Shown: piece by piece, positions 1 to 64,000 of the stretch
How the letters are laid out: every line of letters starts with the position of its first letter
How positions within the stretch are numbered: the first letter of the stretch is position 1
Assembly: GCA_029263455.1 (NCBI GenBank)
Contig: JAJCXM010000019.1
Span: 62,001-126,000, forward strand
From: Holophagae bacterium
GTDB taxonomy: Bacteria; Acidobacteriota; Holophagae; Acanthopleuribacterales; Acanthopleuribacteraceae
DNA: 64,000 nucleotides
Direction of reading: 5' to 3'
Made by a program: the position numbers and the translations under genes
Notes under the pieces: model-generated
What the model was told of the DNA's origin: nothing
The model's input: only the letters and a program-made list of their open reading frames with translations
Database searches by the model: none

Positions 1-990
1 GGTTTTCAATGGGGTAACGGGCGCAAAATTCACGAACTATTCAATATCAAAGGCCTTGAATACGAAGCCTACCTGCTCGAATTAATGCACCACAGAATCT
101 GGAGTCGCTTACTGCATATTTTTCACATTGAGCGCACCCAAAACCCCTTCGATATCGTGGCCCAAGTGCAATGGGGTGAAGGAGATACAGCCAGGATGAG
201 TCAATTATTCGAAGGCATTGAGCGTAGTGGTCATAGGGATACTGCAGTCTTTAGACAAGATCGACCCTTCTTTGCCCATATCCATTTGCTTGGCACTCAT
301 GGCGCTAAATTCGAACCGACCCAAGCTGTTTTTTCAAAGGGCAAGACCCAGGACGATTATTGGATGGACGACTATTACGACGATGCCATTCTTGATATGG
401 ACCGTCGCTTTGAGCAAGCGGTTGCGCACCTTAAAGAACTCGGCATATACGGCGAAACATTGATCATCTTCAACTCTGATCACGGCCAAAATTGGCGCAC
501 AGATCGATACCTTCCCCTTATCATTAAGTTTCCAAACAACGAGCACACCGGTAGAAGCTCAGTCACAAGTCAAAGAGTAGATATCCCTACGACCATACTC
601 GATTACCTAGGCAGCCCGATCCCTGAATGGATGGACGGCCAATCGCTGATTGATTCGCCACAAGAACAAACGATTTTCATGGTCAAGAACGGCGATACCT
701 CAACCATTGGTGAACTGGTATTTGCCAAGAACTACATCGCCCCATTCTACAGTCTAGGATCCGTGTCGATCGCTTTCGCAGATGAATCTTATGCACTTAG
801 TCTTATTTCCGGATCACTTTCACATCACACGCTCGATGGCTCTGAAGCGCGGGCCAAAAGAAATAGACAGGACGTATACAAACAGTTGTTTGAGTACCTT
901 GTCGAAAATGGTTACCCAAGGTCAAAAATCCCACCATTGATGGCACTTGTTGCAGAAGACCCCATCATTACGAGCCCAAGGAACCCGTGA
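1..990 (+). CDS. sulfatase/alkaline phosphatase superfamily protein, 3' part only
   Basis: The reading frame is open from base 1, so the N-terminal part, including the usual catalytic formylglycine or threonine region, lies outside the window. The visible 329 codons look like the C-terminal half of a sulfatase-fold hydrolase. The stretch FFAHIHLLGTHG is followed by IIFNSDHGQNW, whose Asp-His pair is the late metal-binding motif of the family. PTTILDYLGSPIPEWMDGQSL matches the conserved segment near the end of the sulfatase fold. Substrate cannot be told: sulfate ester, phosphoglycerol or phosphoethanolamine transfer are all possible. The stop TGA is 33 bp from the convergent stop of the next gene. 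Family assignment is fairly secure; substrate is unknown. Confidence 0.75.
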   Translation, partial: GFQWGNGRKIHELFNIKGLEYEAYLLELMHHRIWSRLLHIFHIERTQNPFDIVAQVQWGEGDTARMSQLFEGIERSGHRDTAVFRQDRPFFAHIHLLGTHGAKFEPTQAVFSKGKTQDDYWMDDYYDDAILDMDRRFEQAVAHLKELGIYGETLIIFNSDHGQNWRTDRYLPLIIKFPNNEHTGRSSVTSQRVDIPTTILDYLGSPIPEWMDGQSLIDSPQEQTIFMVKNGDTSTIGELVFAKNYIAPFYSLGSVSIAFADESYALSLISGSLSHHTLDGSEARAKRNRQDVYKQLFEYLVENGYPRSKIPPLMALVAEDPIITSPRNP

Positions 991-1023
991 ATCAATGACC
1001 GTATCTTCTGATTTATTACTGGC

Positions 1024-3516
1024 CTAAATACACACAAAAGACAGCAGATTCAGAATGTTGTTCTGCGGCCAGCTAGCCAATTGCTGCAAGAAGTTGAGCT
1101 GACATGAGGCGTCTAGTTGAATAATCCAGTCCCTGATAAGTGCCTGTTCACCGACCGTCATCGCGTTGGTAGGGCGCATGCGATTACCTATTTGTGGCGT
1201 TTCACAGTTGATCTTTTCAAACAAAAAGCTGCGTTGTAAGCTGCCTGGCTGGACACGGTTCAGGCCGGTTGCGAAGGCACTCGGTTGGAAGACTAATTCG
1301 GAAAATGAAGCACCCGGAAGTAGATTTAGTCCGCCACTATTTCCTGCCGTTGCGTTATGGCAGCCCACGCAGTTGTCGTCAAAAATGGGCTGGATTTGCG
1401 AATCGAAATCGACATCTGCTGTCACGGGTTGCGCACTTAAGTCGTCACAATTATTGCCGCCACCGAAGCGGGCGATTTGCAATTCCAGATCCCAGGCAGG
1501 GCTCACCAAGCCGGAAGCGTTTTGACTGGCAAACTGAAGCTCTCCGGTATCGGCAACGGCATTTATCCAATAGGTGTCGGATCCTTGACTACTAGGAATG
1601 GCGAAATGGAAATAGCCAAAAAAATCGCTCGTCAACCGATGATCAAAACCCGTCGGCGATATACCAGAAGCTAACGTGTAATCACGTCCCCCAGCCACAT
1701 CGATCCAGTTGGCGGAGGTTGTTTTTGCCAATCCAACGTCAATCACGATCGGCTGTGAATTTAAATCAAGGGCACGTCCGCGAATCTGTAAGTCAGAAAG
1801 GTAGAAGGTAAGTGTTGGACTCACCGTTGACTGAGGTGCAGGAACTTCAATGGCGATGCTGGCATATTCCACCCCATCAGTTGGTGGTTCTCCAGCTGAT
1901 GCCAAGAAGCCATCAGCGGTCAAATTAAGCACGACACTACCGGCCACAACACCGGCCGAGACCAGAATACCATTCATGTTCGGACCAAGTCCGCCGGCTA
2001 TCACAATGGGACTCCCATCCAGCTGATAAAAGCGCACTTCGGTATCCGCTGCCAACAGCGAAGATGGCAAACTCCTGCCATCGTTAACGGAACCTGAAAG
2101 GTTCACTGTTACTGGCTTAAAGACATCAACGTTTGTGGTTGCAACATCAAATAGACCTTCGGTGTTAAATACGGTCAGGCGTGCTTCAAAGGAACCGTAA
2201 TCAGCATAAATGTGATTTGGGTCTTGCAAGGTGGATGACTCGCCATCGCCAAATGACCATTGCCAGTGATCAACCATGCTGCCTGGAGCCGTTGACGTGT
2301 CATTGAAATCTACGACAAGTGGTGCAGGACCAATTGCTGGAGATGGTGTCGTCGTAAAGCTCGCCACGGGCGGATCGACACCAGAGAACGTAATTTGCCA
2401 AAGCGTATAAAAGCCGCCCAATGACTCATCACCATTGCTATGACACGTATAGAGATTGCCATCAGGTCCAAAGACCATATCGGTGCCCACGATATCCGCA
2501 GTAAAGAGCTCCCCGGCATTCAAAGTATCCAAATCGGTGCCACTGATTTGGTAGCGGCGTATACCATTTAGCCAATTCGCCCAATAGAGGGTGGGTCCGC
2601 CAGGCGCAAATGGACCCGAGTCGGCAATGGCAATACCAATAACTGAAGGCGACTGCGTGTCCATGACCCGATGGTCCGGATCGGGTGGGTTAAGAAAGCC
2701 ACCGCCATCGCCATTGATGTTCCATTCCCCATTTGAGCCCTTCTTGACCCAAGAAACACGGTCCGTGGAGTCACCGTTCTCGGAAGAATACAGCACGTCA
2801 GCGACAGGTTGACCAGGAAACAAAGTAAAGCGAAAGGGGTTACGGAAGCCAACCGCCCAGACCCGAGAGCGAATACTGTCTGGATCACCATCCCAAAAGG
2901 GATTGTCGCTAAGGCCTTCACCGTTATCACGACTGACCCGCAATATTTTTCCATGCCAGAAGTCAGGGTGTTGGACTCTGGGAAGTCCATCAAATAGCGG
3001 AGAAACCCCGTCAAATCCATCATCACCCAGTGAAATAAATATAGCTTCGTTCTGTGGATCAATGACGATGCCGCCCGCCTTGTGAAAAGACGCTGTACGC
3101 GGGAATCCGTCGACTAAAGTTAATTCAGATCCGGCCTCCATAGCCGTAAAGCTTGAGTTAGATGTGATACGCACCAGCCTTTGATCAGTGGTCGTCGTAT
3201 AAAAAAGGTAGATGTAACGCGTGGTCAGGAAATCAGGATCCAAAGCCATGCCTAAAAGACCGCATTCCGCAGTTGCATCAACCTCGTCCACGAAATCGGC
3301 AAAGTCCGTCGCTGCGAGGAAACCACCAGATCCGTCGGGTTCAATTACAAGAATCTGACCCCGTTTTTCGGCGACGAACAGTCGTCCAGTTGCATCAAAC
3401 CGAATCACCGTCATGCCATTACCTGAATGCACCAGCGACGCGGAATAGCGAGCATCCGTAAAAACCGGCTGAGCAAGCAGCAATGGTGCGAGGAAAAACA
3501 GTGGCAGGTACTTCAT
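1024..3516 (-). CDS. secreted GSDH-type beta-propeller, PKD domain and cytochrome c CXXCH fusion
   Basis: I start it at the ATG at 3516, which has GGAG six bases upstream and begins a signal peptide (MKYLPLFFLAPLLLAQ). A longer frame upstream lacks these. Residues about 20-380 read as a glucose/sorbosone dehydrogenase-type six-bladed propeller (RLFVAEKRGQILV, GLLGMALDPDF, VWAVGFRNPFRF), the fold of soluble PQQ sugar dehydrogenases. A PKD domain follows (VDHWQWSFGDGESSTLQDP), then about 230 residues of unassigned beta-rich sequence. Near residue 716 is a heme motif, NCVGCH, with a Met-Arg-Pro downstream that could supply the axial ligand. This suggests a periplasmic or exported dehydrogenase passing electrons to its own heme. 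PQQ-binding residues were not verified, so catalysis is inferred. Confidence 0.8.
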   Translation of the reverse strand: MKYLPLFFLAPLLLAQPVFTDARYSASLVHSGNGMTVIRFDATGRLFVAEKRGQILVIEPDGSGGFLAATDFADFVDEVDATAECGLLGMALDPDFLTTRYIYLFYTTTTDQRLVRITSNSSFTAMEAGSELTLVDGFPRTASFHKAGGIVIDPQNEAIFISLGDDGFDGVSPLFDGLPRVQHPDFWHGKILRVSRDNGEGLSDNPFWDGDPDSIRSRVWAVGFRNPFRFTLFPGQPVADVLYSSENGDSTDRVSWVKKGSNGEWNINGDGGGFLNPPDPDHRVMDTQSPSVIGIAIADSGPFAPGGPTLYWANWLNGIRRYQISGTDLDTLNAGELFTADIVGTDMVFGPDGNLYTCHSNGDESLGGFYTLWQITFSGVDPPVASFTTTPSPAIGPAPLVVDFNDTSTAPGSMVDHWQWSFGDGESSTLQDPNHIYADYGSFEARLTVFNTEGLFDVATTNVDVFKPVTVNLSGSVNDGRSLPSSLLAADTEVRFYQLDGSPIVIAGGLGPNMNGILVSAGVVAGSVVLNLTADGFLASAGEPPTDGVEYASIAIEVPAPQSTVSPTLTFYLSDLQIRGRALDLNSQPIVIDVGLAKTTSANWIDVAGGRDYTLASGISPTGFDHRLTSDFFGYFHFAIPSSQGSDTYWINAVADTGELQFASQNASGLVSPAWDLELQIARFGGGNNCDDLSAQPVTADVDFDSQIQPIFDDNCVGCHNATAGNSGGLNLLPGASFSELVFQPSAFATGLNRVQPGSLQRSFLFEKINCETPQIGNRMRPTNAMTVGEQALIRDWIIQLDASCQLNFLQQLASWPQNNILNLLSFVCI

Positions 3517-3736
3517 AATAACTCCGTCCAAATTCTCTATATTCTCCAGCGCGGACAACTAATCTCAAACCAAAATACGCACAAATGTGGAATAGCTCAC
3601 ATGCGGTAACAGTTTTCCCTACGACTGATAGCCTATTAGCGCAAAGGGACCCAACCAACTGTTATCCATGTTTTTCTACAGCCTGTATCTGTTATCTTTG
3701 AGGCGAAGCCATTAGGTTACATGTATTGGAGGCGCC

Positions 3737-5185
3737 ATGACCTTGGATTTCAGACCCGATCAACTTCACGCACTGCTTCAGAAAACGGTTGAGGCTGCCG
3801 GAGATTTTCTTGAAACACATGAACAACGATCTGTTGTTCAAGCACCAGACATGGCGTTCGTGCGGTCACTTTTTTCCGAGCCGCTCCCCGAAAAGGGTCT
3901 TTCTATGAATGACCTCTTTAGTGAGATTCGCAGTAAGATATTTGACACCGCAACCGTCACCACGGGGCCGCGTGCGTATCCGTATGTTCAAACTGGCGGC
4001 AATCACTGGGGAATGGTAGGCGAAATGCTGGCACCAGTGATTAACCAGAATGGCGCCAAGTGGCATTTGTCGCCTACCGTGGTTGAAATTGAAAGACTCG
4101 TTATTCAATGGATATCTGATTTCATCGGATTCGGCTCAAACACGGCAGGTTTTCTGAATAGCGGTGGTTCTATGGCCAACTTCATGGCGCTGAGTGTGGC
4201 ACTTCATTGCCAAGCGCCTTGGGATATTGCCAACGAAGGCCTGGCCGCTGCGCCACAAATAACTGCCTATGTTTCAGACGAGGGGCACTCATGCCTGGAA
4301 AAAGCCATCGATTTATTGGGTATAGGCCGTAAGAACTTACGGCACATAGGCACGACAGCAAACGATCAGATCGACCTGCTGCTGCTAAAACGAGCCATCG
4401 AAAAGGATAAGCGCGAAGGGTTGCTGCCGCTAGTTGTGATTGGCAATGCGGGTACGGTAAATACCGGCGCTGTAGATCCCTTAAACGATTTGGCCGATAT
4501 TGCCGCTGAACATAAGATGTGGCTGCACTTAGACGGAGCTTATGGAGGCCCTGCTGCCGCAAGCAAACGGGCCGGTCATCTTTTTGCGGGCTTAGAACGG
4601 GCTGATTCCGTTGCCATCGATCCCCACAAATGGCTTTACGTACCCTTTGATGCCGGCTGTACCCTGGTGAAGAATTGGAGTGATCTCAACAAAACCTTCA
4701 AGGTCAAAGCCCGCTACCTAGAAACGGGACAGGGCCCAGATTCACGTTTTGAGCTTTATGAACATAGCTTTCAACTGTCCCGCGGCTTTAAGGCGTTAAA
4801 GATTTGGACTACATTTAAGGGCTACGGCGCCCAAGCTATTCGCGACGCCATTGATGACAATATTGATGTGACGCAGAAATTCGCTCAGTTAATCAAAGAT
4901 TCTGACGACTTTGAGTTGATGGCGGCCACACCGTTATCTGTTACCTGTTTCAGGTACTGTCCTTCTGGATGCCCGCAAGCAGAGCTCAATCAACTCAATG
5001 AAAGACTAGCCAGAGACCTGGAACGGGACGGCCGCTTTTTCTTAGCAAGCACACGTATTGGTAGCGACACAGCGCTACGAACATGTTTTGTGAATCATCG
5101 GACCAAGATCGAACACGCCACTGAACTAATCCATGTGCTTCGGGAACTAGGTTGCCGAATCGCAACCAGCAAAGCTCAAGCATAG
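3737..5185 (+). CDS. pyridoxal-phosphate-dependent group II amino acid decarboxylase
   Basis: A cytosolic PLP enzyme of the group II decarboxylase family (aromatic-L-amino-acid, glutamate and related decarboxylases). The cofactor lysine is Lys298 in DPHKW, preceded by the Asp-containing HLDGAYGG strand that contacts the pyridine ring. GNAGTVNTGAVDPL and the N-terminal TGGNHWGMVGEML/HLSPTVVEIE segments are also typical. At 482 residues it has normal family length. A GGAGG sits five bases before the ATG. It is divergent from the dehydrogenase fusion, with 220 bp between starts. Substrate cannot be read from sequence; aromatic amino acids are as likely as others. Confidence 0.88.
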   Translation: MTLDFRPDQLHALLQKTVEAAGDFLETHEQRSVVQAPDMAFVRSLFSEPLPEKGLSMNDLFSEIRSKIFDTATVTTGPRAYPYVQTGGNHWGMVGEMLAPVINQNGAKWHLSPTVVEIERLVIQWISDFIGFGSNTAGFLNSGGSMANFMALSVALHCQAPWDIANEGLAAAPQITAYVSDEGHSCLEKAIDLLGIGRKNLRHIGTTANDQIDLLLLKRAIEKDKREGLLPLVVIGNAGTVNTGAVDPLNDLADIAAEHKMWLHLDGAYGGPAAASKRAGHLFAGLERADSVAIDPHKWLYVPFDAGCTLVKNWSDLNKTFKVKARYLETGQGPDSRFELYEHSFQLSRGFKALKIWTTFKGYGAQAIRDAIDDNIDVTQKFAQLIKDSDDFELMAATPLSVTCFRYCPSGCPQAELNQLNERLARDLERDGRFFLASTRIGSDTALRTCFVNHRTKIEHATELIHVLRELGCRIATSKAQA

Positions 5186-5351
5186 ACCTGTTTTCAGCGA
5201 CTAACCGCCAGACGCCAGTGGTCAAAATGTGCGGATATCAGGAGACGCTTCCTCAATTAAGGTGAAGTAGCTCGAGGATTTACGGCTATTAGTGTGGCAT
5301 ATGTTTTGCCCTTTGTTTGGGCATCACCGAAGCGACAGAGGAGCACCACAT

Positions 5352-6440
5352 ATGATTACGATTCTACTTTGTTTTTATCTATCACAACCTCAATGGGCGG
5401 CGAAACAAACCGACATTTTCCAACCCTTACAATCCAGCCAAGTCGCAATGACACAAACAGGTCACCTCTACTTATTGGACAGCAAAGAGGCGCGCATTGT
5501 TCATTTTTTTCAAGGCAATAAACAGGCAGATATAGGGCGCAAAGGCAGTGGACCCGGCGAATTTAACGTTCCATATGCGATCTGGACACGTGGATCTGAT
5601 CTCATCGTACTGGACGTGGGCGCCAGTGCCGTATGTATCTTTGATCAGGATGGCGCCTTCAAGACATCACATAGAATGCTAAGTCGATCGTTGGACTTTG
5701 TCCCTGTCTCAACTGGTTATGTTTACGGCGATTGGCGGTTCTCGATGGACCCTAATGCGCCAATCTCTATCAGTTGGACGGATTTAGAACTCGACCGCAC
5801 CGAGACACTGGGAGAATGGCCACGCGGTCCGGAAGCAAATTTCGCGTCTGCAGAAGGTGGCACGCCCAAAATCTCTTTCAACCCTGCGCGCGACCAATTT
5901 CAACTGGCCACGTCACTGGATGGGTCAAACTTTTTTCTTGCCCTACCGGGCCGATTCGAAATCCGAATTTTTGATGCCAGCGGCCGTTCCATAAAATCGG
6001 CCATCAATGAGAATCGAGCTTCTGTTCCATTTAATGAAAGCTGGGGCAAATCACAATTGAAAGCAACCAACGAACGCGCCCAACAGAATCCATTCAAAGT
6101 CGATCTTGAAGCCGACTTTCCCGAGTATTTCCCGATCGTTCGCGCCATCCAGACAACGCCTGACAATCAGATTGGCGTCACTTTTTGGGCACGCGACCCT
6201 GACCAACCAACTTATGCAGTCTATGACTTAGCGGGCAACCCAACTCAGTCACTTTTCGCCCCTGAGACTTGGTCCCGAGTTGTGGGGTTAATAGATGATC
6301 TTGCTTACGTCACGGTTTTCGACACGGAAGCGGATGAGGCGCGCATAGCTTTCCTTCCAAAAGCGAATGTGAATGATTTTGTGGAGGCCAACCCCATTTC
6401 AGAAGAGTCCTCTGCCAATTTCCTCATGATCGGCGGTTAA
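5352..6440 (+). CDS. exported 6-bladed beta-propeller protein
   Basis: The ATG at 5352 is chosen over an upstream one because it is preceded by AGAGGAG and begins a short signal-like segment (MITILLCFYLSQPQWAA). The body has propeller-blade strands: GHLYLLDSKEARIVHF, then IGRKGSGPGEFNVPYAIWTRG, the phrase commonly found in 6-bladed (NHL/BF3980-like) propellers, then LIVLDVGASAVCIFDQDGAFKTS. No catalytic motif is seen. Such proteins are periplasmic or secreted binding modules of unknown ligand. It follows the decarboxylase by 166 bp on the same strand, with no evidence that they act together. Confidence 0.65.
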   Translation: MITILLCFYLSQPQWAAKQTDIFQPLQSSQVAMTQTGHLYLLDSKEARIVHFFQGNKQADIGRKGSGPGEFNVPYAIWTRGSDLIVLDVGASAVCIFDQDGAFKTSHRMLSRSLDFVPVSTGYVYGDWRFSMDPNAPISISWTDLELDRTETLGEWPRGPEANFASAEGGTPKISFNPARDQFQLATSLDGSNFFLALPGRFEIRIFDASGRSIKSAINENRASVPFNESWGKSQLKATNERAQQNPFKVDLEADFPEYFPIVRAIQTTPDNQIGVTFWARDPDQPTYAVYDLAGNPTQSLFAPETWSRVVGLIDDLAYVTVFDTEADEARIAFLPKANVNDFVEANPISEESSANFLMIGG

Positions 6441-6583
6441 GATGCCCGCTGGTTTCGTTAATGCTGGCCCGCAAACGCCCCGCGTCGCTCATGAAACACG
6501 AAACGGCAAATTCTGATAGCACTTAATCTCGCTTGTACTGGGTTAGAATAACCATGCAAAATTTGGCTTTAGGAGAATGTAAT

Positions 6584-7060
6584 TTGTCTATTAATCATTT
6601 GGCTCGAATAGGGTTTTTTGTGTTGACGGCTTTGACGACGTCAAATTTGTTAGGCGTTAGCTTGGCGCAGGACCACGGTCATGACCATAGCGATCATGGT
6701 CATGAGACCGCCCTGTCGCTTGACCATGGGAAAAAGTGGACGACCGATGAGTCGTTACGAAAAGGCATGCTTCAGATACAGCAACTCATGGTCAACCGCG
6801 ACAAGGAACACAGTGCTCACGCTCACTATGCCAATGACATCGGTGCTCAAGTTAAGAAACAAGTGGCGTATATGATCGATCATTGCCAATTACCGGCTGA
6901 AGCAGACGCGGTACTACACATATTGATTAGTGAACTCTTAGAAGGTGCGGAATCAATATCTGCGGCGTCGCCAGACATCAAGGGTTTTGAGAAGATTGAA
7001 CAAGCTCTTTCGCAATATCCTGAATATTTTGACCACCAAGGTTGGCCATCTCATCACTGA
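6584..7060 (+). CDS. small periplasmic His-rich protein, DnrO-like
   Basis: The likely start is TTG at 6584, with AGGAG eight bases upstream and a clean signal peptide beginning SINHLARIGFFVLTALTTS and ending before QDHGHDH. The longer ATG reading at 6533 lacks a ribosome site and would bury the signal peptide. The mature protein begins with a metal-binding-looking stretch, DHGHDHSDHGHE. A conserved core follows, LDHGKKWTTDESLRKGM, then CQLPAEADAVLHILISELLEGA and YFDHQGWP. I remember this core from small proteins labelled DnrO in xanthomonads. Function is unknown; metal binding in the periplasm is a guess from the His cluster. Confidence 0.65.
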   Translation: MSINHLARIGFFVLTALTTSNLLGVSLAQDHGHDHSDHGHETALSLDHGKKWTTDESLRKGMLQIQQLMVNRDKEHSAHAHYANDIGAQVKKQVAYMIDHCQLPAEADAVLHILISELLEGAESISAASPDIKGFEKIEQALSQYPEYFDHQGWPSHH

Positions 7061-7089
7061 TACCAGCGCTAGCAAACTCAATTAAGAAG

Positions 7090-7123
7090 GCTTGACCATC
7101 GGATCCTTTTCCGATGGTCAAGC
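7090..7123. terminator. 14-bp perfect hairpin between convergent genes
   Basis: GCTTGACCATCGGA and its exact complement TCCGATGGTCAAGC flank a six-base loop (tccttt). It lies 29 bp after the stop of the His-rich protein and 53 bp before the end of the convergent protease gene, so it may terminate both. There is no T tract on either side, so it is not a textbook intrinsic terminator. Confidence 0.6.
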
Positions 7124-7176
7124 ATGATCGCGCTCAAATAAACGAAATATGTTGTTCCCTATCGCCGACGATTATT

Positions 7177-10100
7177 TCAATGCTCGGTTTGCGTGTCTTT
7201 TGGGTATTCAAACGATTTATTGGGGAAATCAGGGGGTTCGGGTTGTTGACGCGGGTCGGAGTCGATTAATTCGAGCAGATGATCTACAGCTTTACGTAAT
7301 TGCGCATCTTGGCCAAGAAACGTTTGATGAGGACGATTGTCAACTTCGATATCAGGGATAACGCCCACGCCTTCGATCAGCCATTCGCGTTCCAGTCCAA
7401 AGACACCTGTTTGCGCCGCACTTGCGATGCCGCCATCGGCAAGCCGATTATTAAAACTCAACCAAATCTCACCGCCCCATGTTCGTGTTCCAATAACTTT
7501 TCCCAGACCTAGCCGACGGAACCCCTCGCTTATGGCTTCACCGTCAGACGCAGTCAATTCATTCATGAGCAAAACAAGATGGCCGGCAAACGCGTATTGC
7601 ATATTGCCATAGACCTGTTGATTGCGACCTTTCCAATAGAACCACACTTGCCTCAGCAGTCGTTCCAGGATCCAGGAATCGATGTTGCCACCCCTGTTAT
7701 TGCGAACGTCCAGAATCAGGCCCTGGCGATTGAAGACCGGAAAATAGTTCTGCACCCATTCTGAGTAGTTGTCGCCACCCATTGCACGTAAATGAACATA
7801 TCCAATCTTATCTTGCCCCCAATCATCTACTTTGAGGCGCCGACTGTTTTCCCAATCGCTATAACGTAATCCTGCTTCATCTTGTTTGCTGATTGGCGTC
7901 ACCACGACATCTCGTTGGCCATTATCGTTTGTCAGCACCGATAAACGCACTTGTTGGCCAACCTGATTGTCCAGCAAAACATTTGCATGTGCGACTTCCA
8001 AGGTTTTAGTGCCATTGATGGCAGTTACGGTGTCACCGACCTTGAGGTCCACGTTGGGACGGGCCACAGGAGATAGCTGGTCGATATAATCCGGTTCACC
8101 TTGATAAATATACGTGATTCGATAGCCGCCCCTTTTCTTGTCTGCCTCCCAGTCGACACCCAGTCCTGCATGCTGTATCTGGTCATCAGCCGATCGCAAT
8201 TCACCGCCTACCACAAACGTGTGTAGAGCACTCAGCTCACCAACAACCTGCGCGATAAGATCGTTCAGCTCCGCGCGCGTGGTTACACGCTTAACCAGCG
8301 GCAAGTGTTTGTCTAGAACCGCCTGCCAATCCACTCCATGCATATCTGGATCATAGAAATAGTCACGTTCAAGTCGCCAAGCATCAACCAGCATTTGTCG
8401 CCAGGTTTCAGTCGGTTCCACTTTCAGTTTCCATTTATTGATTTCAAGTGACTTGGCCTTTTCTTCGAGCACGTCATCTTCTAGGCCCGAAACCAACCAT
8501 TTGTCTTCCTTACGCAACATGATCTTTTTGCCATCGTTCGAGAGCTCGAAGGCTGAAACTTTGTCGGCAAAAACCTTGGCGTCTTCTAATTTCGAATTCA
8601 CGGCCATTATCATCAGTTGAGCGTGCTCAAAAGTGCCAGCCTCGTAGGACAAATAAAATAAATGATCGCCGTTGGATTGTAAGGACGCATAGTTTCCTGG
8701 TTTAACTGGCACACGGTAAAGCCTTTTTTGCAGACCTTCCTCAACCATGTTCACGCGCGGCTCTTCCGCTTCTTTGATGTCTTTCAAATCGGCTGTCAAT
8801 TCACTGTGCGCTAGAAACGGGAATTTCGCTTGCGGGTCAAGGGCCAACGCATAAATTTCTGTTGATTTGTCCAAGAAGGGTTCAGGTTGCCGCGGTCCCC
8901 ACGGACTACTAACCACCGAATTGAAGTGGCGGTCCGACAAGAAGTAGAGGAACGAACCGTCCTGACTCCAAAGCGGGTTGTAACTCTCGACCCGATCGGT
9001 CGTGGCATCTATCAAGCGACCGCTAGGCACATGGTAAAGCTTAATTTGAGAAGAAACATTATTGGCTTGGCTATCAAAAGCCAACCATTGGCTATCCGGC
9101 GACCAAGCGATCGAGCCAATTCCCCAAAAGGGTGATTGATGGATAACATGTGTTTTTTTGGATTGGTTGCCAAGAATTGACAAACGGCCTTCACGGTCAG
9201 AAAAGGCGATGTGCTTCCCATCTGGTGCAGGTACCGGTGCCAATCTCAATACATCGGCGTCTTTCGTCAATTGCTCAGGTGGCTTCATCCCTAAGTCATC
9301 AAAACGCCAATATTCCTGTTCTCCGCTATGATCGGTGAGCATTAGCAGACTTTGTCCATCAGGTTCAAACACCGCATCTCGCATGCGCACACCTGAGCCC
9401 TGAGATAAGGTAACGACCCGACCCTGTTCCACTGGGAAAATCGCCACCTGTCCGTGGGCGGTGGCCACAACGCGATCACCCTTTGGGGACAAATGGATCG
9501 AGGTCAATGTGTCCTCAATCTTCTCCACCCACTGACTACGGCGTTGGTCGAAGTCACTTGTAAGCGTGATTGGGATTCGCCTAGTACTGAAGTCCGTCAG
9601 GCTGAGACAATAAAGATCAGCACCCAATTGGTAGACAAGAGACTGGCCGTCGGCGTCGGCATCGCGTACATCCAAACCCGCATGAAAGGTGTGCTGTTTT
9701 GGGCTCTTGCCATCCAGATCAATCGACCAAATATTCATGGTGCCATCACGGTCACTGACGAAGTAGATGCGGTCGCCAACGATCATGGGATCTTTACTCG
9801 TGCCTTCATAGCTGGTGGTGAGAGGCGTCGCTTCATCATCGCCCGATGTGAAACGCCACAATTGTTGAATAGTCCCGCCTTTATAACGTTTCGTCCAACT
9901 GCCATTGAAGCGTAATCGATTGAAGACAAGCGAACTTTCGTCGTCAGTAAATTGACCCATGTCGGCCTGCATCAAAGGGATAGCCTGCCGGCTTAAGTCA
10001 TGGGTATCCAGTAAATGTAGTTGCTGATTAGGTAGATCAGAATAGTGACTAGTCGAATAGACTACCTTACCGCTTGGCGTCCATGACCTTACGTTCGCAT

Positions 10101-10416
10101 TCGCGCCATCAAAACTCAGTCTTTTAGGTAGTCCGCCAGAGATCGGCATCACATAAACTTCTTGGGCACCGTGATAACTGGCTGAAAAAGCGATTTGGCT
10201 GCCATCGGGTGATATGTGGGCGTGTAATTCCTCTTCAGGATGGGTGGTAAGGCGGATCGCTTCTCCCCCAGCCAGCGCCACTTTCCACAAATCACCTTCA
10301 GCCGTAAACACGACCACATCGCCATGCACACTTGGCATGCGGTAATAGCCCAAATTATCAGCAGTGAAACCTGCAAAACATGCCAAACACATGGCAATAC
10401 AAAGGAAACGATGCAT
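7177..10416 (-). CDS. tricorn-type S41 family serine protease
   Basis: Start ATG at 10416 has GGGGAG seven bases upstream and begins a signal peptide (MHRFLCIAMCLACFAGFTA), so the protein is exported. At 1079 residues it has full tricorn length. The N-terminal half contains two TolB/WD-like propellers (IRLTTHPEEELHAHISPDG, YFVSDRDGTMNIWSID, IAWSPDSQWLAFDS). A helical part, a PDZ domain (VDLKVGDTVTAINGT) and the S41 catalytic domain follow. Catalytic candidates are the His in LSALHTFVVGG and the Ser in NELTASDGEAISEGF. Known tricorn family members degrade peptides; this version would act on peptides in the periplasm or outside. Some homologues are inactive but the key residues are present here. 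Confidence 0.88.
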   Translation of the reverse strand: MHRFLCIAMCLACFAGFTADNLGYYRMPSVHGDVVVFTAEGDLWKVALAGGEAIRLTTHPEEELHAHISPDGSQIAFSASYHGAQEVYVMPISGGLPKRLSFDGANANVRSWTPSGKVVYSTSHYSDLPNQQLHLLDTHDLSRQAIPLMQADMGQFTDDESSLVFNRLRFNGSWTKRYKGGTIQQLWRFTSGDDEATPLTTSYEGTSKDPMIVGDRIYFVSDRDGTMNIWSIDLDGKSPKQHTFHAGLDVRDADADGQSLVYQLGADLYCLSLTDFSTRRIPITLTSDFDQRRSQWVEKIEDTLTSIHLSPKGDRVVATAHGQVAIFPVEQGRVVTLSQGSGVRMRDAVFEPDGQSLLMLTDHSGEQEYWRFDDLGMKPPEQLTKDADVLRLAPVPAPDGKHIAFSDREGRLSILGNQSKKTHVIHQSPFWGIGSIAWSPDSQWLAFDSQANNVSSQIKLYHVPSGRLIDATTDRVESYNPLWSQDGSFLYFLSDRHFNSVVSSPWGPRQPEPFLDKSTEIYALALDPQAKFPFLAHSELTADLKDIKEAEEPRVNMVEEGLQKRLYRVPVKPGNYASLQSNGDHLFYLSYEAGTFEHAQLMIMAVNSKLEDAKVFADKVSAFELSNDGKKIMLRKEDKWLVSGLEDDVLEEKAKSLEINKWKLKVEPTETWRQMLVDAWRLERDYFYDPDMHGVDWQAVLDKHLPLVKRVTTRAELNDLIAQVVGELSALHTFVVGGELRSADDQIQHAGLGVDWEADKKRGGYRITYIYQGEPDYIDQLSPVARPNVDLKVGDTVTAINGTKTLEVAHANVLLDNQVGQQVRLSVLTNDNGQRDVVVTPISKQDEAGLRYSDWENSRRLKVDDWGQDKIGYVHLRAMGGDNYSEWVQNYFPVFNRQGLILDVRNNRGGNIDSWILERLLRQVWFYWKGRNQQVYGNMQYAFAGHLVLLMNELTASDGEAISEGFRRLGLGKVIGTRTWGGEIWLSFNNRLADGGIASAAQTGVFGLEREWLIEGVGVIPDIEVDNRPHQTFLGQDAQLRKAVDHLLELIDSDPRQQPEPPDFPNKSFEYPKDTQTEH

Positions 10417-10482
10417 AACTATTCTCCCCAAAAAGCAAAAGACACAGATCGACTCTTTACATAACTACAAGACTAGACCGAA

Positions 10483-10522
10483 CATGACAAGCAAACGATT
10501 GTGAAATCGCCTACTTGTCATG
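10483..10522. repeat. 40-bp nested dyad upstream of the tricorn-type gene
   Basis: CATGACAAG and CTTGTCATG (nine-base arms) enclose a second, centred dyad CGATT-gtga-AATCG (written on the + strand), with four unpaired bases on each side. The symmetry centre of both dyads is the same. It lies 67 bp upstream of the protease start and 45 bp past the stop of the upstream IPTL-CTERM gene, so it could be an operator or a terminator for the latter. No T tract follows. Confidence 0.5.
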
Positions 10523-10566
10523 CATCAAAACAATTGCCCTCGAGACCAGGCACCCGTCTGGTTAAG

Positions 10567-13062
10567 TCACAAAGCCCGACGACGGCTCCAAATGACTCCT
10601 ACTAAGGCCAGCAAGCTAATTAACCCCAACAATCCCCAGGTACCAAGTGTGGGAACGGTCATGAAAGGTCCGCCTAGGATCATTTGAGGATTTCCTGCTT
10701 GTGTCACAATGTAGATACTATTGCTTTGACAAATAATTCCTGACACGACTACCGTCCCACCAGCACCTATCACAATCCCTGTCACAAGAAGGGTCCAGTT
10801 GAAAGGATTGGATGAGCCATTGGTCAAATACAGATCAACCACACAGGTCGGCGTTCCAGTGAGCGTCATGGGACCACCGATAACACAGTCGATGGTTACC
10901 GGGCCGCAGAAGTCATCGTTGATGTTGATCGCAGAGACATCTTCTGGATCTAGACCACTATAGTTTGGGTCTAAACTAACCGCCGCTGAGAAGATGATCT
11001 GATACGCCTGATCACCGTCGATCACGGCATCATCCACACCCTGCACCGTTACCATCTGCGGGGTGCCGGCATTGGCTGGCGTAAACACCAGTGACGCCGT
11101 CGAAATCGTGCCTTCGCTAGTATCTGAACTGGTTATGTCAATCGAGACATCTTGAGTAGGGACCGTGTCCAAAGAAACCGTAATGACAGCAGCCGCCTGA
11201 CCTTGGTCTTCAAACGTCGTGATATTAAGGGGTGAAACGCTGATGCCAGCGGCGCCATCGTCATCCGTATTGGTAACTTCCACGTCACTAACATTTGCGG
11301 CCGTGAGTGCGTCATATACGCCATCCACGCTGGTCGGATCGCCGCCAATAATGTGATAAACAACGTCTCCATCGGCATCCACCGGATCATCTTGACCCGT
11401 GACCGTGATCGTTTGGTTGACATCCCAATTGCCAGGCGTAAAGGCAAGCGTCAGGTTTGGCGCAGGTGCTCCGCCACCCGATATCAGTCCTTCGGTTGGG
11501 TCATCGGTAGAAAATGGAATCATCACATCGGCGGTGGGCTCGCTATTCAAAACAACGTCGAAGCTGTCGGTACCGCCAGCTTCGCTGGTTACCAAACCCG
11601 AGGTTGGGTTTACGACAACTCCTGCCATATCATCGTCCAATCGAGTCGCTGTGACATCAGCTACATCAGCCGCCGTCAGTAAATCGTAAGGCGAAGAAGC
11701 GACAGAACTGGTGGGATCACCGGTGATCACGCTGAAGGGCAAATCGCCGTTATCAATGTCATCATCAATGCCGGTTACCGTGACCGTTTGTGGTGTGGTG
11801 TCCGTAAACATGAGAGACATGGTAGACAAAGACGCGATGTTCGGGGAAACGGAAAGCGGCAACGTCACTGTTTCACCAGCGCCTGGCGAGACAGTTAGGT
11901 TCACGTCAAAATTGGCTGTGACGGAGCCGTCTTCGCTGACCGTCAGCCCGGAAACGGGATTGACGGTGATGCCGGCGGATTCATCGTCTTGGTTGGTGAC
12001 ATTAACGGACGCTACAGCCAGACCATCGTAAGCACCATCACCGCTGGATGCCGGACCATTCATAAGCGTATACATGACATCACCGTCGGCGAGCGCATCG
12101 TCTTGTGGGGTCACGGTAACGGTTTGAGGAATGTTCCAGTTGGCGGCGGTAAACATCAACATACTGGTCGAAAGGCTGCCCTCAGATGCATCCGGCATAC
12201 CGATAGGAATATCAACGGAATTGCCACCGGCGGGTGGCGCATCCAGAACAACGTCAAACGAATCTGAAACGCCTGCTTCCGACGTTGTCAAACTAGTGGG
12301 TGAAACACTGATTCCTGGGACCAAGACAGTGCCACCCAACTCAAAAGCAAGGTCAAATTCGGGCGGCGGGTTGCGGTCTCCCGGAATAGTGATATCACAA
12401 TCCGATATTCTTCTTCCCCAAGCAGCGACACAAGTAAAACCACCCCCATTGGCGGGCGGAATAAAACCCAAATTTTGGAACCAAGCACTTTCTAAACCCA
12501 CGGGTGTCCCTGAGTTCGGAGATGAAGAACTCTCAGCCCATCCCCATTGGCCGCCTGTCCCAAAAGCCATATTGACTTGAACGACCAGCCAATAGGTGCC
12601 GGGCAACAAAGTTAAGCCACCAGGGAGATTGATGAGGAAATCACCAGATGAGACATCGGTGTAAGACAGGTTCTCAGCCGCGTAAATAGCACCGGCCGAG
12701 AGATTGGTAGTATCTGGAAGCGAACCCGAGTTACCCAAGATGTAAACGTTGACTGAGTCAGCGGGACCAGCACCATTATGATAGGCGCCCCGAACTTCCA
12801 CAGAATCAATGGTCCAACCGTTTCCCGGAACCGTGAAATCGTCTGCCCCTTGCGAGGTGAAACCAGCGTCGGTGAAGTTCTGCGAGGATATGGTAAATGG
12901 CGCTGGGTTGACAATACCTGAAAAGGTCGAGAACAGGACGGTACCACGACTCTCAACGCTTTCGTTGTCGCTTGAGGAAAAACCTGCTCGTAAGTCATCT
13001 AACTTAATGGTTTGGGCACTTAAACTCATGCTGAATATTGCTAGAACAGTTAATGTTTTCAA
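10567..13062 (-). CDS. secreted repeat protein with C-terminal IPTL-CTERM sorting signal
   Basis: The start is a TTG at 13062 with AGGAG five bases upstream, giving the signal peptide MKTLTVLAIFSMSLSA. Residues about 20-250 are unassigned beta-rich sequence. Then come about four units of roughly 107 residues with the pattern ITVNPVSGLTVSEDGS, LTFTPGNWDVNQTITVTGQDD, DGDVVYHI and VTNTDDD. These resemble Calx-beta-like repeats, and the Asp clusters suggest calcium. The C terminus is VPTLGTWG, a hydrophobic segment, then WSRRRAL: the layout of the IPTL-CTERM signal, which is thought to be processed by an exosortase-type enzyme (XrtH). No exosortase lies in the window. Surface attachment or adhesion is inferred. 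Confidence 0.8.
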   Translation of the reverse strand: MKTLTVLAIFSMSLSAQTIKLDDLRAGFSSSDNESVESRGTVLFSTFSGIVNPAPFTISSQNFTDAGFTSQGADDFTVPGNGWTIDSVEVRGAYHNGAGPADSVNVYILGNSGSLPDTTNLSAGAIYAAENLSYTDVSSGDFLINLPGGLTLLPGTYWLVVQVNMAFGTGGQWGWAESSSSPNSGTPVGLESAWFQNLGFIPPANGGGFTCVAAWGRRISDCDITIPGDRNPPPEFDLAFELGGTVLVPGISVSPTSLTTSEAGVSDSFDVVLDAPPAGGNSVDIPIGMPDASEGSLSTSMLMFTAANWNIPQTVTVTPQDDALADGDVMYTLMNGPASSGDGAYDGLAVASVNVTNQDDESAGITVNPVSGLTVSEDGSVTANFDVNLTVSPGAGETVTLPLSVSPNIASLSTMSLMFTDTTPQTVTVTGIDDDIDNGDLPFSVITGDPTSSVASSPYDLLTAADVADVTATRLDDDMAGVVVNPTSGLVTSEAGGTDSFDVVLNSEPTADVMIPFSTDDPTEGLISGGGAPAPNLTLAFTPGNWDVNQTITVTGQDDPVDADGDVVYHIIGGDPTSVDGVYDALTAANVSDVEVTNTDDDGAAGISVSPLNITTFEDQGQAAAVITVSLDTVPTQDVSIDITSSDTSEGTISTASLVFTPANAGTPQMVTVQGVDDAVIDGDQAYQIIFSAAVSLDPNYSGLDPEDVSAININDDFCGPVTIDCVIGGPMTLTGTPTCVVDLYLTNGSSNPFNWTLLVTGIVIGAGGTVVVSGIICQSNSIYIVTQAGNPQMILGGPFMTVPTLGTWGLLGLISLLALVGVIWSRRRAL

Positions 13063-13458
13063 GTTGGCTCCTGAGGAAATCGGATCGTGGGACTTAGGGC
13101 AAGCTCTAAGCCTAGCTCAATTACGGCAGCATACATAGCGCCTACATAATGTTAAAATACAATCGCAATCGCACCTGCATTTTGGTGTCTGTACGATTAG
13201 CATTTCGAAGTGAGACATTGCAGTCGAAATCGAGTTAAACCAGCCAGATCAGGACGGTGTTAATATCTTGTTCTCAAAAAAACTTATTGTGCGAACAATC
13301 AAATCCAGAAACCCGACAAGGCAAATCGCAGTCGGAATTGCGTATCTGATTGATCCACGACAATTAAATAGAAATACACCAATAAATCCCATAAAAGCGA
13401 ACTTTGAAGCCAGGGTCAGCGTATCGAATGCTTTTTGCGGGGACGGGATGACATGTCC
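13063..13458. other. 396-bp stretch without a confident gene
   Basis: This separates the IPTL-CTERM gene from the next minus-strand gene. It holds an AT-rich patch at about 13150 that could contain the promoter of the IPTL-CTERM gene, and a 7-bp inverted repeat (ATTTCGA/TCGAAAT, about 13200-13230). It also contains the doubtful small hydrophobic frame listed separately. No RNA gene is recognised. Confidence 0.5.
13249..13392 (-). CDS. possible 47-aa membrane peptide or gene remnant
   Basis: In exactly the frame of the upstream gene (stop TAA at 13459-13461), the sequence stays open for 69 more codons to a TGA at 13249-13251. The extension has a membrane-protein look: KFAFMGFIGVFLFNC, then RYAIPTAICLVGFLDLIV. 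The only ATG is at 13392 and has no ribosome binding site. It may be a separate small membrane protein, a C-terminal remnant cut off by a new stop codon, or chance. Nothing identifies a family. Confidence 0.25.
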   Translation of the reverse strand: MGFIGVFLFNCRGSIRYAIPTAICLVGFLDLIVRTISFFENKILTPS

Positions 13459-14070
13459 TTAAGGAACTTCAGGTAACAGCGATTTTTTTTCAACCTTGAG
13501 CGAATTCAATAGTCGTTGAAACGGCGCTAACCCTTTACCTTGACTGACGTCAAGGACCATTATGACCACCAGCTTATCCATGTGCGTACGTCCCTGACAA
13601 CGCAATTGGACAGGGCGTCCTTTGGATTGCTCTTCAATCAGATACGAAGCACCTGGATAGCCAAGAAACTCGCCTGTATCAACTCTTTGCAGTTTCTTGG
13701 CCGACATGCCCATGCGGTCCACCAAAGTCAACAAAAGCTCTTTACTAACTGAGTCTGGATCGGACTTTATCCGATTATCAATGACGGTGATGATGACCCA
13801 ACCCAGCTCCTCACCCATTTGAATGATTGCTTGACTACCTGAACCGTCAGCCCGATCAACAATTCTCCAAGTTGAGGCATGTTCAAAACTCAAGCCATTC
13901 TCTTTATGCTGCTGCCACTCAGGATCATCGGCCCCTGAGTCCCACGGACTGGCGGCATAAATCATAGGCAGGAAAACGCCCATGAGTACGATCCGGGTGA
14001 CAGTCTTAATCAACGTTGTTAGCCATAAAATCAAACTAATTCCCTTTTTGGGGGGATTATTATCCACCAC
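13459..14070 (-). CDS. exported protein of unknown function
   Basis: A 203-residue frame with an N-terminal hydrophobic segment (IVLMGVFLPMIYAA) that looks like a signal peptide. A soluble domain follows, starting ENGLSFEHASTWRIVD and containing LGYPGASYLIEE and VVIMVLDVSQGKG. This resembles small secreted domains of the PsbP/DUF1795-like kind, but I cannot assign it firmly. The start is uncertain: GTG at 14070 has AAGGGGA directly against it, GTG at 14067 is next, and TTG at 14034 has AAGGGA six bases away and would leave a neater signal peptide. A hydrophobic frame continues past its stop in the same phase. Confidence 0.6.
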   Translation of the reverse strand: MVDNNPPKKGISLILWLTTLIKTVTRIVLMGVFLPMIYAASPWDSGADDPEWQQHKENGLSFEHASTWRIVDRADGSGSQAIIQMGEELGWVIITVIDNRIKSDPDSVSKELLLTLVDRMGMSAKKLQRVDTGEFLGYPGASYLIEEQSKGRPVQLRCQGRTHMDKLVVIMVLDVSQGKGLAPFQRLLNSLKVEKKSLLPEVP

Positions 14071-14108
14071 TCCCCTTTATCTTACCTTCGAGATCAAAGC
14101 CGAAAAGT

Positions 14109-14438
14109 TTAACTTTGTTTCTTACGCGTCCATTTCCATAAGACGCTCAGCACGGTAGCAAGTGGAAGGAACGAGGTCCCGGGCATACTGCAATACAAGC
14201 CTATTAGAATGCTGGTGATGACTTTTATCTTCAACTTCACATTGTAAATACTACATACAACAAAAGAACCAACCCCACCAATCAGCCAGCCCCACGCCAT
14301 GCCAATAGGACCCAATGTGGCTAAATCCACCATATCCACCAGCATGCCGATGAATAGCGGCATCAGCGCATCCAACGGTGATTTCTTGTCGTTTATAGGT
14401 GTTTGTAAGGGTTCGGGTTGCAACGTTGCCTGCTCCAA
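14109..14438 (-). CDS. small inner-membrane protein, about three segments
   Basis: 109 residues with a polar N terminus, then hydrophobic stretches around MPLFIGMLVDMVDLATLGPIG, WGWLIGGVGSFVVCSI and ITSILIGLYCSM/LATVLSVLW, ending in the positive tail KWTRKKQS expected on the cytosolic side. The frame begins at TTG 14438 without a visible ribosome site, so the true start is unsure. It lies 38 bp upstream of the exported unknown protein on the same strand and may be co-transcribed with it. Function unknown. Confidence 0.5.
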   Translation of the reverse strand: MEQATLQPEPLQTPINDKKSPLDALMPLFIGMLVDMVDLATLGPIGMAWGWLIGGVGSFVVCSIYNVKLKIKVITSILIGLYCSMPGTSFLPLATVLSVLWKWTRKKQS

Positions 14439-14537
14439 TGTTTAGCTTACATAATCACATAATATGGCTATTTGCCAAACTCGCGATAATTAGTGAAACA
14501 CCTCTAACGAGACTAAAAATGCAGCTGGCCATCAAGC

Positions 14538-16682
14538 CTACTCAATCATATCCAGCGATTTAGCTATAGCCAACAAATCGGAATCCTTGGTCTGCACATC
14601 TAGGAACTTTTGTAAGTGGGGCTTGAGTTCATCTCGCTGACCGAGCGCAAAGGCGCTATGGATATAGACGTTTCTTGCATCAAGTAGATCTGTTTCTTCA
14701 AGCAAGGGTTCGAGACGTGCAAGGCTCGCCTGCCAATAAGACATCGCTTTTTCGCGTTGCCCCAATTGATCATGAAGTTCACCTAGCGTGTATTCAATGG
14801 AAGCCGTGATTTCGGTCCATTCGACATTTAGAGGTTCATGTTCCACTAACGCAAGGCCACGTCGATGGGCTTCTGATGCATGCGGTAATGCAGCTTCAGC
14901 ATTGCCATCCATCAAATAGGTTTGCGCAATGGCTTGCAGATCATAGGTAATATCGATTTCGTGCTGCGCATGTTCAGGATACAGTTCAGCCAGTTTTCGA
15001 TCGACGGCTAATGCCTGTGAATAATGTGAAGCGGCCTCGGCAAATCGAGACAGGAAGCGCTCTGCTTCGGCCACGGAAAAGAGATCTACTCCATACTTTC
15101 GCAGCACGTCTTTGTTATCCGGATGCAGATGTGACAGTTGTTCGGAAACCTCAAGTGACTGTTCGAAGACTTGCAAGGCATTCTCATTTTCGTTTTCAGC
15201 AAGATAAATGCTGCCGAGACCAACCAAGGACCTAATGTATTGGATCTGACGATTAATGTCGTCTGGATGTTGTTGTGCCAATTGGCGATGAATCTCGATT
15301 GCTCGATCATATGCCGTACCAGCAGATTCACGATCGCCTGACGATAGATGTAGATAGCCAAGCGTGTAATAGGATTCTCCCAGTTCAAAGGCCCAATCGT
15401 CGCGAGTAGGATGTTCTTTTATTAGCTGCTCGCGCATTTGAATCACCGAGAGCACACTAACTAGCGCTTGCTCAATTCTTCCCAGATCTATTTTTAAGCG
15501 AGCTTCACGCTCTTGTATCCAAACCTGCCTTGCTTTGGTTTCGGGCGACTTTCCCTGCTGAGTGGTGTCGACATAGTAGCGGTTTGCTCGAGAGAGGACT
15601 CGCTCCATCAGATCCAGACGACCAATGCCTTCCAAGTCGTCGTAAAGATCGTCGATAAGAAAATTGACCAGAGACTCTGCATCTTGACGCGCTGATTCGG
15701 CGCGCTCCCGTTCAAGTTTAACAACGTAGGTATAACGGAATACACCCACTAACGCAGACAGCGCGATGGCCAATATGATCAATCTCTTCAAACGCCGAAC
15801 TGGCCGCTCTTTAATCTTTTGCAGGCGCGCTAAGACTTCACGCGCGTTGGGTCTCTTAATCGCTTCTGCCTGCAACATCTGTCGTAGCGTTTGACGTACA
15901 TCTCGATCTACACCGCTTATGGGATTCGTTTTCCCCGCCATGACGTGCTTAATCAACTCGCCACGATTGCTATTTGTGTAGGGAGGCAATTTGGTGAACA
16001 AATGCTGTAGCGTCAGGCCCAAGGAGAAGACATCACTCAGCGGCGTTGCCGGTTCAGCGCGAGCTTGCTCTGGACTCATATACATCACGGTTCCCACCAT
16101 TTGTCCGCCATATGAGGTAACAATGGGTGAGGTTGCATACGCGTCGTCAACATTTTTCTCCAATGTTTCCTGAGCGATTTGCAGTCCTTGTTGGTCGGAA
16201 CGCGCTAGTCCAAAATCAAGAACCTTAACTCTATTGTCTTCGGTGACCATGATGTTTTCGGGTTTCAGATCGCGGTGGGTAATGCCTTGGTCATGAGCCG
16301 CCGAGAGTGCATCCACGATTTGGATCGCTAACTCTAATCGCTCGCGAAACGAATGCTCGCCTTGTAACCATGTTCTTAAAGTCACACCTTGGATATATTC
16401 CAATACCAGAATCTCACCGTCGATCTCTTCCACCACGTCGTAAATACGACAGATATTGTGGTGATCGAGTCGCGACAGAATGCGGGCCTCGCTGAGAAGC
16501 CTCGTCTTGTGCTCTGGATCTAACCGCAACCTCTGAGGAATGAATTTAAGTGCGACTCGTCGCTGCAAGGCTTCGTCAAAACCCAAATAGACATCGCCCA
16601 TCGCTCCCCGACCGAGTAAGGTGGAAACGCGAATATGTCCAACTGTCAGCGGGACAAACGAACCGGAATCAGTTCTCATCAT
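14538..16682 (-). CDS. transmembrane Ser/Thr protein kinase with C-terminal TPR repeats
   Basis: A Hanks-type kinase: glycine loop GRGAMGDVY, Lys in VALKF, catalytic loop HRDLKPENIM, metal motif DFGLAR and the activation-segment end YMSPEQA are all intact, so it should be active. A single membrane segment near residues 306-326 (LIILAIALSALVGVFRY) follows, then about 350 residues of TPR-like helices (YTLGYLHLSSGDRESAGTAYDRAIEI and similar). The kinase domain would be cytosolic and the TPRs periplasmic. I chose ATG 16682; GTG 16697 in the same frame is possible, and neither has a clear ribosome site. Such kinases are frequent in Acidobacteriota and some gammaproteobacteria. Targets are unknown. 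Confidence 0.9.
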   Translation of the reverse strand: MMRTDSGSFVPLTVGHIRVSTLLGRGAMGDVYLGFDEALQRRVALKFIPQRLRLDPEHKTRLLSEARILSRLDHHNICRIYDVVEEIDGEILVLEYIQGVTLRTWLQGEHSFRERLELAIQIVDALSAAHDQGITHRDLKPENIMVTEDNRVKVLDFGLARSDQQGLQIAQETLEKNVDDAYATSPIVTSYGGQMVGTVMYMSPEQARAEPATPLSDVFSLGLTLQHLFTKLPPYTNSNRGELIKHVMAGKTNPISGVDRDVRQTLRQMLQAEAIKRPNAREVLARLQKIKERPVRRLKRLIILAIALSALVGVFRYTYVVKLERERAESARQDAESLVNFLIDDLYDDLEGIGRLDLMERVLSRANRYYVDTTQQGKSPETKARQVWIQEREARLKIDLGRIEQALVSVLSVIQMREQLIKEHPTRDDWAFELGESYYTLGYLHLSSGDRESAGTAYDRAIEIHRQLAQQHPDDINRQIQYIRSLVGLGSIYLAENENENALQVFEQSLEVSEQLSHLHPDNKDVLRKYGVDLFSVAEAERFLSRFAEAASHYSQALAVDRKLAELYPEHAQHEIDITYDLQAIAQTYLMDGNAEAALPHASEAHRRGLALVEHEPLNVEWTEITASIEYTLGELHDQLGQREKAMSYWQASLARLEPLLEETDLLDARNVYIHSAFALGQRDELKPHLQKFLDVQTKDSDLLAIAKSLDMIE

Positions 16683-16807
16683 CTTATTATCGACCACCGA
16701 GTCGTGATGATGAAGTAAACAAAAAGGCCAGTCTCATTAGTTCCGCGTTTCATTGCTCGGCGAGTTAGACTAAAGAATCAATATCCTGGAATAGCGGCGA
16801 GATTTTT

Positions 16808-17203
16808 ATGACCACACACCATGAGTTACAACTTGAATCGACCTATATACGTTTGCGTCCCAACGCTCGCGTCGAAACATTAGCTGTCGATAACGGATTC
16901 TGGCCAAAACTGATGCGCGGAGAATTGGGCGATTTCCACCATGAATATCTGGTCACCATGCATTCATATGAGGGGAATTGGAATCAGTGGGAAATGCACC
17001 CTCATGGCGACGAAATCGTGTGTCTGATATCGGGAAGCGTGAATTTCATTCTTGAACGCCCTTCCAATAAAATCGTGTCATTAAGTAATCCAGGATCCTA
17101 TGTCGTTGTGCCTATTGGTACCTGGCACACGGCCGACGTTTTGCAGCCCTCAAGCATAATTTTCATGACCGCTGGCGAAGGCACACAACACCGCAAACGC
17201 TAA
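16808..17203 (+). CDS. cupin domain protein
   Basis: A 131-residue single cupin. The metal site is partly visible: WEMHPHGDEIVCLISGSVNFIL carries the HxH-like and Glu ligands of motif 1, and PGSYVVVPIGTWHTADV carries the His of motif 2. It has no signal peptide. GGCGAG precedes the ATG by seven bases. It is divergent from the kinase gene and convergent with the next gene. The substrate is unknown, since cupins range from sugar isomerases to dioxygenases and sensors. Confidence 0.75.
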   Translation: MTTHHELQLESTYIRLRPNARVETLAVDNGFWPKLMRGELGDFHHEYLVTMHSYEGNWNQWEMHPHGDEIVCLISGSVNFILERPSNKIVSLSNPGSYVVVPIGTWHTADVLQPSSIIFMTAGEGTQHRKR

Positions 17204-17223
17204 CAACTTAGCCTGCGTTTGCG
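17192..17223. terminator. 9-bp hairpin between convergent genes, covering the cupin stop codon
   Basis: CGCAAACGC and GCGTTTGCG pair perfectly around a 14-base loop. The TAA of the cupin gene is in the loop and the right arm ends one base before the stop of the convergent gene, so one structure could serve both. There is no T run after it, only TTATTGCC on the + side. Confidence 0.5.
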
Positions 17224-19095
17224 TTATTGCCAGCAGCGATTGATCATGGCGACGTAGTCGCCGACTTGCTGGGTAATCGCCCAATTGCTGAATTCGTCAG
17301 ACAAGGAAACAAAACGATGAATGCTGCCTTGCAGGCCCACTGTAATAAGCTCATTTCCCCACCATTCCATGTCGTATGCAAGGTCAAAGTGGATCATGGC
17401 TGGTTGTGGCTTCCAATTTGATCCGTTAAGACTAGAAAAAACCAGGGTCGTCGAATCTGGAATAGGCGTTGGCCCTGATTTCGTTATGACGCTAGGTTGT
17501 ATGTATTGTCCTAACAAATAGAGCACGCCGTTGTGAGAGCCAATGGCACGCGAATGCAGGTACTGCCACGAAGGCACCGATCCCAATAGGGACCAATCTT
17601 CGCCATTGACGGATGTGATTAGGGTGCCCAAGGAGGTCAGGCCCACAATATTCCCGTTGTGCAACGTCAGCGATTGGATCCACTCCATAGTTAGATCGCC
17701 GGAATCGAAAGAAATATCCCAATCGGTGCCATCGTCGCTGTAATAAAGACCGCCGTCTCCACCTGCCGCCACAAAATACTGTGAACTCGGTAAGAAAATG
17801 CTCGCTTGCATTGTGTCGACAATGGCACTGGTATTAGCAGGCAACCACAAAACAGCATCATCGGAATAATAGATCTCGCCGGATCGTGCCACAGCGATCG
17901 CTCTCCCGTTACCGGTAGCCAACGCAGAAAATTGCAGAGCGCCAGGAATGGCCACAGGACTCCACAGGGTGCCGTCAGGACTCGTCAAAAGCGTACTTTG
18001 GTATCCAACCGCGATCCAAGTACCACCTAGCCTGTTCACGTCAAAAAGATGTTCGTTTGTATTGCTAGTGGCACTTTGCCAATTTCCACTACTTTGGGAT
18101 CTGAGAATCTCTCCGTCAAAACCAACGGCGACAGCTACACCATTGTCTTGGTGGATCGCAATAAGCCATTTACGCGTACCAGATGAATACTCTTGCCAGA
18201 GTCCACCTTGCTGGTAGCTCAAAAATCGGCCGTCGACACTGCTTGCGATGCTTTCAAAGCCGTCACTCGTTTCGCTCGACGCCGAGAAACCTGTGACACC
18301 TGCACTTCCAGCACCCCAACTCAAGCCATCCGAACTCGTTTTGTGGCAACCGTTGTTGCCCATTATGTGGAAGTCTCCATCCAGCGTTGTCGCAACGCGA
18401 TAGCTGCAGGGGTTTATGCCGCCCTGTGCGATGACGGTCCAACTACTACCTAAATTTGTACTACGGACAATGGTGCCCTGAGTTCCAACGGCAATCAAAA
18501 CAGAACCATTGGCAACGACATCGTGGAGTCGATTTCCCGTGGAAACTGAAGGCACGATCCAATCAACGTTATTATCGCTATAAATAATGGTTCCGCCCGA
18601 ACCCACCATTACTAGACGATCGTCAAATTTACCTGCTGCGTATAGATCATTGGCGGTGTTCGAATTAAGCGGTAACCAGCCGCCAAACCAGCTAACCATC
18701 AATAATCCATCGTCCCCAAATACATAAAAGAAAGATTCAGCGGCGATCACACCTCGAAGGCGCAAGTTGGTGCCCGAGGACCAAACTGACCAATGATCTC
18801 CATCCAAACTAGTCACAACCAAGCCTTTCGCGCCTACCGCAACATAACGGATTCCATTCCATGCGATGGCACTAAGCTGCCCAAAACACGGCGTGAATTT
18901 CCTGTCCCATTGCAATCCGTCCAGACTAGACATGATCATGCCATGGTCGCCTACTACCCAGTATCGATTACCATCGAATGTCATCCCGCCCATATAACTA
19001 GAGGTAGGTTGGGCTTGTGGCGCCCAATTATCGGCACAGGTCCAAACCTGCGCTTGAAGACACAAAGAACACAACAACAGGGCAATAAGACGCAT
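17224..19095 (-). CDS. exported beta-propeller protein (Ycf48/BNR-like repeats)
   Basis: ATG at 19095, with GGAGG six bases upstream, starts the signal peptide MRLIALLLCSLCLQA; an upstream in-frame ATG is less likely. The 623-residue protein repeats the pattern IRYVAVGAKGLVVTSLDGDHWS / LVMVGSGGTIIYSDNNVDW / LIAVGTQGTIVRSTNLGSSW, roughly every 40-50 residues. These are short blades of the Ycf48/photosystem-assembly or BNR type, many with an Asp-box-like SxDGxxW. It probably folds as one or two propellers in the periplasm or outside. No catalytic residues are recognised, and the ligand is unknown. Confidence 0.7.
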   Translation of the reverse strand: MRLIALLLCSLCLQAQVWTCADNWAPQAQPTSSYMGGMTFDGNRYWVVGDHGMIMSSLDGLQWDRKFTPCFGQLSAIAWNGIRYVAVGAKGLVVTSLDGDHWSVWSSGTNLRLRGVIAAESFFYVFGDDGLLMVSWFGGWLPLNSNTANDLYAAGKFDDRLVMVGSGGTIIYSDNNVDWIVPSVSTGNRLHDVVANGSVLIAVGTQGTIVRSTNLGSSWTVIAQGGINPCSYRVATTLDGDFHIMGNNGCHKTSSDGLSWGAGSAGVTGFSASSETSDGFESIASSVDGRFLSYQQGGLWQEYSSGTRKWLIAIHQDNGVAVAVGFDGEILRSQSSGNWQSATSNTNEHLFDVNRLGGTWIAVGYQSTLLTSPDGTLWSPVAIPGALQFSALATGNGRAIAVARSGEIYYSDDAVLWLPANTSAIVDTMQASIFLPSSQYFVAAGGDGGLYYSDDGTDWDISFDSGDLTMEWIQSLTLHNGNIVGLTSLGTLITSVNGEDWSLLGSVPSWQYLHSRAIGSHNGVLYLLGQYIQPSVITKSGPTPIPDSTTLVFSSLNGSNWKPQPAMIHFDLAYDMEWWGNELITVGLQGSIHRFVSLSDEFSNWAITQQVGDYVAMINRCWQ

Positions 19096-19314
19096 CGATA
19101 CCTCCAATACCTGAAACAACGATTGACTTATGCCAATACGCACAATTGGTTGAAATGCGCTCGAGCGGTGGGCTTTTGGCGAACTCAAAATTGGATCCGA
19201 CTCATGCGTTCCATTTCTGTCAAAGTTGCGACCTGCTCATTGATAGCCTATGGTTGAGAACATCATCTACCACCTGACCAAACCCTGGAGGCCAATATTA
19301 CTCACGACAGCCTG

Positions 19315-20853
19315 ATGAAACTCATCGCCATTGCCATCTACGTCACTATTTTGCTGCTCATCGGACATTTCGCTTCGAAACGCATGGTCACAATCCGCGA
19401 CTATTTTGCAGCCGACAAGAAACTAGGTTTCTTTAATGTCGCCTTCTCCGCCCGTGCGACCGGTGAAAGTGCATGGCTATTGTTGGGGCTGACGGGCATG
19501 GGCTACGCCGTGGGTGCTAAGGCCTTTTGGGTTGTTTTGGGTGAAATCATTGGCGTCGGCGGTGCTTGGATTTTCATGGTTAGACGCTTTAAGCGACTTA
19601 CCAACCGCTACGACTCAATCACAGTGCCAGACTACTTGGAATCGCGCTTTCGCGATACGGGCCATTCCTTGCGCTTAATCGCGGCGGCTGCCCTCGTTAT
19701 TTTTGTGCCCATTTATGCGGGAGCCCAAGTGTTTGCGACGGGCACTGCATTTCATGCATTCCTCGATTGGAATCACTATGTTGGCGCAACCGCAGGTTTT
19801 GCGGTGGTGATGCTGTATATCACTCGAGGCGGCTTCACGGCCGTCGTTTGGTCCGATGTCTTTCAAGGATCGTTAATGGTTGTTGGCCTGGTTGCTTTGC
19901 CCATCGTCGTGCTTGTCCATATCGGCAGCATGAGCGACGTATTAGCCATCCTCAATAAAATCGATCCCCATTTACTGACACTTCATGGACCCGGTGCCGA
20001 TGGCCCACTAAGCGGTGGCTGGGGATTTGGCACCATCATTTCCATTATCGGTTTTGCTGCCATAGGCATCGGTTTCTTGGGATCACCACAAGTTTTTGTG
20101 CGTTTCATTTCAATGAAAGATGAAAAGCAAATTCTGCCAGGAACGCTCACCGCCTTGACCTGGACGCTATTAGCGGATTCAGGCGCTGTTTTGATTGGTT
20201 TATTTGGGCGCGCTCTTTATAACCCTGAAATGATTGGTAACAATCCAGACAATATTTTGCCGTCCTTGGCGCTTGGACTCTTGCCGTCTTTCTTCGCAGG
20301 TCTATTTATCGCCATGGTTCTTAGCGCCATCATGTCAACCATCGACTCACTATTGGTCGTTGCCTCCAGTGCGGGTGTTCGAGACTATTGGCAGAAGTTT
20401 AAGCACCCAGATATGAGCGATGAACATCTGATGAGGACGTCTCGCACTGTCACTGTTGGTTTATCGCTGGTGTCATTCGCTATCGGTATTTGCATCATGT
20501 TGTACGACAAGGAGAACGGTGTCTTTTGGACTATTATTTTTGGCTGGTCGGGCATTGCCGCTACCTTCTGCCCAACCATGATCTTGAGTCTCTTCTGGTC
20601 TCGATTGACCGGCTTAGGCGCCAAAGCATCGATGATCGCGGGTTTCATTTCCGTACCCCTATTCAAATTCGTGGTGCCTCCTATCTTAAAGGCACTGAAT
20701 CTAGAAACATGGTCCGTTTACCTCGCGGACCTAGACGTGTTACTACCCTCGTTTGTGATTGGCTTCGTTGTAGCTATCTTGGTGAGTCTGGTTGATAAGT
20801 CCGGTCAAGCTAAGCTTGCGGGCATGGCCGAAGAGCTGAGGACCAAAGGCTGA
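19315..20853 (+). CDS. sodium:solute symporter (SSS family)
   Basis: 512 residues with about 13 hydrophobic segments. FNVAFSARATGESAWLLLGLTGMGYAVG is the conserved early SSS segment, IGIGFLGSPQVFVRFISMKD matches the PutP-like G-SPQ region, and FIAMVLSAIMSTIDSLLVVASS carries the conserved Ser/Thr sodium-site helix. The pattern fits PutP-like transporters of proline or other small organic solutes, but the substrate is open. The ATG at 19315 has its nearest GGAGG 23 bases away. The same GGAGG is five bases before an in-frame ATT at 19297, so the true start may be that rare codon. Confidence 0.88.
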   Translation: MKLIAIAIYVTILLLIGHFASKRMVTIRDYFAADKKLGFFNVAFSARATGESAWLLLGLTGMGYAVGAKAFWVVLGEIIGVGGAWIFMVRRFKRLTNRYDSITVPDYLESRFRDTGHSLRLIAAAALVIFVPIYAGAQVFATGTAFHAFLDWNHYVGATAGFAVVMLYITRGGFTAVVWSDVFQGSLMVVGLVALPIVVLVHIGSMSDVLAILNKIDPHLLTLHGPGADGPLSGGWGFGTIISIIGFAAIGIGFLGSPQVFVRFISMKDEKQILPGTLTALTWTLLADSGAVLIGLFGRALYNPEMIGNNPDNILPSLALGLLPSFFAGLFIAMVLSAIMSTIDSLLVVASSAGVRDYWQKFKHPDMSDEHLMRTSRTVTVGLSLVSFAIGICIMLYDKENGVFWTIIFGWSGIAATFCPTMILSLFWSRLTGLGAKASMIAGFISVPLFKFVVPPILKALNLETWSVYLADLDVLLPSFVIGFVVAILVSLVDKSGQAKLAGMAEELRTKG

Positions 20854-20909
20854 TCTCAAATTGACTTTGACCTGAAGACTGTGGCCAATTTCATCGCTGA
20901 TTGATCAGG

Positions 20910-21512
20910 CTAGGTGTTTTGGCAGCTAACGATGCGCGTGACTGTATTAATGAGTTCCTGACGGGCGGATACTGAGATCACTCTTGACTTGAGCACATAT
21001 CGAGTCGCTTGGCCCTCAATGAGATCGAGAATCAAACACGCGCTTTCACTGAGATCATCAAACGACCTCATTTCGCCATCCTCGCTTCCCGCCTCCAAAA
21101 TTTGGCAAGTGGCATTCACTAGTCGCATTCGGTTACGCTCGAATATTGCCGCAATATCGGGTTCACGCATCGCCTCCGTTAAGATGTCGAGCGTCAGCAG
21201 CACCGATTCAGGCTGAGACACGTAGTCGCTATAGGCTTCGACGAAGGCCAATAATCCTGCCAGTGGTCTGGTGGGCCTCAACATCATTTGAATGATGGGT
21301 TCAATCTCGGCCTCTTCCAAATTGGCGATCTCTTGCAAAATACTGCTCTTGCCTGAGAAATAGTTGTACAGATTCCCTAAACTAACACCCGCTTGCTTAG
21401 CGATGTCACGCATACCGGTTTGCTGGAAGCTCTTAGTCACAAAACACGTGATCGCGGCATTAACGATCAATTCTTTACGCGCCTGCAGTGATTCTGGCCT
21501 CAACTTACCCAT
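20910..21512 (-). CDS. TetR/AcrR family transcriptional regulator
   Basis: 200 residues with the N-terminal TetR helix-turn-helix: ELIVNAAITCFVTKSFQQTGMRDIAKQAGVSLGNLYNYFSGKSSIL. The C-terminal ligand-binding helices show no residue pattern that reveals the ligand. GGAG sits six bases before the ATG. The gene is divergent from a YeiB/DUF418 membrane protein, with a TGAACG-N6-CGTTCA palindrome between them, so it probably represses itself and that neighbour. Confidence 0.9.
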   Translation of the reverse strand: MGKLRPESLQARKELIVNAAITCFVTKSFQQTGMRDIAKQAGVSLGNLYNYFSGKSSILQEIANLEEAEIEPIIQMMLRPTRPLAGLLAFVEAYSDYVSQPESVLLTLDILTEAMREPDIAAIFERNRMRLVNATCQILEAGSEDGEMRSFDDLSESACLILDLIEGQATRYVLKSRVISVSARQELINTVTRIVSCQNT

Positions 21513-21547
21513 GTGCGACTCCTTACTTCTTTACATATTAAACAAAC

Positions 21548-21565
21548 TGAACGATCGTTCGTTCA
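21548..21565. promoter_or_regulatory. candidate TetR operator
   Basis: TGAACG-ATCGTT-CGTTCA, containing the perfect 12-mer GAACGATCGTTC (21549-21560). It lies 36 bp upstream of the TetR start and 80 bp upstream of the divergent gene. The arms resemble the GAACGNNCGTTC type of site bound by many TetR repressors. Confidence 0.6.
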
Positions 21566-21644
21566 ATATTGTACCATCTTTATGATTGAGTTACGTCGCG
21601 GGAAGGCGACGGACTAATGACACACCACAAAATGAGGTATATAC

Positions 21645-22721
21645 ATGACTGTTTTGAGTCGGACCAATGAAGCAAACAATCACCACTCACGAATTGAGGG
21701 CTTGGACCTGGCACGTTTTTTCGCCTTTGCTGGCATGGTGATTGTCAATTTCAAGATTGTCATGGGCGTCGTTGATAATGACGGTGTGTTGGCGTTGATG
21801 ACTCGCGCACTTGAAGGGCGGGCCGCCGCCACCTTTGTCGTTTTAGCGGGCGTTGGTCTTGGTTTGGCAGCTCAACGTCGCAAAATATCTGACTCTATTG
21901 TCATCACCACAAAAAGAGCAGCGTTGCTTTTGCTATTCGGTCTGCTCAACATGATCGTTTTTGATGCAGACATTCTTCATTTCTACGCGTTCTATTTCCT
22001 GATTGGGGTGTGGTTCTTGCGTTTGAATACGGCATGGCTGCTTGTGGCCATCTTCATTTTGAATGCCTCGTTCTTGGTCATGATCCTGCTCTTTAACTAC
22101 GATCAGGGATGGAATTGGGCTGACTTTACGTATGTTGATATTTGGACGCTAGCCGGTTTCGGGCGTCACCTGTTCTTCAACGGTTGGCATCCCGTGATTC
22201 CTTGGCTCAGTTTTCTCCTGTTCGGATTGACGCTTGCCAGAATCCAATTGACCCACAAACGAACGCAAAATTTGCTTGTTGCTTGGGGAATTGGCGCGAT
22301 TTTGGGCGCAGAACTACTAAGCCACCTATTAACTAATTGGATCGCCCAGATTGATATTGAGCTGATTGTTTTGGCTGCAACGGAACCCGTGCCGCCGATG
22401 CCGCTCTATATACTTGCGGGATGCGGTGCCGCTTCGTTGATCATCGGCCTCTGCCTTCGCTACGACGCGGTCTCGCCTGTATTCCCCTGGATGAAACACT
22501 TATTGCCGGCGGGAAGGCAGACCTTAACGCTCTATGTCGCTCATATTTTGCTGGGGATGGGGGTTCTGGAGTCATTGGGAATGCTGTCCGGGCAAACCCT
22601 AATGCAATCCATAACCTCCTCATTCCTATTCTGCACATTGGCGGTGGTATACGCCCTGATATGGTCACGTTTCTTCAAATACGGACCGCTTGAATCAGTC
22701 ATGAGGCGATTGGCCGGTTAG
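21645..22721 (+). CDS. YeiB/DUF418 family membrane protein
   Basis: 358 residues with about nine or ten membrane segments. The N terminus RIEGLDLARFFAFAGMVIVNF is the signature of the YeiB/DUF418 group, related to heparan-alpha-glucosaminide acetyltransferase-like proteins. The C-terminal half (GRQTLTLYVAHILLGMGVLE) matches the DUF418 domain. These proteins may be transporters or acyltransferases; the activity is not known. It is a little shorter than the usual 380-400 residues. TGAGGT precedes the ATG. It is divergent from the TetR gene and probably under its control. Confidence 0.8.
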   Translation: MTVLSRTNEANNHHSRIEGLDLARFFAFAGMVIVNFKIVMGVVDNDGVLALMTRALEGRAAATFVVLAGVGLGLAAQRRKISDSIVITTKRAALLLLFGLLNMIVFDADILHFYAFYFLIGVWFLRLNTAWLLVAIFILNASFLVMILLFNYDQGWNWADFTYVDIWTLAGFGRHLFFNGWHPVIPWLSFLLFGLTLARIQLTHKRTQNLLVAWGIGAILGAELLSHLLTNWIAQIDIELIVLAATEPVPPMPLYILAGCGAASLIIGLCLRYDAVSPVFPWMKHLLPAGRQTLTLYVAHILLGMGVLESLGMLSGQTLMQSITSSFLFCTLAVVYALIWSRFFKYGPLESVMRRLAG

Positions 22722-23013
22722 TCTTCATATTGAACGATCCGGATCAACGAACGAACTGTATGCAATAAAATGGTCGACCCAATCGACGTACTTGACTGCG
22801 CTCATCAACTCGCCTGAGGACCGATCGGGTCAGAATCCATATTTTGAAATTTCACCTATCTAAAAACTTGCAAAGACAGCACAATTTTGCTGGAATGGAC
22901 CCAAGCATATGATTGTAATTTCCTAATATCATCCACTTTTTAACTTAAACGACTGCGTCTGACTCGTCAGAGCGACGCGGCAACTGTTTATTTGATGATA
23001 AAGGAAAAGCATC

Positions 23014-24075
23014 ATGGATTTTCATGTATGGGGCTGGCATCCCAGCTGGCAAAGCAAGCTAGAACGACTGCCGCAAACACCAACATGGACGGCCCGAGTG
23101 GTCGCTCATCACGGTCAAATTAGCCAAGTAATTAGCCGAAACGGCTACCAAAAAGCCATCAAGGCCGGTTCACTACAGGGTGCTGTCACTGTAGGCGACT
23201 GGGTTTATGGCTTTCAAACGGAACACGCAGGGATTGATGATTTACTGCGTATTGATGGTGTTTTAGAACGCCAAAACCTGCTGCAACGCGCTCAGGCAGG
23301 TAAGACTTCACAGTCGCAATTGTTGGCAGCCAATCTCGACCAAGTGTGGATTGCTTCCTCCATGGATCAAGATTTCAGTGTTCGTCGATTAGAGCGCTAT
23401 CTGACTATCGCCTGGACAAGTGGCACAACGCCTGTGATTTTGTTAAGTAAGGCTGACTTGTGCCCAAACCACGAAACTTACCTGCTTGAGGCAACAGCCG
23501 TTGCTGCCGGAGTGGATATTCACGTTATCAGTGCCAATACAGGTTATGGAGTAGACGCCTTGCGCGACGTCCTAACCGTTGGTAAAACCTGCGTTTTGAT
23601 GGGCTCATCCGGTGTGGGCAAATCTACCTTGGTCAACTGTTTGTTAAGCAACGAACAGCAACACACACAACCGGTGCGCTCTCACGACCATCGCGGCCAA
23701 CACACCACCACCAGCCGTGAACTGATCCCGATCCCAGGCCATGGCATGTTAGTTGACTCTCCTGGCATTCGCGAAGTGGGATTGGCGGTGACTTTTGCTG
23801 ATGTCGAAAGCGCGTTTCCTGAAATCGAGGACCTGTCATCGCGTTGCCGCTTCCGTGATTGCTCCCATGAAAACGAGCCAGGATGCGCTGTAAACGAAGC
23901 AGCGCAGTTGGGTGTCGTAGAAAGCGATCGCGTGCAGGCTTTTCATAATTTGAAAGCCGAAGCACGGTTTTATGAGAGCCGATCCAATGCACGACTGCGA
24001 CAAGAAACGAAACGCAAGGACAAGGCGCTGGCTAAAGACATACGTAAGATGCTCAAACGAAAGGGATACAAATAG
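23014..24075 (+). CDS. rsgA: ribosome small subunit-dependent GTPase A
   Basis: A circularly permuted GTPase that helps late 30S subunit maturation. An N-terminal OB-fold region (ARVVAHHGQISQVI) is followed by G4 (LLSKADLC), the G1 P-loop GSSGVGKST, the RGQHTTTSRELI switch region and G3 DSPGIRE. The C-terminal zinc finger is visible as CRFRDCSHENEPGC. The order G4-G1-G3 is diagnostic. A basic tail (KRKDKALAKDIRKMLKRKGYK) suits rRNA contact. Length (353) and the AAAGGA ribosome site are normal. It stands alone with a strong hairpin after the stop. Confidence 0.95.
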   Translation: MDFHVWGWHPSWQSKLERLPQTPTWTARVVAHHGQISQVISRNGYQKAIKAGSLQGAVTVGDWVYGFQTEHAGIDDLLRIDGVLERQNLLQRAQAGKTSQSQLLAANLDQVWIASSMDQDFSVRRLERYLTIAWTSGTTPVILLSKADLCPNHETYLLEATAVAAGVDIHVISANTGYGVDALRDVLTVGKTCVLMGSSGVGKSTLVNCLLSNEQQHTQPVRSHDHRGQHTTTSRELIPIPGHGMLVDSPGIREVGLAVTFADVESAFPEIEDLSSRCRFRDCSHENEPGCAVNEAAQLGVVESDRVQAFHNLKAEARFYESRSNARLRQETKRKDKALAKDIRKMLKRKGYK

Positions 24076-24093
24076 CAAAAACAAAGAATTAAA

Positions 24094-24113
24094 GCGGGGG
24101 CATTCGCCCCCGC
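24094..24113. terminator. GC-rich hairpin after rsgA, probably bidirectional
   Basis: GCGGGGGC-attc-GCCCCCGC, an eight-base GC-only stem with a four-base loop, lies 18 bp after the rsgA stop and 14 bp before the stop of the convergent gene. It is followed by CTCTTTG on the + strand and TTTAATTCTTTG on the - strand, so it can serve as an intrinsic terminator both ways. Confidence 0.8.
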
Positions 24114-24127
24114 CTCTTTGTGGTCAA

Positions 24128-25750
24128 TTAGCGTGCGGCGGTGTCGAAGACGTCTGGATTCAAGAATTGGCCTCGATCTTGGGCGCTCTTGAAAGTCTCA
24201 ACCACAATTGGATGTTTTTGAGCGTAAGCATCGTTGCGGACACCCGTAACCTGCCAGGAAACCTTTAGGCCTTCGTTTCCACCGGCGATTCTGAAGCGGT
24301 TACCCTCAATTTCGCGTTCCACGTACAGACCAGCTGGCGCACCGATTGGGGTTAGCTGATAGCGGAACTCATGATTCAAAGCTTCAAAATAGGCCGGTAA
24401 CTCAATCCATGCGGTTCCGTCGGCATCTAATAGCGCGTTGCCGTTATATACATTCATCATGTCTGGACTCTCTACAAATGAATGGGAAAGCACCTTATTG
24501 GCGGGGTCAAGAGGGTGATCGATCTTGAATGAGCCACTCGATTTACTTAAGCGTCCGGATACATGAACATCGCCGGAAAAATAGGCTGCCGTTCCACCGC
24601 TTGTACTGTCGGTGCCTGCCCACAATGCGGCAGCCGTACTGTTTGGGTTGCGATTATGTACCCAAGCTCCCGCATTTAAGCCGTAATTGTTGACGGATAC
24701 TGAGACGGCGTTACTTTGTTCGTCGGTTGTGACAAATTCGGCCGCCATTGCCGCACCACTGCTGGTGGCAAGAATCGCAGAGCTGGCACCTTTGTTGTCG
24801 ATTTCAAGGGCCGGCATGGTATTGGAGGGTTCTTGCTGGCGGATGAAGGCGGCGCGTCCACTGCCCCACTGGGTGGCGTTAAGCACATTACCGCTGCCAT
24901 TGTGTGTGACATAGAGCGCATCATTACTACTGCTTACATTGTTGATCTCAAATCGAGCTGCCATGCCGCCGCCCTCTTGCGTGATGCGAAAGGCTTCGGG
25001 ACCCGTTGTAACTGTTTCCCAGAAGGGAAATTCAAGAGACGATGAAGAATTACCTTGTTTGGCTTCAAATTGAGCAGCCGAATTCTCCCATAAATAGCCT
25101 TCATCAGCTGATGGAGCCGTACCACGTAAGCTGGTGACTGCGAGTGGTTGGTTCGATCTGATCTCGTAATAGACGTCGTCCATTGTTTGAAAGGCATCAC
25201 TCATGACAAACAGCTTCTTGGCATTTGGCTGTAACCCCGTTTGCACAACTTGTGTGGCAAGGTCTTGGCCATTGGCATCCACTTGAGCAAGAGAGATGTC
25301 GGCTGCTGCTGAGCCGGTATTGATCGCTGCAAAACCATCGAAGATCAGACTCCAATTTCCTGCGTAGAGTCGCCATGTTTTTGCCTGTACCGATGATTCC
25401 CGCACGTGGGCCGGGCTACCTGGACCGCTGGCCGCCTGATAAGTAACGGCGACCGTAATACCTGAGCTAGCTTCAATGGTGAAGTGTGAAACGTCATTTT
25501 GAGCGCCAAATAACTGATCGGGTTCCAGAACGGATATTGAATTGGCCTGATGGATACCTGAATGGATGGCGAGCAATTGACCGCTGGTATCGAAGCTATG
25601 AAATTGATAGGGCTGGGTGCTTGTGGTGGTGTTTTCGAGAATGATTTCCGTCTTAAATCCGCCGCCAGCCCGGGTGATATGGGGAATGATGCGGGTTTGG
25701 GCAAAAATACAAGTGGTTGAGATGATGATTAGTGTAAGGCGCGTGAACAT
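24128..25750 (-). CDS. exported protein: two beta-sandwich-like repeats plus conserved 'IDHPLDP' C-terminal module
   Basis: GGAGG precedes the ATG, which starts the signal peptide MFTRLTLIIISTTCIFA. The first 220 residues hold two related units (IIPHITRAGGGFKTEIILENTT and LIFDGFAAINTGSAAADISL). Their pattern recurs in the secreted protein at 31094-32278, so these are relatives within the window. The middle (about 240-380) has degenerate short beta repeats such as ALYVTHNGSGNVLNA. The C terminus carries KIDHPLDPANK and VESPDMMNVYNG, a module I know from many large secreted bacterial proteins, where it follows fibre-like repeats. Function unknown; a surface fibre or autoprocessing-like tail is possible. 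Confidence 0.65.
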   Translation of the reverse strand: MFTRLTLIIISTTCIFAQTRIIPHITRAGGGFKTEIILENTTTSTQPYQFHSFDTSGQLLAIHSGIHQANSISVLEPDQLFGAQNDVSHFTIEASSGITVAVTYQAASGPGSPAHVRESSVQAKTWRLYAGNWSLIFDGFAAINTGSAAADISLAQVDANGQDLATQVVQTGLQPNAKKLFVMSDAFQTMDDVYYEIRSNQPLAVTSLRGTAPSADEGYLWENSAAQFEAKQGNSSSSLEFPFWETVTTGPEAFRITQEGGGMAARFEINNVSSSNDALYVTHNGSGNVLNATQWGSGRAAFIRQQEPSNTMPALEIDNKGASSAILATSSGAAMAAEFVTTDEQSNAVSVSVNNYGLNAGAWVHNRNPNSTAAALWAGTDSTSGGTAAYFSGDVHVSGRLSKSSGSFKIDHPLDPANKVLSHSFVESPDMMNVYNGNALLDADGTAWIELPAYFEALNHEFRYQLTPIGAPAGLYVEREIEGNRFRIAGGNEGLKVSWQVTGVRNDAYAQKHPIVVETFKSAQDRGQFLNPDVFDTAAR

Positions 25751-26078
25751 GGGTCCTCCTGGTGTGTCGTATGAACACCTACGCGCGCTTAGCTGGAAAA
25801 AGAGGACAACAAGCGTGTATTTAAGTGCTTCGGACGAGGCATTCCGCTATGGATTTTTATCGCGCATTGACAAGGAGCACTAATATAGATATCGCGATGC
25901 TTGCTTCGCGAGCGCTAATTGCAGCGGGATCGTGCGTTGCAAGGCTGGTTGTGAATACCAACATAGCGCTCGACGAGCAAGCTCGCCGATATCGTCTCTT
26001 CATCACCTTGGAAACACCTGCATAAAGCGGCAGCAATCTACAGCGGTAGCAAGCTGCACGCATTCCATATCGGAGGTC
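25751..26078. other. 328-bp stretch without a gene
   Basis: It lies between the exported fibre-like protein and the small RHH gene. The main feature is the inverted-repeat element at 25888-25993. Upstream of the fibre-like gene there is a GGAGG but no convincing promoter. The plus-strand frames here have no ribosome sites or protein character. Confidence 0.5.
25888..25993. repeat. 106-bp imperfect inverted-repeat element
   Basis: The arms at 25888-25916 and 25965-25993 are 29 bases each and match at 22 positions as inverted copies. Shared blocks are GATATCG, GCTTGCT and CGAGCGCT; differences are confined to two short blocks. Within each arm, GC-rich mini-palindromes (for example GCGAGCGC and GAGCAAGCTC) could fold further. 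The layout resembles a REP-doublet or small palindromic element. I found no second copy in the window, so mobility is not shown. Confidence 0.45.
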
Positions 26079-26258
26079 TCACGAAGGTTCGTTGTTTTTT
26101 TTCGTGGCTTGATCTTGGTGTTTGCGTTGTTGCACGGCTTTATGGAGTAAGAATTCAATATGGCCATTGAGCGAGCGAAAGTCTTCGCTCGCCCAACGGT
26201 TCAGTTCTTTCCAAAGATCAGGGCTCATGCGTACGAGCACCGATTTACGTGCATTCAA
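26079..26258 (-). CDS. 59-aa Arc-like ribbon-helix-helix protein, partner of the SPFH gene
   Basis: A small gene starting at TTG 26258, with AGGAA seven bases upstream, only 12 bp after the SPFH stop. The sequence begins MNARKSVLVRMSPDLWKELN and continues WASEDFRSLNGHIEFLLHKA. The beta strand KSVLVRMSP and the two helices around FRSLNGHIEFLL fit the Arc/CopG/MetJ ribbon-helix-helix fold. The tail is charged and probably flexible. From memory, such mini-regulators with the SLNxxIEFLL pattern often sit directly after SPFH genes, which supports the call. It probably binds the nested palindrome upstream of the SPFH gene. No toxin gene is next to it, so I do not call it an antitoxin. Confidence 0.8.
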   Translation of the reverse strand: MNARKSVLVRMSPDLWKELNRWASEDFRSLNGHIEFLLHKAVQQRKHQDQATKKNNEPS

Positions 26259-26270
26259 GGTGAGTTCCTA

Positions 26271-27146
26271 TTAGTAAAGTCCGCCGGTGTTCAAAACAGG
26301 TTGGGTTGATTTGTCACCACATAATACAACCAAGAGATTACTCACCATGGTCGCTTGCTTGTCGTCGTCCAAATGTACGATGCCACGTTTCTTAAGTTGA
26401 TCTAAGGCCATTTCGACCATGCTAACGGCACCCTCAACGATGGTCGCTCGGGCATCAACAATGGCTTGAGCCTGTTGGCGCTGCAACATGGCACTGGCGA
26501 TTTCCGGCGCATAGGCCAGGTGGCTTAGACGGGCTTCTTCAACCTTGATGCCGGCTTTTTGCATGCGTTCCTGGAGTTCCTCCGACAGAGCTTCTGCGAT
26601 TTGGTCGGTGCTGCCTCGCAAGGAGACACGATGGTCATCGTCGCTGGGCGTGTCATACGGATATTTGGTTGCCATATGACGGACGGCTGACTCGCTTTGG
26701 GTATGTACATACTCCACAAAATCGTCGACATCAAAGACGGCATGTGCTGCTTCGCGAACGGTCCAGACAACCACAGCACCAATTTCAACTGGATTGCCGT
26801 CGCGGTCGTTGACTTTGAGTTTCTCGGTATTGAAGTTGCGCATGCGCATGGATATTTTCACTTTACGCAAGAATGGGTTGGCCCAGCAAAGGCCTTGTTG
26901 GGAGACCGTTCCTTTATATTCGCCAAACAGAATCAAAACAGCATTCTTGTTTGGTTCCAGGGTGAAAAAGCCAATCGACGTGAAGACGGCTAGCAGAAAA
27001 CACAGAACGGATGGCACGCCAATCCAACCATTGCCAAGCCTGACCGCGGTAATGAAAGCGGTAATTGCGCCCGCATAGATAAGTAAATTGAAAATCAACA
27101 TACCCCAGCCTGAGCCAATATTAACGATTTTCTCTTTTGTTTGCAT
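26271..27146 (-). CDS. SPFH/band 7 domain membrane protein
   Basis: 291 residues. Two N-terminal hydrophobic segments (LIFNLLIYAGAITAFITAV and WIGVPSVLCFLLAVFTSIGFF) are followed by a band 7 domain: PNKNAVLILFGEYKGTV, then LCWANPFLRKVKISMRMRNF, EIGAVVVWTV and the coiled-coil-like LSEELQERMQKAGIKVEEARLSHLAYAPEIASAMLQRQQAQAI written here in parts. Proteins of this family oligomerise at membranes and organise or protect other membrane proteins. GGAGGGG lies six bases before the ATG. It forms a two-gene operon with the 59-aa ribbon-helix-helix gene. Confidence 0.9.
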   Translation of the reverse strand: MQTKEKIVNIGSGWGMLIFNLLIYAGAITAFITAVRLGNGWIGVPSVLCFLLAVFTSIGFFTLEPNKNAVLILFGEYKGTVSQQGLCWANPFLRKVKISMRMRNFNTEKLKVNDRDGNPVEIGAVVVWTVREAAHAVFDVDDFVEYVHTQSESAVRHMATKYPYDTPSDDDHRVSLRGSTDQIAEALSEELQERMQKAGIKVEEARLSHLAYAPEIASAMLQRQQAQAIVDARATIVEGAVSMVEMALDQLKKRGIVHLDDDKQATMVSNLLVVLCGDKSTQPVLNTGGLY

Positions 27147-27168
27147 AAATCCCCTCCGAGTTATCAGT

Positions 27169-27194
27169 TCAATATCGTTATGATATCATATTGA
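27169..27194. promoter_or_regulatory. nested palindrome upstream of the SPFH operon, candidate RHH operator
   Basis: TCAATAT at 27169-27175 and ATATTGA at 27188-27194 enclose sequence overlapping the perfect 12-mer TATGATATCATA (27179-27190). It begins 23 bp upstream of the SPFH start codon. Short symmetric AT-rich boxes of this kind suit binding by tandem ribbon-helix-helix dimers, and the second gene of the operon encodes one. Confidence 0.5.
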
Positions 27195-27307
27195 TATACT
27201 CGATAGTGAAATAAAAAGTTGCAGTACGCGACGAAATGGTCGGGACACCGACAAGCTGCCTTAGATCATTGGATTTCTTCGTTTGTGGCGTGATAGCGGA
27301 ATCGGAT

Positions 27308-27330
27308 CGGCTTAAGCCGGTTTAAACCGG
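27308..27330. repeat. two overlapping perfect palindromes after the CPBP gene
   Basis: CGGCTTAAGCCG (27308-27319) and CCGGTTTAAACCGG (27317-27330) overlap by three bases. They lie just past the stop of the CPBP protease gene and about 160 bp upstream of the SPFH start. They could terminate the first transcript or act as a binding site. As RNA the two hairpins are mutually exclusive at the overlap and have almost no loop. Confidence 0.4.
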
Positions 27331-27344
27331 GCACTTGAATCGCG

Positions 27345-28268
27345 TTATGCGAGAGCCTGAGAAGGCGGGCTATCCTCAACATCTTCCGCTTTGGTGTTGT
27401 CCTTACGGATGAAGAAATAGGTTGAACCCAACACGAATAACAGACTGCAGAAGATGCTGCCCTCAGGCCCCTGCTCTGCACCTGTAAGCCAAGCATCCCC
27501 GGCAGGAAGCAGATGCGCTAGCAAAGGACGTGCTTCAATCTCCAAGCCCGTGATCGGAATGCCAAAGCCGGTGCCCATCAACCAATTCCAACCTGCGTGC
27601 CAGCCCATGACACCCCATATTTGACCACGACGAAGTGCCCAGCTGCAGGTAAAAACGGCGAAAAGAGCGCTATTGATAGTGACCAACAGCGGTTGGTCAG
27701 GCGAAAAGTGAAGGAACGAAAAGACCACCGCATTGAAGATGAAGCCCAGAACCAGGTTGAATTTTGCACAAACTACAGAAAACAACCAGCCTCGAAACAA
27801 GAGCTCTTCCGCACTGGACTGGACAGCAAATCCCACCAGCAATGCGATGATGCCCAGGATCGCCGACCAGCTAGACAAGGCAGGCAGCCAGGCGTGCAAT
27901 CGATAACCCCCAAAAACAAAAATGAGACCGACGACGGCGATGACCGAGAGAGCACCCACGCCGAGGCCACTTGTAAAGCGTCGCCAACCCCCGTTTGATA
28001 AGCCAAGTGAGGACAAAGATCGTTTCTCAATCCAGCGCGTCCAACTCAGTACCATAACCGCCATCATACTGAAGGGTAAAAGGAGGAAGAGTAGCAGTCC
28101 AAAATCGCCCACAAAGTCACCCGACTCAGAAATGAATCCAAACTCGGTTAATAGCAACTCGAACGGAAGCCCGCCCAGGATCACAAAAACGATCGCAAGG
28201 ATCGGTGCCAACACAGCCCAAGGCATCCACCCTCGGTGGGCCTCATTAGAAAAGATTAGTCGTGCCAT
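27345..28268 (-). CDS. CPBP family intramembrane glutamic protease
   Basis: 307 residues with about eight membrane segments. The catalytic motif of the CAAX-prenyl-protease/CPBP family is intact: SSAEELLFRGW (EExxxR), then FSFLHFSP and WHAGWNWLMG, which supply the later His/Asn positions. Bacterial members cleave membrane substrates or process peptides; the substrate here is unknown. GAGG precedes the ATG by five bases. It lies 22 bp downstream of the MarR-GNAT gene on the same strand and is probably co-transcribed with it. Confidence 0.88.
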   Translation of the reverse strand: MARLIFSNEAHRGWMPWAVLAPILAIVFVILGGLPFELLLTEFGFISESGDFVGDFGLLLFLLLPFSMMAVMVLSWTRWIEKRSLSSLGLSNGGWRRFTSGLGVGALSVIAVVGLIFVFGGYRLHAWLPALSSWSAILGIIALLVGFAVQSSAEELLFRGWLFSVVCAKFNLVLGFIFNAVVFSFLHFSPDQPLLVTINSALFAVFTCSWALRRGQIWGVMGWHAGWNWLMGTGFGIPITGLEIEARPLLAHLLPAGDAWLTGAEQGPEGSIFCSLLFVLGSTYFFIRKDNTKAEDVEDSPPSQALA

Positions 28269-28290
28269 GCTGACCTCAATATTTGATGGA

Positions 28291-29166
28291 TTAATTCAAC
28301 TCTTTTTCAAACCAGTGGTGGGCGTAGGGTTCCGAATTAAACGCTTTAACTTCCCTGTATCCACTCTTTACGTAGAGCGATCGCGCCGCAAGCAAAGCCT
28401 TATTCGTTTCAAGCCGAAGCAGCCTAAGTTCACGGTCTAAAGCCAACTCTTCAAGCTCTTCCAGAAGACACTTACCGATTCCTAAGCCTCGAGATTGAGG
28501 GGCAACCCACATACGTTTGATCTCCGCAAAGGACGTGCTACATTTTAAAGCGCCACAGCCAACAACATCACCGTAAAGCTTAGCGACCACAAAATAGCCG
28601 GCTGGCGGGGTGAGTTCTTCTACCGTCGCTGAGATACTCTTGCTGGGCTCAAATTCAGCCTCGAACAACGAACTTAACTCGTCGAAATAGTGTTGTAGGC
28701 ATTGCGCAGCTAACTCGCTACCAGGGTCCTCAATATGAAATGTCACACAGCCAGCGCGCAATAGACGCTCAACTGTTTCCATGGCTTGAATCAACTCATC
28801 GCGTTGCGCACAATTTAATCGTTCCAAAAGACCCGCGGCAGCGTTATCGGATAGTTGGTTTAGTAGCGCCAATTCCTCTCTGCCGGCCTTCGTCAAAGCC
28901 AAACGGCTAACTCGTCCATCATCTGGTGAGCGCGAGCTACCAATCAATCCCTGCTTTTTTAACGTGCCGATTAAGCGACTCACATAGCCTGAATCCAAAT
29001 TCAGACGATCACGCAATTGACGTATCTCTATACCGCCCAACCCAATTTCAAACAACAAACGACTCGCACCCAATGAGCGATTTCGGCCCAAGAAATGTCG
29101 ATCCAATAGACCGATCCTGTGAGTTACCGTGCGATTAAATTGGCGAATGCACTCAATTCTATTCAT
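28291..29166 (-). CDS. MarR-type regulator fused to a GNAT acetyltransferase
   Basis: ATG 29166 is chosen because it follows a consensus promoter by seven bases; the longer frame would run through that promoter. Residues 1-150 are a MarR winged helix (ASRLLFEIGLGGIEIRQLRDRL, YVSRLIGTLKKQGLIGSSRSPDDGRVSRLALT, with the Asp-x-Arg wing). Residues about 150-291 are a GNAT domain, with the acetyl-CoA loop near VAPQSRGLGIGKCLLEELEELA (QSRGLGIG) and LYVKSGYREV at the end. This two-domain form is known in many bacteria; the acetyl acceptor is not known. It sits ahead of the CPBP gene with a 22-bp gap. A 16-bp palindrome overlaps its own -10 box. Confidence 0.92.
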   Translation of the reverse strand: MNRIECIRQFNRTVTHRIGLLDRHFLGRNRSLGASRLLFEIGLGGIEIRQLRDRLNLDSGYVSRLIGTLKKQGLIGSSRSPDDGRVSRLALTKAGREELALLNQLSDNAAAGLLERLNCAQRDELIQAMETVERLLRAGCVTFHIEDPGSELAAQCLQHYFDELSSLFEAEFEPSKSISATVEELTPPAGYFVVAKLYGDVVGCGALKCSTSFAEIKRMWVAPQSRGLGIGKCLLEELEELALDRELRLLRLETNKALLAARSLYVKSGYREVKAFNSEPYAHHWFEKELN

Positions 29167-29169
29167 TTG

Positions 29170-29185
29170 TCTGACTATAGTCAGA
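29170..29185. promoter_or_regulatory. 16-bp perfect palindrome, MarR operator candidate
   Basis: TCTGACTATAGTCAGA is fully symmetric. It ends four bases before the ATG of the MarR-GNAT gene (29164-29166 on the + strand) and contains the -10 box TATAGT. MarR proteins bind 16-20 bp palindromes, and binding here would block RNA polymerase and the start codon together. Confidence 0.75.
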
Positions 29186-29202
29186 TAAATTCGGGACGTC
29201 AA
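29174..29202 (-). promoter_or_regulatory. sigma-70 promoter of the MarR-GNAT gene, probably leaderless
   Basis: On the minus strand, TTGACG (29202-29197), a 17-base spacer, and TATAGT (29179-29174). Seven bases later comes the ATG, so the normal start of transcription would fall on or within a base or two of the start codon. No ribosome binding site is present or possible. Confidence 0.75.
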
Positions 29203-29443
29203 GCCAAGCGCGTAGGAGCCGCCTATCGGCCTGTGTCCTGTCGAAAACATTCGTCCGGAAATGGGCACTCATAAGCGACAGCAGCGTTCAGTGACGTCAC
29301 AGTCCACTACCCCTAAAAAATCGCGCAAACAAACAAATAAATTGCCTAAATAATTCGATTACTCTCATGCCGCTTCGTCTAACGAAACAGCACAAGATTG
29401 TTTACTGGGCGCCTAGTTTTAGATATGAACGCTAGTCATTTTC

Positions 29444-30322
29444 TCATTCAGGTTCATTTGAAGACGACGGAGCGAAAGCCCACTTGAGCGCCTGCTCTTT
29501 TGTGGCGCGGTAAATCGTGTGATGTTTCTCGTACGGATAGGGTTGATAGCTCCAAACCAATCCGGCCACTGGGTTAGCCGTCAGTGCCTTGACCAGTGTT
29601 TTTACGCCTGAAACAATATCCGCCTCGTCAGCGTGGGAAAGGTAGAGATGTGCCTTGATGTCTTGATGACCTAATAACCAGCCCGCTGCCTCTTTGACAA
29701 GCGTTTGATCGTTCCACCACACACTGGGACTGATGGCGATATAGACTTCAAACAAATCAGGCTTCTCAAAGAAGGTTTCAACAATAAAAAGGCCAGCTAC
29801 TGATTCACCGATGATGCCGTTCTTGCCATCAGTACGATAGCGGCGCTCGATTTCCGGCATCAATTCAAGCGCCACAAATTGACGAAATACTTTAGATTCG
29901 CCAACAACGGGAGCCACCTCGCGGTCCGAATCAACCGTTGTAGGACCTGTCAAATCGCGTCGGCGTTGGGTATTCTCGATGCCCACCACAATCATTGGCG
30001 TTATTTCACCACTGTCAATTAACAAATCAACGGTGTGTGTCAGATGAGGAAAATCTTCTTTTTCACCACCATCAGGCATATACAAAACCGTATAGTTTTT
30101 GGAGGCGTCGTCCTCATATGACGAAGGCAGGTAAACATTAATGCGACGCTCTTCATCCAAGTACTGGGACTGGAAAGACCACGATTGGTGAGGCAAGAGC
30201 ATGTCGCCTTTTGCGTAATCAGGTGTCCAACCTGTTTGTGCGTGCATGGAATTGCAACCCGATATTGAAAAAATTGTCATCCACAAAACGAGGTGCAATC
30301 TTTGGCGATGATTTTTTGACAT
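29444..30322 (-). CDS. lipoprotein alpha/beta-hydrolase, esterase D/Fes-like
   Basis: 292 residues. The signal peptide ends in the lipobox FSISGC, so it should be a lipoprotein. The body follows the putative esterase family of trilactone and S-formylglutathione hydrolases: RRINVYLPSSYEDD, YTVLYMPDGGEKEDF, IVVGIENTQRRRDLTGP, and the nucleophile elbow GESVAGLF with its Ser. The final HHTIY carries the likely catalytic His. Such enzymes include siderophore esterases, but no siderophore genes are near. GGGG precedes the ATG. It is divergent from the isochorismatase-like gene (155 bp). Confidence 0.82.
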   Translation of the reverse strand: MSKNHRQRLHLVLWMTIFSISGCNSMHAQTGWTPDYAKGDMLLPHQSWSFQSQYLDEERRINVYLPSSYEDDASKNYTVLYMPDGGEKEDFPHLTHTVDLLIDSGEITPMIVVGIENTQRRRDLTGPTTVDSDREVAPVVGESKVFRQFVALELMPEIERRYRTDGKNGIIGESVAGLFIVETFFEKPDLFEVYIAISPSVWWNDQTLVKEAAGWLLGHQDIKAHLYLSHADEADIVSGVKTLVKALTANPVAGLVWSYQPYPYEKHHTIYRATKEQALKWAFAPSSSNEPE

Positions 30323-30477
30323 ATTGACCCCTTGAAACGCACTAAAGATCTAGAAGCTCCATGACAGCAAGACCTTAGCCCAGTTGCACAAACATCACAA
30401 GGGGAACTCACACGGCCGTATTCCTGTCACGTTAATGCTAGTATGAGGTCCAAATAGATCACAAAAGGAGGCCAATT

Positions 30478-31023
30478 TTGGAGAAGAGGGCACTATTAGT
30501 CATCGATGTTCAGAAGGGTCTTGCTTATCAGCCAGGAAAACGAAATAACCCTGAAGCGGAAAGCAATATTGCTTCGTTGCTGTCACATTGGCGCGAAAAC
30601 CAATGGCCTGTTATTCACATTCAGCACGACTCCGTTGAATCCGGCTCGCTATTAAGACCTGGCTTGCCAGGCCATGATTTCCACGAAAATGTGCAACCGT
30701 TGGCAGGTGAATTCCGGTTCAACAAAACGGTCCACAGCGCATTTATTGGAACCAGTTTGGAGGCACACTTAAGGACCGAGAACATAACCAACTTAGTCAT
30801 TGTCGGCTTGACGACTGACCATTGCGTTTCAACATCGACACGGATGGCCGCAGATTTGGGTTTTCAAGTCACGCTTGTCTCTGATGCCACCGCAGCTTTT
30901 GCACGTGGTGGACTTAATGGTGTGCTTTATTCAGCTGAAGAAATTCACACCATCAATCTCGTCAGTCTACAGGAGGAATTTTGTCAGGTGAGCACAACCA
31001 AAGAGGTTATGGCAAACGATTGA
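30478..31023 (+). CDS. cysteine hydrolase, isochorismatase-like family
   Basis: Starts at TTG 30478, with GGAGG seven bases upstream. 181 residues of the isochorismatase-like fold with the full triad: Asp10 in LLVIDVQKG, Lys83 in FNKTVHSAF, and Cys116 in TTDHCVSTSTRMA. The cis-peptide Val-Gly-Leu-Thr-Thr precedes the Cys. With a Cys present, the activity is likely amide or imide hydrolysis (nicotinamidase, N-carbamoyl or related), not true isochorismatase. Substrate unknown. The protein is cytosolic. Confidence 0.87.
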   Translation: MEKRALLVIDVQKGLAYQPGKRNNPEAESNIASLLSHWRENQWPVIHIQHDSVESGSLLRPGLPGHDFHENVQPLAGEFRFNKTVHSAFIGTSLEAHLRTENITNLVIVGLTTDHCVSTSTRMAADLGFQVTLVSDATAAFARGGLNGVLYSAEEIHTINLVSLQEEFCQVSTTKEVMAND

Positions 31024-31093
31024 CCTCAATTATACAAAAGGCGAATGATGCGTAGCCGTTTTTGCACCCTTGCCTCCCGCCGCGATGACGAGC

Positions 31094-32278
31094 CTATTCA
31101 GCCCTCTTGAAACTTGCGCGCCAGGTTGATATCGCCATCGTGCCGTCATTGTATTGCCAGTCCGTTTGCACTTCGTAGCTGGACTCGGTGACATCAAAAA
31201 AACGTGTATAAGCCGTATATGGTTTTCCGAAACCGTCAACTCCGGTATGTATTTCCACATAGGTTCCTTCTTCAATATTGCCGACAATGAAGCGTGAAGG
31301 TGCTGTATCTGCATTGGCCGGCTTCCATTCGGCACGCCAAGCTTGGATGTCTACATCATAATGATGCGTATCAAAACCAAGCACATGAGCTCCCGAATTC
31401 ATAAACACGTCCCAATCGCGGCGCAGTGTAATACCGTCTTCAGCGAAGTAGCAGGTCACAGGGCCGTTCCCCTCATTTCGAACGCCTCCGCCAATCGGCC
31501 AAGAGGCATCCACATCCCACTGCCCTAACATAAAAGTTAGCTGCAATGTTTCGATTGGAGCATCTGGGCTCATGCCATCGGGTAACGCGACTTCATAGTT
31601 AAATGGCAGGCCGGGCACGGCCACGATTTGGTCATTGCCGGTATAAAATGAAAGGGCAAAACCAGCTATCTGTTGTGTGCTCTTGATTCTGATAATCGCT
31701 TGCGCAGGCGTTTGCACTTCGAATAGATCGGCTGCCATGGTCACCAATTTTTCACGAGCTGCTAATGAGCGAAAGACGGTATCAACAATTTGTCCGTCGG
31801 GCTGAATGAGCTCCACAAGCAAACTAGCACTCTGGTCCGACGTGTTGACAGCGGCAAAGCCACTCTGCCAGTTCTGGTTGTTCTCAATCAACGGAAAGAC
31901 GATGCCTGTATCGGTCACCTTAGTTAAGCCTAGGCTCGATGTTCCTTTATCTAAAAACGAGAACTTGGCAATGCCATACAACAGATCTGTTTGTGCATGC
32001 ATGCTTAGCCAACCCACTTCAGCCGCGAAAGGAATAAGCGTATCTAAAGATCCCACCAACGTCGCATTTGCGGCCAGTTGCCACGTGGTTTCACCTATTG
32101 TCTCGCCCTGATTGTCGTAAACGATCAGATCTATTTCCTGTTCCGAAGAAGATCCATTTTGAAGACTCAAAAAGGTATTCCAGTCGCCATTCTTAAAGGT
32201 GAAATGAGACAAAATGTAGGTTTCTGCTTGAGTCCAGGCAGGTAGAGTAATGAGGCAAAAGAGAATGTTTTTAAGCAC
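31094..32278 (-). CDS. secreted protein: beta-sandwich repeats fused to a DUF1579-like domain; sigma-54 target
   Basis: GTG start at 32278 with AAGGA seven bases upstream; signal peptide LKNILFCLITLPAWTQA. Residues about 20-220 contain two beta-sandwich-like units (HFTFKNGDWNTFLSLQNGSS and WQSGFAAVNTSDQSASLLVELI) related to those of the protein at 24128-25750. Residues about 240-394 resemble DUF1579: LTFMLGQWDVDASW, RDWDVFMNSGAHVLG and YEVQTDWQYNDGTMAIST. A free-standing DUF1579 gene exists at 51326-51868. It lies downstream of the Reg_prop kinase gene but has its own near-perfect sigma-54 promoter and a copy of the proposed enhancer motif, so it is probably induced by that two-component system. 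Confidence 0.72.
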   Translation of the reverse strand: MLKNILFCLITLPAWTQAETYILSHFTFKNGDWNTFLSLQNGSSSEQEIDLIVYDNQGETIGETTWQLAANATLVGSLDTLIPFAAEVGWLSMHAQTDLLYGIAKFSFLDKGTSSLGLTKVTDTGIVFPLIENNQNWQSGFAAVNTSDQSASLLVELIQPDGQIVDTVFRSLAAREKLVTMAADLFEVQTPAQAIIRIKSTQQIAGFALSFYTGNDQIVAVPGLPFNYEVALPDGMSPDAPIETLQLTFMLGQWDVDASWPIGGGVRNEGNGPVTCYFAEDGITLRRDWDVFMNSGAHVLGFDTHHYDVDIQAWRAEWKPANADTAPSRFIVGNIEEGTYVEIHTGVDGFGKPYTAYTRFFDVTESSYEVQTDWQYNDGTMAISTWRASFKRAE

Positions 32279-32363
32279 AGATGATTCCTTGAGTTGAATT
32301 GAAACAGCGCTTCATTGAGCTACTGAAAGCATCAATGATGACGTTCATCGACACTGAACAAAA

Positions 32364-32379
32364 AGCAACCCCGGTGCCA
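32364..32379 (-). promoter_or_regulatory. sigma-54 (-24/-12) promoter of the DUF1579 fusion gene
   Basis: Minus strand TGGCACCGGGGTTGCT, against the consensus TGGCACG-N4-TTGCW: 11 of 12 defined positions match, with the invariant GG and GC ten bases apart. It is intergenic; transcription would start near 32353, about 75 bases before the GTG start. Confidence 0.8.
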
Positions 32380-32418
32380 ACAAAAAGGGCATAAACAGGT
32401 GAGGTTACTGAAGGAAGC

Positions 32419-32433
32419 GTCCGCAATTGGGAC
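32419..32433 (-). promoter_or_regulatory. candidate enhancer (UAS) copy 3 for the NtrC-type regulator
   Basis: Minus strand GTCCCAATTGCGGAC. It matches the sites at 37321-37335 (GTCTCATTAGCGGAC, 11 of 15) and 37299-37313. It sits 39 bp upstream of the sigma-54 promoter, in the same orientation to transcription as copy 2, which is 38 bp from its promoter. Confidence 0.6.
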
Positions 32434-32457
32434 GTTGACTGTTCGCGCTCGATACGA

Positions 32458-35400
32458 TTACAAAGGAAGTTTGAGCGTTGCAATAGCGCCCGACGGTTTG
32501 CCATTTTCAAGCGTAAGAGTTCCTTTGTGGGCCTCAACAATTTGACGGCTCAAGACCAAACCGACACCATCGCCTTCAGCTTTGGTTGAATAGAAGGGTA
32601 CAAAAAGGTTGTCTGGCGAAAGCACGCCCATCCCATTATCGATAATCTCGATGTGAATCTTGCCAGCGGCCGTAAACCAATTCACCTTGATTTCGGGATT
32701 TGGCGTTTCTAAACATGCTTCCACTGCGTTCTTGACCAAATTGTGCACGGCGTGTCTTAAAAGCATCTCATCGGCTTCGATAAGGACGTCATCCCCTAGT
32801 ACCGCAATACCATCAAACGTTTCAACCACGCTTTCAATGAGGTTTTTGATATTGAAGCTAACGGACTGGAGTTTAGGTGGCCGGGCGATGCTTTCATAAG
32901 TCTTGAGAAAACGCAGTAGTCCATTGGATTCGGTCAGGATGTCGGCCAATAAATGTTGCGTATCAACGCGAGCCTGGTTTGACGGATCGAGGATGAGGGT
33001 CTGAATGGTCTGTGCACTTGATGAGATTGGGGTTAGATGATTTTTGATCTCGTGACTCAAGACCCGTATGAGACGCATCCATGCTCTCTGTTCTTCATCG
33101 CGAACGGTTTGGCTGATGTCAGACAAGGTCAACAGATACTGATTTGTGCCAGAACGTTTGATGCAGAAGCAGTTAACACGCCATTGGCCTTCTTTGCATG
33201 GGAAACTGAGCATGCTTGTTTGATCCACATGATCTGAAACCATCGATTCCAGGTTGAGTGCGCTTGCTCGTTCGCCAATGAGTTGCTTATCTGCAACGCC
33301 GTAAAGTTCACAACCATTTGGGTTGACATATGACAGGTGTTTTTCGTCATCGAAAACGAAAATTGCCACGTCGATGGTGTCAAAGACACGTGTGAATTGT
33401 TGATGCATCTGAGTGACATTCAGCCGGAATCGACGTTCACGCATCAACTCACGACGCTGGAGTCTTACAAATCCAACCATGGCTAACACGAGGCCGATTG
33501 CGTAAAGTAAGTACGCCCACCATGTCTTCCACGGTGGCGGCATGATGTGTAGCTCAAATTGAGCCGGCTCATTTGACCAGACTCCATCTTCATTCGAGCC
33601 TCTGACCCTAAAAATATAATCACCGGCCGGTATGTTGGTATAGGTGGCAACGCGATTATGTGAATCGGTTGCAATCCAATCAGCATCCCATCCCAGTAAC
33701 TGATACTCATATTTGTTCTTGCCAGGGTTGATGAAACTCAAGGCCGCAAACTCAAACGAAAAAAGGTGATCGGTGTAGCTTAGTACCTGTGCTTCATCAC
33801 TAGACATTGATCGCAAATAGTCCGCCTTTGACTCATTCAGAATGGCGAAGTCTGTGATCACCATTTTTGGCGCATTCCGATTCAAACGTATTTGATCGGG
33901 TTCAAAAATATTGATGCCGTTGACGCCGCCAAAGGCGAGCCGATTGTCGGGACCCGCGTGATAGGCCCCCATGTTGAACTCATTGAACTGCAGCCCATCC
34001 ATGTCGTCATAGTTCCGAAAGGTTTGAGCAGTGGGATCAAAACAAGACAATCCAGAAACAGTGCTTATCCATAGCCTTCCGCTGTTATCTTCCAATAACC
34101 CACAAATACGATCGTTGACCAAGCCATTCGACGTCGAATAGCGCGTAAACAGGCCGGATTCGGGGTGATATTCGTTGAGACCACCACCATAAGTTCCTAG
34201 CCAAACTCGACCCTCACGTGAAAGCAACATGCTTAATACGGAGTTATGGCCTAATGATCGGGGTCTATTCTTGTCATGCACAAACGACTTAATGCTGTGG
34301 CGATCGTTGGCAATAACGTTTAGCCCACCCCAGGTGCCAACCGCAACTGCGCCTGCATCAAGTTCTAACAAACAGGTAATTGACGGATGGCTCAAAGATC
34401 CAGGTCCCGACTGATAACGAATCCACGTTTCACCGTCCGATTCCAGTCGATTAAGTCCCTGTACGGTACCAACCCACAATGCGCCGCTTCGATCTTCCAA
34501 CAAGGAAGAACAAATATCGTGACTTAAGCTCCCGGGATCGTTTTGTTGGTGAGGAAAATGCTCCTGAGGCTTATAAAGTTCGTCGAGAAAATAGACGCCA
34601 ACATTCGTCGCCAGTATCCATGATCCATCGTCTCGATGCTGGATGGTGGTAACCGTGGTCGCACCATCAAACGACTGGACCGATTTGGCGTGATTTAGAT
34701 CGTGGGACTCAAAAAGACCATGCTCGGTTCCGATAAGAACGAAATCCCGTGACAGCCAAATGGAATAAATAATACCCATGTCCGAACTAGCTGGATCGGG
34801 AAAGCTGTGACCAAACCTTTCACGATCACTGCTCATGACACTCAGACCATTAGCGGTGCCTATAAACAAGACACCCTCGCGACGAAAGAGCGCTTGAACC
34901 TGATCATGCTTAAGGCTGTCAAAATCAGAATGGTCATGGAGAAATCGGCGCTCAAGCTGACCATCAATGGCGTATCGGATCAAGCCGTTGTGACTCGCGA
35001 CCCAGAGCTTGTCATCGTAGAGAGCCAGGTCAGAAACATATTCGTTGCTGTGGTCTGTTGCAAATGTCGAAAACACAGGCTTGCTATCAGTCATTCGACC
35101 CAAATAGATCCCTCTAGGGGTAGCAATGAAAACGTCACCTGCATCACTCGAAACCAACGCTGTGCAGCCCAATAGCGACTCGTTTGACCGTGTCAGATTT
35201 CCATCGCTCAATATCCAAATACCATCGGCTATGGTGCCAATCCATAAGTTTTGTTGTTGATCCATCAAGAAACAAGTCACGTTAAATGAAGCAAGGTTTT
35301 CAAATTCAGGATCACCAAACAATAACTTTGTTTTCGCATCCGCCTGCTTCAAAACAGCTAGACCTTCGGTGGTTCCAACCAGCAAATCGCCATTGACGCG

Positions 35401-35814
35401 TTCAAACAATGAAAGCACAAAATAGTGCTTTTGATCCTCGGCCGTCTGATTGTCTTCTACTGTCAGAAATCGTGCTTCAATAGGGTCATAAATGAACAGT
35501 CCATCATCGGTGGTTGCGACGGCCAGCATGCCATTACTCAGTCCCTGGATGCAGGTAACGAAGCCGCCCATTTCGGTAAATTGCTTAAACCTGTATCCGT
35601 CAAAACGGGCTAATCCGGCCTGAGTAGCCACCCAAACGTAACCATCCGTTGTGACCGTTAAATCAATAATCGTGTTTTGCGGCAATCCGTTTCGCTGTGT
35701 GAAATTATCGAATCGAATATGCGATTGTGAGAATCCCGTGCTGCATAAAAGGAAAAGGAACCACAAGGTTGGCTGCCTAAATCTCGTGCTTCTGTAAGCG
35801 CCGATACATTGCAC
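32458..35814 (-). CDS. Reg_prop/Y_Y_Y sensor histidine kinase with PAS domain
   Basis: 1118 residues. A signal peptide (FLFLLCSTGFSQ) is followed by about 12-14 two-component-regulator-propeller blades (NGLPQNTIIDLTVTTDGYVWVATQ, WIGTIADGIWIL, LWVGTVQGLNRLE). A Y_Y_Y domain follows (YEYQLLGWDADWI, YTNIPAGDYIFRVRGSNEDGVW), then one membrane segment (WWAYLLYAIGLVLAMVGFV). Inside the cell come a PAS domain, the H-box LSHEIKNHLTPISSSAQTI, the N-box VHNLVKNAVEACLE and G boxes IIDNGMGV and GDGVGLVLSRQIVEAH. The kinase core looks NtrB/NtrY-like, which suits a sigma-54 regulator. The GTG start overlaps the regulator gene by 38 bp; TTG 35766 is an alternative. The ligand is unknown, but propellers of this type often sense glycans. 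Confidence 0.9.
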   Translation of the reverse strand: MQCIGAYRSTRFRQPTLWFLFLLCSTGFSQSHIRFDNFTQRNGLPQNTIIDLTVTTDGYVWVATQAGLARFDGYRFKQFTEMGGFVTCIQGLSNGMLAVATTDDGLFIYDPIEARFLTVEDNQTAEDQKHYFVLSLFERVNGDLLVGTTEGLAVLKQADAKTKLLFGDPEFENLASFNVTCFLMDQQQNLWIGTIADGIWILSDGNLTRSNESLLGCTALVSSDAGDVFIATPRGIYLGRMTDSKPVFSTFATDHSNEYVSDLALYDDKLWVASHNGLIRYAIDGQLERRFLHDHSDFDSLKHDQVQALFRREGVLFIGTANGLSVMSSDRERFGHSFPDPASSDMGIIYSIWLSRDFVLIGTEHGLFESHDLNHAKSVQSFDGATTVTTIQHRDDGSWILATNVGVYFLDELYKPQEHFPHQQNDPGSLSHDICSSLLEDRSGALWVGTVQGLNRLESDGETWIRYQSGPGSLSHPSITCLLELDAGAVAVGTWGGLNVIANDRHSIKSFVHDKNRPRSLGHNSVLSMLLSREGRVWLGTYGGGLNEYHPESGLFTRYSTSNGLVNDRICGLLEDNSGRLWISTVSGLSCFDPTAQTFRNYDDMDGLQFNEFNMGAYHAGPDNRLAFGGVNGINIFEPDQIRLNRNAPKMVITDFAILNESKADYLRSMSSDEAQVLSYTDHLFSFEFAALSFINPGKNKYEYQLLGWDADWIATDSHNRVATYTNIPAGDYIFRVRGSNEDGVWSNEPAQFELHIMPPPWKTWWAYLLYAIGLVLAMVGFVRLQRRELMRERRFRLNVTQMHQQFTRVFDTIDVAIFVFDDEKHLSYVNPNGCELYGVADKQLIGERASALNLESMVSDHVDQTSMLSFPCKEGQWRVNCFCIKRSGTNQYLLTLSDISQTVRDEEQRAWMRLIRVLSHEIKNHLTPISSSAQTIQTLILDPSNQARVDTQHLLADILTESNGLLRFLKTYESIARPPKLQSVSFNIKNLIESVVETFDGIAVLGDDVLIEADEMLLRHAVHNLVKNAVEACLETPNPEIKVNWFTAAGKIHIEIIDNGMGVLSPDNLFVPFYSTKAEGDGVGLVLSRQIVEAHKGTLTLENGKPSGAIATLKLPL

Positions 35815-37132
35815 TACGACTCAATCCAAGAGCCTTGGCGGTCTTTGTGATGTTTCCTTGATTCTCCTTCAAAGTTCGCTTGATCATGTAACCTTCTATG
35901 TCCAATAAACTCATGCAGTTCAATGAAGTTGTCGGAGACATATCGGGATTTGCATAGTTCGCATGATCAAAAATGGATGCATTTTGGCCCAGCAGTATCA
36001 TGCGTTCCATCGCATGTTCTAGCTCTCTGATGTTCCCTGGCCATGAGTATTGCAGTAAATCAGCTTCCATGCGCGCTGTCAGTTTGAGAACGGGTTTTCG
36101 ATATTTCTCGGCCAAGCGCGCCAGAAAGAATCGTGACAGTACGGGGATATCTTCTAAGCGTTCGCGTAGCGGCGGCATGGTGATTTCAATGGTATTGAGT
36201 CGGTAATAAAGGTCACGACGAAAGCGGCCTTCTTCGATTTCAGTTGTCATCGTGGCGTTGGTTGCCGAAACAATGCGGACATCACTTTGATAGGTCTTTG
36301 ATGATCCCACCGGCTCATACAAACCCATCTCAAGAACCCGCAATAACTTGTTCTGTTGTTTCAGGGGAATGTTGGCGATCTCATCTAGGAAGAGTGTGCC
36401 TTCTTCGGCCATCTCAAAGCGACCGACTCGATGGTCACGAGCATCAGTAAAGGCGCCTTTCACGTGTCCAAACATCTCACTTTCAAAAAGGCCTTCTGAA
36501 AGCCCGCCCGTATTGACGGCGACAAAGGGTTTCTCAAAACGACGCGACCGTTGATGAATCATTTTGGCCAACAAACTCTTGCCAGTTCCGTTCTCACCTA
36601 AAATAATGATACTGGCATCACTGTCAGCCACATTTCTTACCAGATTTAGGATCGACTGCATCGCTGGCGACTCCGCGACCATCGTAGAAACACTTTGATT
36701 TAGATCTTGTTTCAGTTGTGCGCGATATCTTTGTACGTGGCTCTCTGATTTTTGTAACTTCACCAAGTTGTTAACACTTGCCAGCAAACGATTATTGTCC
36801 CAGGGTTTTTCTACAAAATCCTGGGCGCCTCTTCTCATCGCCTCGACGGCTATTTCAACATTGCCAAAAGCCGTGATTACTAGGACTGGAACATTGGGCG
36901 CGATTTGTTTGATTTGTTCCAACAGCGCTAATCCTTCGGTTCCGGAGGTTGTATCCCGCGTGTAATTAAGGTCGATGATAAGCAAGTGCATGAGTTCTTT
37001 GCGAATTGTTTCAAGCACAGATTCAGGACCATCGGCCTCATAGACTTTGAATCCATGGTGCCTTAAGAATACGTGTAATGAATGGCGGATTGTTTTCTGA
37101 TCATCAGCGATCAATATTTTGTACGCAAACAT
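35777..37132 (-). CDS. NtrC-family sigma-54-dependent response regulator
   Basis: ATG 37132, preceded by GGGGAAGG, is chosen over an upstream in-frame start. 451 residues: receiver domain with acidic pair Asp10-Asp11, phosphorylation site Asp54 (LLIIDLNY) and Lys in FVEKPW. An AAA+ domain follows with Walker A GENGTGKS, a GAFTDA loop in place of GAFTGA, Walker B GTLFLDEI and an arginine-finger region FRRDLYYRLN. A Fis-type helix-turn-helix ends the protein (NITKTAKALGLSRSAMYRRL). The GAFTDA variant keeps the Phe-Thr that contact sigma-54. It is first in the operon with the Reg_prop kinase and divergent from the giant surface-protein gene. Confidence 0.95.
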   Translation of the reverse strand: MFAYKILIADDQKTIRHSLHVFLRHHGFKVYEADGPESVLETIRKELMHLLIIDLNYTRDTTSGTEGLALLEQIKQIAPNVPVLVITAFGNVEIAVEAMRRGAQDFVEKPWDNNRLLASVNNLVKLQKSESHVQRYRAQLKQDLNQSVSTMVAESPAMQSILNLVRNVADSDASIIILGENGTGKSLLAKMIHQRSRRFEKPFVAVNTGGLSEGLFESEMFGHVKGAFTDARDHRVGRFEMAEEGTLFLDEIANIPLKQQNKLLRVLEMGLYEPVGSSKTYQSDVRIVSATNATMTTEIEEGRFRRDLYYRLNTIEITMPPLRERLEDIPVLSRFFLARLAEKYRKPVLKLTARMEADLLQYSWPGNIRELEHAMERMILLGQNASIFDHANYANPDMSPTTSLNCMSLLDIEGYMIKRTLKENQGNITKTAKALGLSRSAMYRRLQKHEI

Positions 37133-37214
37133 TAACCTTCCCCTAATTGACTCATCACATTCCTGTGGGCGCAAGACAATCGCAACGCGGATCATCACCA
37201 GCTGGGTAGAAAAG

Positions 37215-37230
37215 AGCAAGTTTCCTGCCC
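37215..37230 (-). promoter_or_regulatory. probable sigma-54 promoter of the regulator-kinase operon
   Basis: Minus strand GGGCAGGAAACTTGCT, matching TGGCACG-N4-TTGCW at 10 of 12 positions with GG-N10-GC intact. Transcription would start near 37204, about 70 bases before the regulator ATG. Both enhancer-like motifs lie 68 and 90 bp upstream, which would make the operon autoactivated. Confidence 0.55.
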
Positions 37231-37298
37231 AAGCTCGAGCGTGGCAAGCTGACCCTTGCGTTCACATTCAGTCAGCGTCCTGTTTATTGCGATCAAGT

Positions 37299-37313
37299 GT
37301 CCCATAATCGCAC
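37299..37313. promoter_or_regulatory. candidate enhancer (UAS) copy 1
   Basis: GTCCCATAATCGCAC on the + strand, matching copy 2 at 11 of 15 positions. The two copies are in direct orientation, 22 bp apart start to start, or about two helical turns, so dimers bound there would face the same way. It lies between two divergent sigma-54 promoters. Confidence 0.55.
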
Positions 37314-37320
37314 AGATGAT

Positions 37321-37335
37321 GTCTCATTAGCGGAC
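37321..37335 (+). promoter_or_regulatory. candidate enhancer (UAS) copy 2
   Basis: GTCTCATTAGCGGAC, with partial dyad symmetry (GTC...GAC). It is 38 bp upstream of the sigma-54 promoter of the giant gene, nearly the same spacing as copy 3 to its promoter (39 bp). Confidence 0.6.
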
Positions 37336-37373
37336 GAAACTGTTCGAATACCACCTATCCACCTGGGTTCTAA

Positions 37374-37389
37374 TGGCATAAGCATTGCT
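37374..37389 (+). promoter_or_regulatory. sigma-54 promoter of the giant surface-protein gene
   Basis: TGGCATAAGCATTGCT matches TGGCACG-N4-TTGCW at 10 of 12 positions, with GG-N10-GC exact and a perfect TTGCT at -12. Transcription would begin near 37400, leaving a leader of about 85 bases before the TTG start at 37487. Confidence 0.7.
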
Positions 37390-37486
37390 CGTGTGCAGAA
37401 ATGGCACGCTCGAACACACACATGCTTGGCTACTAGTAGATGTTTGCATGATTGTCACTGCAAACACATTTGCAAGGGAGACCGTC

Positions 37487-40400
37487 TTGAAGAGAATACA
37501 GCTCCACGTTTCAGGACTCATCATATTTTCACTTTTGCTGTCGAGTGCTTTGGGCCAAGAACCGCTAGGACCACCTGTTAATCTCAAAACGTTTCAACTG
37601 TTGATTGATGTCGACCGAGATCAGGGAACTGGACTGGACCTAATTCTCAATGATGGCGTGACACAGGCAATGGGAATCGAATTGCTAACAACCGTCACCG
37701 TGTTGGCAGGCAATTCACCACAAGTCACACGTGTTGAGGCTCAAGAATGGGATGGCAACGCTGGATTCTCAGCACCCTATTTCGTTGATAGCAGTGGTTG
37801 GGCGGTCGGCATAGATAATGGATTCAGCGGCGGCGACGTGACTGAAGCCTACATGCCGTTGGACAAATTTGGTGAAAACTACGTAGTCAATTTTTACGTG
37901 CAAAGTGGTCAATTGGGATCAGCCCACGACGTCATAGATCCCGTTTGGTTCAGTTTTGACATTCCCATACCCACCTTGTCATTTTGGATGCTCGCCGCTT
38001 TCATTTTGTTGATGGTTATTCTGGCATTATGGATGTCGCGTGGTCGATTGAGAATGCGCCATGGGATCATGCTGATTTTTGCGGGTCTTTTCCTGGTGGC
38101 GGCTGCTGGCGCGATTGTACTTGACGGTCAAGTCAATGACTGGACGGACCCTCCTATTGCTACAGACCATATTGATGACGCCGGTGAAGACGCCGTTGAC
38201 TTACTTGCCTTTTTTGTCTGTCATGACGAGCAAAATTTGTTTTTCCGTTTTGATGTCGAGGAACTTGAGAATCAATCTCCGGTAGCCGGTGACCTAACAA
38301 TCAGCCTCCTCGAAGATACGGCAACGCTTGTTTCCTTAACAGCATCGGACGCCGATGGAGACACGCTCACCTTTTCCATCATCAGTAATCCGAGCTTTGG
38401 GACACTTGGGTCGCTAACTTCCACAGGTCCAAATTCTGCAGATATTACCTACACGCCCAACGCTGATGTTGCGGGTATGGACAGTTTTACTTTCTCGGTT
38501 GATGACCTGAATGGCGGGACTGCGGTTGGATTGGTTGACATCACCATTACAGCCGTGAACGACGCACCTAGCTTTACGCCCGGTCCAGACCTATCCGTTC
38601 CCAAAGGCAGTGGCCCATTCACGAGTGCGGCCTGGGCCAGCGCAGTTTCTCCCGGTGCATCGAATGAAGCGAACCAGACACTTCAATTTCAAGTGTCAGT
38701 CAGCAGCAATCCACAAGTGTTTTTGGTGCCCCCTACCATCGACCCTGTCTCCGGTGATTTGACATTTACGCCCGACAGCGACATGAATGGCACGGCAACC
38801 ATTGATGTTTTTCTGATGGATGATGGAGGTACCGCGAATGGTGGACTGGACACGTCTACGATTCATTCGTTCAATATTGCCGTTGGATCCGTGAACGATG
38901 CACCCAGCTTCGTGGCCGGTAGCGACGTTATCAACAATGAAGATGATGGGATGATCATGGTCAACAGTTGGGCTACAGCCATTTCGCCAGGGCCACCCGA
39001 TGAATCAGGACAAATCCTCAATTTCACGGTCAATAACATCCAGGATCCTGATGGCATTTTTGCCACGCCACCCGCGCTTGACGTAAATAGTGGAGACCTT
39101 ACCTACACCCTGGCCGCAGATCAGTTTGGCGCTGCAACCGCCGATATCACGCTGATGGACGACGGGGGTACGGCCAATGGTGGGATCGATGTTTCCCCGG
39201 TTCATACACTCATGGTGACGGTCAATTCCATCAACGATGCACCCACTTTTTCGCACGCTGGAAATGTCGACGTTCCCAAGAGTGGCGGCATAGAACTTCT
39301 CCCCGCATGGGCATCAAGCCTAGCGGTGGGTCCCGCCAATGAAGCGGGACAAACACTACTTGGCTTTACCGTTTTGGTCGTGAGTGACGCTAATAACGTG
39401 CTTACGGTCATGCCTACGGTGGACTTAATAACTGGCGATCTGAGCTTTGCCACCGACGTGAATAATAATGGCACGGCCACCATCGAGCTTACGCTGCAGG
39501 ACGATGGCGGCACCGCCAATGGCGGCTTAGACACCTCCATACCCGTCATGATCGACATCAACGTTTTGGCAGTCAACGATCCACCCAGTTTCACAAAGGG
39601 TCCAGACATCATCATTGATGAGAACGCCGGGCCGCAGACTTTCAACCCATGGGCAACTGGCATATCCGCTGGTCCACCCGATGAAGCGGGACAAACGCTT
39701 ACTTTCAACGTAACCGCGAATTCGAATTCGGCGATCTTTATGTCACCACCTGCCATCGCTGCGGATGGGACTTTAACTTTTGAATCTGCACCGGGTGCTC
39801 ACACAGGAATGCCAGCTACGCCGGTCGAATTAACCATCGAATTGATGGATAGTGGCGGCACGGCCAACGGCGGTTCAGATACATCAGGTCCACAAATGTT
39901 CACCATCAGGATCAATCCCGTCAATAGTCCCCCAACCGCTACGGACGATTCGTACGACGCAGCCGTGAATACGCGTCTTGAAGTCGGGACCTCGACTGCC
40001 GCACTTGGTCACAAGATAGCGGGCAGCGTGCTCACCGACGGCGTGATGGACAGTGATCCAGACGGCCCGGGCCCGCTTATTGTGGTCGGTACAAGCAACG
40101 TCACTGCGGGCGCTTCCGTTGCCATGAATGCAGATGGCAGTTTTACTTATTCGCCTCCGCCTGGCATGACAGGCTCAGACACTTTCGATTACACCATCAC
40201 CGACCAAGACCCTATCCTTCCACTTACCGATACAGCCACTGTGACCATCAATCTGTATGATTCGATATGGTACGTAAAGAACGATCATGCCGGGCCGAGC
40301 CAAGGCACCTCCGATAATCCCTTTCAATCGCTCGCGGAAGCCGAGTCCGCTTCAGCACCAAACGATAAAATCTTCTTATTTATTGGCGATGGCAACATCA

Positions 40401-43400
40401 CAGGCCAGAACTCAGGTATCACCCTGAAAAATGGACAATCATTGTTAGGTGAACGAGTCGACCTGGACCTCGATATCAACGGCAATATGAGCACCATTGT
40501 CATAGGGACAGCCAACAGCACGTTAGCGCCTAGGATAGGAAACGCGGCCGGTGATGTGGTCATTCTTGCTGACGACAACACCGTTGCTGGCCTAATTATG
40601 TTACCCACAGCAAGTGCAGGCATTAGTGGTTCCGGGGCGATGACTAAGAAAACGAGCGTCAACTCTGACGCTGCGGCTACCATCAAACCAGGTGACAAAC
40701 GCGCTGGCGGCACGACCCTCATCGAGCAAATCGTTATTAACCCCAGTACGTCGAGTGATGGCCTAGTTTTGCTGGCTCAAACTGGCGCGTTAAGTTTGGC
40801 CGATATTGAGATTGTTGGGCTTGCCGGTAACAGCGGCACGGGGCTTATTCTTGAGAATTGTTCGGCGTCATTTTCGCTAGATAATTTAACAATCTCTGAT
40901 GTTGGTATAGGTGTGTCGCTAGTCACAAATAGTGTAGCGATCGACTTCAGCAACACGTCAGTCATGAATTGTTCGTCAACCGCTATTGAGGTTGATAACC
41001 AGGACGATGCGACGTTTGCAGCCACATGCAGTGTCAACCAAACGGGATTAGGAAGTGCGGCAAGTGTTATAGGAGGAAATGGAACCCTAGCATTCTTAGG
41101 GCCGATTACCGTAAACAGTTTAGGTGCTGGATTTAGCGCTATAGAAATCGATGGCAATAGCCAGGACCCAACCATAAATTTTGCCGACATAAGCATTGAC
41201 GCAAGCGCTGGCAATCACGCAATCCACGTCATGGGTATGGGCATGAACAGTGCTATCAACTTTAATGGTGTGCTCGACGTCAACGGCGCTGGAATCCACG
41301 GGCTCTTCCTTGAGAATTCCAACGGGTCGCTGGACATCGTCGACGCCACTAGCGACATCGCCAACGCGATGGATACTGGCGTAAGAATAGATAGCGGATC
41401 TCCTTCTTTAGCCATCAACGGCAGCTTAACTAACAACGAGACCTCCGTGCACGTAACAAACTTGGCTGGCGGCACCACCCAGTTTGCTCAACTGATTGCT
41501 ACCGGTTCATTTAGTTCAGGTTTTATCGCGGACAACTGCGCCGGCACGCATACGGTTAACCTTGCAAATTTAGGCAGTAATGCCAATCGACTAACAAACA
41601 GCGGTATTCAAATCAATGCATGCACTGGCCAATTCGTGATGAATGACATCAATATCTTCTCCAACGGAATTGGCTTGGACATCAGTGGTGGAAATCCGGA
41701 TGTCGACATTATGGATTCAGGCACAATCTCCTCATTGAACAGCTTGGATACGGTCGTTTCCGCCGATGCAGGCTCTCTCGACGGGTCGTTCACTAACCTT
41801 ATAGCCAACACTACCGCTGGCGTTGCGCCCGGCATCTCGTTAACAGGGGCCGCAGGCACCATCACTTTCCAAGACGTCGACATCCAAAGCTTATCGGGAA
41901 CAGGCATTTTGATTGATGGCGGCTACACGGCTACTTTCTCTACAGCCAATACCATTAACGTAGCCACGACAAGTGGCACCGGTATTGATATCCAAAATAC
42001 GACGAACAGTGGCGCGATCGATCAAGTGGTTGTGAGCGCTGGACTGTCCGGTGGCATCAACCTAAACAACAACTCGGGATCACTCTCATTCGGATTGATT
42101 GACCTCACAATGATTAATGGATACGGAATTCGCGCTCTCAATAGTGGGACCCTGGATGTGACCAACAGCACCAGCTCAATTGCGTGTGTGTCAGGAGGAT
42201 CAGCCTTAGAATTGAACGGAATCACTATCGGTGCAAGCAATATGAATTTCGCGAGCGTCTCGGCCACATTACCGGGAGCCACCAACGAAGGGATTGATTG
42301 TGATTCGGTCGCAGGGACATCACTGATTATTGGTGACACAACCATTACAACCACGAGCGTAAATGGCGGAAACGGCATCGATATTGATTCGAGCTCAGCG
42401 ACCTTTGTGTTTAACTCGGCAACCATCAACACAGATACGCATGTCGGTATTAACTTGACCAATAATATGAGCGCCAGCTTTAGCTTCAATAATTGTGATA
42501 TTGATACGACAAGTGGGACCGGCTTCAATGCCAGCGGCGGCGGAATGATTAGCGGTTCTGGTAGCAACCAAATCGATACGACAACAGGTCGCGCCATACA
42601 AATAGATGGCAGTAATATTGGTGCTGGTAACTTCAGCTTGCAAAGTGTGAATAGCAATGGCGCCGTCAATGGCATAAGACTAAACAACACGGGTTCTGCC
42701 GGTGGTTTGATTGTTACCGGCACGGGCACCAATGACTCGGGTGGCAATATTCAGAACTCGACTTCAGACGGCATTTTCATCAACAACACCGTTAGTTTCA
42801 GTCTGACCGACATGCAAATTAATAACTCCACAGTTAGTCATATCCAAATGTCAAATAGCAATGCTGTGACCCTTAACGGTATCGACTTTTTCAGCTCCGG
42901 TTTTCATGGCATCGTCGGTAGCAGCGTTACGGCACTGAATATGACCAACTGTGGAGTTGATTTGAGCGGCAATAGTGCCAATGAACACGGCCTTCGAATT
43001 ATTAACTTGCTCGGTTCGAGCAACATCACTTCGAATGATTTTACGCGCTCACAAACGATACAATTCTTTGTACAAAATACGGCCGCAAGTATTAACGCAC
43101 CAGCAGCACCGACTGATATCCTCACCTTTGACGACAATAGTTTCTCAATGCCAGGCGCCACATTCGGCGACAATATATCCATCGAATCCGCAACCACTGG
43201 AAATATGCGTGTCGTGCTCGATGACAGCGTGGGTCAAAACACCTTCGTGGGTGGAATCGCAGGAATTCAGGCCGTAACCGCAACAGGCGGCACACTCGAC
43301 GTCGTCATCGATAACATCGATGTCCAAACGACTTCGGGTTCCGGCATCAATTTAGGTGGTTTCAATGCCAGCGACCTCACCTTTGACGTGCGCAACAGTG

Positions 43401-43960
43401 AAACATTGAATACCGGCAGCATTGGTATTAATGCCACCAGCATCGGTGGTGCGATGGTTTCGGGCATCATTGACAACAACACCATCAACGGTTCCACCAC
43501 TGGCCAAGGCATTCAGGTGATCACCGAAGGCAACGGCGACATTACAGCCACGGTTAGTAACAATACGATCTCAAACATCAACCAGGAGCATGGTATTCGT
43601 GTGCAAGCGAGGGCTGGAAGTGGGACCATTAACATCACCATCAATGACAACGACGTCAACAATCTTGCAGCACCTTTCCCCTTGGAAGGCATATACGTGG
43701 AATCCGGTTCCAGTGCTGGCGGCGATACCAACACCATTTGCCTAAACATGTTTAATAACACGAGTGCGGCCAATTTTAACGAAGGTTTTCGGCTACGGCA
43801 TCGTGCAGGTGCAACCTTCAACCTACAAGATTTTGTTGGGGTGGGGTCAAATCCTGCCGATGTAACCACTTGGATCAACACCACCAAGTCAAATATAGGA
43901 ACGACCCAAATCACAGGGACAGGATTCACCGCAGCGGGTGGATCCTGCCCAACGCCTTAA
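37487..43960 (+). CDS. giant surface protein: internal IPTL motif, second membrane segment, cadherin-like repeats, beta-helix
   Basis: I start it at TTG 37487, with AAGGGAG six bases upstream and a signal peptide (LKRIQLHVSGLIIFSLLLSSALG); the frame stays open further upstream without a ribosome site. The product is 2157 residues. Residues 25-158 are an unassigned beta-rich domain. IPTLSFW at 161-167 is followed by a hydrophobic stretch and RGRLRMR, exactly like a C-terminal IPTL-CTERM signal. The protein then continues with a second hydrophobic segment (LIFAGLFLVAAAGAIVL) and a short DOMON-like domain (DGQVNDWTDPPIATDHIDDAGED). After that come one cadherin-like repeat, four units of about 107 residues (each opening NDAPSF-like and containing DDGGTANGG), one tandem-95/VCBS-like repeat, and about 1200 residues of Asn/Ser/Gly-rich right-handed beta-helix. 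No C-terminal anchor is seen. Probably an adhesin or glycan-active surface protein under sigma-54 control. Confidence 0.85.
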   Translation: MKRIQLHVSGLIIFSLLLSSALGQEPLGPPVNLKTFQLLIDVDRDQGTGLDLILNDGVTQAMGIELLTTVTVLAGNSPQVTRVEAQEWDGNAGFSAPYFVDSSGWAVGIDNGFSGGDVTEAYMPLDKFGENYVVNFYVQSGQLGSAHDVIDPVWFSFDIPIPTLSFWMLAAFILLMVILALWMSRGRLRMRHGIMLIFAGLFLVAAAGAIVLDGQVNDWTDPPIATDHIDDAGEDAVDLLAFFVCHDEQNLFFRFDVEELENQSPVAGDLTISLLEDTATLVSLTASDADGDTLTFSIISNPSFGTLGSLTSTGPNSADITYTPNADVAGMDSFTFSVDDLNGGTAVGLVDITITAVNDAPSFTPGPDLSVPKGSGPFTSAAWASAVSPGASNEANQTLQFQVSVSSNPQVFLVPPTIDPVSGDLTFTPDSDMNGTATIDVFLMDDGGTANGGLDTSTIHSFNIAVGSVNDAPSFVAGSDVINNEDDGMIMVNSWATAISPGPPDESGQILNFTVNNIQDPDGIFATPPALDVNSGDLTYTLAADQFGAATADITLMDDGGTANGGIDVSPVHTLMVTVNSINDAPTFSHAGNVDVPKSGGIELLPAWASSLAVGPANEAGQTLLGFTVLVVSDANNVLTVMPTVDLITGDLSFATDVNNNGTATIELTLQDDGGTANGGLDTSIPVMIDINVLAVNDPPSFTKGPDIIIDENAGPQTFNPWATGISAGPPDEAGQTLTFNVTANSNSAIFMSPPAIAADGTLTFESAPGAHTGMPATPVELTIELMDSGGTANGGSDTSGPQMFTIRINPVNSPPTATDDSYDAAVNTRLEVGTSTAALGHKIAGSVLTDGVMDSDPDGPGPLIVVGTSNVTAGASVAMNADGSFTYSPPPGMTGSDTFDYTITDQDPILPLTDTATVTINLYDSIWYVKNDHAGPSQGTSDNPFQSLAEAESASAPNDKIFLFIGDGNITGQNSGITLKNGQSLLGERVDLDLDINGNMSTIVIGTANSTLAPRIGNAAGDVVILADDNTVAGLIMLPTASAGISGSGAMTKKTSVNSDAAATIKPGDKRAGGTTLIEQIVINPSTSSDGLVLLAQTGALSLADIEIVGLAGNSGTGLILENCSASFSLDNLTISDVGIGVSLVTNSVAIDFSNTSVMNCSSTAIEVDNQDDATFAATCSVNQTGLGSAASVIGGNGTLAFLGPITVNSLGAGFSAIEIDGNSQDPTINFADISIDASAGNHAIHVMGMGMNSAINFNGVLDVNGAGIHGLFLENSNGSLDIVDATSDIANAMDTGVRIDSGSPSLAINGSLTNNETSVHVTNLAGGTTQFAQLIATGSFSSGFIADNCAGTHTVNLANLGSNANRLTNSGIQINACTGQFVMNDINIFSNGIGLDISGGNPDVDIMDSGTISSLNSLDTVVSADAGSLDGSFTNLIANTTAGVAPGISLTGAAGTITFQDVDIQSLSGTGILIDGGYTATFSTANTINVATTSGTGIDIQNTTNSGAIDQVVVSAGLSGGINLNNNSGSLSFGLIDLTMINGYGIRALNSGTLDVTNSTSSIACVSGGSALELNGITIGASNMNFASVSATLPGATNEGIDCDSVAGTSLIIGDTTITTTSVNGGNGIDIDSSSATFVFNSATINTDTHVGINLTNNMSASFSFNNCDIDTTSGTGFNASGGGMISGSGSNQIDTTTGRAIQIDGSNIGAGNFSLQSVNSNGAVNGIRLNNTGSAGGLIVTGTGTNDSGGNIQNSTSDGIFINNTVSFSLTDMQINNSTVSHIQMSNSNAVTLNGIDFFSSGFHGIVGSSVTALNMTNCGVDLSGNSANEHGLRIINLLGSSNITSNDFTRSQTIQFFVQNTAASINAPAAPTDILTFDDNSFSMPGATFGDNISIESATTGNMRVVLDDSVGQNTFVGGIAGIQAVTATGGTLDVVIDNIDVQTTSGSGINLGGFNASDLTFDVRNSETLNTGSIGINATSIGGAMVSGIIDNNTINGSTTGQGIQVITEGNGDITATVSNNTISNINQEHGIRVQARAGSGTINITINDNDVNNLAAPFPLEGIYVESGSSAGGDTNTICLNMFNNTSAANFNEGFRLRHRAGATFNLQDFVGVGSNPADVTTWINTTKSNIGTTQITGTGFTAAGGSCPTP

Positions 43961-44044
43961 TAAGCATCTAGCTCTGTTTCTGATGAGAGCCCGCATGAAT
44001 ACCCAGCGCGCCACCAGCAGGATGGACGGCGAATTAGTGGCGAG

Positions 44045-44479
44045 CTAGACCCCAACCAAAAAGGATGACGTTGCCAGTTGATCGAGGATGCGAGACCAGC
44101 CTTGATTGTGGTTATCACGCATCATCTCATTGAGGAAATGCTGGTGGTGCAAGATCACATGGGTCCGTTTCTTCCCCTTTTCTGCGAAGCTGAGGTTCAC
44201 CACACTGCCTTCAGCCGTGAAAGGTGAATTCCATGTGAATGAAATCGCGTGTGGTCGGTCGATCTTTTGATAAGTGCCGTGATGGGCAATCTTTTCTTCA
44301 CCTACCTGCATAATGATTTCGAAGGCACCACCAATCCGAGGATCCATTGTCACAACCGGATTGGGCATGCCTTCAGCTGGCAGCATAAATTGGCTTAGTT
44401 TATGAACGTCAAGCCAGGCGTCAAAGACTTCTTCTACAGGACCTTCTATGGTTTTGTTAACTGTAAGTTCAAGATTCAT
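44045..44479 (-). CDS. SRPBCC/AHSA1 family protein
   Basis: 144 residues of the START-like AHSA1 fold: TVNKTIEGPVEEVFDAWLD at the N terminus, GGAFEIIMQVGEEKIAHHGTY and SFAEKGKKRTHVILHHQHF in the core, and the C-terminal helix NHNQGWSRILDQLA. These proteins bind hydrophobic ligands. Its ATG overlaps the stop of the ArsR gene (ATGA arrangement), so the two are translationally coupled. This ArsR-SRPBCC pairing is widespread. The ligand and the signal are unknown. Confidence 0.9.
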   Translation of the reverse strand: MNLELTVNKTIEGPVEEVFDAWLDVHKLSQFMLPAEGMPNPVVTMDPRIGGAFEIIMQVGEEKIAHHGTYQKIDRPHAISFTWNSPFTAEGSVVNLSFAEKGKKRTHVILHHQHFLNEMMRDNHNQGWSRILDQLATSSFLVGV

Positions 44480-44829
44480 GAGGATGACCCTTCCGAATGT
44501 TTAGTTTGGTCAAATATCTGTTCAAGCTGATCGAGCCGTTGTTGCCACAGGTTCTGACTGCGCTTAAGCCAATCCTGAATAATTAGATGGAATGTGGGCT
44601 TTAGCGCAATCAGGTGTTCGCGCCCCGTGACTTGGCGTTTAACGATATCGGCCTTCTCCAAAACCTTAATGTGTTTGGACACGGCATTGAGTGACATGTC
44701 AAATTGGGCAGCAAGATCAGTAACCCGGGTGACACCTTGTTGGCCAAGCAGCGTCACTATCCTAAGGCGACCAGGATCCCCAAGCGCCTTAAACACGACA
44801 ATCAAAGCTTGATCTTCATATTCAACCAT
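44476..44829 (-). CDS. ArsR/SmtB family transcriptional regulator
   Basis: ATG 44829 is chosen because it lies seven bases after a -10 box and inside a 24-bp palindrome; the longer frame would cross the promoter. 117 residues with the winged helix FKALGDPGRLRIVTLLGQQ, DLAAQFDMSLNAVSKHIKVLEKADIV and RQVTGREHLIAL. There are no metal-binding cysteines of the ArsR or CadC kind, so a metal signal is unlikely. It heads a coupled pair with the SRPBCC gene and very probably represses itself. Confidence 0.93.
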   Translation of the reverse strand: MVEYEDQALIVVFKALGDPGRLRIVTLLGQQGVTRVTDLAAQFDMSLNAVSKHIKVLEKADIVKRQVTGREHLIALKPTFHLIIQDWLKRSQNLWQQRLDQLEQIFDQTKHSEGSSS

Positions 44830-44841
44830 GTGGTTGAATAT
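44818..44841. promoter_or_regulatory. 24-bp palindrome over the ArsR start codon
   Basis: On the + strand ATATTCAACC-ATGT-GGTTGAATAT: perfect ten-base arms around four bases. It covers the ATG (complement of 44827-44829) and most of the -10 box, so the bound regulator would cover the transcription start. The TTCAACC/GGTTGAA half-sites resemble known ArsR family operators. Confidence 0.8.
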
Positions 44842-44865
44842 AGTGATAATGCCGAACAAAGTCAA
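44837..44865 (-). promoter_or_regulatory. sigma-70 promoter of the ArsR-SRPBCC pair, probably leaderless
   Basis: Minus strand TTGACT (44865-44860), a 17-base spacer, and TATATT (44842-44837), then seven bases (CAACCAC) and the ATG. Geometry is identical to that of the MarR-GNAT promoter at 29174-29202. There is no Shine-Dalgarno sequence. Confidence 0.75.
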
Positions 44866-44968
44866 CCAAAACGTTGAATGTCCGCAACTTGCCTGGTCAG
44901 GCACCCTCTAGGCAGATGATTTTCGAGTGCAAATGAGGGTTTGTGTCATCGCTACGCTATGATGGATC

Positions 44969-46438
44969 ATGGAAATGACACCCAGAGTACGCCATCAACT
45001 TGATGAATGGGTGCGAATCTCTACCATCGCCCTGGCAAGTGTCTTGGTTCCCTTGTACTCACTGCTCACGTTTCGTGAACTCAAGCTCTTTTCGGGCACA
45101 GATCTTTCCATAGCCATAGGATTAAACCTACTTTGCGCCTCCTCATTCCTCGTGCTTGGCGTTTTGTTGGTTCATCGAAAGCTGTCAGCACATTGGTCAA
45201 ATTTTGCGGCTTTATTCCTTGGACTCCTGGCACTTACTAAGAACCTATCGCAAATCATGATCACCCAGGATATTTCCTATACAACCATCACGCTCTTGGT
45301 TCCAATCTGCTTGGCTTTCGTTCTACTTGATCGTCGTCTATTCACGGTCGCCATTTGCATCACTTATTTTGCTTGGTGGTTTATCGCCAAAGAGTTAACA
45401 GTCACACCTTGGCTTGCCGTTCCTTATGCGATTCCAGCCGCAGCCATCGCTTACGGAATCCACCTAGCTAACTTCAAGAATCGTCATCTCAGCGCTATGT
45501 TAATGATTAAACTCGCCGAAAGCGAACAGCACTTCCGGCAGTTGGCTGAAACGGTGCGAGAGACATTTTGGGAGGTGGATATTAAAACGAGTCGATTCAT
45601 CTTCGTCAATGCCGCATTTGAGGATCTGACCGGCTACAAACCCGATGACTTGATTCGCGATCCAAATATCTTTTGGTCGATTATTGAATCCGAAGACAAG
45701 GAACGCATCAAGGTCGTCATCAAGGAGGCCACACAAGGAAGCAGTATTCGCATGGAGCACCGCCTACGTCACAAAGACGGAACACTCAAGTGGATAAGTT
45801 TAGACGCCACCGTTCTTTTTGATGAATTTGGGGCGCCGAAGCGAATTGTCGGTCTAAGTTATGACATAACTCAGACTAAGCACTTGCAAACCGAACTAGA
45901 ACGATTGTCCACGATCGATCCTTTGACGAACACCAATAATCGACGTGTTTTTGAACAGGCGTTAGATCGTGAGTGGAAGCGCATGATCCGATTAAAATCA
46001 TCGATATCTTTGATCATGCTTGATGTGGATCACTTCAAAGCCTACAACGACGCCTATGGTCATCCCAAAGGGGACCATTGTCTAAAGTTAGTAGCTGAAC
46101 ACCTAATTACTGTTGTACGACGAGATACGGATGTAGTTGCGCGTTATGGAGGCGAAGAGTTTGTCGTTATCCTGCCTAACACGGACAGAGATCACGCCTT
46201 TCTTTTAGCTGAGAAAATACGCTCAAGTATAGATAATGCCCAAATTGATCACAAAGGATCAAGCAAGGGTAATGTCACCGCAAGTCTTGGTGTTGCAACC
46301 GTTACTTGTCCAACTCAGCTGAGTATCGACTCTTTCATCGAAATGGCCGACCAAGCTCTCTACAAATCGAAGCAGAATGGGCGCAATATGGTTTCTATCG
46401 CAGCGGAAGATACTAGCGAACAATCGTCGTCCAGCTAA
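44969..46438 (+). CDS. membrane-bound PAS-GGDEF diguanylate cyclase
   Basis: 489 residues. About six N-terminal membrane segments (TIALASVLVPLYSLLTF through LAVPYAIPAAAIAYGIHLA) form a MASE-like sensor. A PAS/PAC domain follows (FRQLAETVRETFWEVDI, FVNAAFEDLTGYKPDDLI, MEHRLRHKDGTLKWI). The GGDEF domain starts at DPLTNTNNRRVFEQAL and has the active-site motif GGEEF in RYGGEEFVVILPN, so it should make cyclic di-GMP. An RxxD inhibitory site is not obvious before the motif. It is divergent from the ArsR pair with about 140 bp between starts. The second Met (codon 3) is an equally possible start. Confidence 0.92.
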   Translation: MEMTPRVRHQLDEWVRISTIALASVLVPLYSLLTFRELKLFSGTDLSIAIGLNLLCASSFLVLGVLLVHRKLSAHWSNFAALFLGLLALTKNLSQIMITQDISYTTITLLVPICLAFVLLDRRLFTVAICITYFAWWFIAKELTVTPWLAVPYAIPAAAIAYGIHLANFKNRHLSAMLMIKLAESEQHFRQLAETVRETFWEVDIKTSRFIFVNAAFEDLTGYKPDDLIRDPNIFWSIIESEDKERIKVVIKEATQGSSIRMEHRLRHKDGTLKWISLDATVLFDEFGAPKRIVGLSYDITQTKHLQTELERLSTIDPLTNTNNRRVFEQALDREWKRMIRLKSSISLIMLDVDHFKAYNDAYGHPKGDHCLKLVAEHLITVVRRDTDVVARYGGEEFVVILPNTDRDHAFLLAEKIRSSIDNAQIDHKGSSKGNVTASLGVATVTCPTQLSIDSFIEMADQALYKSKQNGRNMVSIAAEDTSEQSSSS

Positions 46439-46470
46439 AACATGAATCTAATCAGGAATGGAACAGATAT

Positions 46471-47397
46471 TTAGGGCTCCTTAACAGATTTAAGTTTCAA
46501 CAAAGCTTCGGACGCCGAGATCAGGCTTGAATCTATTTGCAATGCCCTCTCATAGGCTGCAATCGATTCCACTATTCTCCCCTCTTTAGCCAGAAATTCA
46601 CCGTAGCTGTCAAACCCGTTTGCATAGTCGGGTACCAAAACCGTGAGTAACTTAAGAATGTGCAAACCCTCCCCAGTTCGGTCCAGAGAGCTTAAGTAAT
46701 AAGCTAACCGGTTCAGTGAATTGGCCGCCGTCAAACTGTCATGGGCGACCGCCTTCAAGAAATATGGATGGGCGACACTCATATCTTTTTCGCTAACTAG
46801 CAAATGGGAACCGACATTAAATAAACTGAGCGCGTCGTTTGGGTACATTTCAAGATTGAGTTGGTGCAACTGAAATGCTTCTTCTTGTTTTTGTTGATTG
46901 GCTAAACGTCGCGCCACGTTCGACAGCGTCGCGGCCCGGAAGTCATAACTATCTGATCCATACAGGCTGGCGTGTAAATCGCGATATTCAGCTATGCCGG
47001 CCTCAATCCCCTTGTCGGATATGGTATCCATCATCACGTTAATCAGCGAACGCGGCTGTTTGACGCCATGATGGCAAGTGTCACAAGAAATTGATGACTG
47101 GCGTTCTTTGAAAAAACCATCATTCAGTTCATTCACCATGCGCATCATTTCTCGAGCCGTTTTCTTGGTTTCTTTTTCATCGCTGGCAAAATCGTAATTG
47201 TCCAAGGTCATGACCGATTCGCCGACATGGCAGTGTTTGCAGCCCACGCCTAAAGCACCAGCAATATTGCGCATGGCCCCGACCAGTTGGCGACGTGAAA
47301 TGTCTTTGGGGTATATCTCTAAATTCTCAAACTTATCGGGAATTTGAGCGAATAAACCAATAGCGGCTAGCAAAGCAAAGTAACGTGAGCCAAGCAT
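46471..47397 (-). CDS. diheme c-type cytochrome (reaction-centre cytochrome type) with TPR repeats
   Basis: ATG 47397, with AGGAGG five bases upstream, begins the signal peptide MLGSRYFALLAAIGLFA. Two heme motifs follow: GVGCKHCHVG and SCDTCHHG. The intervening NLEIYPKDISRRQLVGAMRNIAGALGVGC is written here as its key parts PKDISR and MRNIAGALG; this matches the cytochrome c family related to photosynthetic reaction-centre subunits that is common in Acidobacteriota. Residues about 150-308 are TPR-like (QLNLEMYPNDALSLFNVGSHLL, IAAYERALQIDSS). It is a periplasmic electron carrier or sensor with a protein-binding tail. The stop is 32 bp from the convergent GGDEF gene. Confidence 0.87.
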   Translation of the reverse strand: MLGSRYFALLAAIGLFAQIPDKFENLEIYPKDISRRQLVGAMRNIAGALGVGCKHCHVGESVMTLDNYDFASDEKETKKTAREMMRMVNELNDGFFKERQSSISCDTCHHGVKQPRSLINVMMDTISDKGIEAGIAEYRDLHASLYGSDSYDFRAATLSNVARRLANQQKQEEAFQLHQLNLEMYPNDALSLFNVGSHLLVSEKDMSVAHPYFLKAVAHDSLTAANSLNRLAYYLSSLDRTGEGLHILKLLTVLVPDYANGFDSYGEFLAKEGRIVESIAAYERALQIDSSLISASEALLKLKSVKEP

Positions 47398-47555
47398 GAA
47401 TATCCTCCTAGACAACATCTATAACCCTACAACGAAATCTTTACGATTTGAACAGGCCGTCAACTCATTAACCCGTTTCAGGACAAACATGTATGGCATA
47501 ACGCAACCACCCCATAAATCCTATAGCCGCATGAATCAGGCAGATTGAGGCACCA

Positions 47556-47894
47556 ATGAAAAAGATAAGCTTGGATGGATTGATGATGAACGCGGTCGAA
47601 TCCGACGAAAACGGAGTAATCAACCAAAACACGATCTTCCGTTTTCGACAAGAAGGACAAAAAGTTTACGCTGAATACCAAGGTGGGCGTGTCGATCAAG
47701 GATACTTGGTGGGCATACGCACAGCATCAGGCCTCCAGTTTCGATACTGTCAGTTGGAATCAGACGGCTCTCTTAACGGGGGGCTATCGAATTGTGAAAT
47801 TGTGTCAGGTCCAAACAACAAAATTCAAATCATTGAGAAATTCCAATGGCATTCCAGGCCAGGCGGTGGCAGAAATGTCATCCAAGAGATGTGA
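47556..47894 (+). CDS. small conserved protein of the family often mislabelled N-acetylglutamate synthase
   Basis: 112 residues, no signal peptide. The pattern NTIFRFRQEGQKVYAEYQGG, then GYLVGI, LQFRYCQLESDGSLNGG and IEKFQWHS, matches a small all-beta family (about 110 residues) that databases sometimes call n-acetylglutamate synthase without support. Function is unknown. GAGG precedes the ATG. Its stop is one base from the stop of the convergent amidohydrolase gene. Confidence 0.75.
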   Translation: MKKISLDGLMMNAVESDENGVINQNTIFRFRQEGQKVYAEYQGGRVDQGYLVGIRTASGLQFRYCQLESDGSLNGGLSNCEIVSGPNNKIQIIEKFQWHSRPGGGRNVIQEM

Positions 47895-47895
47895 T

Positions 47896-49617
47896 TCAAT
47901 CTTCGGCACCGTATGTGTAAACAACTTTGCCAGCCAAAATCGTCTGTAAAACAATGGTTTCGGGCAGTTTGTATTCCTCAACGGTAAGGATGTCTTGTGA
48001 CAAGATCACCATGTCGGCCAGTTTACCCACCTCTATTGAACCTTTGGATTGCTCTTCAAAAGCTGAGAAAGCGCCATTAATCGTATAGGTCATCAATGCT
48101 TCTTCGCGCGTCAATCGCTGTTCCCCATGAAATACTTCGCCATTACTCATCTTGCGCGATACCGACGCATAGTAGCTGGCAATAGGGTTGACATCTTCAA
48201 CGGGTACATCAGTTCCATTAGTTACGACCGCGCCCGAATCCCAAAAACTACGCCACAGGTATGACGTTTCTTTGGTGCGGGGCTCGCCAAGTCGTTTCGG
48301 AACCCAAGGACCATCGGACGTACAATGCACGCCCTGCATCGAAGCGATAACACCAAGCTCCTTAAAGCGAGGCACATCTATCGGGTTAACGTGCTGAGCG
48401 TGCTCAATGCGCCAACGTAGGTCTTGCTGGTCGGGATGAGCTTTGAACGTTTTTTCGTAGACGTCCAGCATCTCTCGATTGGCGCGGTCGCCTATTGCAT
48501 GGGTATTCACTTGAAATCCGTGTTTAATGGCTATGTCAGCGGTGCCCTGAATGTCGTCGACAGGCTCCAAAACCAAACCCGTGCTGGTCGTCAGATCAAT
48601 ATAAGGCTCCAAAAGCCAGGCACCATGGGAGCCAAGTGCACCATCGACCTGACGCTTAATGGAACGTACGGTGAGGAATTGATTGCCGTAACCGATCATG
48701 CGGTAGGACGGCAAGAGTTCATCCATTTGCGTATTGTTTTGACCACGCACCATGACGTACAGACGGAGCGGCAATTGACCTTTATCGGCCAATTGCTTGA
48801 ATTTATCGATGGTCGCAAAACTAGAGCCCGCATCGTGAAAGCTTGTCACCCCTTTTGAGAGAGAATCATCACCCGCTAACTGCACTTGACGTGCGAATTT
48901 GGCTTGTTTCTGATCCTCAGATAACGCATTTTCATGATTAGCCAGAGCACTACTTACCAGGCGTTGGGCGGTTTCACGCAGCATGCCGGTGGGTTCACCA
49001 TCAATGCCACGCACTATTTCACCGCCGGCTGGGTTGGTGGAATCTTTGGAGATACCGGCCATTTCCATGGCTTTTGCATTAACAAAAGCGGCGTGACCAC
49101 TCGCATGGGTTAAATAGACGGGATGATTAGGTGAAATGTCGCTCAATGCATGGTGAAGGGGTAAGCCCTCCACCGCTGGCTCAGGCACCGAATCCCATTT
49201 CTCTTGATGCCAACCACGTCCAATAATCCATTGATCTGCCTCAGCGTTCTCTGTGGCAGTGGCAACAAGTTGCACGATCTCATCCCAACTTCTGGCCTTT
49301 GTCAGATCCAAATTCATCAAGGCAGCACCCAGAGAGACAAAATGGCCATGCCCTTCTACGAAGCCAGGAATAACAAGATTGCCAGCGAGGTTTATCACCT
49401 TGGTTTGGTCACCCACAAAAGGTTCCACGTCAGCATCGGTGCCCACATACAGGATTTTCCCATGACTGACTGCGACGGCCTCGGCGATCGAAAAAGACTG
49501 ATCGACAGTCGCAATTTTTCCGCCTCGCAAGACTAGATCGGCCTTTTCATGATCATCGCAGGAGCAACACCACAAAAGAATCAATGAAGACACCAAGCCC
49601 ACCACAAATCGTTTCAT
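47896..49617 (-). CDS. lipoprotein amidohydrolase, YtcJ-like (amidohydrolase 3 family)
   Basis: 573 residues. The signal peptide ends in CCSC, a lipobox-like site, so it is probably membrane-anchored. ADLVLRGGKIATVDQSF and VIPGFVEGHGHFVSLG are the opening strands with the metal-binding HxH-type motif. HAIGDRANREMLDVYEKTF and WRIEHAQHVNPID carry later metal and catalytic His residues, and GTDVPVEDVNP carries the Asp. This is the YtcJ/amidohydrolase 3 group, with unknown, often amide or ester, substrates. GGAG precedes the ATG. It is divergent from the threonine dehydratase-like gene. Confidence 0.9.
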   Translation of the reverse strand: MKRFVVGLVSSLILLWCCSCDDHEKADLVLRGGKIATVDQSFSIAEAVAVSHGKILYVGTDADVEPFVGDQTKVINLAGNLVIPGFVEGHGHFVSLGAALMNLDLTKARSWDEIVQLVATATENAEADQWIIGRGWHQEKWDSVPEPAVEGLPLHHALSDISPNHPVYLTHASGHAAFVNAKAMEMAGISKDSTNPAGGEIVRGIDGEPTGMLRETAQRLVSSALANHENALSEDQKQAKFARQVQLAGDDSLSKGVTSFHDAGSSFATIDKFKQLADKGQLPLRLYVMVRGQNNTQMDELLPSYRMIGYGNQFLTVRSIKRQVDGALGSHGAWLLEPYIDLTTSTGLVLEPVDDIQGTADIAIKHGFQVNTHAIGDRANREMLDVYEKTFKAHPDQQDLRWRIEHAQHVNPIDVPRFKELGVIASMQGVHCTSDGPWVPKRLGEPRTKETSYLWRSFWDSGAVVTNGTDVPVEDVNPIASYYASVSRKMSNGEVFHGEQRLTREEALMTYTINGAFSAFEEQSKGSIEVGKLADMVILSQDILTVEEYKLPETIVLQTILAGKVVYTYGAED

Positions 49618-49745
49618 TACTGTACACTCCTACCTTGTTTTGTCGTCACATAGTAAAGCACGACCCGAGGGACAACAACCATGTTAGATTTTGATCGATG
49701 ATCGTCTCAGGGGCAGAATATAGCAATCATTGAAAAATTGAGGAT

Positions 49746-50693
49746 GTGATGTTTAAACAAATCGAGTTGGCAAGCGCTAGGTTGCATGGAAACGCAAATA
49801 TGACCCCGGTGTTAACTAACCGCACACTAGATAGACTAGTAGGGGCCAACGTTTTTTTCAAGTGCGAGAATTTCCAGCGGACCGGTGCCTTTAAGTTCAG
49901 AGGTGCATGGAATAGCATGAGTAAGTTATCCCAAAAACAACGTGACCGTGGCGTGCTTACCTACTCGTCAGGCAACCACGGCCAAGCGATCGCCTTAGTT
50001 GGACAATTACTTGGGATTTCAACAACTGTGGTTATGCCAAACAACGCGCCATTGAGTAAGCGCGCCGCAACCGAAGGTTATGGCGCACATGTAATGGCTT
50101 ATGACCCGACCAATACCACCCGCGAAGCATTGGCTGAGGAACTGCAAATGAAGCATGGCTATACCTTGATCCCTCCGTTTGATCACGCGGATGTCATTGC
50201 GGGACAAGGCACCGCGGCCCTGGAATTGTTTGATCAAGTCCCTGATTTAGATATGCTGCTGGTTCCCTGTGGCGGTGGCGGGCTCTTGAGTGGCTCGGCC
50301 GTCGTAACAAAACATGTTCGGCCCTCCTGCGCCGTTATTGGCATCGAGCCCAAACTGGCTGACGATGCAACCAGGTCATTTCATAGCAAAACGCTTCAAA
50401 GTGTGAAAAACCCGCAAACAATCGCTGACGGTACACGCACCCATTCGTTGGGTCGCCTGACGTTTCCACTGGTTTTGGCCAATGTTGACGACATGCGGAC
50501 CGTCAGCGAGGAGGCCATCATCGACGCGGTGAAATTCTTCTTTTACCGCTTCAAACTGGTCATTGAACCATCTGGTGCACTGGGTTTGGCGGCTCTTCTC
50601 AGTGACGTTGTCAAATCAAATGGACGGGTTGGCGTGATTTTAAGCGGCGGTAACTTGGACGGACCTACCATGATGAAGATCTTAAGCGGCTAA
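49746..50693 (+). CDS. threonine/serine dehydratase-like PLP enzyme (fold type II)
   Basis: 315 residues with the cofactor lysine Lys49 in RTGAFKFRGA, SSGNHGQAIAL for the amino-acid carboxylate, and the glycine loop CGGGGLLSG that holds the phosphate. It has no C-terminal ACT domain, so it is the catabolic/serine-racemase type, not the biosynthetic IlvA type. Threonine dehydration, serine racemisation or threo-3-hydroxyaspartate deamination are all possible. It is monocistronic by appearance. GAGG precedes the ATG by six bases. Confidence 0.9.
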   Translation: MMFKQIELASARLHGNANMTPVLTNRTLDRLVGANVFFKCENFQRTGAFKFRGAWNSMSKLSQKQRDRGVLTYSSGNHGQAIALVGQLLGISTTVVMPNNAPLSKRAATEGYGAHVMAYDPTNTTREALAEELQMKHGYTLIPPFDHADVIAGQGTAALELFDQVPDLDMLLVPCGGGGLLSGSAVVTKHVRPSCAVIGIEPKLADDATRSFHSKTLQSVKNPQTIADGTRTHSLGRLTFPLVLANVDDMRTVSEEAIIDAVKFFFYRFKLVIEPSGALGLAALLSDVVKSNGRVGVILSGGNLDGPTMMKILSG

Positions 50694-50739
50694 TTCATCA
50701 AAGTATCGGCTAGAGTAATTTGAATTTTGGACCTGCTTT

Positions 50740-51219
50740 CTATTCATATTGCTGTTCATAGTCAGTTAACGCTTCAGCCATATGGGCCGATGCCCCACCG
50801 TAAAATTCGGCCAATGCTAATGGGGTACGACCTTTGGCGTCCTTCAGAAAAGGGTCTGCGCCAGAATCCATCAATAGTTCCAGAAAATCGAAGCGGTCGT
50901 TGTAGATCGCCTGATGTAGCAAGGTAGCACCATTTTCTTTGTCCTGATTGTTAGGGTCCGCGCCTTGGGCCAGCAAGTATTCCGCGATGTCAGGTCCTAA
51001 TTTACTGTACGCCATTGAATAATAGAGCGGGGATGCGCCGCGATCATCACGAGCTAAATCGATCCATTCGGGGTGCTCAGCGAGAATACGTTTGACCTCA
51101 TCTAATCGATCCCCTTGAATCGCGTACCACATATCTTTGGCCCACTCTTTTTTTGCATCCGGGCTTTGGCCTGTGCCGCAAGCCGCGCTGAATACAAGTC
51201 CCATGATCAACCATCGCAT
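50740..51219 (-). CDS. ankyrin repeat lipoprotein
   Basis: 159 residues. MRWLIMGLVFSAACGTG ends in a lipobox (SAAC), so the protein is probably a periplasmic lipoprotein. Three to four ankyrin repeats follow: GASPLYYSMAYSKLGPDIAEYLLAQGADPN, then GATLLHQAIYNDRFDFLELLMDSGADP and GRTPLALAEFYGG, quoted in parts. It is a protein-binding module with unknown partner. GAGG precedes the ATG by six bases. It is convergent with the dehydratase-like gene (46 bp). Confidence 0.83.
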   Translation of the reverse strand: MRWLIMGLVFSAACGTGQSPDAKKEWAKDMWYAIQGDRLDEVKRILAEHPEWIDLARDDRGASPLYYSMAYSKLGPDIAEYLLAQGADPNNQDKENGATLLHQAIYNDRFDFLELLMDSGADPFLKDAKGRTPLALAEFYGGASAHMAEALTDYEQQYE

Positions 51220-51325
51220 CTGCCACCTCGAAGTAATCGAGTGACTTTCTTTAGTGACTCGATCTTATGCTTTGGGTTGAATATTGGGTTTCCATCTTCA
51301 TTCGTCAACATTGGGTGGACGCGAC

Positions 51326-51868
51326 TTACTTGATTCGAGTGGCCTCAATTAAGTTCATGCCTTCGATCCAGGTCTGGCCGCCATCGTATGAGCGATCGAG
51401 TTTAAAAGAATAGTGATCCTCTGATATGTCGAAGTAGACGGCCTTCTCTAGAAAGGGTCCAAACCCGTCAGTCCCCTTGCCTTCCATAACCAAAGTACCG
51501 TCCTTGAATTCAGCTACGATATCGGTCATGCCCGATTCATTGGCCATCACCCACTTGATTGACCATTTTCCGGTTGCAGGCACAAACGTGCGGAAGCTGA
51601 CTCCTCGAAATACCACTTGATTCTGGTCATCGAGCGCACGGAACTCATCCATAATCGCAAAGCCGTCAAGCGCGTAATAGACTTTGGAGTTGGCCTTATG
51701 AGAGGAGTAAGAACCATCCCTTTGTTTGCTCTTGGAAACCAAGTCCCACTCACCCATGATCCAGTCCAGTTGAGCTAAGCCAGCTGGCGCAGCCGGGTTC
51801 GGCGCGGTAAGGGATTGCGCCAGCGTAGTCACGGACAGCCAAACACTCAACAAAATCATCATTCTCAT
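51326..51868 (-). CDS. secreted DUF1579 family protein
   Basis: ATG 51868 has GGAG seven bases upstream and begins the signal peptide MRMMILLSVWLSVTTLAQS. The mature part shows the DUF1579 pattern: LDWIMGEWDLVSKSKQRDGSYS, IMDEFRALDDQNQVVFRG, WSIKWVMANESGMTDIV, YSFKLDRSYDGGQTWIEG (each quoted as a short piece of the domain). These lipocalin-like domains have no established activity. The protein at 31094-32278 carries a similar domain at its C terminus. Confidence 0.78.
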   Translation of the reverse strand: MRMMILLSVWLSVTTLAQSLTAPNPAAPAGLAQLDWIMGEWDLVSKSKQRDGSYSSHKANSKVYYALDGFAIMDEFRALDDQNQVVFRGVSFRTFVPATGKWSIKWVMANESGMTDIVAEFKDGTLVMEGKGTDGFGPFLEKAVYFDISEDHYSFKLDRSYDGGQTWIEGMNLIEATRIK

Positions 51869-52265
51869 CAAATATCTCCTACTCGCATGTTGACCGGTAG
51901 CAGCCTTGAGTTCATGGACGCGCTACAGGCCTATTTGCTAGATCTACGTCTGCTGAGGAAATAGGTTCGAAATATGTGATAAGCGACCCAGAACTCGAAT
52001 TCAATGGCATTGACCATTAAACTCACGCATCTATTTGGACCATGTATGTGTTTGTATATTGTTGCCATTTCGACTGGCGAACTGGCCACTTGTGCCATCG
52101 CCAGATCCTGACGTAATGGCCCGTCATTGGTCTCTTCGACCTCGGTCGTGACGTCGCGAACCACAAACGATCAGGTGCTAGGCACGAAATAGCCTGAATT
52201 TCCAGCACCTTTCTGATTGCTATTTCTTCTATTGACCGCGACTTCAAAGATGGCAGCAATCGGCG
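51869..52265. other. 397-bp stretch without a confident gene
   Basis: Two overlapping minus-strand frames (51931-52164 and 52023-52259) have no ribosome sites or signal peptides. On the minus strand one phase reads for about 110 codons with only one TGA (starting near 52260 with APIAAIFEVAVNRR), which may be a decayed gene, but I recognise no family. No hairpin or promoter stands out. Confidence 0.4.
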
Positions 52266-53579
52266 CTAATTATTGGCATCGCGACCTTGGCTTTTTACTT
52301 CAACCCGACACGTTTGTAGCTCGAACAGACCGGAACGAGGTTCACTCCAGACGATTTGAAAGCTTTCATCTCTTCGAGCTGTTATACCCACATAGTGACC
52401 TCCACCTGGAAATTTATTGGCAACATCGGCATTGGCAGAGGTTCGCGGATTCCAGCTTTTACTGGTCACTCGAACGGGGCGTTGAAAATGCACGCCTCCA
52501 TCCAGTGACAGTGCAATGTAGGTGTCGAATTCCTTTTGTAAGGGGTCATTTTGTGAATCAACCCATAGAATACAGACATCGCCCACGAGATTGACCGCTA
52601 CACTGGCAACCAAGGCATAACTAGCTTTTGCTTTTTCAAACAAGTCGATACGTTTGTCGGCGCTCCATGTGACCCCTTGATCAGAAGAATAATTGAGCCA
52701 AACGCCTTCGGACTGAGCGCCCGAACCTGTCGCGCGCACAAAATAGATCCGGTCTTTGTACTTAGAAGAAACGCCCACATCGGCGGCCATGCGCATATAG
52801 CCTTTGGCTCCACCAGGGTTGAGAGAGAAGTTGTAGGCACTGGATAAGGCTTTTGTTTTTGGATCATATCGTTGTACCCATATCTTGCGCATAAAGTCCG
52901 ATGCTGGTACCAAGACAGTGCCATCGGTTTGAACGGCCGGTTCGCAAAAATTCAGACGTTTGCCTTTGCCATCCACAACGGCCACTTGCTCAAAAGGCTG
53001 TTCGTTTTGCCTGCGATAAAGCACCACATCCGCACCCATGTCAGGTCGAAATCGAACCGACGTGAAGTAAAAGGTGGATCCCAGTGCCACTATCTTTGTG
53101 CCGTCGTAATTTCCGTCAAGAATCTGAACCTCATCTGACCAGCTGAGGCCGCCATCTGAAGACGAGAAAAAACAAATTGGGAATTTGTGTTGGAACGATT
53201 GTTTGCTGCCGATCCAGCTCATGGCTGTCTGACCATTTGGTAAAATTGCGACCCAGGGATCATAGCCCCACCAATCATGTAAGGTTTCACGCCATGAAAG
53301 GCCGCCGTCTTGAGATACAAAACTTGTCAAGCGGCTGCTCTCATAAGGGTTGTTGACGTCCGTTACAATCATCGCAGCAACCAGCAGATGATTAGGGCTA
53401 TTGGGATGGGCGGCGATATGGGGCTCCACGACGGGTAACCCTTTCAGCTGTGAAGAAATACTTTGCGATGGGTGAACCACAGCGCTATTCATGAGATCTA
53501 GCGGCGCACGCGTATTATCTACGGCGCCTAACAGGGTGGAAATCAGGAGCAAAACCGTACATCGCGGGCTAGGTTTCAT
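52266..53579 (-). CDS. exported BNR-repeat sialidase-like propeller protein
   Basis: 437 residues with a signal peptide (VLLLISTLLGAVDNTRA region). At least four Asp-box motifs are visible: SQDGGLSW, SSDGGLSW, SSDQGVTW and LDGGVHF. These are typical of six-bladed sialidase-type propellers. HIAAHPNSPNHLLVAAM and PICFFSSSDGG fit exo-alpha-sialidase-like proteins, but the arginine triad and Asp acid/base of true sialidases were not located, so activity is uncertain. Its ATG overlaps the stop of the DJ-1-like gene by four bases, implying coupled translation. Confidence 0.75.
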   Translation of the reverse strand: MKPSPRCTVLLLISTLLGAVDNTRAPLDLMNSAVVHPSQSISSQLKGLPVVEPHIAAHPNSPNHLLVAAMIVTDVNNPYESSRLTSFVSQDGGLSWRETLHDWWGYDPWVAILPNGQTAMSWIGSKQSFQHKFPICFFSSSDGGLSWSDEVQILDGNYDGTKIVALGSTFYFTSVRFRPDMGADVVLYRRQNEQPFEQVAVVDGKGKRLNFCEPAVQTDGTVLVPASDFMRKIWVQRYDPKTKALSSAYNFSLNPGGAKGYMRMAADVGVSSKYKDRIYFVRATGSGAQSEGVWLNYSSDQGVTWSADKRIDLFEKAKASYALVASVAVNLVGDVCILWVDSQNDPLQKEFDTYIALSLDGGVHFQRPVRVTSKSWNPRTSANADVANKFPGGGHYVGITARRDESFQIVWSEPRSGLFELQTCRVEVKSQGRDANN

Positions 53580-54712
53580 GGTGCCGCCCTTTTGGACTTC
53601 GGACTTTGGACGGTCATGCGTGTTGCGGTCAAAGTAGCCACGACGCCATCCTTATCAGCATCAATCTGCATCTCAATCTTGGCCCAATTGTCGTTGGCGG
53701 CCTCTATTTGGTATGTGAATCGTTGTGCCTGCAGCTCGGTTCTCTTGTAGCCTTTGTTTTTTTCAAGCTCTTGATTGACTAACTTAATGATTTGGGCCGG
53801 CTTGAATTTATCGGTGAGGCGGTATGTCAACGTCCAATGCTGCTTATCTCCACTCGACGTCAAGTATTCGGTAGCAAAGAGCGTGGCCAGGCCGCGCAAA
53901 TCTGACAAAAGCAAATCAGCCAGCTGCGAGCGCACATAATTGTCATTTGCATCCCATTCGTATTCCATATGGTTGGCTATGTCTTGAGCACGCCCTTTAC
54001 CGTTCAGCTTTGAGATCACATGGAAGGCCGCATCCATGCCTGACGACAAGCCAGCTGAGGTAATCACACGTCCACTATCTGTGTATTTAACATCGTTACG
54101 CACCTTTGCTGCCGGGAATTGATCACGCAACATGGGGATCAATCCAGCAAAAGTCGTGGCCTGTTGCCCATCTAACAGACCGGCCATACCCAAAAAGAAG
54201 GCGCCGCTACAAACAGAGAACAGCGTGCCTGTTTGCTCACTGCGCTTCTTTATCCAGGCCACGAGCTTAGGATCCTGATCCATTTCGGCTGGGCCACCGC
54301 CCGGAATCACCAGCACATCAACTTGAGGCAATGTTTCTAGCGTAAAGTCTGGTGTCACCTCTAGTGTCATACCCAAGCGCATGGGTTCTAATTTGTCTGC
54401 CACCGTAACAACTTGAAAACCACCATGTTCAAACACGGACCACGGACCTGTAACATCCATAATATCTGCACCGTGGAACAACAATATGGCGATCTTTTCT
54501 TGGCCGTAATGGACAGCCTCCCGTTCAATTCCGCTATAGCTCGGGCGCAGCCCCATATTGCATTCTGTGCAAACACCGGGATTCTCGAATCGCTCACCAT
54601 CTAAAGAGCAGCCGCATGGACGACACACATAAAAGATGCGGTCCGCTTCCAAGTCGGAATTGGCCCACACAATACAACTCGCAAAGCAAATCCACAAAAA
54701 GGTCTTAGTCAT
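53576..54712 (-). CDS. periplasmic DJ-1/PfpI (GATase1-like) protein with N-terminal Cys-rich metal-binding motif
   Basis: 378 residues. A signal peptide (MTKTFLWICFASCIVWANS) is followed by a Cys cluster at 30, 33, 35, 48 and 51 (YVCRPCGCS, GVCTECNMG), which looks like a heavy-metal or zinc knot. Residues about 72-265 are a DJ-1/PfpI domain: KIAILLFHGADIMDVTGPWSV, VDVLVIPGGGP and the nucleophile elbow FSVCSGAFFLG with Cys168. The last 110 residues are an unassigned domain (HWTLTYRLTDKF, YQIEAANDNWAKIEM). Most relatives are cytosolic and lack the Cys knot and tail. It is first in a coupled pair with the sialidase-like gene. Confidence 0.85.
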   Translation of the reverse strand: MTKTFLWICFASCIVWANSDLEADRIFYVCRPCGCSLDGERFENPGVCTECNMGLRPSYSGIEREAVHYGQEKIAILLFHGADIMDVTGPWSVFEHGGFQVVTVADKLEPMRLGMTLEVTPDFTLETLPQVDVLVIPGGGPAEMDQDPKLVAWIKKRSEQTGTLFSVCSGAFFLGMAGLLDGQQATTFAGLIPMLRDQFPAAKVRNDVKYTDSGRVITSAGLSSGMDAAFHVISKLNGKGRAQDIANHMEYEWDANDNYVRSQLADLLLSDLRGLATLFATEYLTSSGDKQHWTLTYRLTDKFKPAQIIKLVNQELEKNKGYKRTELQAQRFTYQIEAANDNWAKIEMQIDADKDGVVATLTATRMTVQSPKSKRAAP

Positions 54713-54750
54713 GATTCATCTCCTGTTCTGGAGATTGATACGTGCGTTAA

Positions 54751-55026
54751 TTGAAAAATGATGTAGATTTTTCATTTATTTGCAAACGAAGGCTGCGGAT
54801 CGCAACGAAACAAGGACAAATTGAATGGATCGGACACCAGGGAGAAACGAATGGAGCCTTTGGACACTTGGCTTATTATCCCAAGTCGAAACTCGCGATT
54901 GCAGCCCTGACAAACTACAACCTGATCAGCGGATCAGGTGACGCGAAATTTTTCGAAATTCTGGAAAGGCAAATACCCAAAAACTTCCATGACGCATTAC
55001 AAACGAAGACGAAAACAACACTTTAA
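54751..55026 (+). pseudogene. C-terminal remnant of a serine hydrolase (beta-lactamase class C-like)
   Basis: A 91-codon frame opening at TTG 54751 without a ribosome site. WIGHQGETNGAFGHLAYYP and KLAIAALTNYN match the HxG-type (KTG-equivalent) strand and the following conserved strand of penicillin-binding/class C beta-lactamase-like esterases. The SxxK and YxN parts are absent, and nothing upstream encodes them: the minus-strand DJ-1 gene starts only 38 bp away. I read it as a truncated leftover; a functional short protein is unlikely. Confidence 0.65.
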
Positions 55027-55235
55027 GGACTCAACATTACCCGTATGCGTCAACTGTTGAAGGAATCTGTATTCAAGAACACATTTGTTAATGAACTAAC
55101 TGCACATAACTCAGGTGTTGGTACTCATGGTGGGAACAGCTTTGTTGCGCAGTAGTTACGCGAATCACCTTTATTTGCACGTGAGTCTTTGAAATAATGA
55201 CAGGCCTAAGTCTGCCATTATCGAGGTCGTCGTTC

Positions 55236-58200
55236 ATGTCATTTGTAAAAAGTTCGTTTGCTCATTTGAAACTCATTTCTTTGCTTTTGTTGGCTTGCGG
55301 ATGGGTAAAAGCACAACCGGCTATTGGCGGCGCCAAGAACGCATCCAATACGGGTCGAGAAATTACTTATGACATTTACATCGAAAATTTGGGCGACGAA
55401 GTACTGCAAAACATTTCAGCACCAGACGATCTAGACGCGGCCTTTGGCATGAACAACTATGCGATTATTGCTGCCCCTTCTTTTATCATCAATCCGGGAA
55501 CGCTTACCCTGAACGGATCATTTAATGGCAGCGGCAATACGGAACTGATCGCTTCGGGCACCTTGGCCGTCGGCGCCATAGCGCAAATCCAATTTATCGT
55601 TGACGTCACGGTCATCTCCGACCAAGGAATGGGTCCTGGTATCTACAGTAACCAAGTCACTGTCTCTGGAGAAGACATGAGCATGACAACTCAAAGTGAT
55701 TTAACCGATTGGGGTACCGATCCCGACCCCAACGGCAACGGCGATGCTTCCGATGCTGGTGAGGATGACCCGACCATCGTTGATATTTTTGAAGTTCCCA
55801 TCATCGGCGTTGGTAAGAAGGTAACGCTGAGCGGAACACAAATCACGTTTGATTTTTTCTTAGAAAACTTTGGCAACCGCACCATGGTGAATCTGAACAT
55901 GCCTGACGATTTAGATGCGGTTTTTGGAGCCGGAAACTACGTAATCGTCTCTCCTCCCGCCTTAATCGATGACCCGGGCACGATCACCGTTAACGCGGCA
56001 TTCAATGGCAGCGCCATGCAACAACTGATTACTAGCGGAAGTTTAAACGTCATGGACACCGCCCAAATTCGCGTCGTACTTAATGTCACCACGGTCTCTG
56101 ACGTGGGCTTAGGATTAGGCGTTTACGAGAATCAGGTACTCGTGTCAGGACAAACCAGTCTTGGCACCTTCACGAGCGATTTGTCTGACAACGGTGCGGA
56201 GCCAGACAGCGATGGCGATGGTGACCCAACCGACCCTGACGAAGATGACCCAACCCGCTTTACCATCGGTTCGGAAGCAGCAATTGGCGTCGCCAAAACC
56301 GCGTCCGTCTTAAACAGCCAAGTAACCTTTAATTATTATCTAGAGAACTTGGGCAACGACCCTATTTCCGCGATGTCGTTACCTGACAATCTGGACAACG
56401 TGTTTGGCGCCAGCAATTATCAAATCATCGTCGCACCTGCCTTCATTGATGATCCAGGGACGATAACCCTTAACCCCGGCTTTGACGGCATTGGCAACTC
56501 ACAGTTACTTGTACCTGCATCGAGTTCCCTAGCTGTCGGTGACACGGCGCAAATTCAAATGGTCATCAGAATCAACAACTTAAGTGATCAAGGCTTAGGC
56601 TTAGGCAACTATCGCAACCAGGTCACGGCGACAGCACAAGGTCTTGGCGGTGCCGTGACTGACGATACTTCCGATGATGGAACGGATCCAGATCCCAATG
56701 GCAACGGCGACCCTGCAGAGCCAGGTGAGAACGACCCAACCGACTTTACGGTTGCCCAATTGCCCATCATCGGCTTAGCAATGGACGTCAATGTGGTGGG
56801 TTCAACGGGCGCTACGATTAACGTTGGCGGGATGAACATGCCCGGATTCGGTCCGCGGGTCTACATCAACTACTATATAGAAAACTTAGGCAATGTGACC
56901 CTGTCTAACCTCATTCTTGACAATGATTTGGACGCCGTTTTTGGCGCCGGCAACTATGGCACTATCGTTAGTGCCAGCCTTCCTACTATTCTCTATAGCG
57001 ATGGCGGATTGAATGTAAACACCAACTTCAATGGTTCCACGTTACAAAACATCCTGACGGGTGCAAGCACCATTGGGGCAGGCGAAATCGCAGCCATCCG
57101 CGTTGAATTACTAGTGACTAATATTACCGACCAAGGCATGGGCATAGGCGTTTACCAGAACCAAACGTCGATTTCGGGTGAAGGTCCTAGCGGTGGTATG
57201 ACCAGCGATCTTTCTGACGAAGGTAACGTGGCAGACGCCAACAATAATGGTGACCCGACGGATGCTGGCGAAGACGATCCAACTATTTTCGTGCTTGGCT
57301 CGTTCATTGGGGCAGCCAAAGACGCAAGTGTCGCAGGCAATCAAATCACCTTTGATCTTTACCTTGAAAACTTTGGTACCATCCAGCTCAACAACCTATC
57401 ATTGGATGACAATCTGGCCGGTGTATTTGGTGCGGGAAACTTTATTATTTCAGTAGCGCCTTTCTTCGTAGACGATCCGGGCACCATTGCCTTAAATATG
57501 AGCTTTGATGGTTCTGGTGATCGCGAGCTTATAGCTCCAGGAAGTACGCTAGCCAGTCTGGACACAGCGCAAATTCAGTTTGAAGTAACGGTCCTCAAGT
57601 TAATTACCCAAGCCAATGCCCTAGGCGCATATAGTAACCAAGCACAGGCCGCTGCGACCCAAGCAGGCGGTATTGTTGTATTGGATTCCTCCGAAACAGG
57701 CACAGACCCTGACCCTAATGGCAACGGCGATCCCACCGAATTTGGCGAAAACGATCCGACACCATTTACAGTGACGACCGATGCCATGGTGGGAGCTGCA
57801 AAAACGGCAACGGCCACTGGAACCCAGGTCACCATCGACATCTACCTGGAGAGTTTTGGCACGGCGACCACGACTGGACTGATAATGCCGGACAATCTAG
57901 ATGCCGTCTTTGGGGCTGGTAACTATACGATTTTCAGTGCTCCGACTCTTGTGGACGACCCTGGGACACTCGTTCTTAACGGTGCATTTAACGGCAGCGG
58001 TAACACAGAATTGTTGGCAGCAGGTAGTACGTTAAATGCCTTAGACACAGCCCAGATTCAATTCGTGGTTGATGTCACCAATATTGTCGATCGCGGCTTT
58101 GGCATCGGCATTTATGAAAATCAAGTCTTGGTGACCGGCTTAGATTCAACCGGTTTGATTGTATGTGATTTATCAGATTCAGGCACAGACCCAGATATCA

Positions 58201-61200
58201 ATGGCGATGGCGATCCAACGTTCCCTGGTCTAGCTGATCCGCCACTCGACGGCGAAAATGACATCACCCGCTTTATCATTGGTGAAGCGGTGATTGGGGC
58301 AGCTTACCATTCAGCCGTAAGCGGTAATTTCATCACCTACGACTATTACTTGGAGAATCTAGGTGACGTGACGGTCTCAAACATCAGTGTTAGTCAATCT
58401 CTAATCGGCGTATTTGGTTTCGGGAACTTCACCATAAGTACCGCGCCGTTTTTTATCGACGATCCTGGAACCTTGAGTTTGGTCACGGCGTTCGACGGCA
58501 CATTTGTCACAACCCTTATTTCTAACGGTACCCTCGCTCCTGGCGATACCGCGCGTATTAGGTTAGTGCTTAACGTCACCAACCCTGCCATGGGGCCAAA
58601 CTATACGACTCAATTCACCGTAAACGGTATTTCACCAGTGGGCTTGATAGTTTCCGACCTCTCCGATAATGGCATCGTCACCGATCCCGATGGCGATGGT
58701 AACCCCAGCGAAGCCGGTGAAGACGATCCCACGATTAGCATCATCGGCATCGAGTCAATCCTTGGCGTTGCTAAAAACGCGTCAGTCAGCGCGATGCAAG
58801 TTACGTTTGATTATTATCTCGAAAACTTAGGCAATGTGGTTGTCGCATCCTTAAGCCTGACCGATGATCTGGACACGGTGTTTGGCGCAGGGAATTACAC
58901 GATTAATTCGGCACCTACTCTGATAGATGATCCCGGGACAATTGTGGCTGATGTAACATTCAACGGTAGTTTCCAGCAATCGATGATTTTGCCAGGAAGC
59001 ATCTTAAATCCCTCCGATACCGCACAAATCCGACTCGTAATCGATGTATTGACTATCGCTGATGTGGGTCTTGGTTTCGGCCAGTACAGTAACCAAGTCA
59101 TGGCGGGCGGCATCGGGCCTACCGCAACCGTCACGCAAGACCTATCCGACTTCGGCACTGACCCAGATCCTAACGGAAATGGCAACCCAAGTGACGCTGG
59201 AGAAGGCGATCCCACAACGTTTAGCCTGGTAACCCCTGAAGTAGGCATCGCAAAATCGGCAAGCATCGCTGGCCAGCAAGTGACCTTTGATTTCTACATC
59301 GAGAATCTTGGCAATGTCATTCTCGACTCCTTTAGTCTTTTCGAAGATTTGGACGCCGTCTTTGGTGCAGGAAACTACACACTGGACAGTGGTCCTGTGT
59401 TCGTCACTGTGCCGCGCAATCTCGTGCTAAACCCCAGTTTTGATGGCGTTTCCGATATGCAAATGATTGCCTCTGGCACCATGGATCCGGGCATTACGGA
59501 GCAAATTCGCATTGTGGTGACGGTAAATACGTTGATTGATAGTGGCATGGGCAACGGTGTCTATTCAAACCAAGTGACCGTGAACGCTGCTGGACCAGGT
59601 CCTTCACCGGTGTCCGACATATCAGATATGGGAATTAATCCAGACCCCAACGGTAATGGTGACCCGACAGATGCAGGCGAAGATGATCCAACCATATTTG
59701 GAATTCCCGAGAATCCTGTCATCGGCGTGGCCAAGACGGCAGCCGTTAACGGTCGCACAGTGACAATGGATATTTACCTTGAAGCTTTTGGTAACGTTCC
59801 TTTGAACACGCTCTCCGTGGTGGAGGACCTGAATGCCGTTTTTGGGGCTGGTAACTACGCCATTACCTCAGCGCCAGCACTCATTGTTAATCCCGGAACC
59901 ATAACACTCAATGGTGGTTTCAACGGCGGCGCAACTACTGATCTACTAACACCAAGCACTTTGGCGATTGGAGCAACGGCTCAAATTCGCTACGTGATCG
60001 ATGTGACAACCGTGTCAGACCAAGGATTTGGTATAGGAAGTTACTTCAATCAAGTTACAGCATCTGCCTTTAGTCCCGATGGTGCGCCTACATCCGATAT
60101 TTCCGACAATGGTACAGATTCGGATCCAAACGGTAATGGCGACCCTGACGAAGCGGGCGAAAACGATCCCACGCCAATCATCCTAGAATCAGACATCGGC
60201 GATTTCGTTTGGAACGACTTGAACGGTGATGGCATTCAAGACGGCGGCGAGCCGGGACTGGCCGGTGTCATTATCTACTTAGACCTCAACACGAACGGAA
60301 CGTTAGATGGCGGGGAACCATCTGATACTACTGACGGCGCGGGCGCATACTTATTCACCAATCTGGCGGCAGCGAGCTATACCGTTCGTGTCGAACTGAG
60401 TACCGTTCCCGCCGGATTCGTTTTGACGTCAGCAAACAACCCAACTGTCGTAATGCTGTCAGCGGGCGAAGTCTATGCCGACGCCGATTTCGGATTCCAA
60501 CAACAGGACGCCATGATTGGCGATTTCGTGTGGAACGATCTCAACGGCAACGGCATTCAAGATGGTGGCGAGCCAGGACTAGCCGGTGTCACCGTCTATC
60601 TGGACCTCAACTCAAACAGCGTATTTGATGGTGGCGAACCGAATGATACCAGCGATGGTGTCGGCGCTTATGCCATTACAAACCTAGCAATCGGGATCTA
60701 TACAGTTAGAGTCGATCCGACAACGGTACCCGCTGGATTTGTCCTTACCAGCGCAAATATTCCTTTGAGCGTGCCGCTGGCGGCCGGCGATAACTTCATG
60801 ACCGCCGATTTCGGTTATCAACAACAGGACGCGACCATTGGTGACTTTGTCTGGAACGATCTCAATGGTGATGGTGTTCAAGATGGTGGCGAGCCGGGCC
60901 AACCAAGCGTTACCGTTTTCATCGACTTGAACACTAATGGCGTTCTGGACGGAGGAGAGCCAACAGCCATGACTGACGGAGCCGGAGCCTACGACTTCAT
61001 CGCCCTGGCTGCAGGAACTTATTCGATTCGAATTGACCTAACGACGATTCCAGCTAACTTTGGGTTGACCACCTTGAATCCTGTATCGGTTTCTTTGGCT
61101 GCCGGTGAAGACTTCAACGACGCCGACTTTGGCGTTCAACAACAAGATGCCACCATCGGAGATTTCGTGTGGGACGATCTTAACGGCGACGGCGTGCAAG

Positions 61201-62663
61201 ACGGTGGCGAACCTGGACTTCCTGGCGTGACCATCTACGCGGACATAAATTCAAATAGTACTTTGGATGTAGGTGAACCTTTCGGCGTCACCGACGGCGC
61301 TGGCGCATACGACATCACAAATTTGGGCGCGGGCACTTATACGGCCCGTGTTGACAACCCACCTGCTGGTTACATGTTAACGACGGCAAACGATCCGTTT
61401 TCAGTCGTGTTAACGGCAGGTGAAGATTTCAACGATGCCGATTTTGGCTACCTACTCTTGAACGGCACGATAGGCGACTTCGTGTGGAGTGACATAAACG
61501 GTGACGGCGTACAAGATGGGGGTGAGCCAGGTCTTGCCGGTGTAACCGTCTATCTAGACTTAAACATGAATTCAATGTTTGATGGCGGTGAGCCGTTCGC
61601 TACAACTGACGGTGTTGGCGCTTACGACATCATCGATGTTCCGCCAGCCGCTTACAGCGTGAACATCGACCCAACGACTACTCCGGTTGGTTATGCACTG
61701 ACAACGGCGAACCTGCCGCTGTCGGTAACCTTGACACCTGGCGAAGATTACAACGACGCCGACTTCGGCTTCCAACAGTTAGGCACGATTGGCGACTTCG
61801 TCTGGAACGACCAGAACGGTGATGGCGTGCAAGACGCAGGTGAGCCCGGTCTTCCTGGGGTAACCGTCTATCTCGACCTGAACATGAACGCAACGTTTGA
61901 TGGCGGAGAACCATCCGCAATTACCGACGGAGCTGGCCTGTACGACATTATTGACGTCGTGCCTGGCAGCTACGATCTGCAAGTGGATGCTGCTGGAGTC
62001 CCTGCCGGCTTCGCTTTAACGACCACTAATCTGCCATTGCCAGTTACACTGTTGGCGGGCGGCGACTTCAATGACGGCGACTTCGGCTACCAGGATTCTC
62101 GTGGTTCGATTGGCGTCGCTAAAGCGGCCACATCTACTACTACATCCGTTAGTTACGTCTTCAGAGTTGAAAACACGGGAACCGTAGCGCTGATGGACCT
62201 GTCAATTCTTGAAGATCTCGACGCTGTCTTTGGCGTTGGTATCTACCAAGTTGCCGCGCCTCCCATGGTCATCAACGCATTAGGGTCCACTGCGAATGGC
62301 AATCCAGGATTCAATGGTAATAGTGACCAAGAACTATTCGCAGCGAACTCAGGGCTTGCGGTCGGCGGGTTTGTTGAATTATTGGTCACGGTTGATATGA
62401 TCGCTTCCACACCACCAGGTACAATCTTTACCAATCAGGTTACAGCCACGGCAACCACGACAACGGGAGTGCAGGTTTCTGATCTTTCGCATAATGGAAC
62501 AGATCCAGACGAAAACGGCAATGGCGATCCGGGCGATGACCAAACCCCAACAACCATCTTCCTTCAATTTGCGGTCCCCACATTAGGGCCATGGATGTTA
62601 GGTCTCATGGTTATCGCACTCATGGTTGTGGCCATTCGACGTAACCGTTCTTTTAGTGTCTAA
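55236..62663 (+). CDS. giant repeat surface protein: DUF11-like and SdrD-B-like repeats with IPTL-CTERM anchor signal
   Basis: ATG 55236 (GAGG upstream) begins the signal peptide MSFVKSSFAHLKLISLLLLACGWVKA; an ATG 39 bases earlier has no ribosome site. 2475 residues. Ten units of about 155-160 residues follow, each opening IGVAKxAS-like, with YYLENLGN, DDLDxVFGAGNY, DDPGTI, DTAQIR, NQV and ending in the acidic linker DPDPNGNGDP. They look like DUF11-type isopeptide or Ig-like domains. Then six SdrD-B-like units of about 106 residues (IGDFVWNDLNGDGIQDGGEPG) with DxNxDG calcium loops, an 11th DUF11-like unit, and VPTLGPWM-hydrophobic-RRNR, an IPTL-CTERM signal. It is probably a long, calcium-stiffened fibre on the cell surface, an adhesin by inference. 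Confidence 0.88.
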   Translation: MSFVKSSFAHLKLISLLLLACGWVKAQPAIGGAKNASNTGREITYDIYIENLGDEVLQNISAPDDLDAAFGMNNYAIIAAPSFIINPGTLTLNGSFNGSGNTELIASGTLAVGAIAQIQFIVDVTVISDQGMGPGIYSNQVTVSGEDMSMTTQSDLTDWGTDPDPNGNGDASDAGEDDPTIVDIFEVPIIGVGKKVTLSGTQITFDFFLENFGNRTMVNLNMPDDLDAVFGAGNYVIVSPPALIDDPGTITVNAAFNGSAMQQLITSGSLNVMDTAQIRVVLNVTTVSDVGLGLGVYENQVLVSGQTSLGTFTSDLSDNGAEPDSDGDGDPTDPDEDDPTRFTIGSEAAIGVAKTASVLNSQVTFNYYLENLGNDPISAMSLPDNLDNVFGASNYQIIVAPAFIDDPGTITLNPGFDGIGNSQLLVPASSSLAVGDTAQIQMVIRINNLSDQGLGLGNYRNQVTATAQGLGGAVTDDTSDDGTDPDPNGNGDPAEPGENDPTDFTVAQLPIIGLAMDVNVVGSTGATINVGGMNMPGFGPRVYINYYIENLGNVTLSNLILDNDLDAVFGAGNYGTIVSASLPTILYSDGGLNVNTNFNGSTLQNILTGASTIGAGEIAAIRVELLVTNITDQGMGIGVYQNQTSISGEGPSGGMTSDLSDEGNVADANNNGDPTDAGEDDPTIFVLGSFIGAAKDASVAGNQITFDLYLENFGTIQLNNLSLDDNLAGVFGAGNFIISVAPFFVDDPGTIALNMSFDGSGDRELIAPGSTLASLDTAQIQFEVTVLKLITQANALGAYSNQAQAAATQAGGIVVLDSSETGTDPDPNGNGDPTEFGENDPTPFTVTTDAMVGAAKTATATGTQVTIDIYLESFGTATTTGLIMPDNLDAVFGAGNYTIFSAPTLVDDPGTLVLNGAFNGSGNTELLAAGSTLNALDTAQIQFVVDVTNIVDRGFGIGIYENQVLVTGLDSTGLIVCDLSDSGTDPDINGDGDPTFPGLADPPLDGENDITRFIIGEAVIGAAYHSAVSGNFITYDYYLENLGDVTVSNISVSQSLIGVFGFGNFTISTAPFFIDDPGTLSLVTAFDGTFVTTLISNGTLAPGDTARIRLVLNVTNPAMGPNYTTQFTVNGISPVGLIVSDLSDNGIVTDPDGDGNPSEAGEDDPTISIIGIESILGVAKNASVSAMQVTFDYYLENLGNVVVASLSLTDDLDTVFGAGNYTINSAPTLIDDPGTIVADVTFNGSFQQSMILPGSILNPSDTAQIRLVIDVLTIADVGLGFGQYSNQVMAGGIGPTATVTQDLSDFGTDPDPNGNGNPSDAGEGDPTTFSLVTPEVGIAKSASIAGQQVTFDFYIENLGNVILDSFSLFEDLDAVFGAGNYTLDSGPVFVTVPRNLVLNPSFDGVSDMQMIASGTMDPGITEQIRIVVTVNTLIDSGMGNGVYSNQVTVNAAGPGPSPVSDISDMGINPDPNGNGDPTDAGEDDPTIFGIPENPVIGVAKTAAVNGRTVTMDIYLEAFGNVPLNTLSVVEDLNAVFGAGNYAITSAPALIVNPGTITLNGGFNGGATTDLLTPSTLAIGATAQIRYVIDVTTVSDQGFGIGSYFNQVTASAFSPDGAPTSDISDNGTDSDPNGNGDPDEAGENDPTPIILESDIGDFVWNDLNGDGIQDGGEPGLAGVIIYLDLNTNGTLDGGEPSDTTDGAGAYLFTNLAAASYTVRVELSTVPAGFVLTSANNPTVVMLSAGEVYADADFGFQQQDAMIGDFVWNDLNGNGIQDGGEPGLAGVTVYLDLNSNSVFDGGEPNDTSDGVGAYAITNLAIGIYTVRVDPTTVPAGFVLTSANIPLSVPLAAGDNFMTADFGYQQQDATIGDFVWNDLNGDGVQDGGEPGQPSVTVFIDLNTNGVLDGGEPTAMTDGAGAYDFIALAAGTYSIRIDLTTIPANFGLTTLNPVSVSLAAGEDFNDADFGVQQQDATIGDFVWDDLNGDGVQDGGEPGLPGVTIYADINSNSTLDVGEPFGVTDGAGAYDITNLGAGTYTARVDNPPAGYMLTTANDPFSVVLTAGEDFNDADFGYLLLNGTIGDFVWSDINGDGVQDGGEPGLAGVTVYLDLNMNSMFDGGEPFATTDGVGAYDIIDVPPAAYSVNIDPTTTPVGYALTTANLPLSVTLTPGEDYNDADFGFQQLGTIGDFVWNDQNGDGVQDAGEPGLPGVTVYLDLNMNATFDGGEPSAITDGAGLYDIIDVVPGSYDLQVDAAGVPAGFALTTTNLPLPVTLLAGGDFNDGDFGYQDSRGSIGVAKAATSTTTSVSYVFRVENTGTVALMDLSILEDLDAVFGVGIYQVAAPPMVINALGSTANGNPGFNGNSDQELFAANSGLAVGGFVELLVTVDMIASTPPGTIFTNQVTATATTTTGVQVSDLSHNGTDPDENGNGDPGDDQTPTTIFLQFAVPTLGPWMLGLMVIALMVVAIRRNRSFSV

Positions 62664-62671
62664 GACATCAT

Positions 62672-62696
62672 TGCGGAGTACTTCTAGTACTCCGCA
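62672..62696 (+). terminator. 10-bp hairpin after the giant repeat gene
   Basis: TGCGGAGTAC-ttcta-GTACTCCGCA, a perfect ten-base stem with a five-base loop, eight bases after the stop codon. As with the hairpin at 7090-7123 there is no T tract after it, so termination without a U-run, or RNA-end protection, is possible. Confidence 0.6.
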
Positions 62697-62860
62697 GTCC
62701 AATCCATTTCATAAGCTGAAGTCTTGCAGTTAGTTGCTTTGATGTGTTGCTCACCTACAACAAAAAGACCCTGCATTTAGGTAAAACTTAGGTAACATGC
62801 CGTCTATCTAGCCAGCCAGCCTAGTAATCATGGGCGCCTTTGCATAGAATGGGCAACTTA

Positions 62861-62904
62861 TGCCGGACGCGACCCGCTCTGGATGTCATCCATAAGTCCG
62901 GCAT
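62861..62904 (+). promoter_or_regulatory. structured leader in front of the ThrE-type gene
   Basis: ATGCCGGAC (62861-62869) pairs with GTCCGGCAT (62896-62904). Between them TGGAT-gtc-ATCCA can form a second small hairpin. The right arm is followed by TCCTTTTAAGG, whose AAGG is the probable ribosome site of the gene at 62925. It may be an attenuator-like or translation-controlling leader; no known riboswitch class is recognised. Confidence 0.4.
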
Positions 62905-62924
62905 TCCTTTTAAGGCGTTTCATT

Positions 62925-64000
62925 ATGGGACCCGTCGTTACACGTTCTTTTGACATCAGCCTCAATTCATCGGTCGACCGCCAATCGGCTTCCGCCGAGA
63001 TTAAACTATTAGTGAGACTGGCGACTGCTCTGCAGCATTATGGCGCGCCAGCTCACCGCCTAGAGCGAGCCTGCGGAGCTGTGGCAAACAAAGTCGGCCT
63101 CGAAGCAAATTTTTTCTCGACGCCAACGGCGGTATTTGCGTCATTCGGGAACCTGGACATTCAAAACACGTATTTATTGCGCTCTGACTCTGGCGACGTT
63201 CATCTCGAAAAGTTGTCCCAGATCGATCACATGATCGAAGAACTCATGGTCGACCGTTATGACTCAGAAACAGCATTTCATTATCTCGAAGAACTAACTC
63301 AAGCTCCTGAAAGATATGGTCCCGTGCTAACGACGCTAAGTTTTTCCGTTGCATCGGCAACAGCTAGTCGATTTCTGGGCGGCGGCTGGCCTGAAATCGT
63401 TGTGGCCGGATTTATTGGATTACTGATCGGTTTGTTGGCATTAATCGGGGCGAAGAATGCGGGCTTAGCTAATGTGCTCATGCCGATCTCGGCCATTATT
63501 GCATCAAGCATTGCAGCCGTCAGCGCAGCATTTTATCCGGGCTTTATCGCCTACACGGCCACCATCGCTGGCCTCATTGTCCTTGTTCCTGGCCTTAGTT
63601 TCACGACTGCAATGGTCGAATTGTCGACCGGACATTTAGCTTCTGGAACCGCTCGTCTTGCCAAGGCCACCTCTATGTTCTTACTTATCGCGTTTGGCAT
63701 CGCGTTAGGCAGTCAAGTGAATCGTTTTCTTCCTGCGGCCAGCGAAATATCCTTAAGCCAACTCCCAAAATGGTCTGAGTGGTTGGCCCTATTGGTTGCG
63801 CCACCGGCATTTGCCGTACTTTTTCGAGCACGTCCCAAAGATTTCATATGGATTATGATCGCAGGTCCGCTGGCTTTCTACAGTGCCAGATTGGGTGGCA
63901 AAATACTCGGTCCGGAACTGGGTAGCTTTATTGCGTCCTTTATTCTTGGGGTTGTCAGTAATCTGTTTGCGCGGCTGCTTAGAATGCCTTCTGCCATTAT
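62925..64000 (+). CDS. threonine/serine exporter family protein (ThrE-like), 3' end outside the window
   Basis: Starts at ATG 62925 and runs off the window, with 358 codons visible. The N-terminal cytosolic domain (VRLATALQHYGAPAHRLERACGAVA, quoted as its core LATALQHYGAPAHRLE, and FFSTPTAVFASFG) is the conserved ThrE/DUF1212 segment. It is followed by at least seven membrane segments (FIGLLIGLLALIGA, LMPISAIIASSIAAVSAAF, LIVLVPGLSFTTAMVELSTG, GPLAFYSARLGG). The PGxxxTxAxxEL motif is typical of the family, which exports small amino acids. AAGG lies ten bases upstream of the ATG, after a structured leader. Confidence 0.88.
   Translation, partial: MGPVVTRSFDISLNSSVDRQSASAEIKLLVRLATALQHYGAPAHRLERACGAVANKVGLEANFFSTPTAVFASFGNLDIQNTYLLRSDSGDVHLEKLSQIDHMIEELMVDRYDSETAFHYLEELTQAPERYGPVLTTLSFSVASATASRFLGGGWPEIVVAGFIGLLIGLLALIGAKNAGLANVLMPISAIIASSIAAVSAAFYPGFIAYTATIAGLIVLVPGLSFTTAMVELSTGHLASGTARLAKATSMFLLIAFGIALGSQVNRFLPAASEISLSQLPKWSEWLALLVAPPAFAVLFRARPKDFIWIMIAGPLAFYSARLGGKILGPELGSFIASFILGVVSNLFARLLRMPSAI

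Follow-up and report, generated by a model that had tools for sequence, protein, structure and literature searches.

A probable local sigma-54 circuit at a giant surface-protein gene in a marine-type acidobacterium

Reg_prop hybrid sensors of Bacteroidetes, which pair a Reg_prop propeller with a Y_Y_Y domain as periplasmic sensor, are one-piece proteins with an AraC-type output that act on glycan-use loci. The locus described here has the same kind of periplasmic sensor, but its NtrC-type regulator is a protein of its own and glycan-use genes were not seen. A close precedent is PrsK/PrsR/sigma-54 control of PEP-CTERM surface proteins in Proteobacteria (PMC1569441, PMC9850573); RpoN dependence was shown for pepA of Aquincola (PMC9850573). 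Both that system and ours have a membrane kinase and an NtrC-type response regulator, and in both, individual surface-protein genes with long upstream regions are preceded by -24/-12 promoters. That such a pair can govern surface proteins through sigma-54 is already known, which corrects a sequence-only reading on this point. The two systems differ in that the regulator and kinase here fall well short of the PrsR and PrsK thresholds (359.5 bits for TIGR02915, cut-off 502.6; 59.3 bits for TIGR02916, cut-off 300), the sensor is of the Reg_prop type, the target has no PEP-CTERM signal, and the targets are adjacent rather than scattered. No PF09721 match to an exosortase was found in the genome (assembly 95% complete). 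Closest to the regulator (up to 52%) and to the catalytic half of the kinase (mostly 36-40%) are kinase/regulator pairs of Holophagae MacAB-like (HlyD-ABC-FtsX) operons. These share a GAFTDA loop and have a sigma-54 site before the operon wherever the operon start is readable; here, in contrast, no exporter genes adjoin, a Reg_prop propeller is part of the kinase, and surface proteins are the likely targets.

The analysed window is a stretch of 64,000 nucleotides, and re-reading of the locus showed the coordinates, strands and gene order given earlier to be correct throughout. The regulator gene (35777-37132, minus strand; 451 aa) has an ATG start with a ribosome-site-like AGGGGAAGG immediately upstream and overlaps the kinase gene (32458-35814, minus strand; 1118 aa) by 38 nt, the two forming an overlapping operon. 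A gap of 180 nt separates the kinase gene from the gene for a secreted two-domain protein (31094-32278, minus strand; 394 aa, GTG start), and on the plus strand lies the giant gene (37487-43960; 2157 aa, TTG start), whose product carries a signal peptide. The regulator-kinase operon is flanked on both sides by sigma-54-like promoters, one of them divergent.

GG-N10-GC was present, oriented as the gene, at all three sites upstream of these genes. The giant-gene element, TGGCATAAGCATTGCT (37374..37389, plus strand; GC pair at 37387-37388), has a predicted transcription start at about 37400 and lies 97 nt before the TTG. That of the secreted-protein gene, TGGCACCGGGGTTGCT (32364..32379, minus strand; GC pair at 32365-32366), has a predicted start at about 32353 and lies 85 nt before the GTG, and a weaker element before the regulator-kinase operon, GGGCAGGAAACTTGCT (37215..37230, minus strand), has a predicted start at about 37204 and lies 82 nt before the ATG. 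For sigma-54 promoters of PEP-CTERM genes a spacing of 71 +/- 38 nt has been reported (PMC1569441), and the 82-97 nt seen here are similar. All three had been presented as matches to TGGCACG-N4-TTGCW; the GG-N10-GC spacing stands at each, but the consensus was overstated, with one mismatch in the secreted-protein element and two in each of the others. At two mismatches this pattern matched 14 times in the window against 13.4 expected. Because that count is about what chance predicts, a literal match proves nothing, and a weighted score was therefore used instead. With an approximate sigma-54 weight matrix, modeled on the Barrios consensus and scored over ~128,000 window positions, the giant-gene site ranked first (16.7 bits), the secreted-protein site second (16.1 bits) and the regulator site fifth (12.3 bits). 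Under a second-order Markov null, these intergenic stretches would reach such scores with probabilities of ~2e-4, ~2e-4 and ~1.3e-2, respectively. Genome-wide rarity was gauged by counting a pattern rather than by matrix scoring: exact TGGCAYN5TTGCW occurs 18 times in the 6.25-Mb genome (11 intergenic) and the reversed control pattern 9 times, and two of the 18 are the giant-gene and secreted-protein elements. Sequences with GG-N10-GC and consensus, placed before genes and scoring above chance, are therefore present at this locus, two of them strong and the regulator's marginal. Other module or giant genes, at 24128-25750 and 55197-62663 of the window, lack a sigma-54 site of this kind.

TGTTCG half-sites are candidate activator sites common to the regulatory stretches, a suggestive pattern in the DNA. 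One candidate, TGTTCG-CGCT-CGATAC (32440..32455, plus strand), is located 60 nt upstream of the -24 position at the secreted-protein gene and has 3 of 12 mismatches to a TGTTCG-N4-CGAACA palindrome seen before the export operons of related regulators. Candidate half-sites also occur between the two divergent promoters (TGTTCG-AATA, 37341..37356, plus strand) and at 37402..37416 (TGTTCG on the minus strand, complement of CGAACA at 37411-37416), the latter in an inverted repeat with 37235-37246. The stretches hold three TGTTCG against 0.26 expected (P ~0.002, partly post hoc), and the best palindrome matches have a chance of 0.07-0.18 per stretch. A shared 14-mer was rejected as an activator site, its best match of 11/14 between the two stretches being typical of random pairs.

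The regulator belongs to the NtrC-type response regulators, with Pfam matches to a receiver (PF00072), an AAA+ sigma-54 interaction domain (PF00158, 2e-64) and a Fis-type HTH (PF02954); activation of sigma-54 is predicted from these domains. The earlier assignment to the sigma-54-activating family agrees with this domain set, but the loop reads GAFTDA instead of GAFTGA, as it does in nearly all close relatives. In a tree the regulator fell, on a long branch, inside a 17-row clade of MacAB-operon regulators (support 98/96). Genes for related regulators belong to HlyD-ABC-MacB/FtsX operons; in four of these loci a -24/-12 site lies 18-71 nt upstream of the first gene. The kinase runs from a signal peptide through a Reg_prop propeller, Y_Y_Y, a transmembrane helix and PAS to HisKA/HATPase (Pfam PF07494, PF07495 and PF02518; the signal peptide and the helix were identified directly in the sequence). 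No second pair of a Reg_prop kinase and an NtrC-type regulator was found among 80 Reg_prop loci, many on short contigs. Only one of the 80 has an adjoining activator, and since the Reg_prop protein there is a diguanylate cyclase, the locus is no second example.

From N- to C-terminus, the giant protein comprises the signal peptide, an exported domain, an IPTLSxW transmembrane hairpin, an LDGxxxDW domain and tandem-95/cadherin repeats, its C-terminal half being repetitive and beta-helix-like. It matched Pfam Big_9/Cadherin, NCBIfam tandem-95 and, weakly, midcut-by-XrtH; the description also draws on N-terminal alignments with relatives and on a structure model, and a structure search returned no PDB match for the N-terminus. 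Like midcut-by-XrtH proteins (NF033207), it has an internal IPTL-like transmembrane segment following an exported N-terminal domain; unlike them, it scores 19.9 bits, below the cut-off of 45, and no exosortase was found. The N-terminal half of the secreted protein is modeled as a tandem transducer-like (TM1070/ASRT fold) beta-sandwich module, with pLDDT mostly 84-95 over residues 21-220 and TMt of 0.71-0.73 to 1nc7 and 2ii8 at probability 1.00, but E of ~0.002-0.01. Its C-terminal domain is of uncertain family, DUF1579-like below threshold, and was modeled without confidence. The label of DUF1579 fusion given earlier fails the Pfam threshold: the domain had no match to DUF1579 (PF07617) even at E<=1, and the sole contact with that family came from a 29% relative (L234; E=0.05, 0.051).

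Four protein searches found no orthologous locus with this gene set in 61 relatives, matches to the kinase in a GTDB-wide scan were all in the range of 27-40%, again without an orthologous locus, and flanking-gene synteny was absent in the sister species. Relatives of the giant protein are encoded by genes without a recognisable sigma-54 site. Because no orthologous locus was found and these relatives lack the promoter, promoter conservation neither supports nor refutes the circuit. A second cluster of a kinase and a GAFTDA regulator in the same genome has at its start a sigma-54-like site of 12.8 bits, which precedes the gene for a secreted protein whose N-terminal module is related. The sigma-54 surface-protein circuit is probably lineage-restricted, and the cluster is probably a one-off reshuffling of known parts rather than a new kind of system.

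We read the cluster as probably a small local sigma-54 circuit that switches on a giant cell-surface protein, and for the circuit as a whole we favor this reading with moderate confidence. The exported beta-propeller of the membrane kinase would sense something outside the cell, and the kinase would phosphorylate the adjoining NtrC-type regulator, as we infer from the domains and the gene overlap. Through its GAFTDA loop, the AAA+ domain of the regulator would then remodel sigma-54 RNA polymerase at the giant-gene and secreted-protein elements. At these two genes the sites are observed and their use, which we infer, is likely; control by the adjoining regulator is fairly likely. The regulator would probably also act on its own operon through the weakest site, although here we put the chances at even. 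The circuit proposed by the sequence-only reading is supported by the operon of a Reg_prop kinase and an NtrC-type regulator, the single rpoN copy of the genome and the convincing elements at the giant and secreted-protein genes, and is weaker for self-activation, where the poorest site is the regulator's own, and for shared activator sites, which are suggestive. The likeliest origin of the pair is recruitment from the kinase/regulator family that controls MacAB-like export operons via sigma-54 promoters; the kinase would have gained its propeller, and the target would have become a giant protein whose relatives elsewhere have no recognisable sigma-54 site.

The genome has close to 30 sigma-54 activator genes, and the promoters might truly be sigma-54-dependent while another of these activators serves them, the neighbouring regulator acting elsewhere, for example on a MacAB-like exporter. 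The exporter ties of its clade and the candidate status of the activator sites fit this alternative, but the promoters lie on either side of the regulator-kinase operon, one of them divergent, related regulators are encoded in the very operon whose promoter bears the site, and no exporter gene adjoins here; we regard it as unlikely. Chance sites, with sigma-70-type or other promoters in use and the secreted-protein gene read through from the regulator-kinase operon, would agree with the chance-rate count of two-mismatch matches, to which two of the sites belong, and with the failure to find a terminator between the kinase and secreted-protein genes. This is rather improbable given the weighted ranks of 1, 2 and 5 with their small joint chance, the rarity of exact sites genome-wide and a simple scan that found no sigma-70-type promoter in either promoter stretch. 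The GAFTDA loop could also be the sign of a regulator that has lost its engagement with sigma-54 and acts like any ordinary activator or repressor: VfmH of Dickeya has GAFTDA and its pull-down was without RpoN, although its authors left the sigma-54 question open (PMC10714721). Against this, GAFTDA is usual among the related regulators, several with sigma-54 sites at their operons. It appears in a list of variants with retained activity, and DVU2106, a GAFTDA protein that regulates a cell-division operon pair, is counted as a sigma-54 activator with known targets (PMC4641369). Loss of sigma-54 engagement thus appears very improbable.

Under the local sigma-54 circuit, a Reg_prop propeller would have been joined to an exporter-derived sigma-54 pair, with the giant IPTL-hairpin protein and the secreted module protein placed under it, a combination that we judge evenly balanced between true and false. 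If true, propeller sensing coupled to tightly gated sigma-54 expression would be a previously undescribed surface-display switch. It would show one member of a giant surface-protein family coming under a tightly gated class of promoter that the other copies lack, and kinase/regulator pairs moving from exporter control to surface display. The locus further indicates a broader pattern: in these Holophagae, some sigma-54 sites precede secreted proteins.

The locus comprises four genes in a 6.25-Mb, 40-contig assembly (95% complete) that carries a single rpoN gene; the family, Acanthopleuribacteraceae (Holophagae, Acidobacteriota), was described from marine animals (PMC8841776). The genes for a 394-aa secreted protein (31094-32278, minus), a Reg_prop/Y_Y_Y/PAS histidine kinase (32458-35814, minus) and an NtrC-type response regulator (35777-37132, minus; 38-nt overlap with the kinase gene) lie beside a divergent gene for a 2157-aa giant secreted protein (37487-43960, plus). 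The regulator's open frame as listed starts at 37219. Its likely start, judged from the sequence, is the ATG at 37132, with the ribosome-site-like AGGGGAAGG ahead of it; the proposed promoter at 37215-37230 thus falls outside the coding sequence.

The proposed -24/-12 elements of the giant (37374-37389, plus), the secreted protein (32364-32379, minus) and the regulator (37215-37230, minus) all show GG-N10-GC spacing in the right orientation. The sequence-only reading had presented them as three matches to TGGCACG-N4-TTGCW, which was overstated: only one lies within a single mismatch of this consensus, and allowing two yields 14 matches in the window versus 13.4 expected. A sigma-54 weight matrix, whose absolute scores are approximate, placed the sites of the giant (16.7 bits) and the secreted protein (16.1 bits) first and second among all window positions, and that of the regulator (12.3 bits) fifth. 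The probabilities of these scores in these stretches under a second-order Markov null were ~2e-4, 2e-4 and 0.013, respectively. An independent pattern, TGGCAYN5TTGCW, occurred 18 times in the genome versus 9 for the reversed control, and two of the 18 were the giant's and secreted-protein sites. Eleven are intergenic, several of which, as we read the sequences, appear to precede proteins with signal-peptide-like N-termini. The -12 end of all 18 exact sites across the genome is TTGCT and never TTGCA, hinting at a genome-specific preference.

In the sigma-54-interacting loop of the regulator, GAFTDA replaces GAFTGA. This is not disqualifying, because GAFTDA figures in a list of variants expected to retain activity and is found in DVU2106, a Desulfovibrio activator with assigned targets (PMC4641369); for VfmH of Dickeya, the authors left the GAFTDA question undecided (PMC10714721). 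A tree of 43 rows placed the regulator on a long branch inside a 17-row, mostly GAFTDA clade (support 98/96), whose examined members are adjoined by HlyD, ABC and MacB/FtsX genes. In four operons, two holding clade members (L067 and L068) and two holding members of a neighbouring group (L054 and L061), the first gene is preceded by a sigma-54-like site at a distance of 18-71 nt. In the latter two MacAB-like operons, perfect TGTTCG-N4-CGAACA palindromes (L054:3687-3702; L061:8436-8471) precede the -24 element by some 75-115 nt and are likely activator sites of the GAFTDA regulators. The closest window matches, at 32440 and 37341, have 3 mismatches in 12 positions (chance 0.07 and 0.18). The two regulatory stretches contain three TGTTCG half-sites versus 0.26 expected (P ~0.002, for a motif picked after inspection); TGTTCG is a suggestive, not an established, candidate activator site at the window locus. 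A near-palindrome, CCAAGCTCGAGCGTGG, at 37226-37246 overlaps the -24 element of the regulator promoter, is partly inverted-repeated at 37402-37413, and is a possible binding site for blocking the promoter of the regulator itself.

The catalytic half of the kinase is nearest to kinases of the same MacAB-like export operons (mostly 36-40%), so kinase and regulator seem to have been inherited together as a pair. The propeller half has only distant likeness, spread across many phyla (27-40% in the best segments). Among 80 loci fetched with the kinase, an activator adjoins in one, where the Reg_prop protein is a diguanylate cyclase; these loci held no second case of a Reg_prop propeller fused to this kinase type beside an activator. 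By position, the window kinase is the only one of 33 Y_Y_Y matches in the genome near an activator gene. Two other giant genes have nearby Reg_prop hybrid proteins with HisKA and receiver domains (L053:13850-19045 and L060:13714-18808), no ATPase domain match, and a receiver-PAS-GGDEF-EAL protein downstream; the predicted output there is c-di-GMP, not sigma-54.

The giant has a conserved N-terminal plan of signal peptide, exported domain, IP[IV]PTLSxW transmembrane hairpin and LDGxxxDW domain, followed by tandem-95/cadherin repeats; its C-terminal half is repetitive and, in our reading, beta-helix-like. It matches midcut-by-XrtH weakly (19.9 bits against a cut-off of 45), and the 95% complete assembly contains no PF09721 exosortase match. 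Downstream of its relatives elsewhere lie three to four small genes, each coding for about 160-210 aa (L060:1395-2972, L053:3096-5155, L062:731-2347, L066:16270-18460, L072:12633-14903); two of these genes, both from L060, were tested and encode phage-tail-collar domain proteins; the window copy lacks such genes. A second window giant (55197-62663, plus; 2488 aa) has SdrD_B/DUF7507 repeats and an IPTL-CTERM-like tail, VPTLGPWMLGLMVIALMVVAIRRNR. Partial giant-family genes break off at the ends of contigs C7, C17, C33 and C36 of the same assembly (L055-L058), so the repeats probably break the assembly and the family is probably larger than it appears. No comparable sigma-54 site lies upstream of the second giant, and none of at least 11.5 bits lies directly upstream of ten relatives in this and related genomes; sigma-54 control, if real, belongs to the giant-gene copy at 37487-43960.

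Residues 21-220 of the 394-aa protein form, in a structure model, two beta-sandwich repeats like TM1070 and the Anabaena sensory rhodopsin transducer. The name DUF1579 fusion was given to it earlier; its C-terminal domain matches no Pfam family at E<=1 and is at most tentatively DUF1579-like. The nearest parallel to the locus within the genome is L142, a cluster that combines a second GAFTDA regulator and a sigma-54-like site with a beta-lactamase-type enzyme to which a related module is fused. The tandem module or a similar N-terminus recurs in L142, L147, L059 and L242, fused to different kinds of C-terminal domain (of the beta-lactamase type, a C25 peptidase, a weak S41 match), and sigma-54-like sites lie 44-83 nt upstream of all but L059. 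A secreted 540-aa window protein (24128-25750, minus) has an N-terminal module 24% like that of the 394-aa protein and no comparable sigma-54 site upstream. A small secreted protein (51326-51871, minus), matching no Pfam family, is 26% like the C-terminal domain of the 394-aa protein.

Taken as a circuit, the kinase propeller would sense some ligand, and the neighbouring regulator would act on the giant and secreted-gene promoters and activate its own operon with the kinase. No orthologous locus was found among 61 relatives or in a GTDB-wide kinase scan. The same logic operates in the PrsK/PrsR/sigma-54 system of Proteobacteria, with sigma-54 promoters ahead of PEP-CTERM genes (PMC1569441) and RpoN dependence demonstrated for one such gene (PMC9850573), and a case for a general connection between sigma-54 and the cell exterior was made earlier (PMC3162934). 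The window locus is thus a variation on a known logic rather than a new type.

Follow-up and report, generated by a model that had tools for sequence, protein, structure and literature searches.

A conserved IPTL-type sorting signal inside a giant repeat protein of the Acidobacteriota and its possible processing by an exosortase-H-like enzyme

Exosortases are believed to process C-termini at sorting signals located at the C-terminal end of their substrates. One gene in the window, by which we mean the whole stretch of 64,000 nucleotides from a Holophagae bacterium that was analysed, raises the question what such a signal does near the start of a protein. The gene (37487..43960, + strand) codes for 2157 amino acids and starts with a TTG preceded at a distance of 6 bases by a ribosome-binding-site-like sequence, AAGGGAG (37474..37480, +). 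The signal is found at residues 161-187, not at the C-terminus, and is followed by about 1970 residues. A preliminary description suggested that an IPTL-CTERM protein had been fused in frame to a second secreted protein, and that one gene would give two products if an exosortase-like enzyme cuts at the signal.

All parts of the protein are encoded on the + strand. It begins with an N-terminal signal peptide, LKRIQLHVSGLIIFSLLLSSALG, followed by QEP (residues 1-23, 37487..37555); the cleavage site was placed by reading the sequence, and homologues have AxAQ-type ends. A predicted extracytoplasmic beta domain with the pattern FxxxIDxDxxxxTG...DVxEA.xP (the N-domain, residues 24-158, 37556..37960) comes next; the domain of one homologue was searched against Pfam and gave no match. 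Residues 161-193 (37967-38065) read IPTLSFWMLAAFILLMVILALWMSRGRLRMRHG, in agreement with the preliminary description, and combine the IPTL motif with a membrane helix and a basic cluster. On the basis of sequence, profiles and conservation the motif itself (residues 161-164, 37967..37978) is the proposed site where exosortase H (XrtH) recognizes or cuts the protein. The helix, TM1 (residues 166-184, 37982..38038), is also a helix in the AlphaFold model, and the loop RGRLRMRHG after it (residues 185-193, 38039..38065; SRGRLRMRHG with the residue before it) is predicted to be cytoplasmic. Residues 194-214 read IMLIFAGLFLVAAAGAIVLDG. Here a second helix, TM2 (residues 194-209, 38066..38113), ends with AAAGA and resembles an internal signal peptide, judged from the model, the alignment and a count of end motifs; it runs into IVLDGQVNDW, the start of a segment with the pattern LDG..DW....FRFD (the LDG segment, residues 210-257, 38114..38257). 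It has its homologue in the opening part of a domain which in other proteins comes after N-terminal signal peptides. The rest of the protein is made of cadherin-like or tandem-95 repeats (38270..40150; Pfam PF17963, PF17892 and PF17803, NCBIfam NF012211) and a repetitive, probably beta-helix-like C-terminal part (40151..43957) which ends GGSCPTP. A C-terminal sorting signal is absent from the window protein and from all ten homologue 3' ends that were read, in full or in part.

The window contains two other IPTL proteins, and they carry the same kind of signal at the C-terminus, as the preliminary description had stated. One (10567-13062, - strand) ends with VPTLGTWGLLGLISLLALVGVIWSRRRAL and the other (55197-62663, + strand) with VPTLGPWMLGLMVIALMVVAIRRNRSFSV; the latter has 2488 residues with SdrD-B-like repeats, and its C-terminal VPTL signal is an ordinary one. 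A profile search found ten IPTL_CTERM matches above the cut-off in the whole genome.

The internal copy is weak when it is scored alone. The fragment of the window protein gives 18.9 bits (E 0.0014) against TIGR04174 (IPTL_CTERM), which is below the cut-off of 20.5, so conservation must carry the case. The equivalent positions of several relatives far exceed this cut-off, for example with 37.2, 34.5, 31.9 and 29.8 bits. The resemblance to the TIGR04174 and exosortase H (TIGR04177) system comprises the motif, the hydrophobic helix, the basic cluster and the presence of an exosortase-H-like enzyme in the genome; the difference is that the IPTL-CTERM signal is C-terminal there and close to the protein start here. 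The idea of a cut in the middle of a protein is not new. It is already proposed in the name of the NCBIfam family NF033207, "midcut-by-XrtH protein", with which we compare the window protein by name and model alone; in the open-access papers searched, neither midcut-by-XrtH nor exosortase H nor an exosortase signal inside a protein was the subject of any publication. Like the members of that family the window protein has an IPTL-type signal in mid-protein and a second helix, and profile positions 36-93 align to its residues 160-217. It scores 19.9 bits (19.1 for the fragment alone) where the cut-off is 45; two homologues from other genomes reach 45.3 and 47.0 bits. The last third of the profile, beyond about position 117, is unmatched in every member tested, and the window protein and most of its relatives differ from the family in being giant repeat proteins of 2000-3700 amino acids. 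By curated score the window protein is outside NF033207, and by homology to members it is of the same kind: a real and conserved giant variant of a named, apparently unpublished kind of mid-cut protein. Its C-terminal part belongs to the same broad class as the tandem-95 or cadherin-like surface proteins (NF012211, PF17963), but ordinary proteins of that class are not known to carry an internal sorting hairpin.

The arrangement turned out to be conserved. A module consisting of N-domain, IPTL motif with TM1, basic loop, TM2, LDG..DW..FRxD segment and, in most cases, cadherin-like repeats follows a signal peptide in constant order at 21 loci with the hairpin (TM1, loop and TM2) in two acidobacterial classes; the searches were confined to Acidobacteriota, where they took in Holophagae, one further class and a phylum sample. 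The basic cluster is present in 21 of 21 loci and the spacing from IPTL to DG is 50-56 residues in all of them. The IPTL or VPTL motif is kept in nearly every one, and 11 aligned sequences share without exception the motif's P and L, one R in the basic loop, and DG and DW in the LDG segment. Judged by this recurrence at 21 loci with such a narrow spacing, the internal module is not a product of chance. Both the internal signal and the export-like segment behind it, noticed in the preliminary description from a single protein, are in this way confirmed as features of a family. The module occurs several times in the genome to which the window belongs and also in relatives of the same family, with three copies in Sulfidibacter corallicola (Acanthopleuribacteraceae). 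Five copies in the window's own genome (contigs C7, C17, C20, C23 and C36) lie at or near contig ends, probably because several near-identical giant genes break the assembly.

An enzyme that could use the signal is encoded in the genome. One XrtH-like gene was found (contig C14, 1405-1881) which scores 77.9 bits against TIGR04177, the best of all exosortase models, with a cut-off of 86. All 14 aligned XrtH-like sequences keep the Cys (NNCNG), the Arg (EMRL) and the His (FHETFWQ), and 14 of the 15 genomes with the hairpin contain such a gene. It should be noted that most genomes of the second class have XrtH with or without the module, so the co-occurrence of enzyme and hairpin is uninformative. 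No mid-protein IPTL was found near the XrtH gene in three genomes, within the 11-14 kb examined.

In much of the family the second helix has ends that resemble signal peptidase sites, and it may act as an internal signal peptide. Substrates of signal peptidase I have a basic n-region, a hydrophobic core and small residues at -3 and -1. In 12 of 16 non-redundant hairpins a small-x-small pattern lies within the six residues that precede the LDG segment, compared to 2 of 16 at the ends of TM1 and 3 of 16 in the middle of TM2. Shuffled TM2 segments give a mean of 6.6 and reach 12 in 0.6% of the trials (p about 0.006), an optimistic figure, the test region having been picked after inspection of the alignment. 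In the second class several TM2 ends read AWA or YAA where the LDG segment begins, much as signal peptidase I sites ordinarily do, and the AAAGA of the window protein fits small residues at -3 and -1. Independent support comes from five secreted proteins of another architecture, whose N-terminal signal peptide leads straight into the same LDG..DW segment. This occurrence in unrelated proteins fits a fusion in which the second partner was the beginning of a secreted protein.

The preliminary description asked whether the halves also exist as separate genes. They were looked for in Holophagae, in the phylum sample and in the second class, and a separate gene was found for neither half. Every N-domain that could be seen far enough precedes an LDG segment in the same reading frame, and the apparent N-domain-only matches, where the sequence was read, run into contig ends. 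In one protein family, from eight genomes and in part from a ninth, N-domain and LDG segment are joined in one reading frame by a short linker, RRR, RRH or similar, and the hydrophobic segment is absent. A basic linker of this kind was read at nine hairpin-less loci, often as PI[LM][YFW]P and then RRR or RRH; this linker may be what is left of the basic loop, or else a site for a protease. In a tree of N-domain plus LDG segment with midpoint rooting the family is one clade (100/99) nested among the hairpin proteins. This suggests that both helices were lost in one event, although the root is not firmly placed. Most of the hairpin-less genomes retain XrtH. With this clade it is clear that the halves can function without being separated; together with the failure of the halves to occur as separate genes, this argues that they act together.

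From the anatomy, the conservation, the presence of the enzyme and the homology to members of NF033207 we infer the following topology, cleavages and association of products. The protein, with its internal IPTL signal, would be a giant repeat-built surface protein, and we give this reading a probability of about 0.55. The N-terminal signal peptide would export the N-domain. TM1, carrying the IPTL signal, would then cross the membrane from outside to inside and leave the basic loop in the cytoplasm, and TM2 would cross back to re-start the export of the LDG segment and the repeat region of about 1900 residues. The exosortase-H-like enzyme would most likely cut at or near IPTL, so that the new C-terminus of the N-domain is processed. 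TM2 would then either remain as a membrane anchor or act as a signal peptide within the chain, at which signal peptidase I would cut in some members of the family at least. N-domain and LDG segment would probably stay together after processing, because they are always found in the same chain. It counts against this explanation that the window protein lies under both curated cut-offs and its XrtH under its own, and that the hairpin-less clade keeps the halves joined though most of its genomes have XrtH.

The main rival hypothesizes a plain membrane hairpin through which the protein, left uncut, is anchored to the inner membrane, the likeness to IPTL being ancestral or structural. Conservation of both helices together with tight spacing, and their loss at one time, are what any hairpin would show; moreover the motif of the window protein is weak, and several members have M or L in place of the G that follows the W. 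However, the IPTL/VPTL motif is itself conserved, beyond mere hydrophobicity, several members lie above the IPTL_CTERM cut-off, and the TM2 ends resemble signal peptidase sites; we regard an uncut anchor as unlikely. The preliminary description had named a conserved two-helix hairpin unrelated to sorting as the finding that would speak against it; the hairpin is conserved, but it does not look unrelated to sorting. At the other extreme the fusion might release two free and independent products. The resemblance of TM2 plus LDG segment to the start of a secreted protein, the cleavable look of the TM2 ends and the very existence of NF033207 agree with this, and the XrtH-like enzyme has its Cys, Arg and His intact. 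This is at variance with the lack of a separate gene for either half in the acidobacterial searches and with the clade that joins them without a hairpin, which means that the halves need not be set free as two independent products; the structural model below also hints that the halves share one sandwich. Free products are quite improbable. The original fusion idea has partial support, in the conserved internal signal and the resemblance to a secreted protein's start; in the searches made, the halves did not occur as separate genes.

Structure prediction bears on the association of the halves. AlphaFold2 with four sequences gave a best model with pLDDT 73 and pTM 0.68 (the other four models 55-60), in which the N-domain is a beta domain, the helices number two and the LDG segment contributes two strands; from a single sequence the pLDDT was 42. 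This low-depth model suggests that both halves share one beta-sandwich, so that the products of a cut might stay associated. Foldseek found no match at E <= 0.001 to the PDB or to viral models. VIA-align gave weak matches to galectin- and C2-like sandwiches (Z about 4, spans 7..227) which run from the N-domain to the first strand of the LDG segment, a hint but no proof that the LDG strands join the sheet of the N-domain. Another possibility is that the halves are a circular permutation of a domain of known order, with the LDG half first and DxDxxTG second, and that the sorting hairpin lies at the new junction. By hhalign the LDG segment matches the first part of that other-order domain with a probability of 98%, and a short RLxxDxDxxxTG stretch matches its second part with 31% (E 5e-4). 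The permuted profile comparison was collinear, yet 31 of 200 column-shuffled controls scored as high and certain rotations scored higher; not supported above these controls, the permutation is kept as a rather doubtful rival. A tentative elaboration of the preferred reading, which we consider rather unlikely, places the sorting hairpin inside one composite beta-sandwich. Once XrtH had cut and a second cut had followed behind TM2, the chains would remain joined as a nicked domain, the processed N-domain would tether the giant repeat chain to the surface non-covalently, and one clade would have switched to an uncut single chain.

If the cut at the internal signal is real, exosortases would do more than trim protein ends: they would make two products of the envelope from a single bacterial polypeptide, and the hairpin-less clade would be a natural uncut control. 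The family is a concrete set of candidate substrates for exosortase H, an enzyme for which no published experimental study was found in the open-access papers searched.

Two observations concern neighbouring genes. Upstream of the giant gene a divergent pair (32458-37219, - strand) codes for a two-component sensor with propeller repeats and an NtrC-like sigma-54 activator; the intergenic stretch between the divergent regulator and the giant gene gave no match to a sigma-54 promoter. A gene for the signal peptide peptidase SppA is located directly 5' of the XrtH-like gene in six genomes. SppA degrades leftover signal peptides and could clear the hairpin after cutting. In a single genome with XrtH and no module there is no SppA gene beside XrtH within the 1.5-kb flank. 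In the genome of the window, where the first 14,000 nucleotides of contig C14 were read, the XrtH-like gene lies 7 bases downstream of the SppA gene.

Follow-up and report, generated by a model that had tools for sequence, protein, structure and literature searches.

The window analysed here, a 64,000-nt stretch of a Holophagae bacterium genome (contig JAJCXM010000019.1, positions 62,001 to 126,000 of the forward strand), carries an ArsR–AHSA1 gene pair that is probably a leaderless, autorepressed operon, its promoter being built from two predicted operators of its own repressor, O1 and O2 (Table 1).

Predicted promoter and operators of the ArsR gene

On the minus strand, the promoter reads TTGACT, 17 bases, TATATT, the seven bases CAACCAC and ATG, and a direct reading confirms both the coordinates and the spacing given in the original prediction. 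The first codons are ATG GTT GAA TAT. The palindrome reported there across the −10 box and the ATG is also present, but its arms are 11 rather than ten bases long: O2 comprises 24 nt with perfect 11-base arms and a 2-base centre. Its dyad falls exactly between positions −1 and +1 relative to the start codon, i.e. directly before the A, and the first three codons are part of its right half. The second site, O1, was absent from the original prediction. It is imperfect in the window, with 6/8 pairs complementary, and its dyad lies 40 bp upstream of the O2 dyad. Both promoter boxes thus belong to operator half-sites, the −35 box to the right one of O1 and the −10 box to the left one of O2.

In sigma70 promoters, transcription starts about 7 bases past the −10 box, and the predicted +1 of the ArsR gene is therefore the A of its ATG. 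The best match to AGGAGG at this start is 2/6, so that the gene shows what is expected of leaderless genes at the sequence level, a −10 box seven bases before the ATG and no Shine–Dalgarno site.

Table 1. Genes and predicted regulatory elements at the ArsR–AHSA1 locus (window coordinates)
Feature	Position	Strand	Basis or remark
ArsR-family regulator, 117 aa, MVEYEDQALIVV..., no cysteine	44476..44829	-	Pfam and NCBIfam profiles
AHSA1/SRPBCC protein, 144 aa, second operon gene	44045..44479	-	Pfam AHSA1, 82.5 bits (cut-off 22.1)
PAS-GGDEF protein	44969-46438		Divergent to the ArsR gene
O2, predicted ArsR operator, palindrome ATATTCAACCA-CA-TGGTTGAATAT	44818..44841	.	Sequence and conservation in relatives
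O1, second, imperfect predicted operator ATTCAACG-TTTT-GGTTGACT	44860..44879	.	14/16 to the consensus of O2 half-sites
-10 box TATATT	44837..44842	-	7 bases 5' of the ATG, within O2 left half
-35 box TTGACT	44860..44865	-	17 bases from the -10 box, within O1 right half
Start codon ATG, predicted +1 at 44829 (leaderless)	44827..44829	-	Presumed -10 to +1 distance, frame test, annotation of relatives

The ArsR and AHSA1 genes

The ArsR protein exceeds the Pfam cut-offs for HTH_5 (40.0 bits, cut-off 22) and HTH_20 (41.1 bits, cut-off 27) and that of NCBIfam NF033788 (67.5 bits, cut-off 55), and it matches PDB 3f6o with an E value of 3.5e-14. It thus belongs to the ArsR/SmtB family of winged helix-turn-helix proteins. 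None of its 117 residues is a cysteine, and the cysteine metal site of the ArsR/SmtB metal sensors is accordingly missing; the protein is therefore not a thiol metal sensor, while metal sites of other kinds are possible. The SdpR-type autorepressors share its ArsR fold and its predicted autorepression, but with 46.9 bits against a cut-off of 100 it is not a member of that subfamily by the NCBIfam model NF033789. The AHSA1 gene adjoins on the same strand, its ATG overlapping the ArsR stop codon as ATGA (44479-44476), the gene order of an ArsR–AHSA1 (SRPBCC) operon. Elsewhere in the window, the protein at 46471-47418 (−) contains CxxCH motifs and matches CytoC_RC (photosynthetic reaction centre cytochrome, 33.7 bits) and, weakly, TPR.

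Conservation of the layout in relatives

Homologues were collected by genome searches, from the genome's own contigs, from plasmids and by one sequence-pattern search. The searches returned more homologues than were taken as loci, and the comparison uses a subset of 96 ArsR loci; L028, L032 and L033 were left out because the match lies near a contig end. Nine of the genome's own 15 ArsR genes are in this set, the six left out of it being L002, L003, C8:179582, C3:147558, C5:56196 and C36:16355. An in-frame ATG coincides with the dyad of an operator-like site in 35/96 loci, or 26/87 when the nine that came from a pattern demanding an ATG at the dyad (the window's own locus L170, L172-L178 and L182) are excluded. 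A further 13/96 have an operator-like site just upstream of the ATG, and 47/96 show neither arrangement, with own_C22 set aside. Clustering at 65% identity gave 18 clusters with the ATG at the dyad and 8 with the site upstream of the start. L137 and L157 were removed from the former class, as their frame meets a stop, and so was own_C22, in which the promoter comes after that ATG.

The 35 loci with the ATG at the dyad include members of the window's phylum as well as Rhodobacterales, Sinorhizobium, Rhizobium, Azospirillum and Methylophaga. L210, a relative on pSymA of Sinorhizobium meliloti 1021, shows the layout of the window. Of 34 loci in an earlier version of this class, 32 have a downstream AHSA1 gene, as judged by a model that was built by iteration and may have drifted. 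The promoter match is poor in L146 and L148-L152 (5/12 mismatches) and in the Rhodobacterales loci (6-7/12). A search with the pattern TTNAACCNNATGGTTNAA, which makes no use of protein homology, returned 21 sites in 396 genomes of the window's phylum, against 4 for the reversed pattern. Ten of these 21 sites begin an ArsR gene, nine of the ten being preceded by TATATT; two others precede an ArsR gene on the opposite strand, and the remaining nine are unrelated or unclear.

The two arms of the operator covary. Complementary bases were present in 123/144 pairs. Shuffling the right arms 20,000 times gave 107.1 on average and never more than 119; with the selection rule kept in the shuffles, these values were 108.6 and 120. 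The sites had partly been selected as palindromic, and kinship is disregarded by the shuffling. Where the right arm departs from the consensus, the left arm matches the change in 9/20 cases and fails to do so in 11/20. In the 16 clusters whose second residue is Val, it is always encoded by GTT, whereas GTT makes up 20/110 (18%) of the other Val codons of the same genes, a bias that indicates a constraint acting on the DNA. Where the half-site varies, residue 2 or 3 differs with it, being Gly in L134, Gln in L162 and Asn in L153. A TANNNT box stands at distance 7 in 10/18 clusters, at distance 8 in 2 and at any other distance in at most 2. The second site also recurs: a match of at least 12/16 at −43 to −37 was found in 10/26 clusters versus 0/260 control windows, and by this 12/16 rule 16/26 clusters have none.

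The closest same-genus relative found, L010, has the same arms, but its centre is ACGA without an ATG and its start lies 13 bases past the dyad. A start within the operator is thus not obligatory: L010 and the window share the predicted promoter–operator unit but differ in where the start codon falls within it. On a tree of 64 rows, 11 changes of layout are required for 20 rows, and supported branches force at least 3 of them, with 105 columns that resolve little; at this resolution, a single origin of the ATG-in-operator layout was rejected.

Several further loci deserve mention. The exact operator pattern occurs at only two places genome-wide, the window site and a paralogue at C35:107122. 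This paralogue (L185/L197, C35:107079-107139) has both operators, TTTAACCAAATGGTTGAC and TTTAACCATAAGGTTTAA, 43 bp apart, and its ATG lies 10 bases past the second dyad. Also in the genome itself, two ArsR genes 5 kb apart (L044 and L045, at C3:23606 and C3:28639) have a −10 box seven bases before the ATG together with palindromes that differ from O2, i.e. the leaderless geometry without this operator. At C22:316.8 kb (L063, from 1453), a 254-aa frame that starts as an ArsR protein and continues as an AHSA1-like half is probably a natural ArsR–AHSA1 fusion; its promoter is TTGACA-18-TATATT-6-ATG, with the palindrome GCAACCATATGGTTGC between the boxes. Finally, in L169 (1490-1550) an operator-like TTTAACCGTATGGTTAAA precedes a gene that has its own Shine–Dalgarno site and no tblastn match to ArsR, a possible other target in that genome. 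We claim no wider regulon beyond the ArsR operons, one-mismatch operator sites numbering 14 genome-wide versus 30 in the control.

Alternative readings of the start codon and the palindrome

The operon might be autorepressed but not leaderless, with the +1 elsewhere or with the true start at a downstream TTG or GTG and the palindromic ATG a by-product. We consider this unlikely. Were the ATG incidental, it should be in frame in one third of cases; among clusters in which the dyad of a site scoring 12/16 or better carries an ATG, that ATG is in frame and open into ArsR in 16/18, own_C22 counted among the 16 (p = 2e-6). Candidate downstream starts do exist in the window, as TTG and GTG codons lie in frame 24 and 33 bases past the ATG, and 13 of the 96 loci (8 clusters) do carry an operator and start after it. 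However, 6 of these 8 clusters have no member with an ATG at that operator's dyad, and the public annotation of all six annotated relatives with the layout of the window places the start at the dyad ATG. While the operator would produce the GTT bias whether or not the codon is translated, the seven-base distance from the −10 box and the poor AGGAGG match also argue against a conventional start.

A role of the palindrome in RNA, as a hairpin hiding the start or ending the message, is very improbable: a perfect 11-base inverted repeat does sit at the translation start, but with the +1 seven bases past the −10 box the right arm alone would be transcribed, and the site is repeated ~40 bp upstream, outside the transcript, at the window and at other loci. 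An ordinary promoter with a fortuitous palindrome is scarcely credible. In its favour, palindromes alone are not rare (arms of at least 10 bases with a gap up to 8 at four places of the window) and one-mismatch sites are no commoner than controls, but the conservation, the covariation, the codon bias and the O1 spacing in relatives contradict it; what exceeds chance is the position of the putative operator O2 on promoter and ATG, and its conservation.

Predicted leaderless promoters in the genome

According to the original prediction, two regulators of the window share an identical promoter geometry, a hint that leaderless autoregulated regulators are a general habit of the organism. A whole-window scan found sigma70-like boxes 5-8 bases before ORF starts at three sites, two of them with the exact 7-base and 17-base spacing, the ArsR gene and the gene starting at 29166 (−). 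The latter encodes a MarR-GNAT fusion (28291-29166) behind TTGACG-17-TATAGT-7-ATG. The −10-to-ATG distance is thus indeed shared, but the 16-base perfect palindrome of the MarR-GNAT gene, TCTGACTATAGTCAGA, has the −10 box at its centre and stops 3 bases short of the ATG, so that the operator geometry differs.

We then surveyed a gene sample of 784 kb (the window and 36 stretches of 20 kb), in which a simple codon model called 590 genes. A promoter with at most 3/12 mismatches stands 5-8 bases from the ATG in 6/590 genes (~1%), two of which are the regulators of the window. At exactly 7 bases there are 4 promoters, compared with a mean of 0.83 per distance at 15-60, and the sample shows a clear Shine–Dalgarno peak 4-9 bases before the starts. 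The strict pattern TTGAC-N18-TANNNT-N7-ATG occurs 10 times in the whole genome versus 2 times for the reversed control. Four of the ten hits are regulators (three ArsR, one MarR-GNAT), one is doubtful, four begin no gene of 20 codons, and one is presumably an asparagine-synthase-like gene, named from its start MCGIAGI.

By family, the 3-mismatch rule is satisfied by 3/15 ArsR genes (5/15 with 4 mismatches), 1/23 TetR genes and 1/6 MarR genes, the last being 6 of 12 MarR_2 hits, as the other 6 are ArsR genes. Among these families, an enrichment is borne out for ArsR (3/15 vs 4/588, Fisher p = 0.0004), but not for TetR (p = 0.18), with a single case among the MarR genes. A small excess of promoters with this spacing, carried by helix-turn-helix regulators and above all by ArsR, is real. 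A general habit of the organism finds no support, given ~1% of genes against 3/15 for ArsR and the Shine–Dalgarno peak; judging from the sequences, the leaderless geometry is more aptly called a habit of a single ArsR branch that spans phyla. What the sequence does support is a leaderless ArsR gene with a predicted operator over its start codon, whose autoregulation is very probable.

Proposed mechanism

Autorepression is usual among ArsR proteins. From the layout, gene order, conservation and covariation, we infer a cycle in which ArsR dimers would bind O2, with its dyad on the +1, and probably O1, with its dyad at −40. The dimer on O1 would cover the −35 box and that on O2 the −10 box, the +1 and the first three codons; with both promoter boxes and the +1 covered, RNA polymerase would be excluded. 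Once ArsR leaves, transcription would begin at the first base of the start codon, and the AUG at the very 5' end of the message would be translated without a Shine–Dalgarno site, with AHSA1 translated through translational coupling to ArsR. The AHSA1 fold often holds hydrophobic ligands, and the AHSA1 partner may act on the same ligand as ArsR.

A more specific proposal, on which we find the balance even, is that one 60-bp two-operator unit provides the −35 box (O1) and the −10 box, +1 and start codon (O2), the half-site dictating Met-Val-Glu and residues 2 or 3 changing with it. The half-site ATGGTTGAA would itself serve as a leaderless start, so that any coincidence of +1 and dyad could give rise to the layout.

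If the leaderless, autorepressed reading is correct, these operons would form a compact, sequence-recognisable class and a clean setting in which to study the joint evolution of operator, promoter and coding sequence within one set of bases, and to ask whether 5'-terminal AUGs are selected in mostly Shine–Dalgarno organisms. It would also predict the operator of an ArsR group now called metalloregulators by family name, with predicted targets that are mainly the group's own genes and an AHSA1 protein.

Comparison with known systems

A literature search, with most subscription journals outside its coverage, found no published description of the ArsR–AHSA1 layout with the ATG at the operator dyad and no paper on ArsR paired with SRPBCC. 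The principle of a leaderless autorepressor is already known from lambda cI, Tn1721 tetR and acuR. In lambda cI and Tn1721 tetR, the operators lie at the promoter, and to our knowledge the start codon is not at an operator dyad; the proteins are other than ArsR. The regulator mRNAs of lambda cI and Tn1721 tetR are leaderless (cited in PMC3017554). Leaderless genes are widespread in bacteria (PMC3160421), with 171 leaderless starts mapped in S. meliloti 1021, the strain that carries L210 (PMC3616915), and 192 starts exactly at the start codon in B. japonicum (PMC4842269).

Among ArsR proteins, autorepression has been shown for Brucella ArsR6 (PMC8509827) and for Rv2034 of Mycobacterium tuberculosis, which forms an operon with Rv2035 (PMC3338718). 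Rv2034, an ArsR autorepressor unresponsive to the metals tested, resembles the window's predicted autorepressor in its overlapping operon, there with a polyketide_cyc2 gene, and in an operator of 8-base arms and a 4-base spacer; its footprint spans −30 to +3 relative to the start codon (PMC3338718). However, that operator, CCGTAAGT-N4-ACTTACGG, lies beside the start codon rather than being centred on it, and the available part of the paper describes no leaderless start or second operator (PMC3338718). AcuR of Rhodobacter sphaeroides belongs to another regulator family, TetR, and its operator, which lies over the promoter and consists of 8-bp repeats separated by 6 bases, is off-centre to the ATG (PMC3017554). 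It nevertheless compares with the window's ArsR gene in a leaderless mRNA, mapped for acuR and predicted for the window, from the autorepressor's AUG, with −10 and −35 boxes at the standard distance and an operator that overlaps the promoter and is conserved in other bacteria (PMC3017554).
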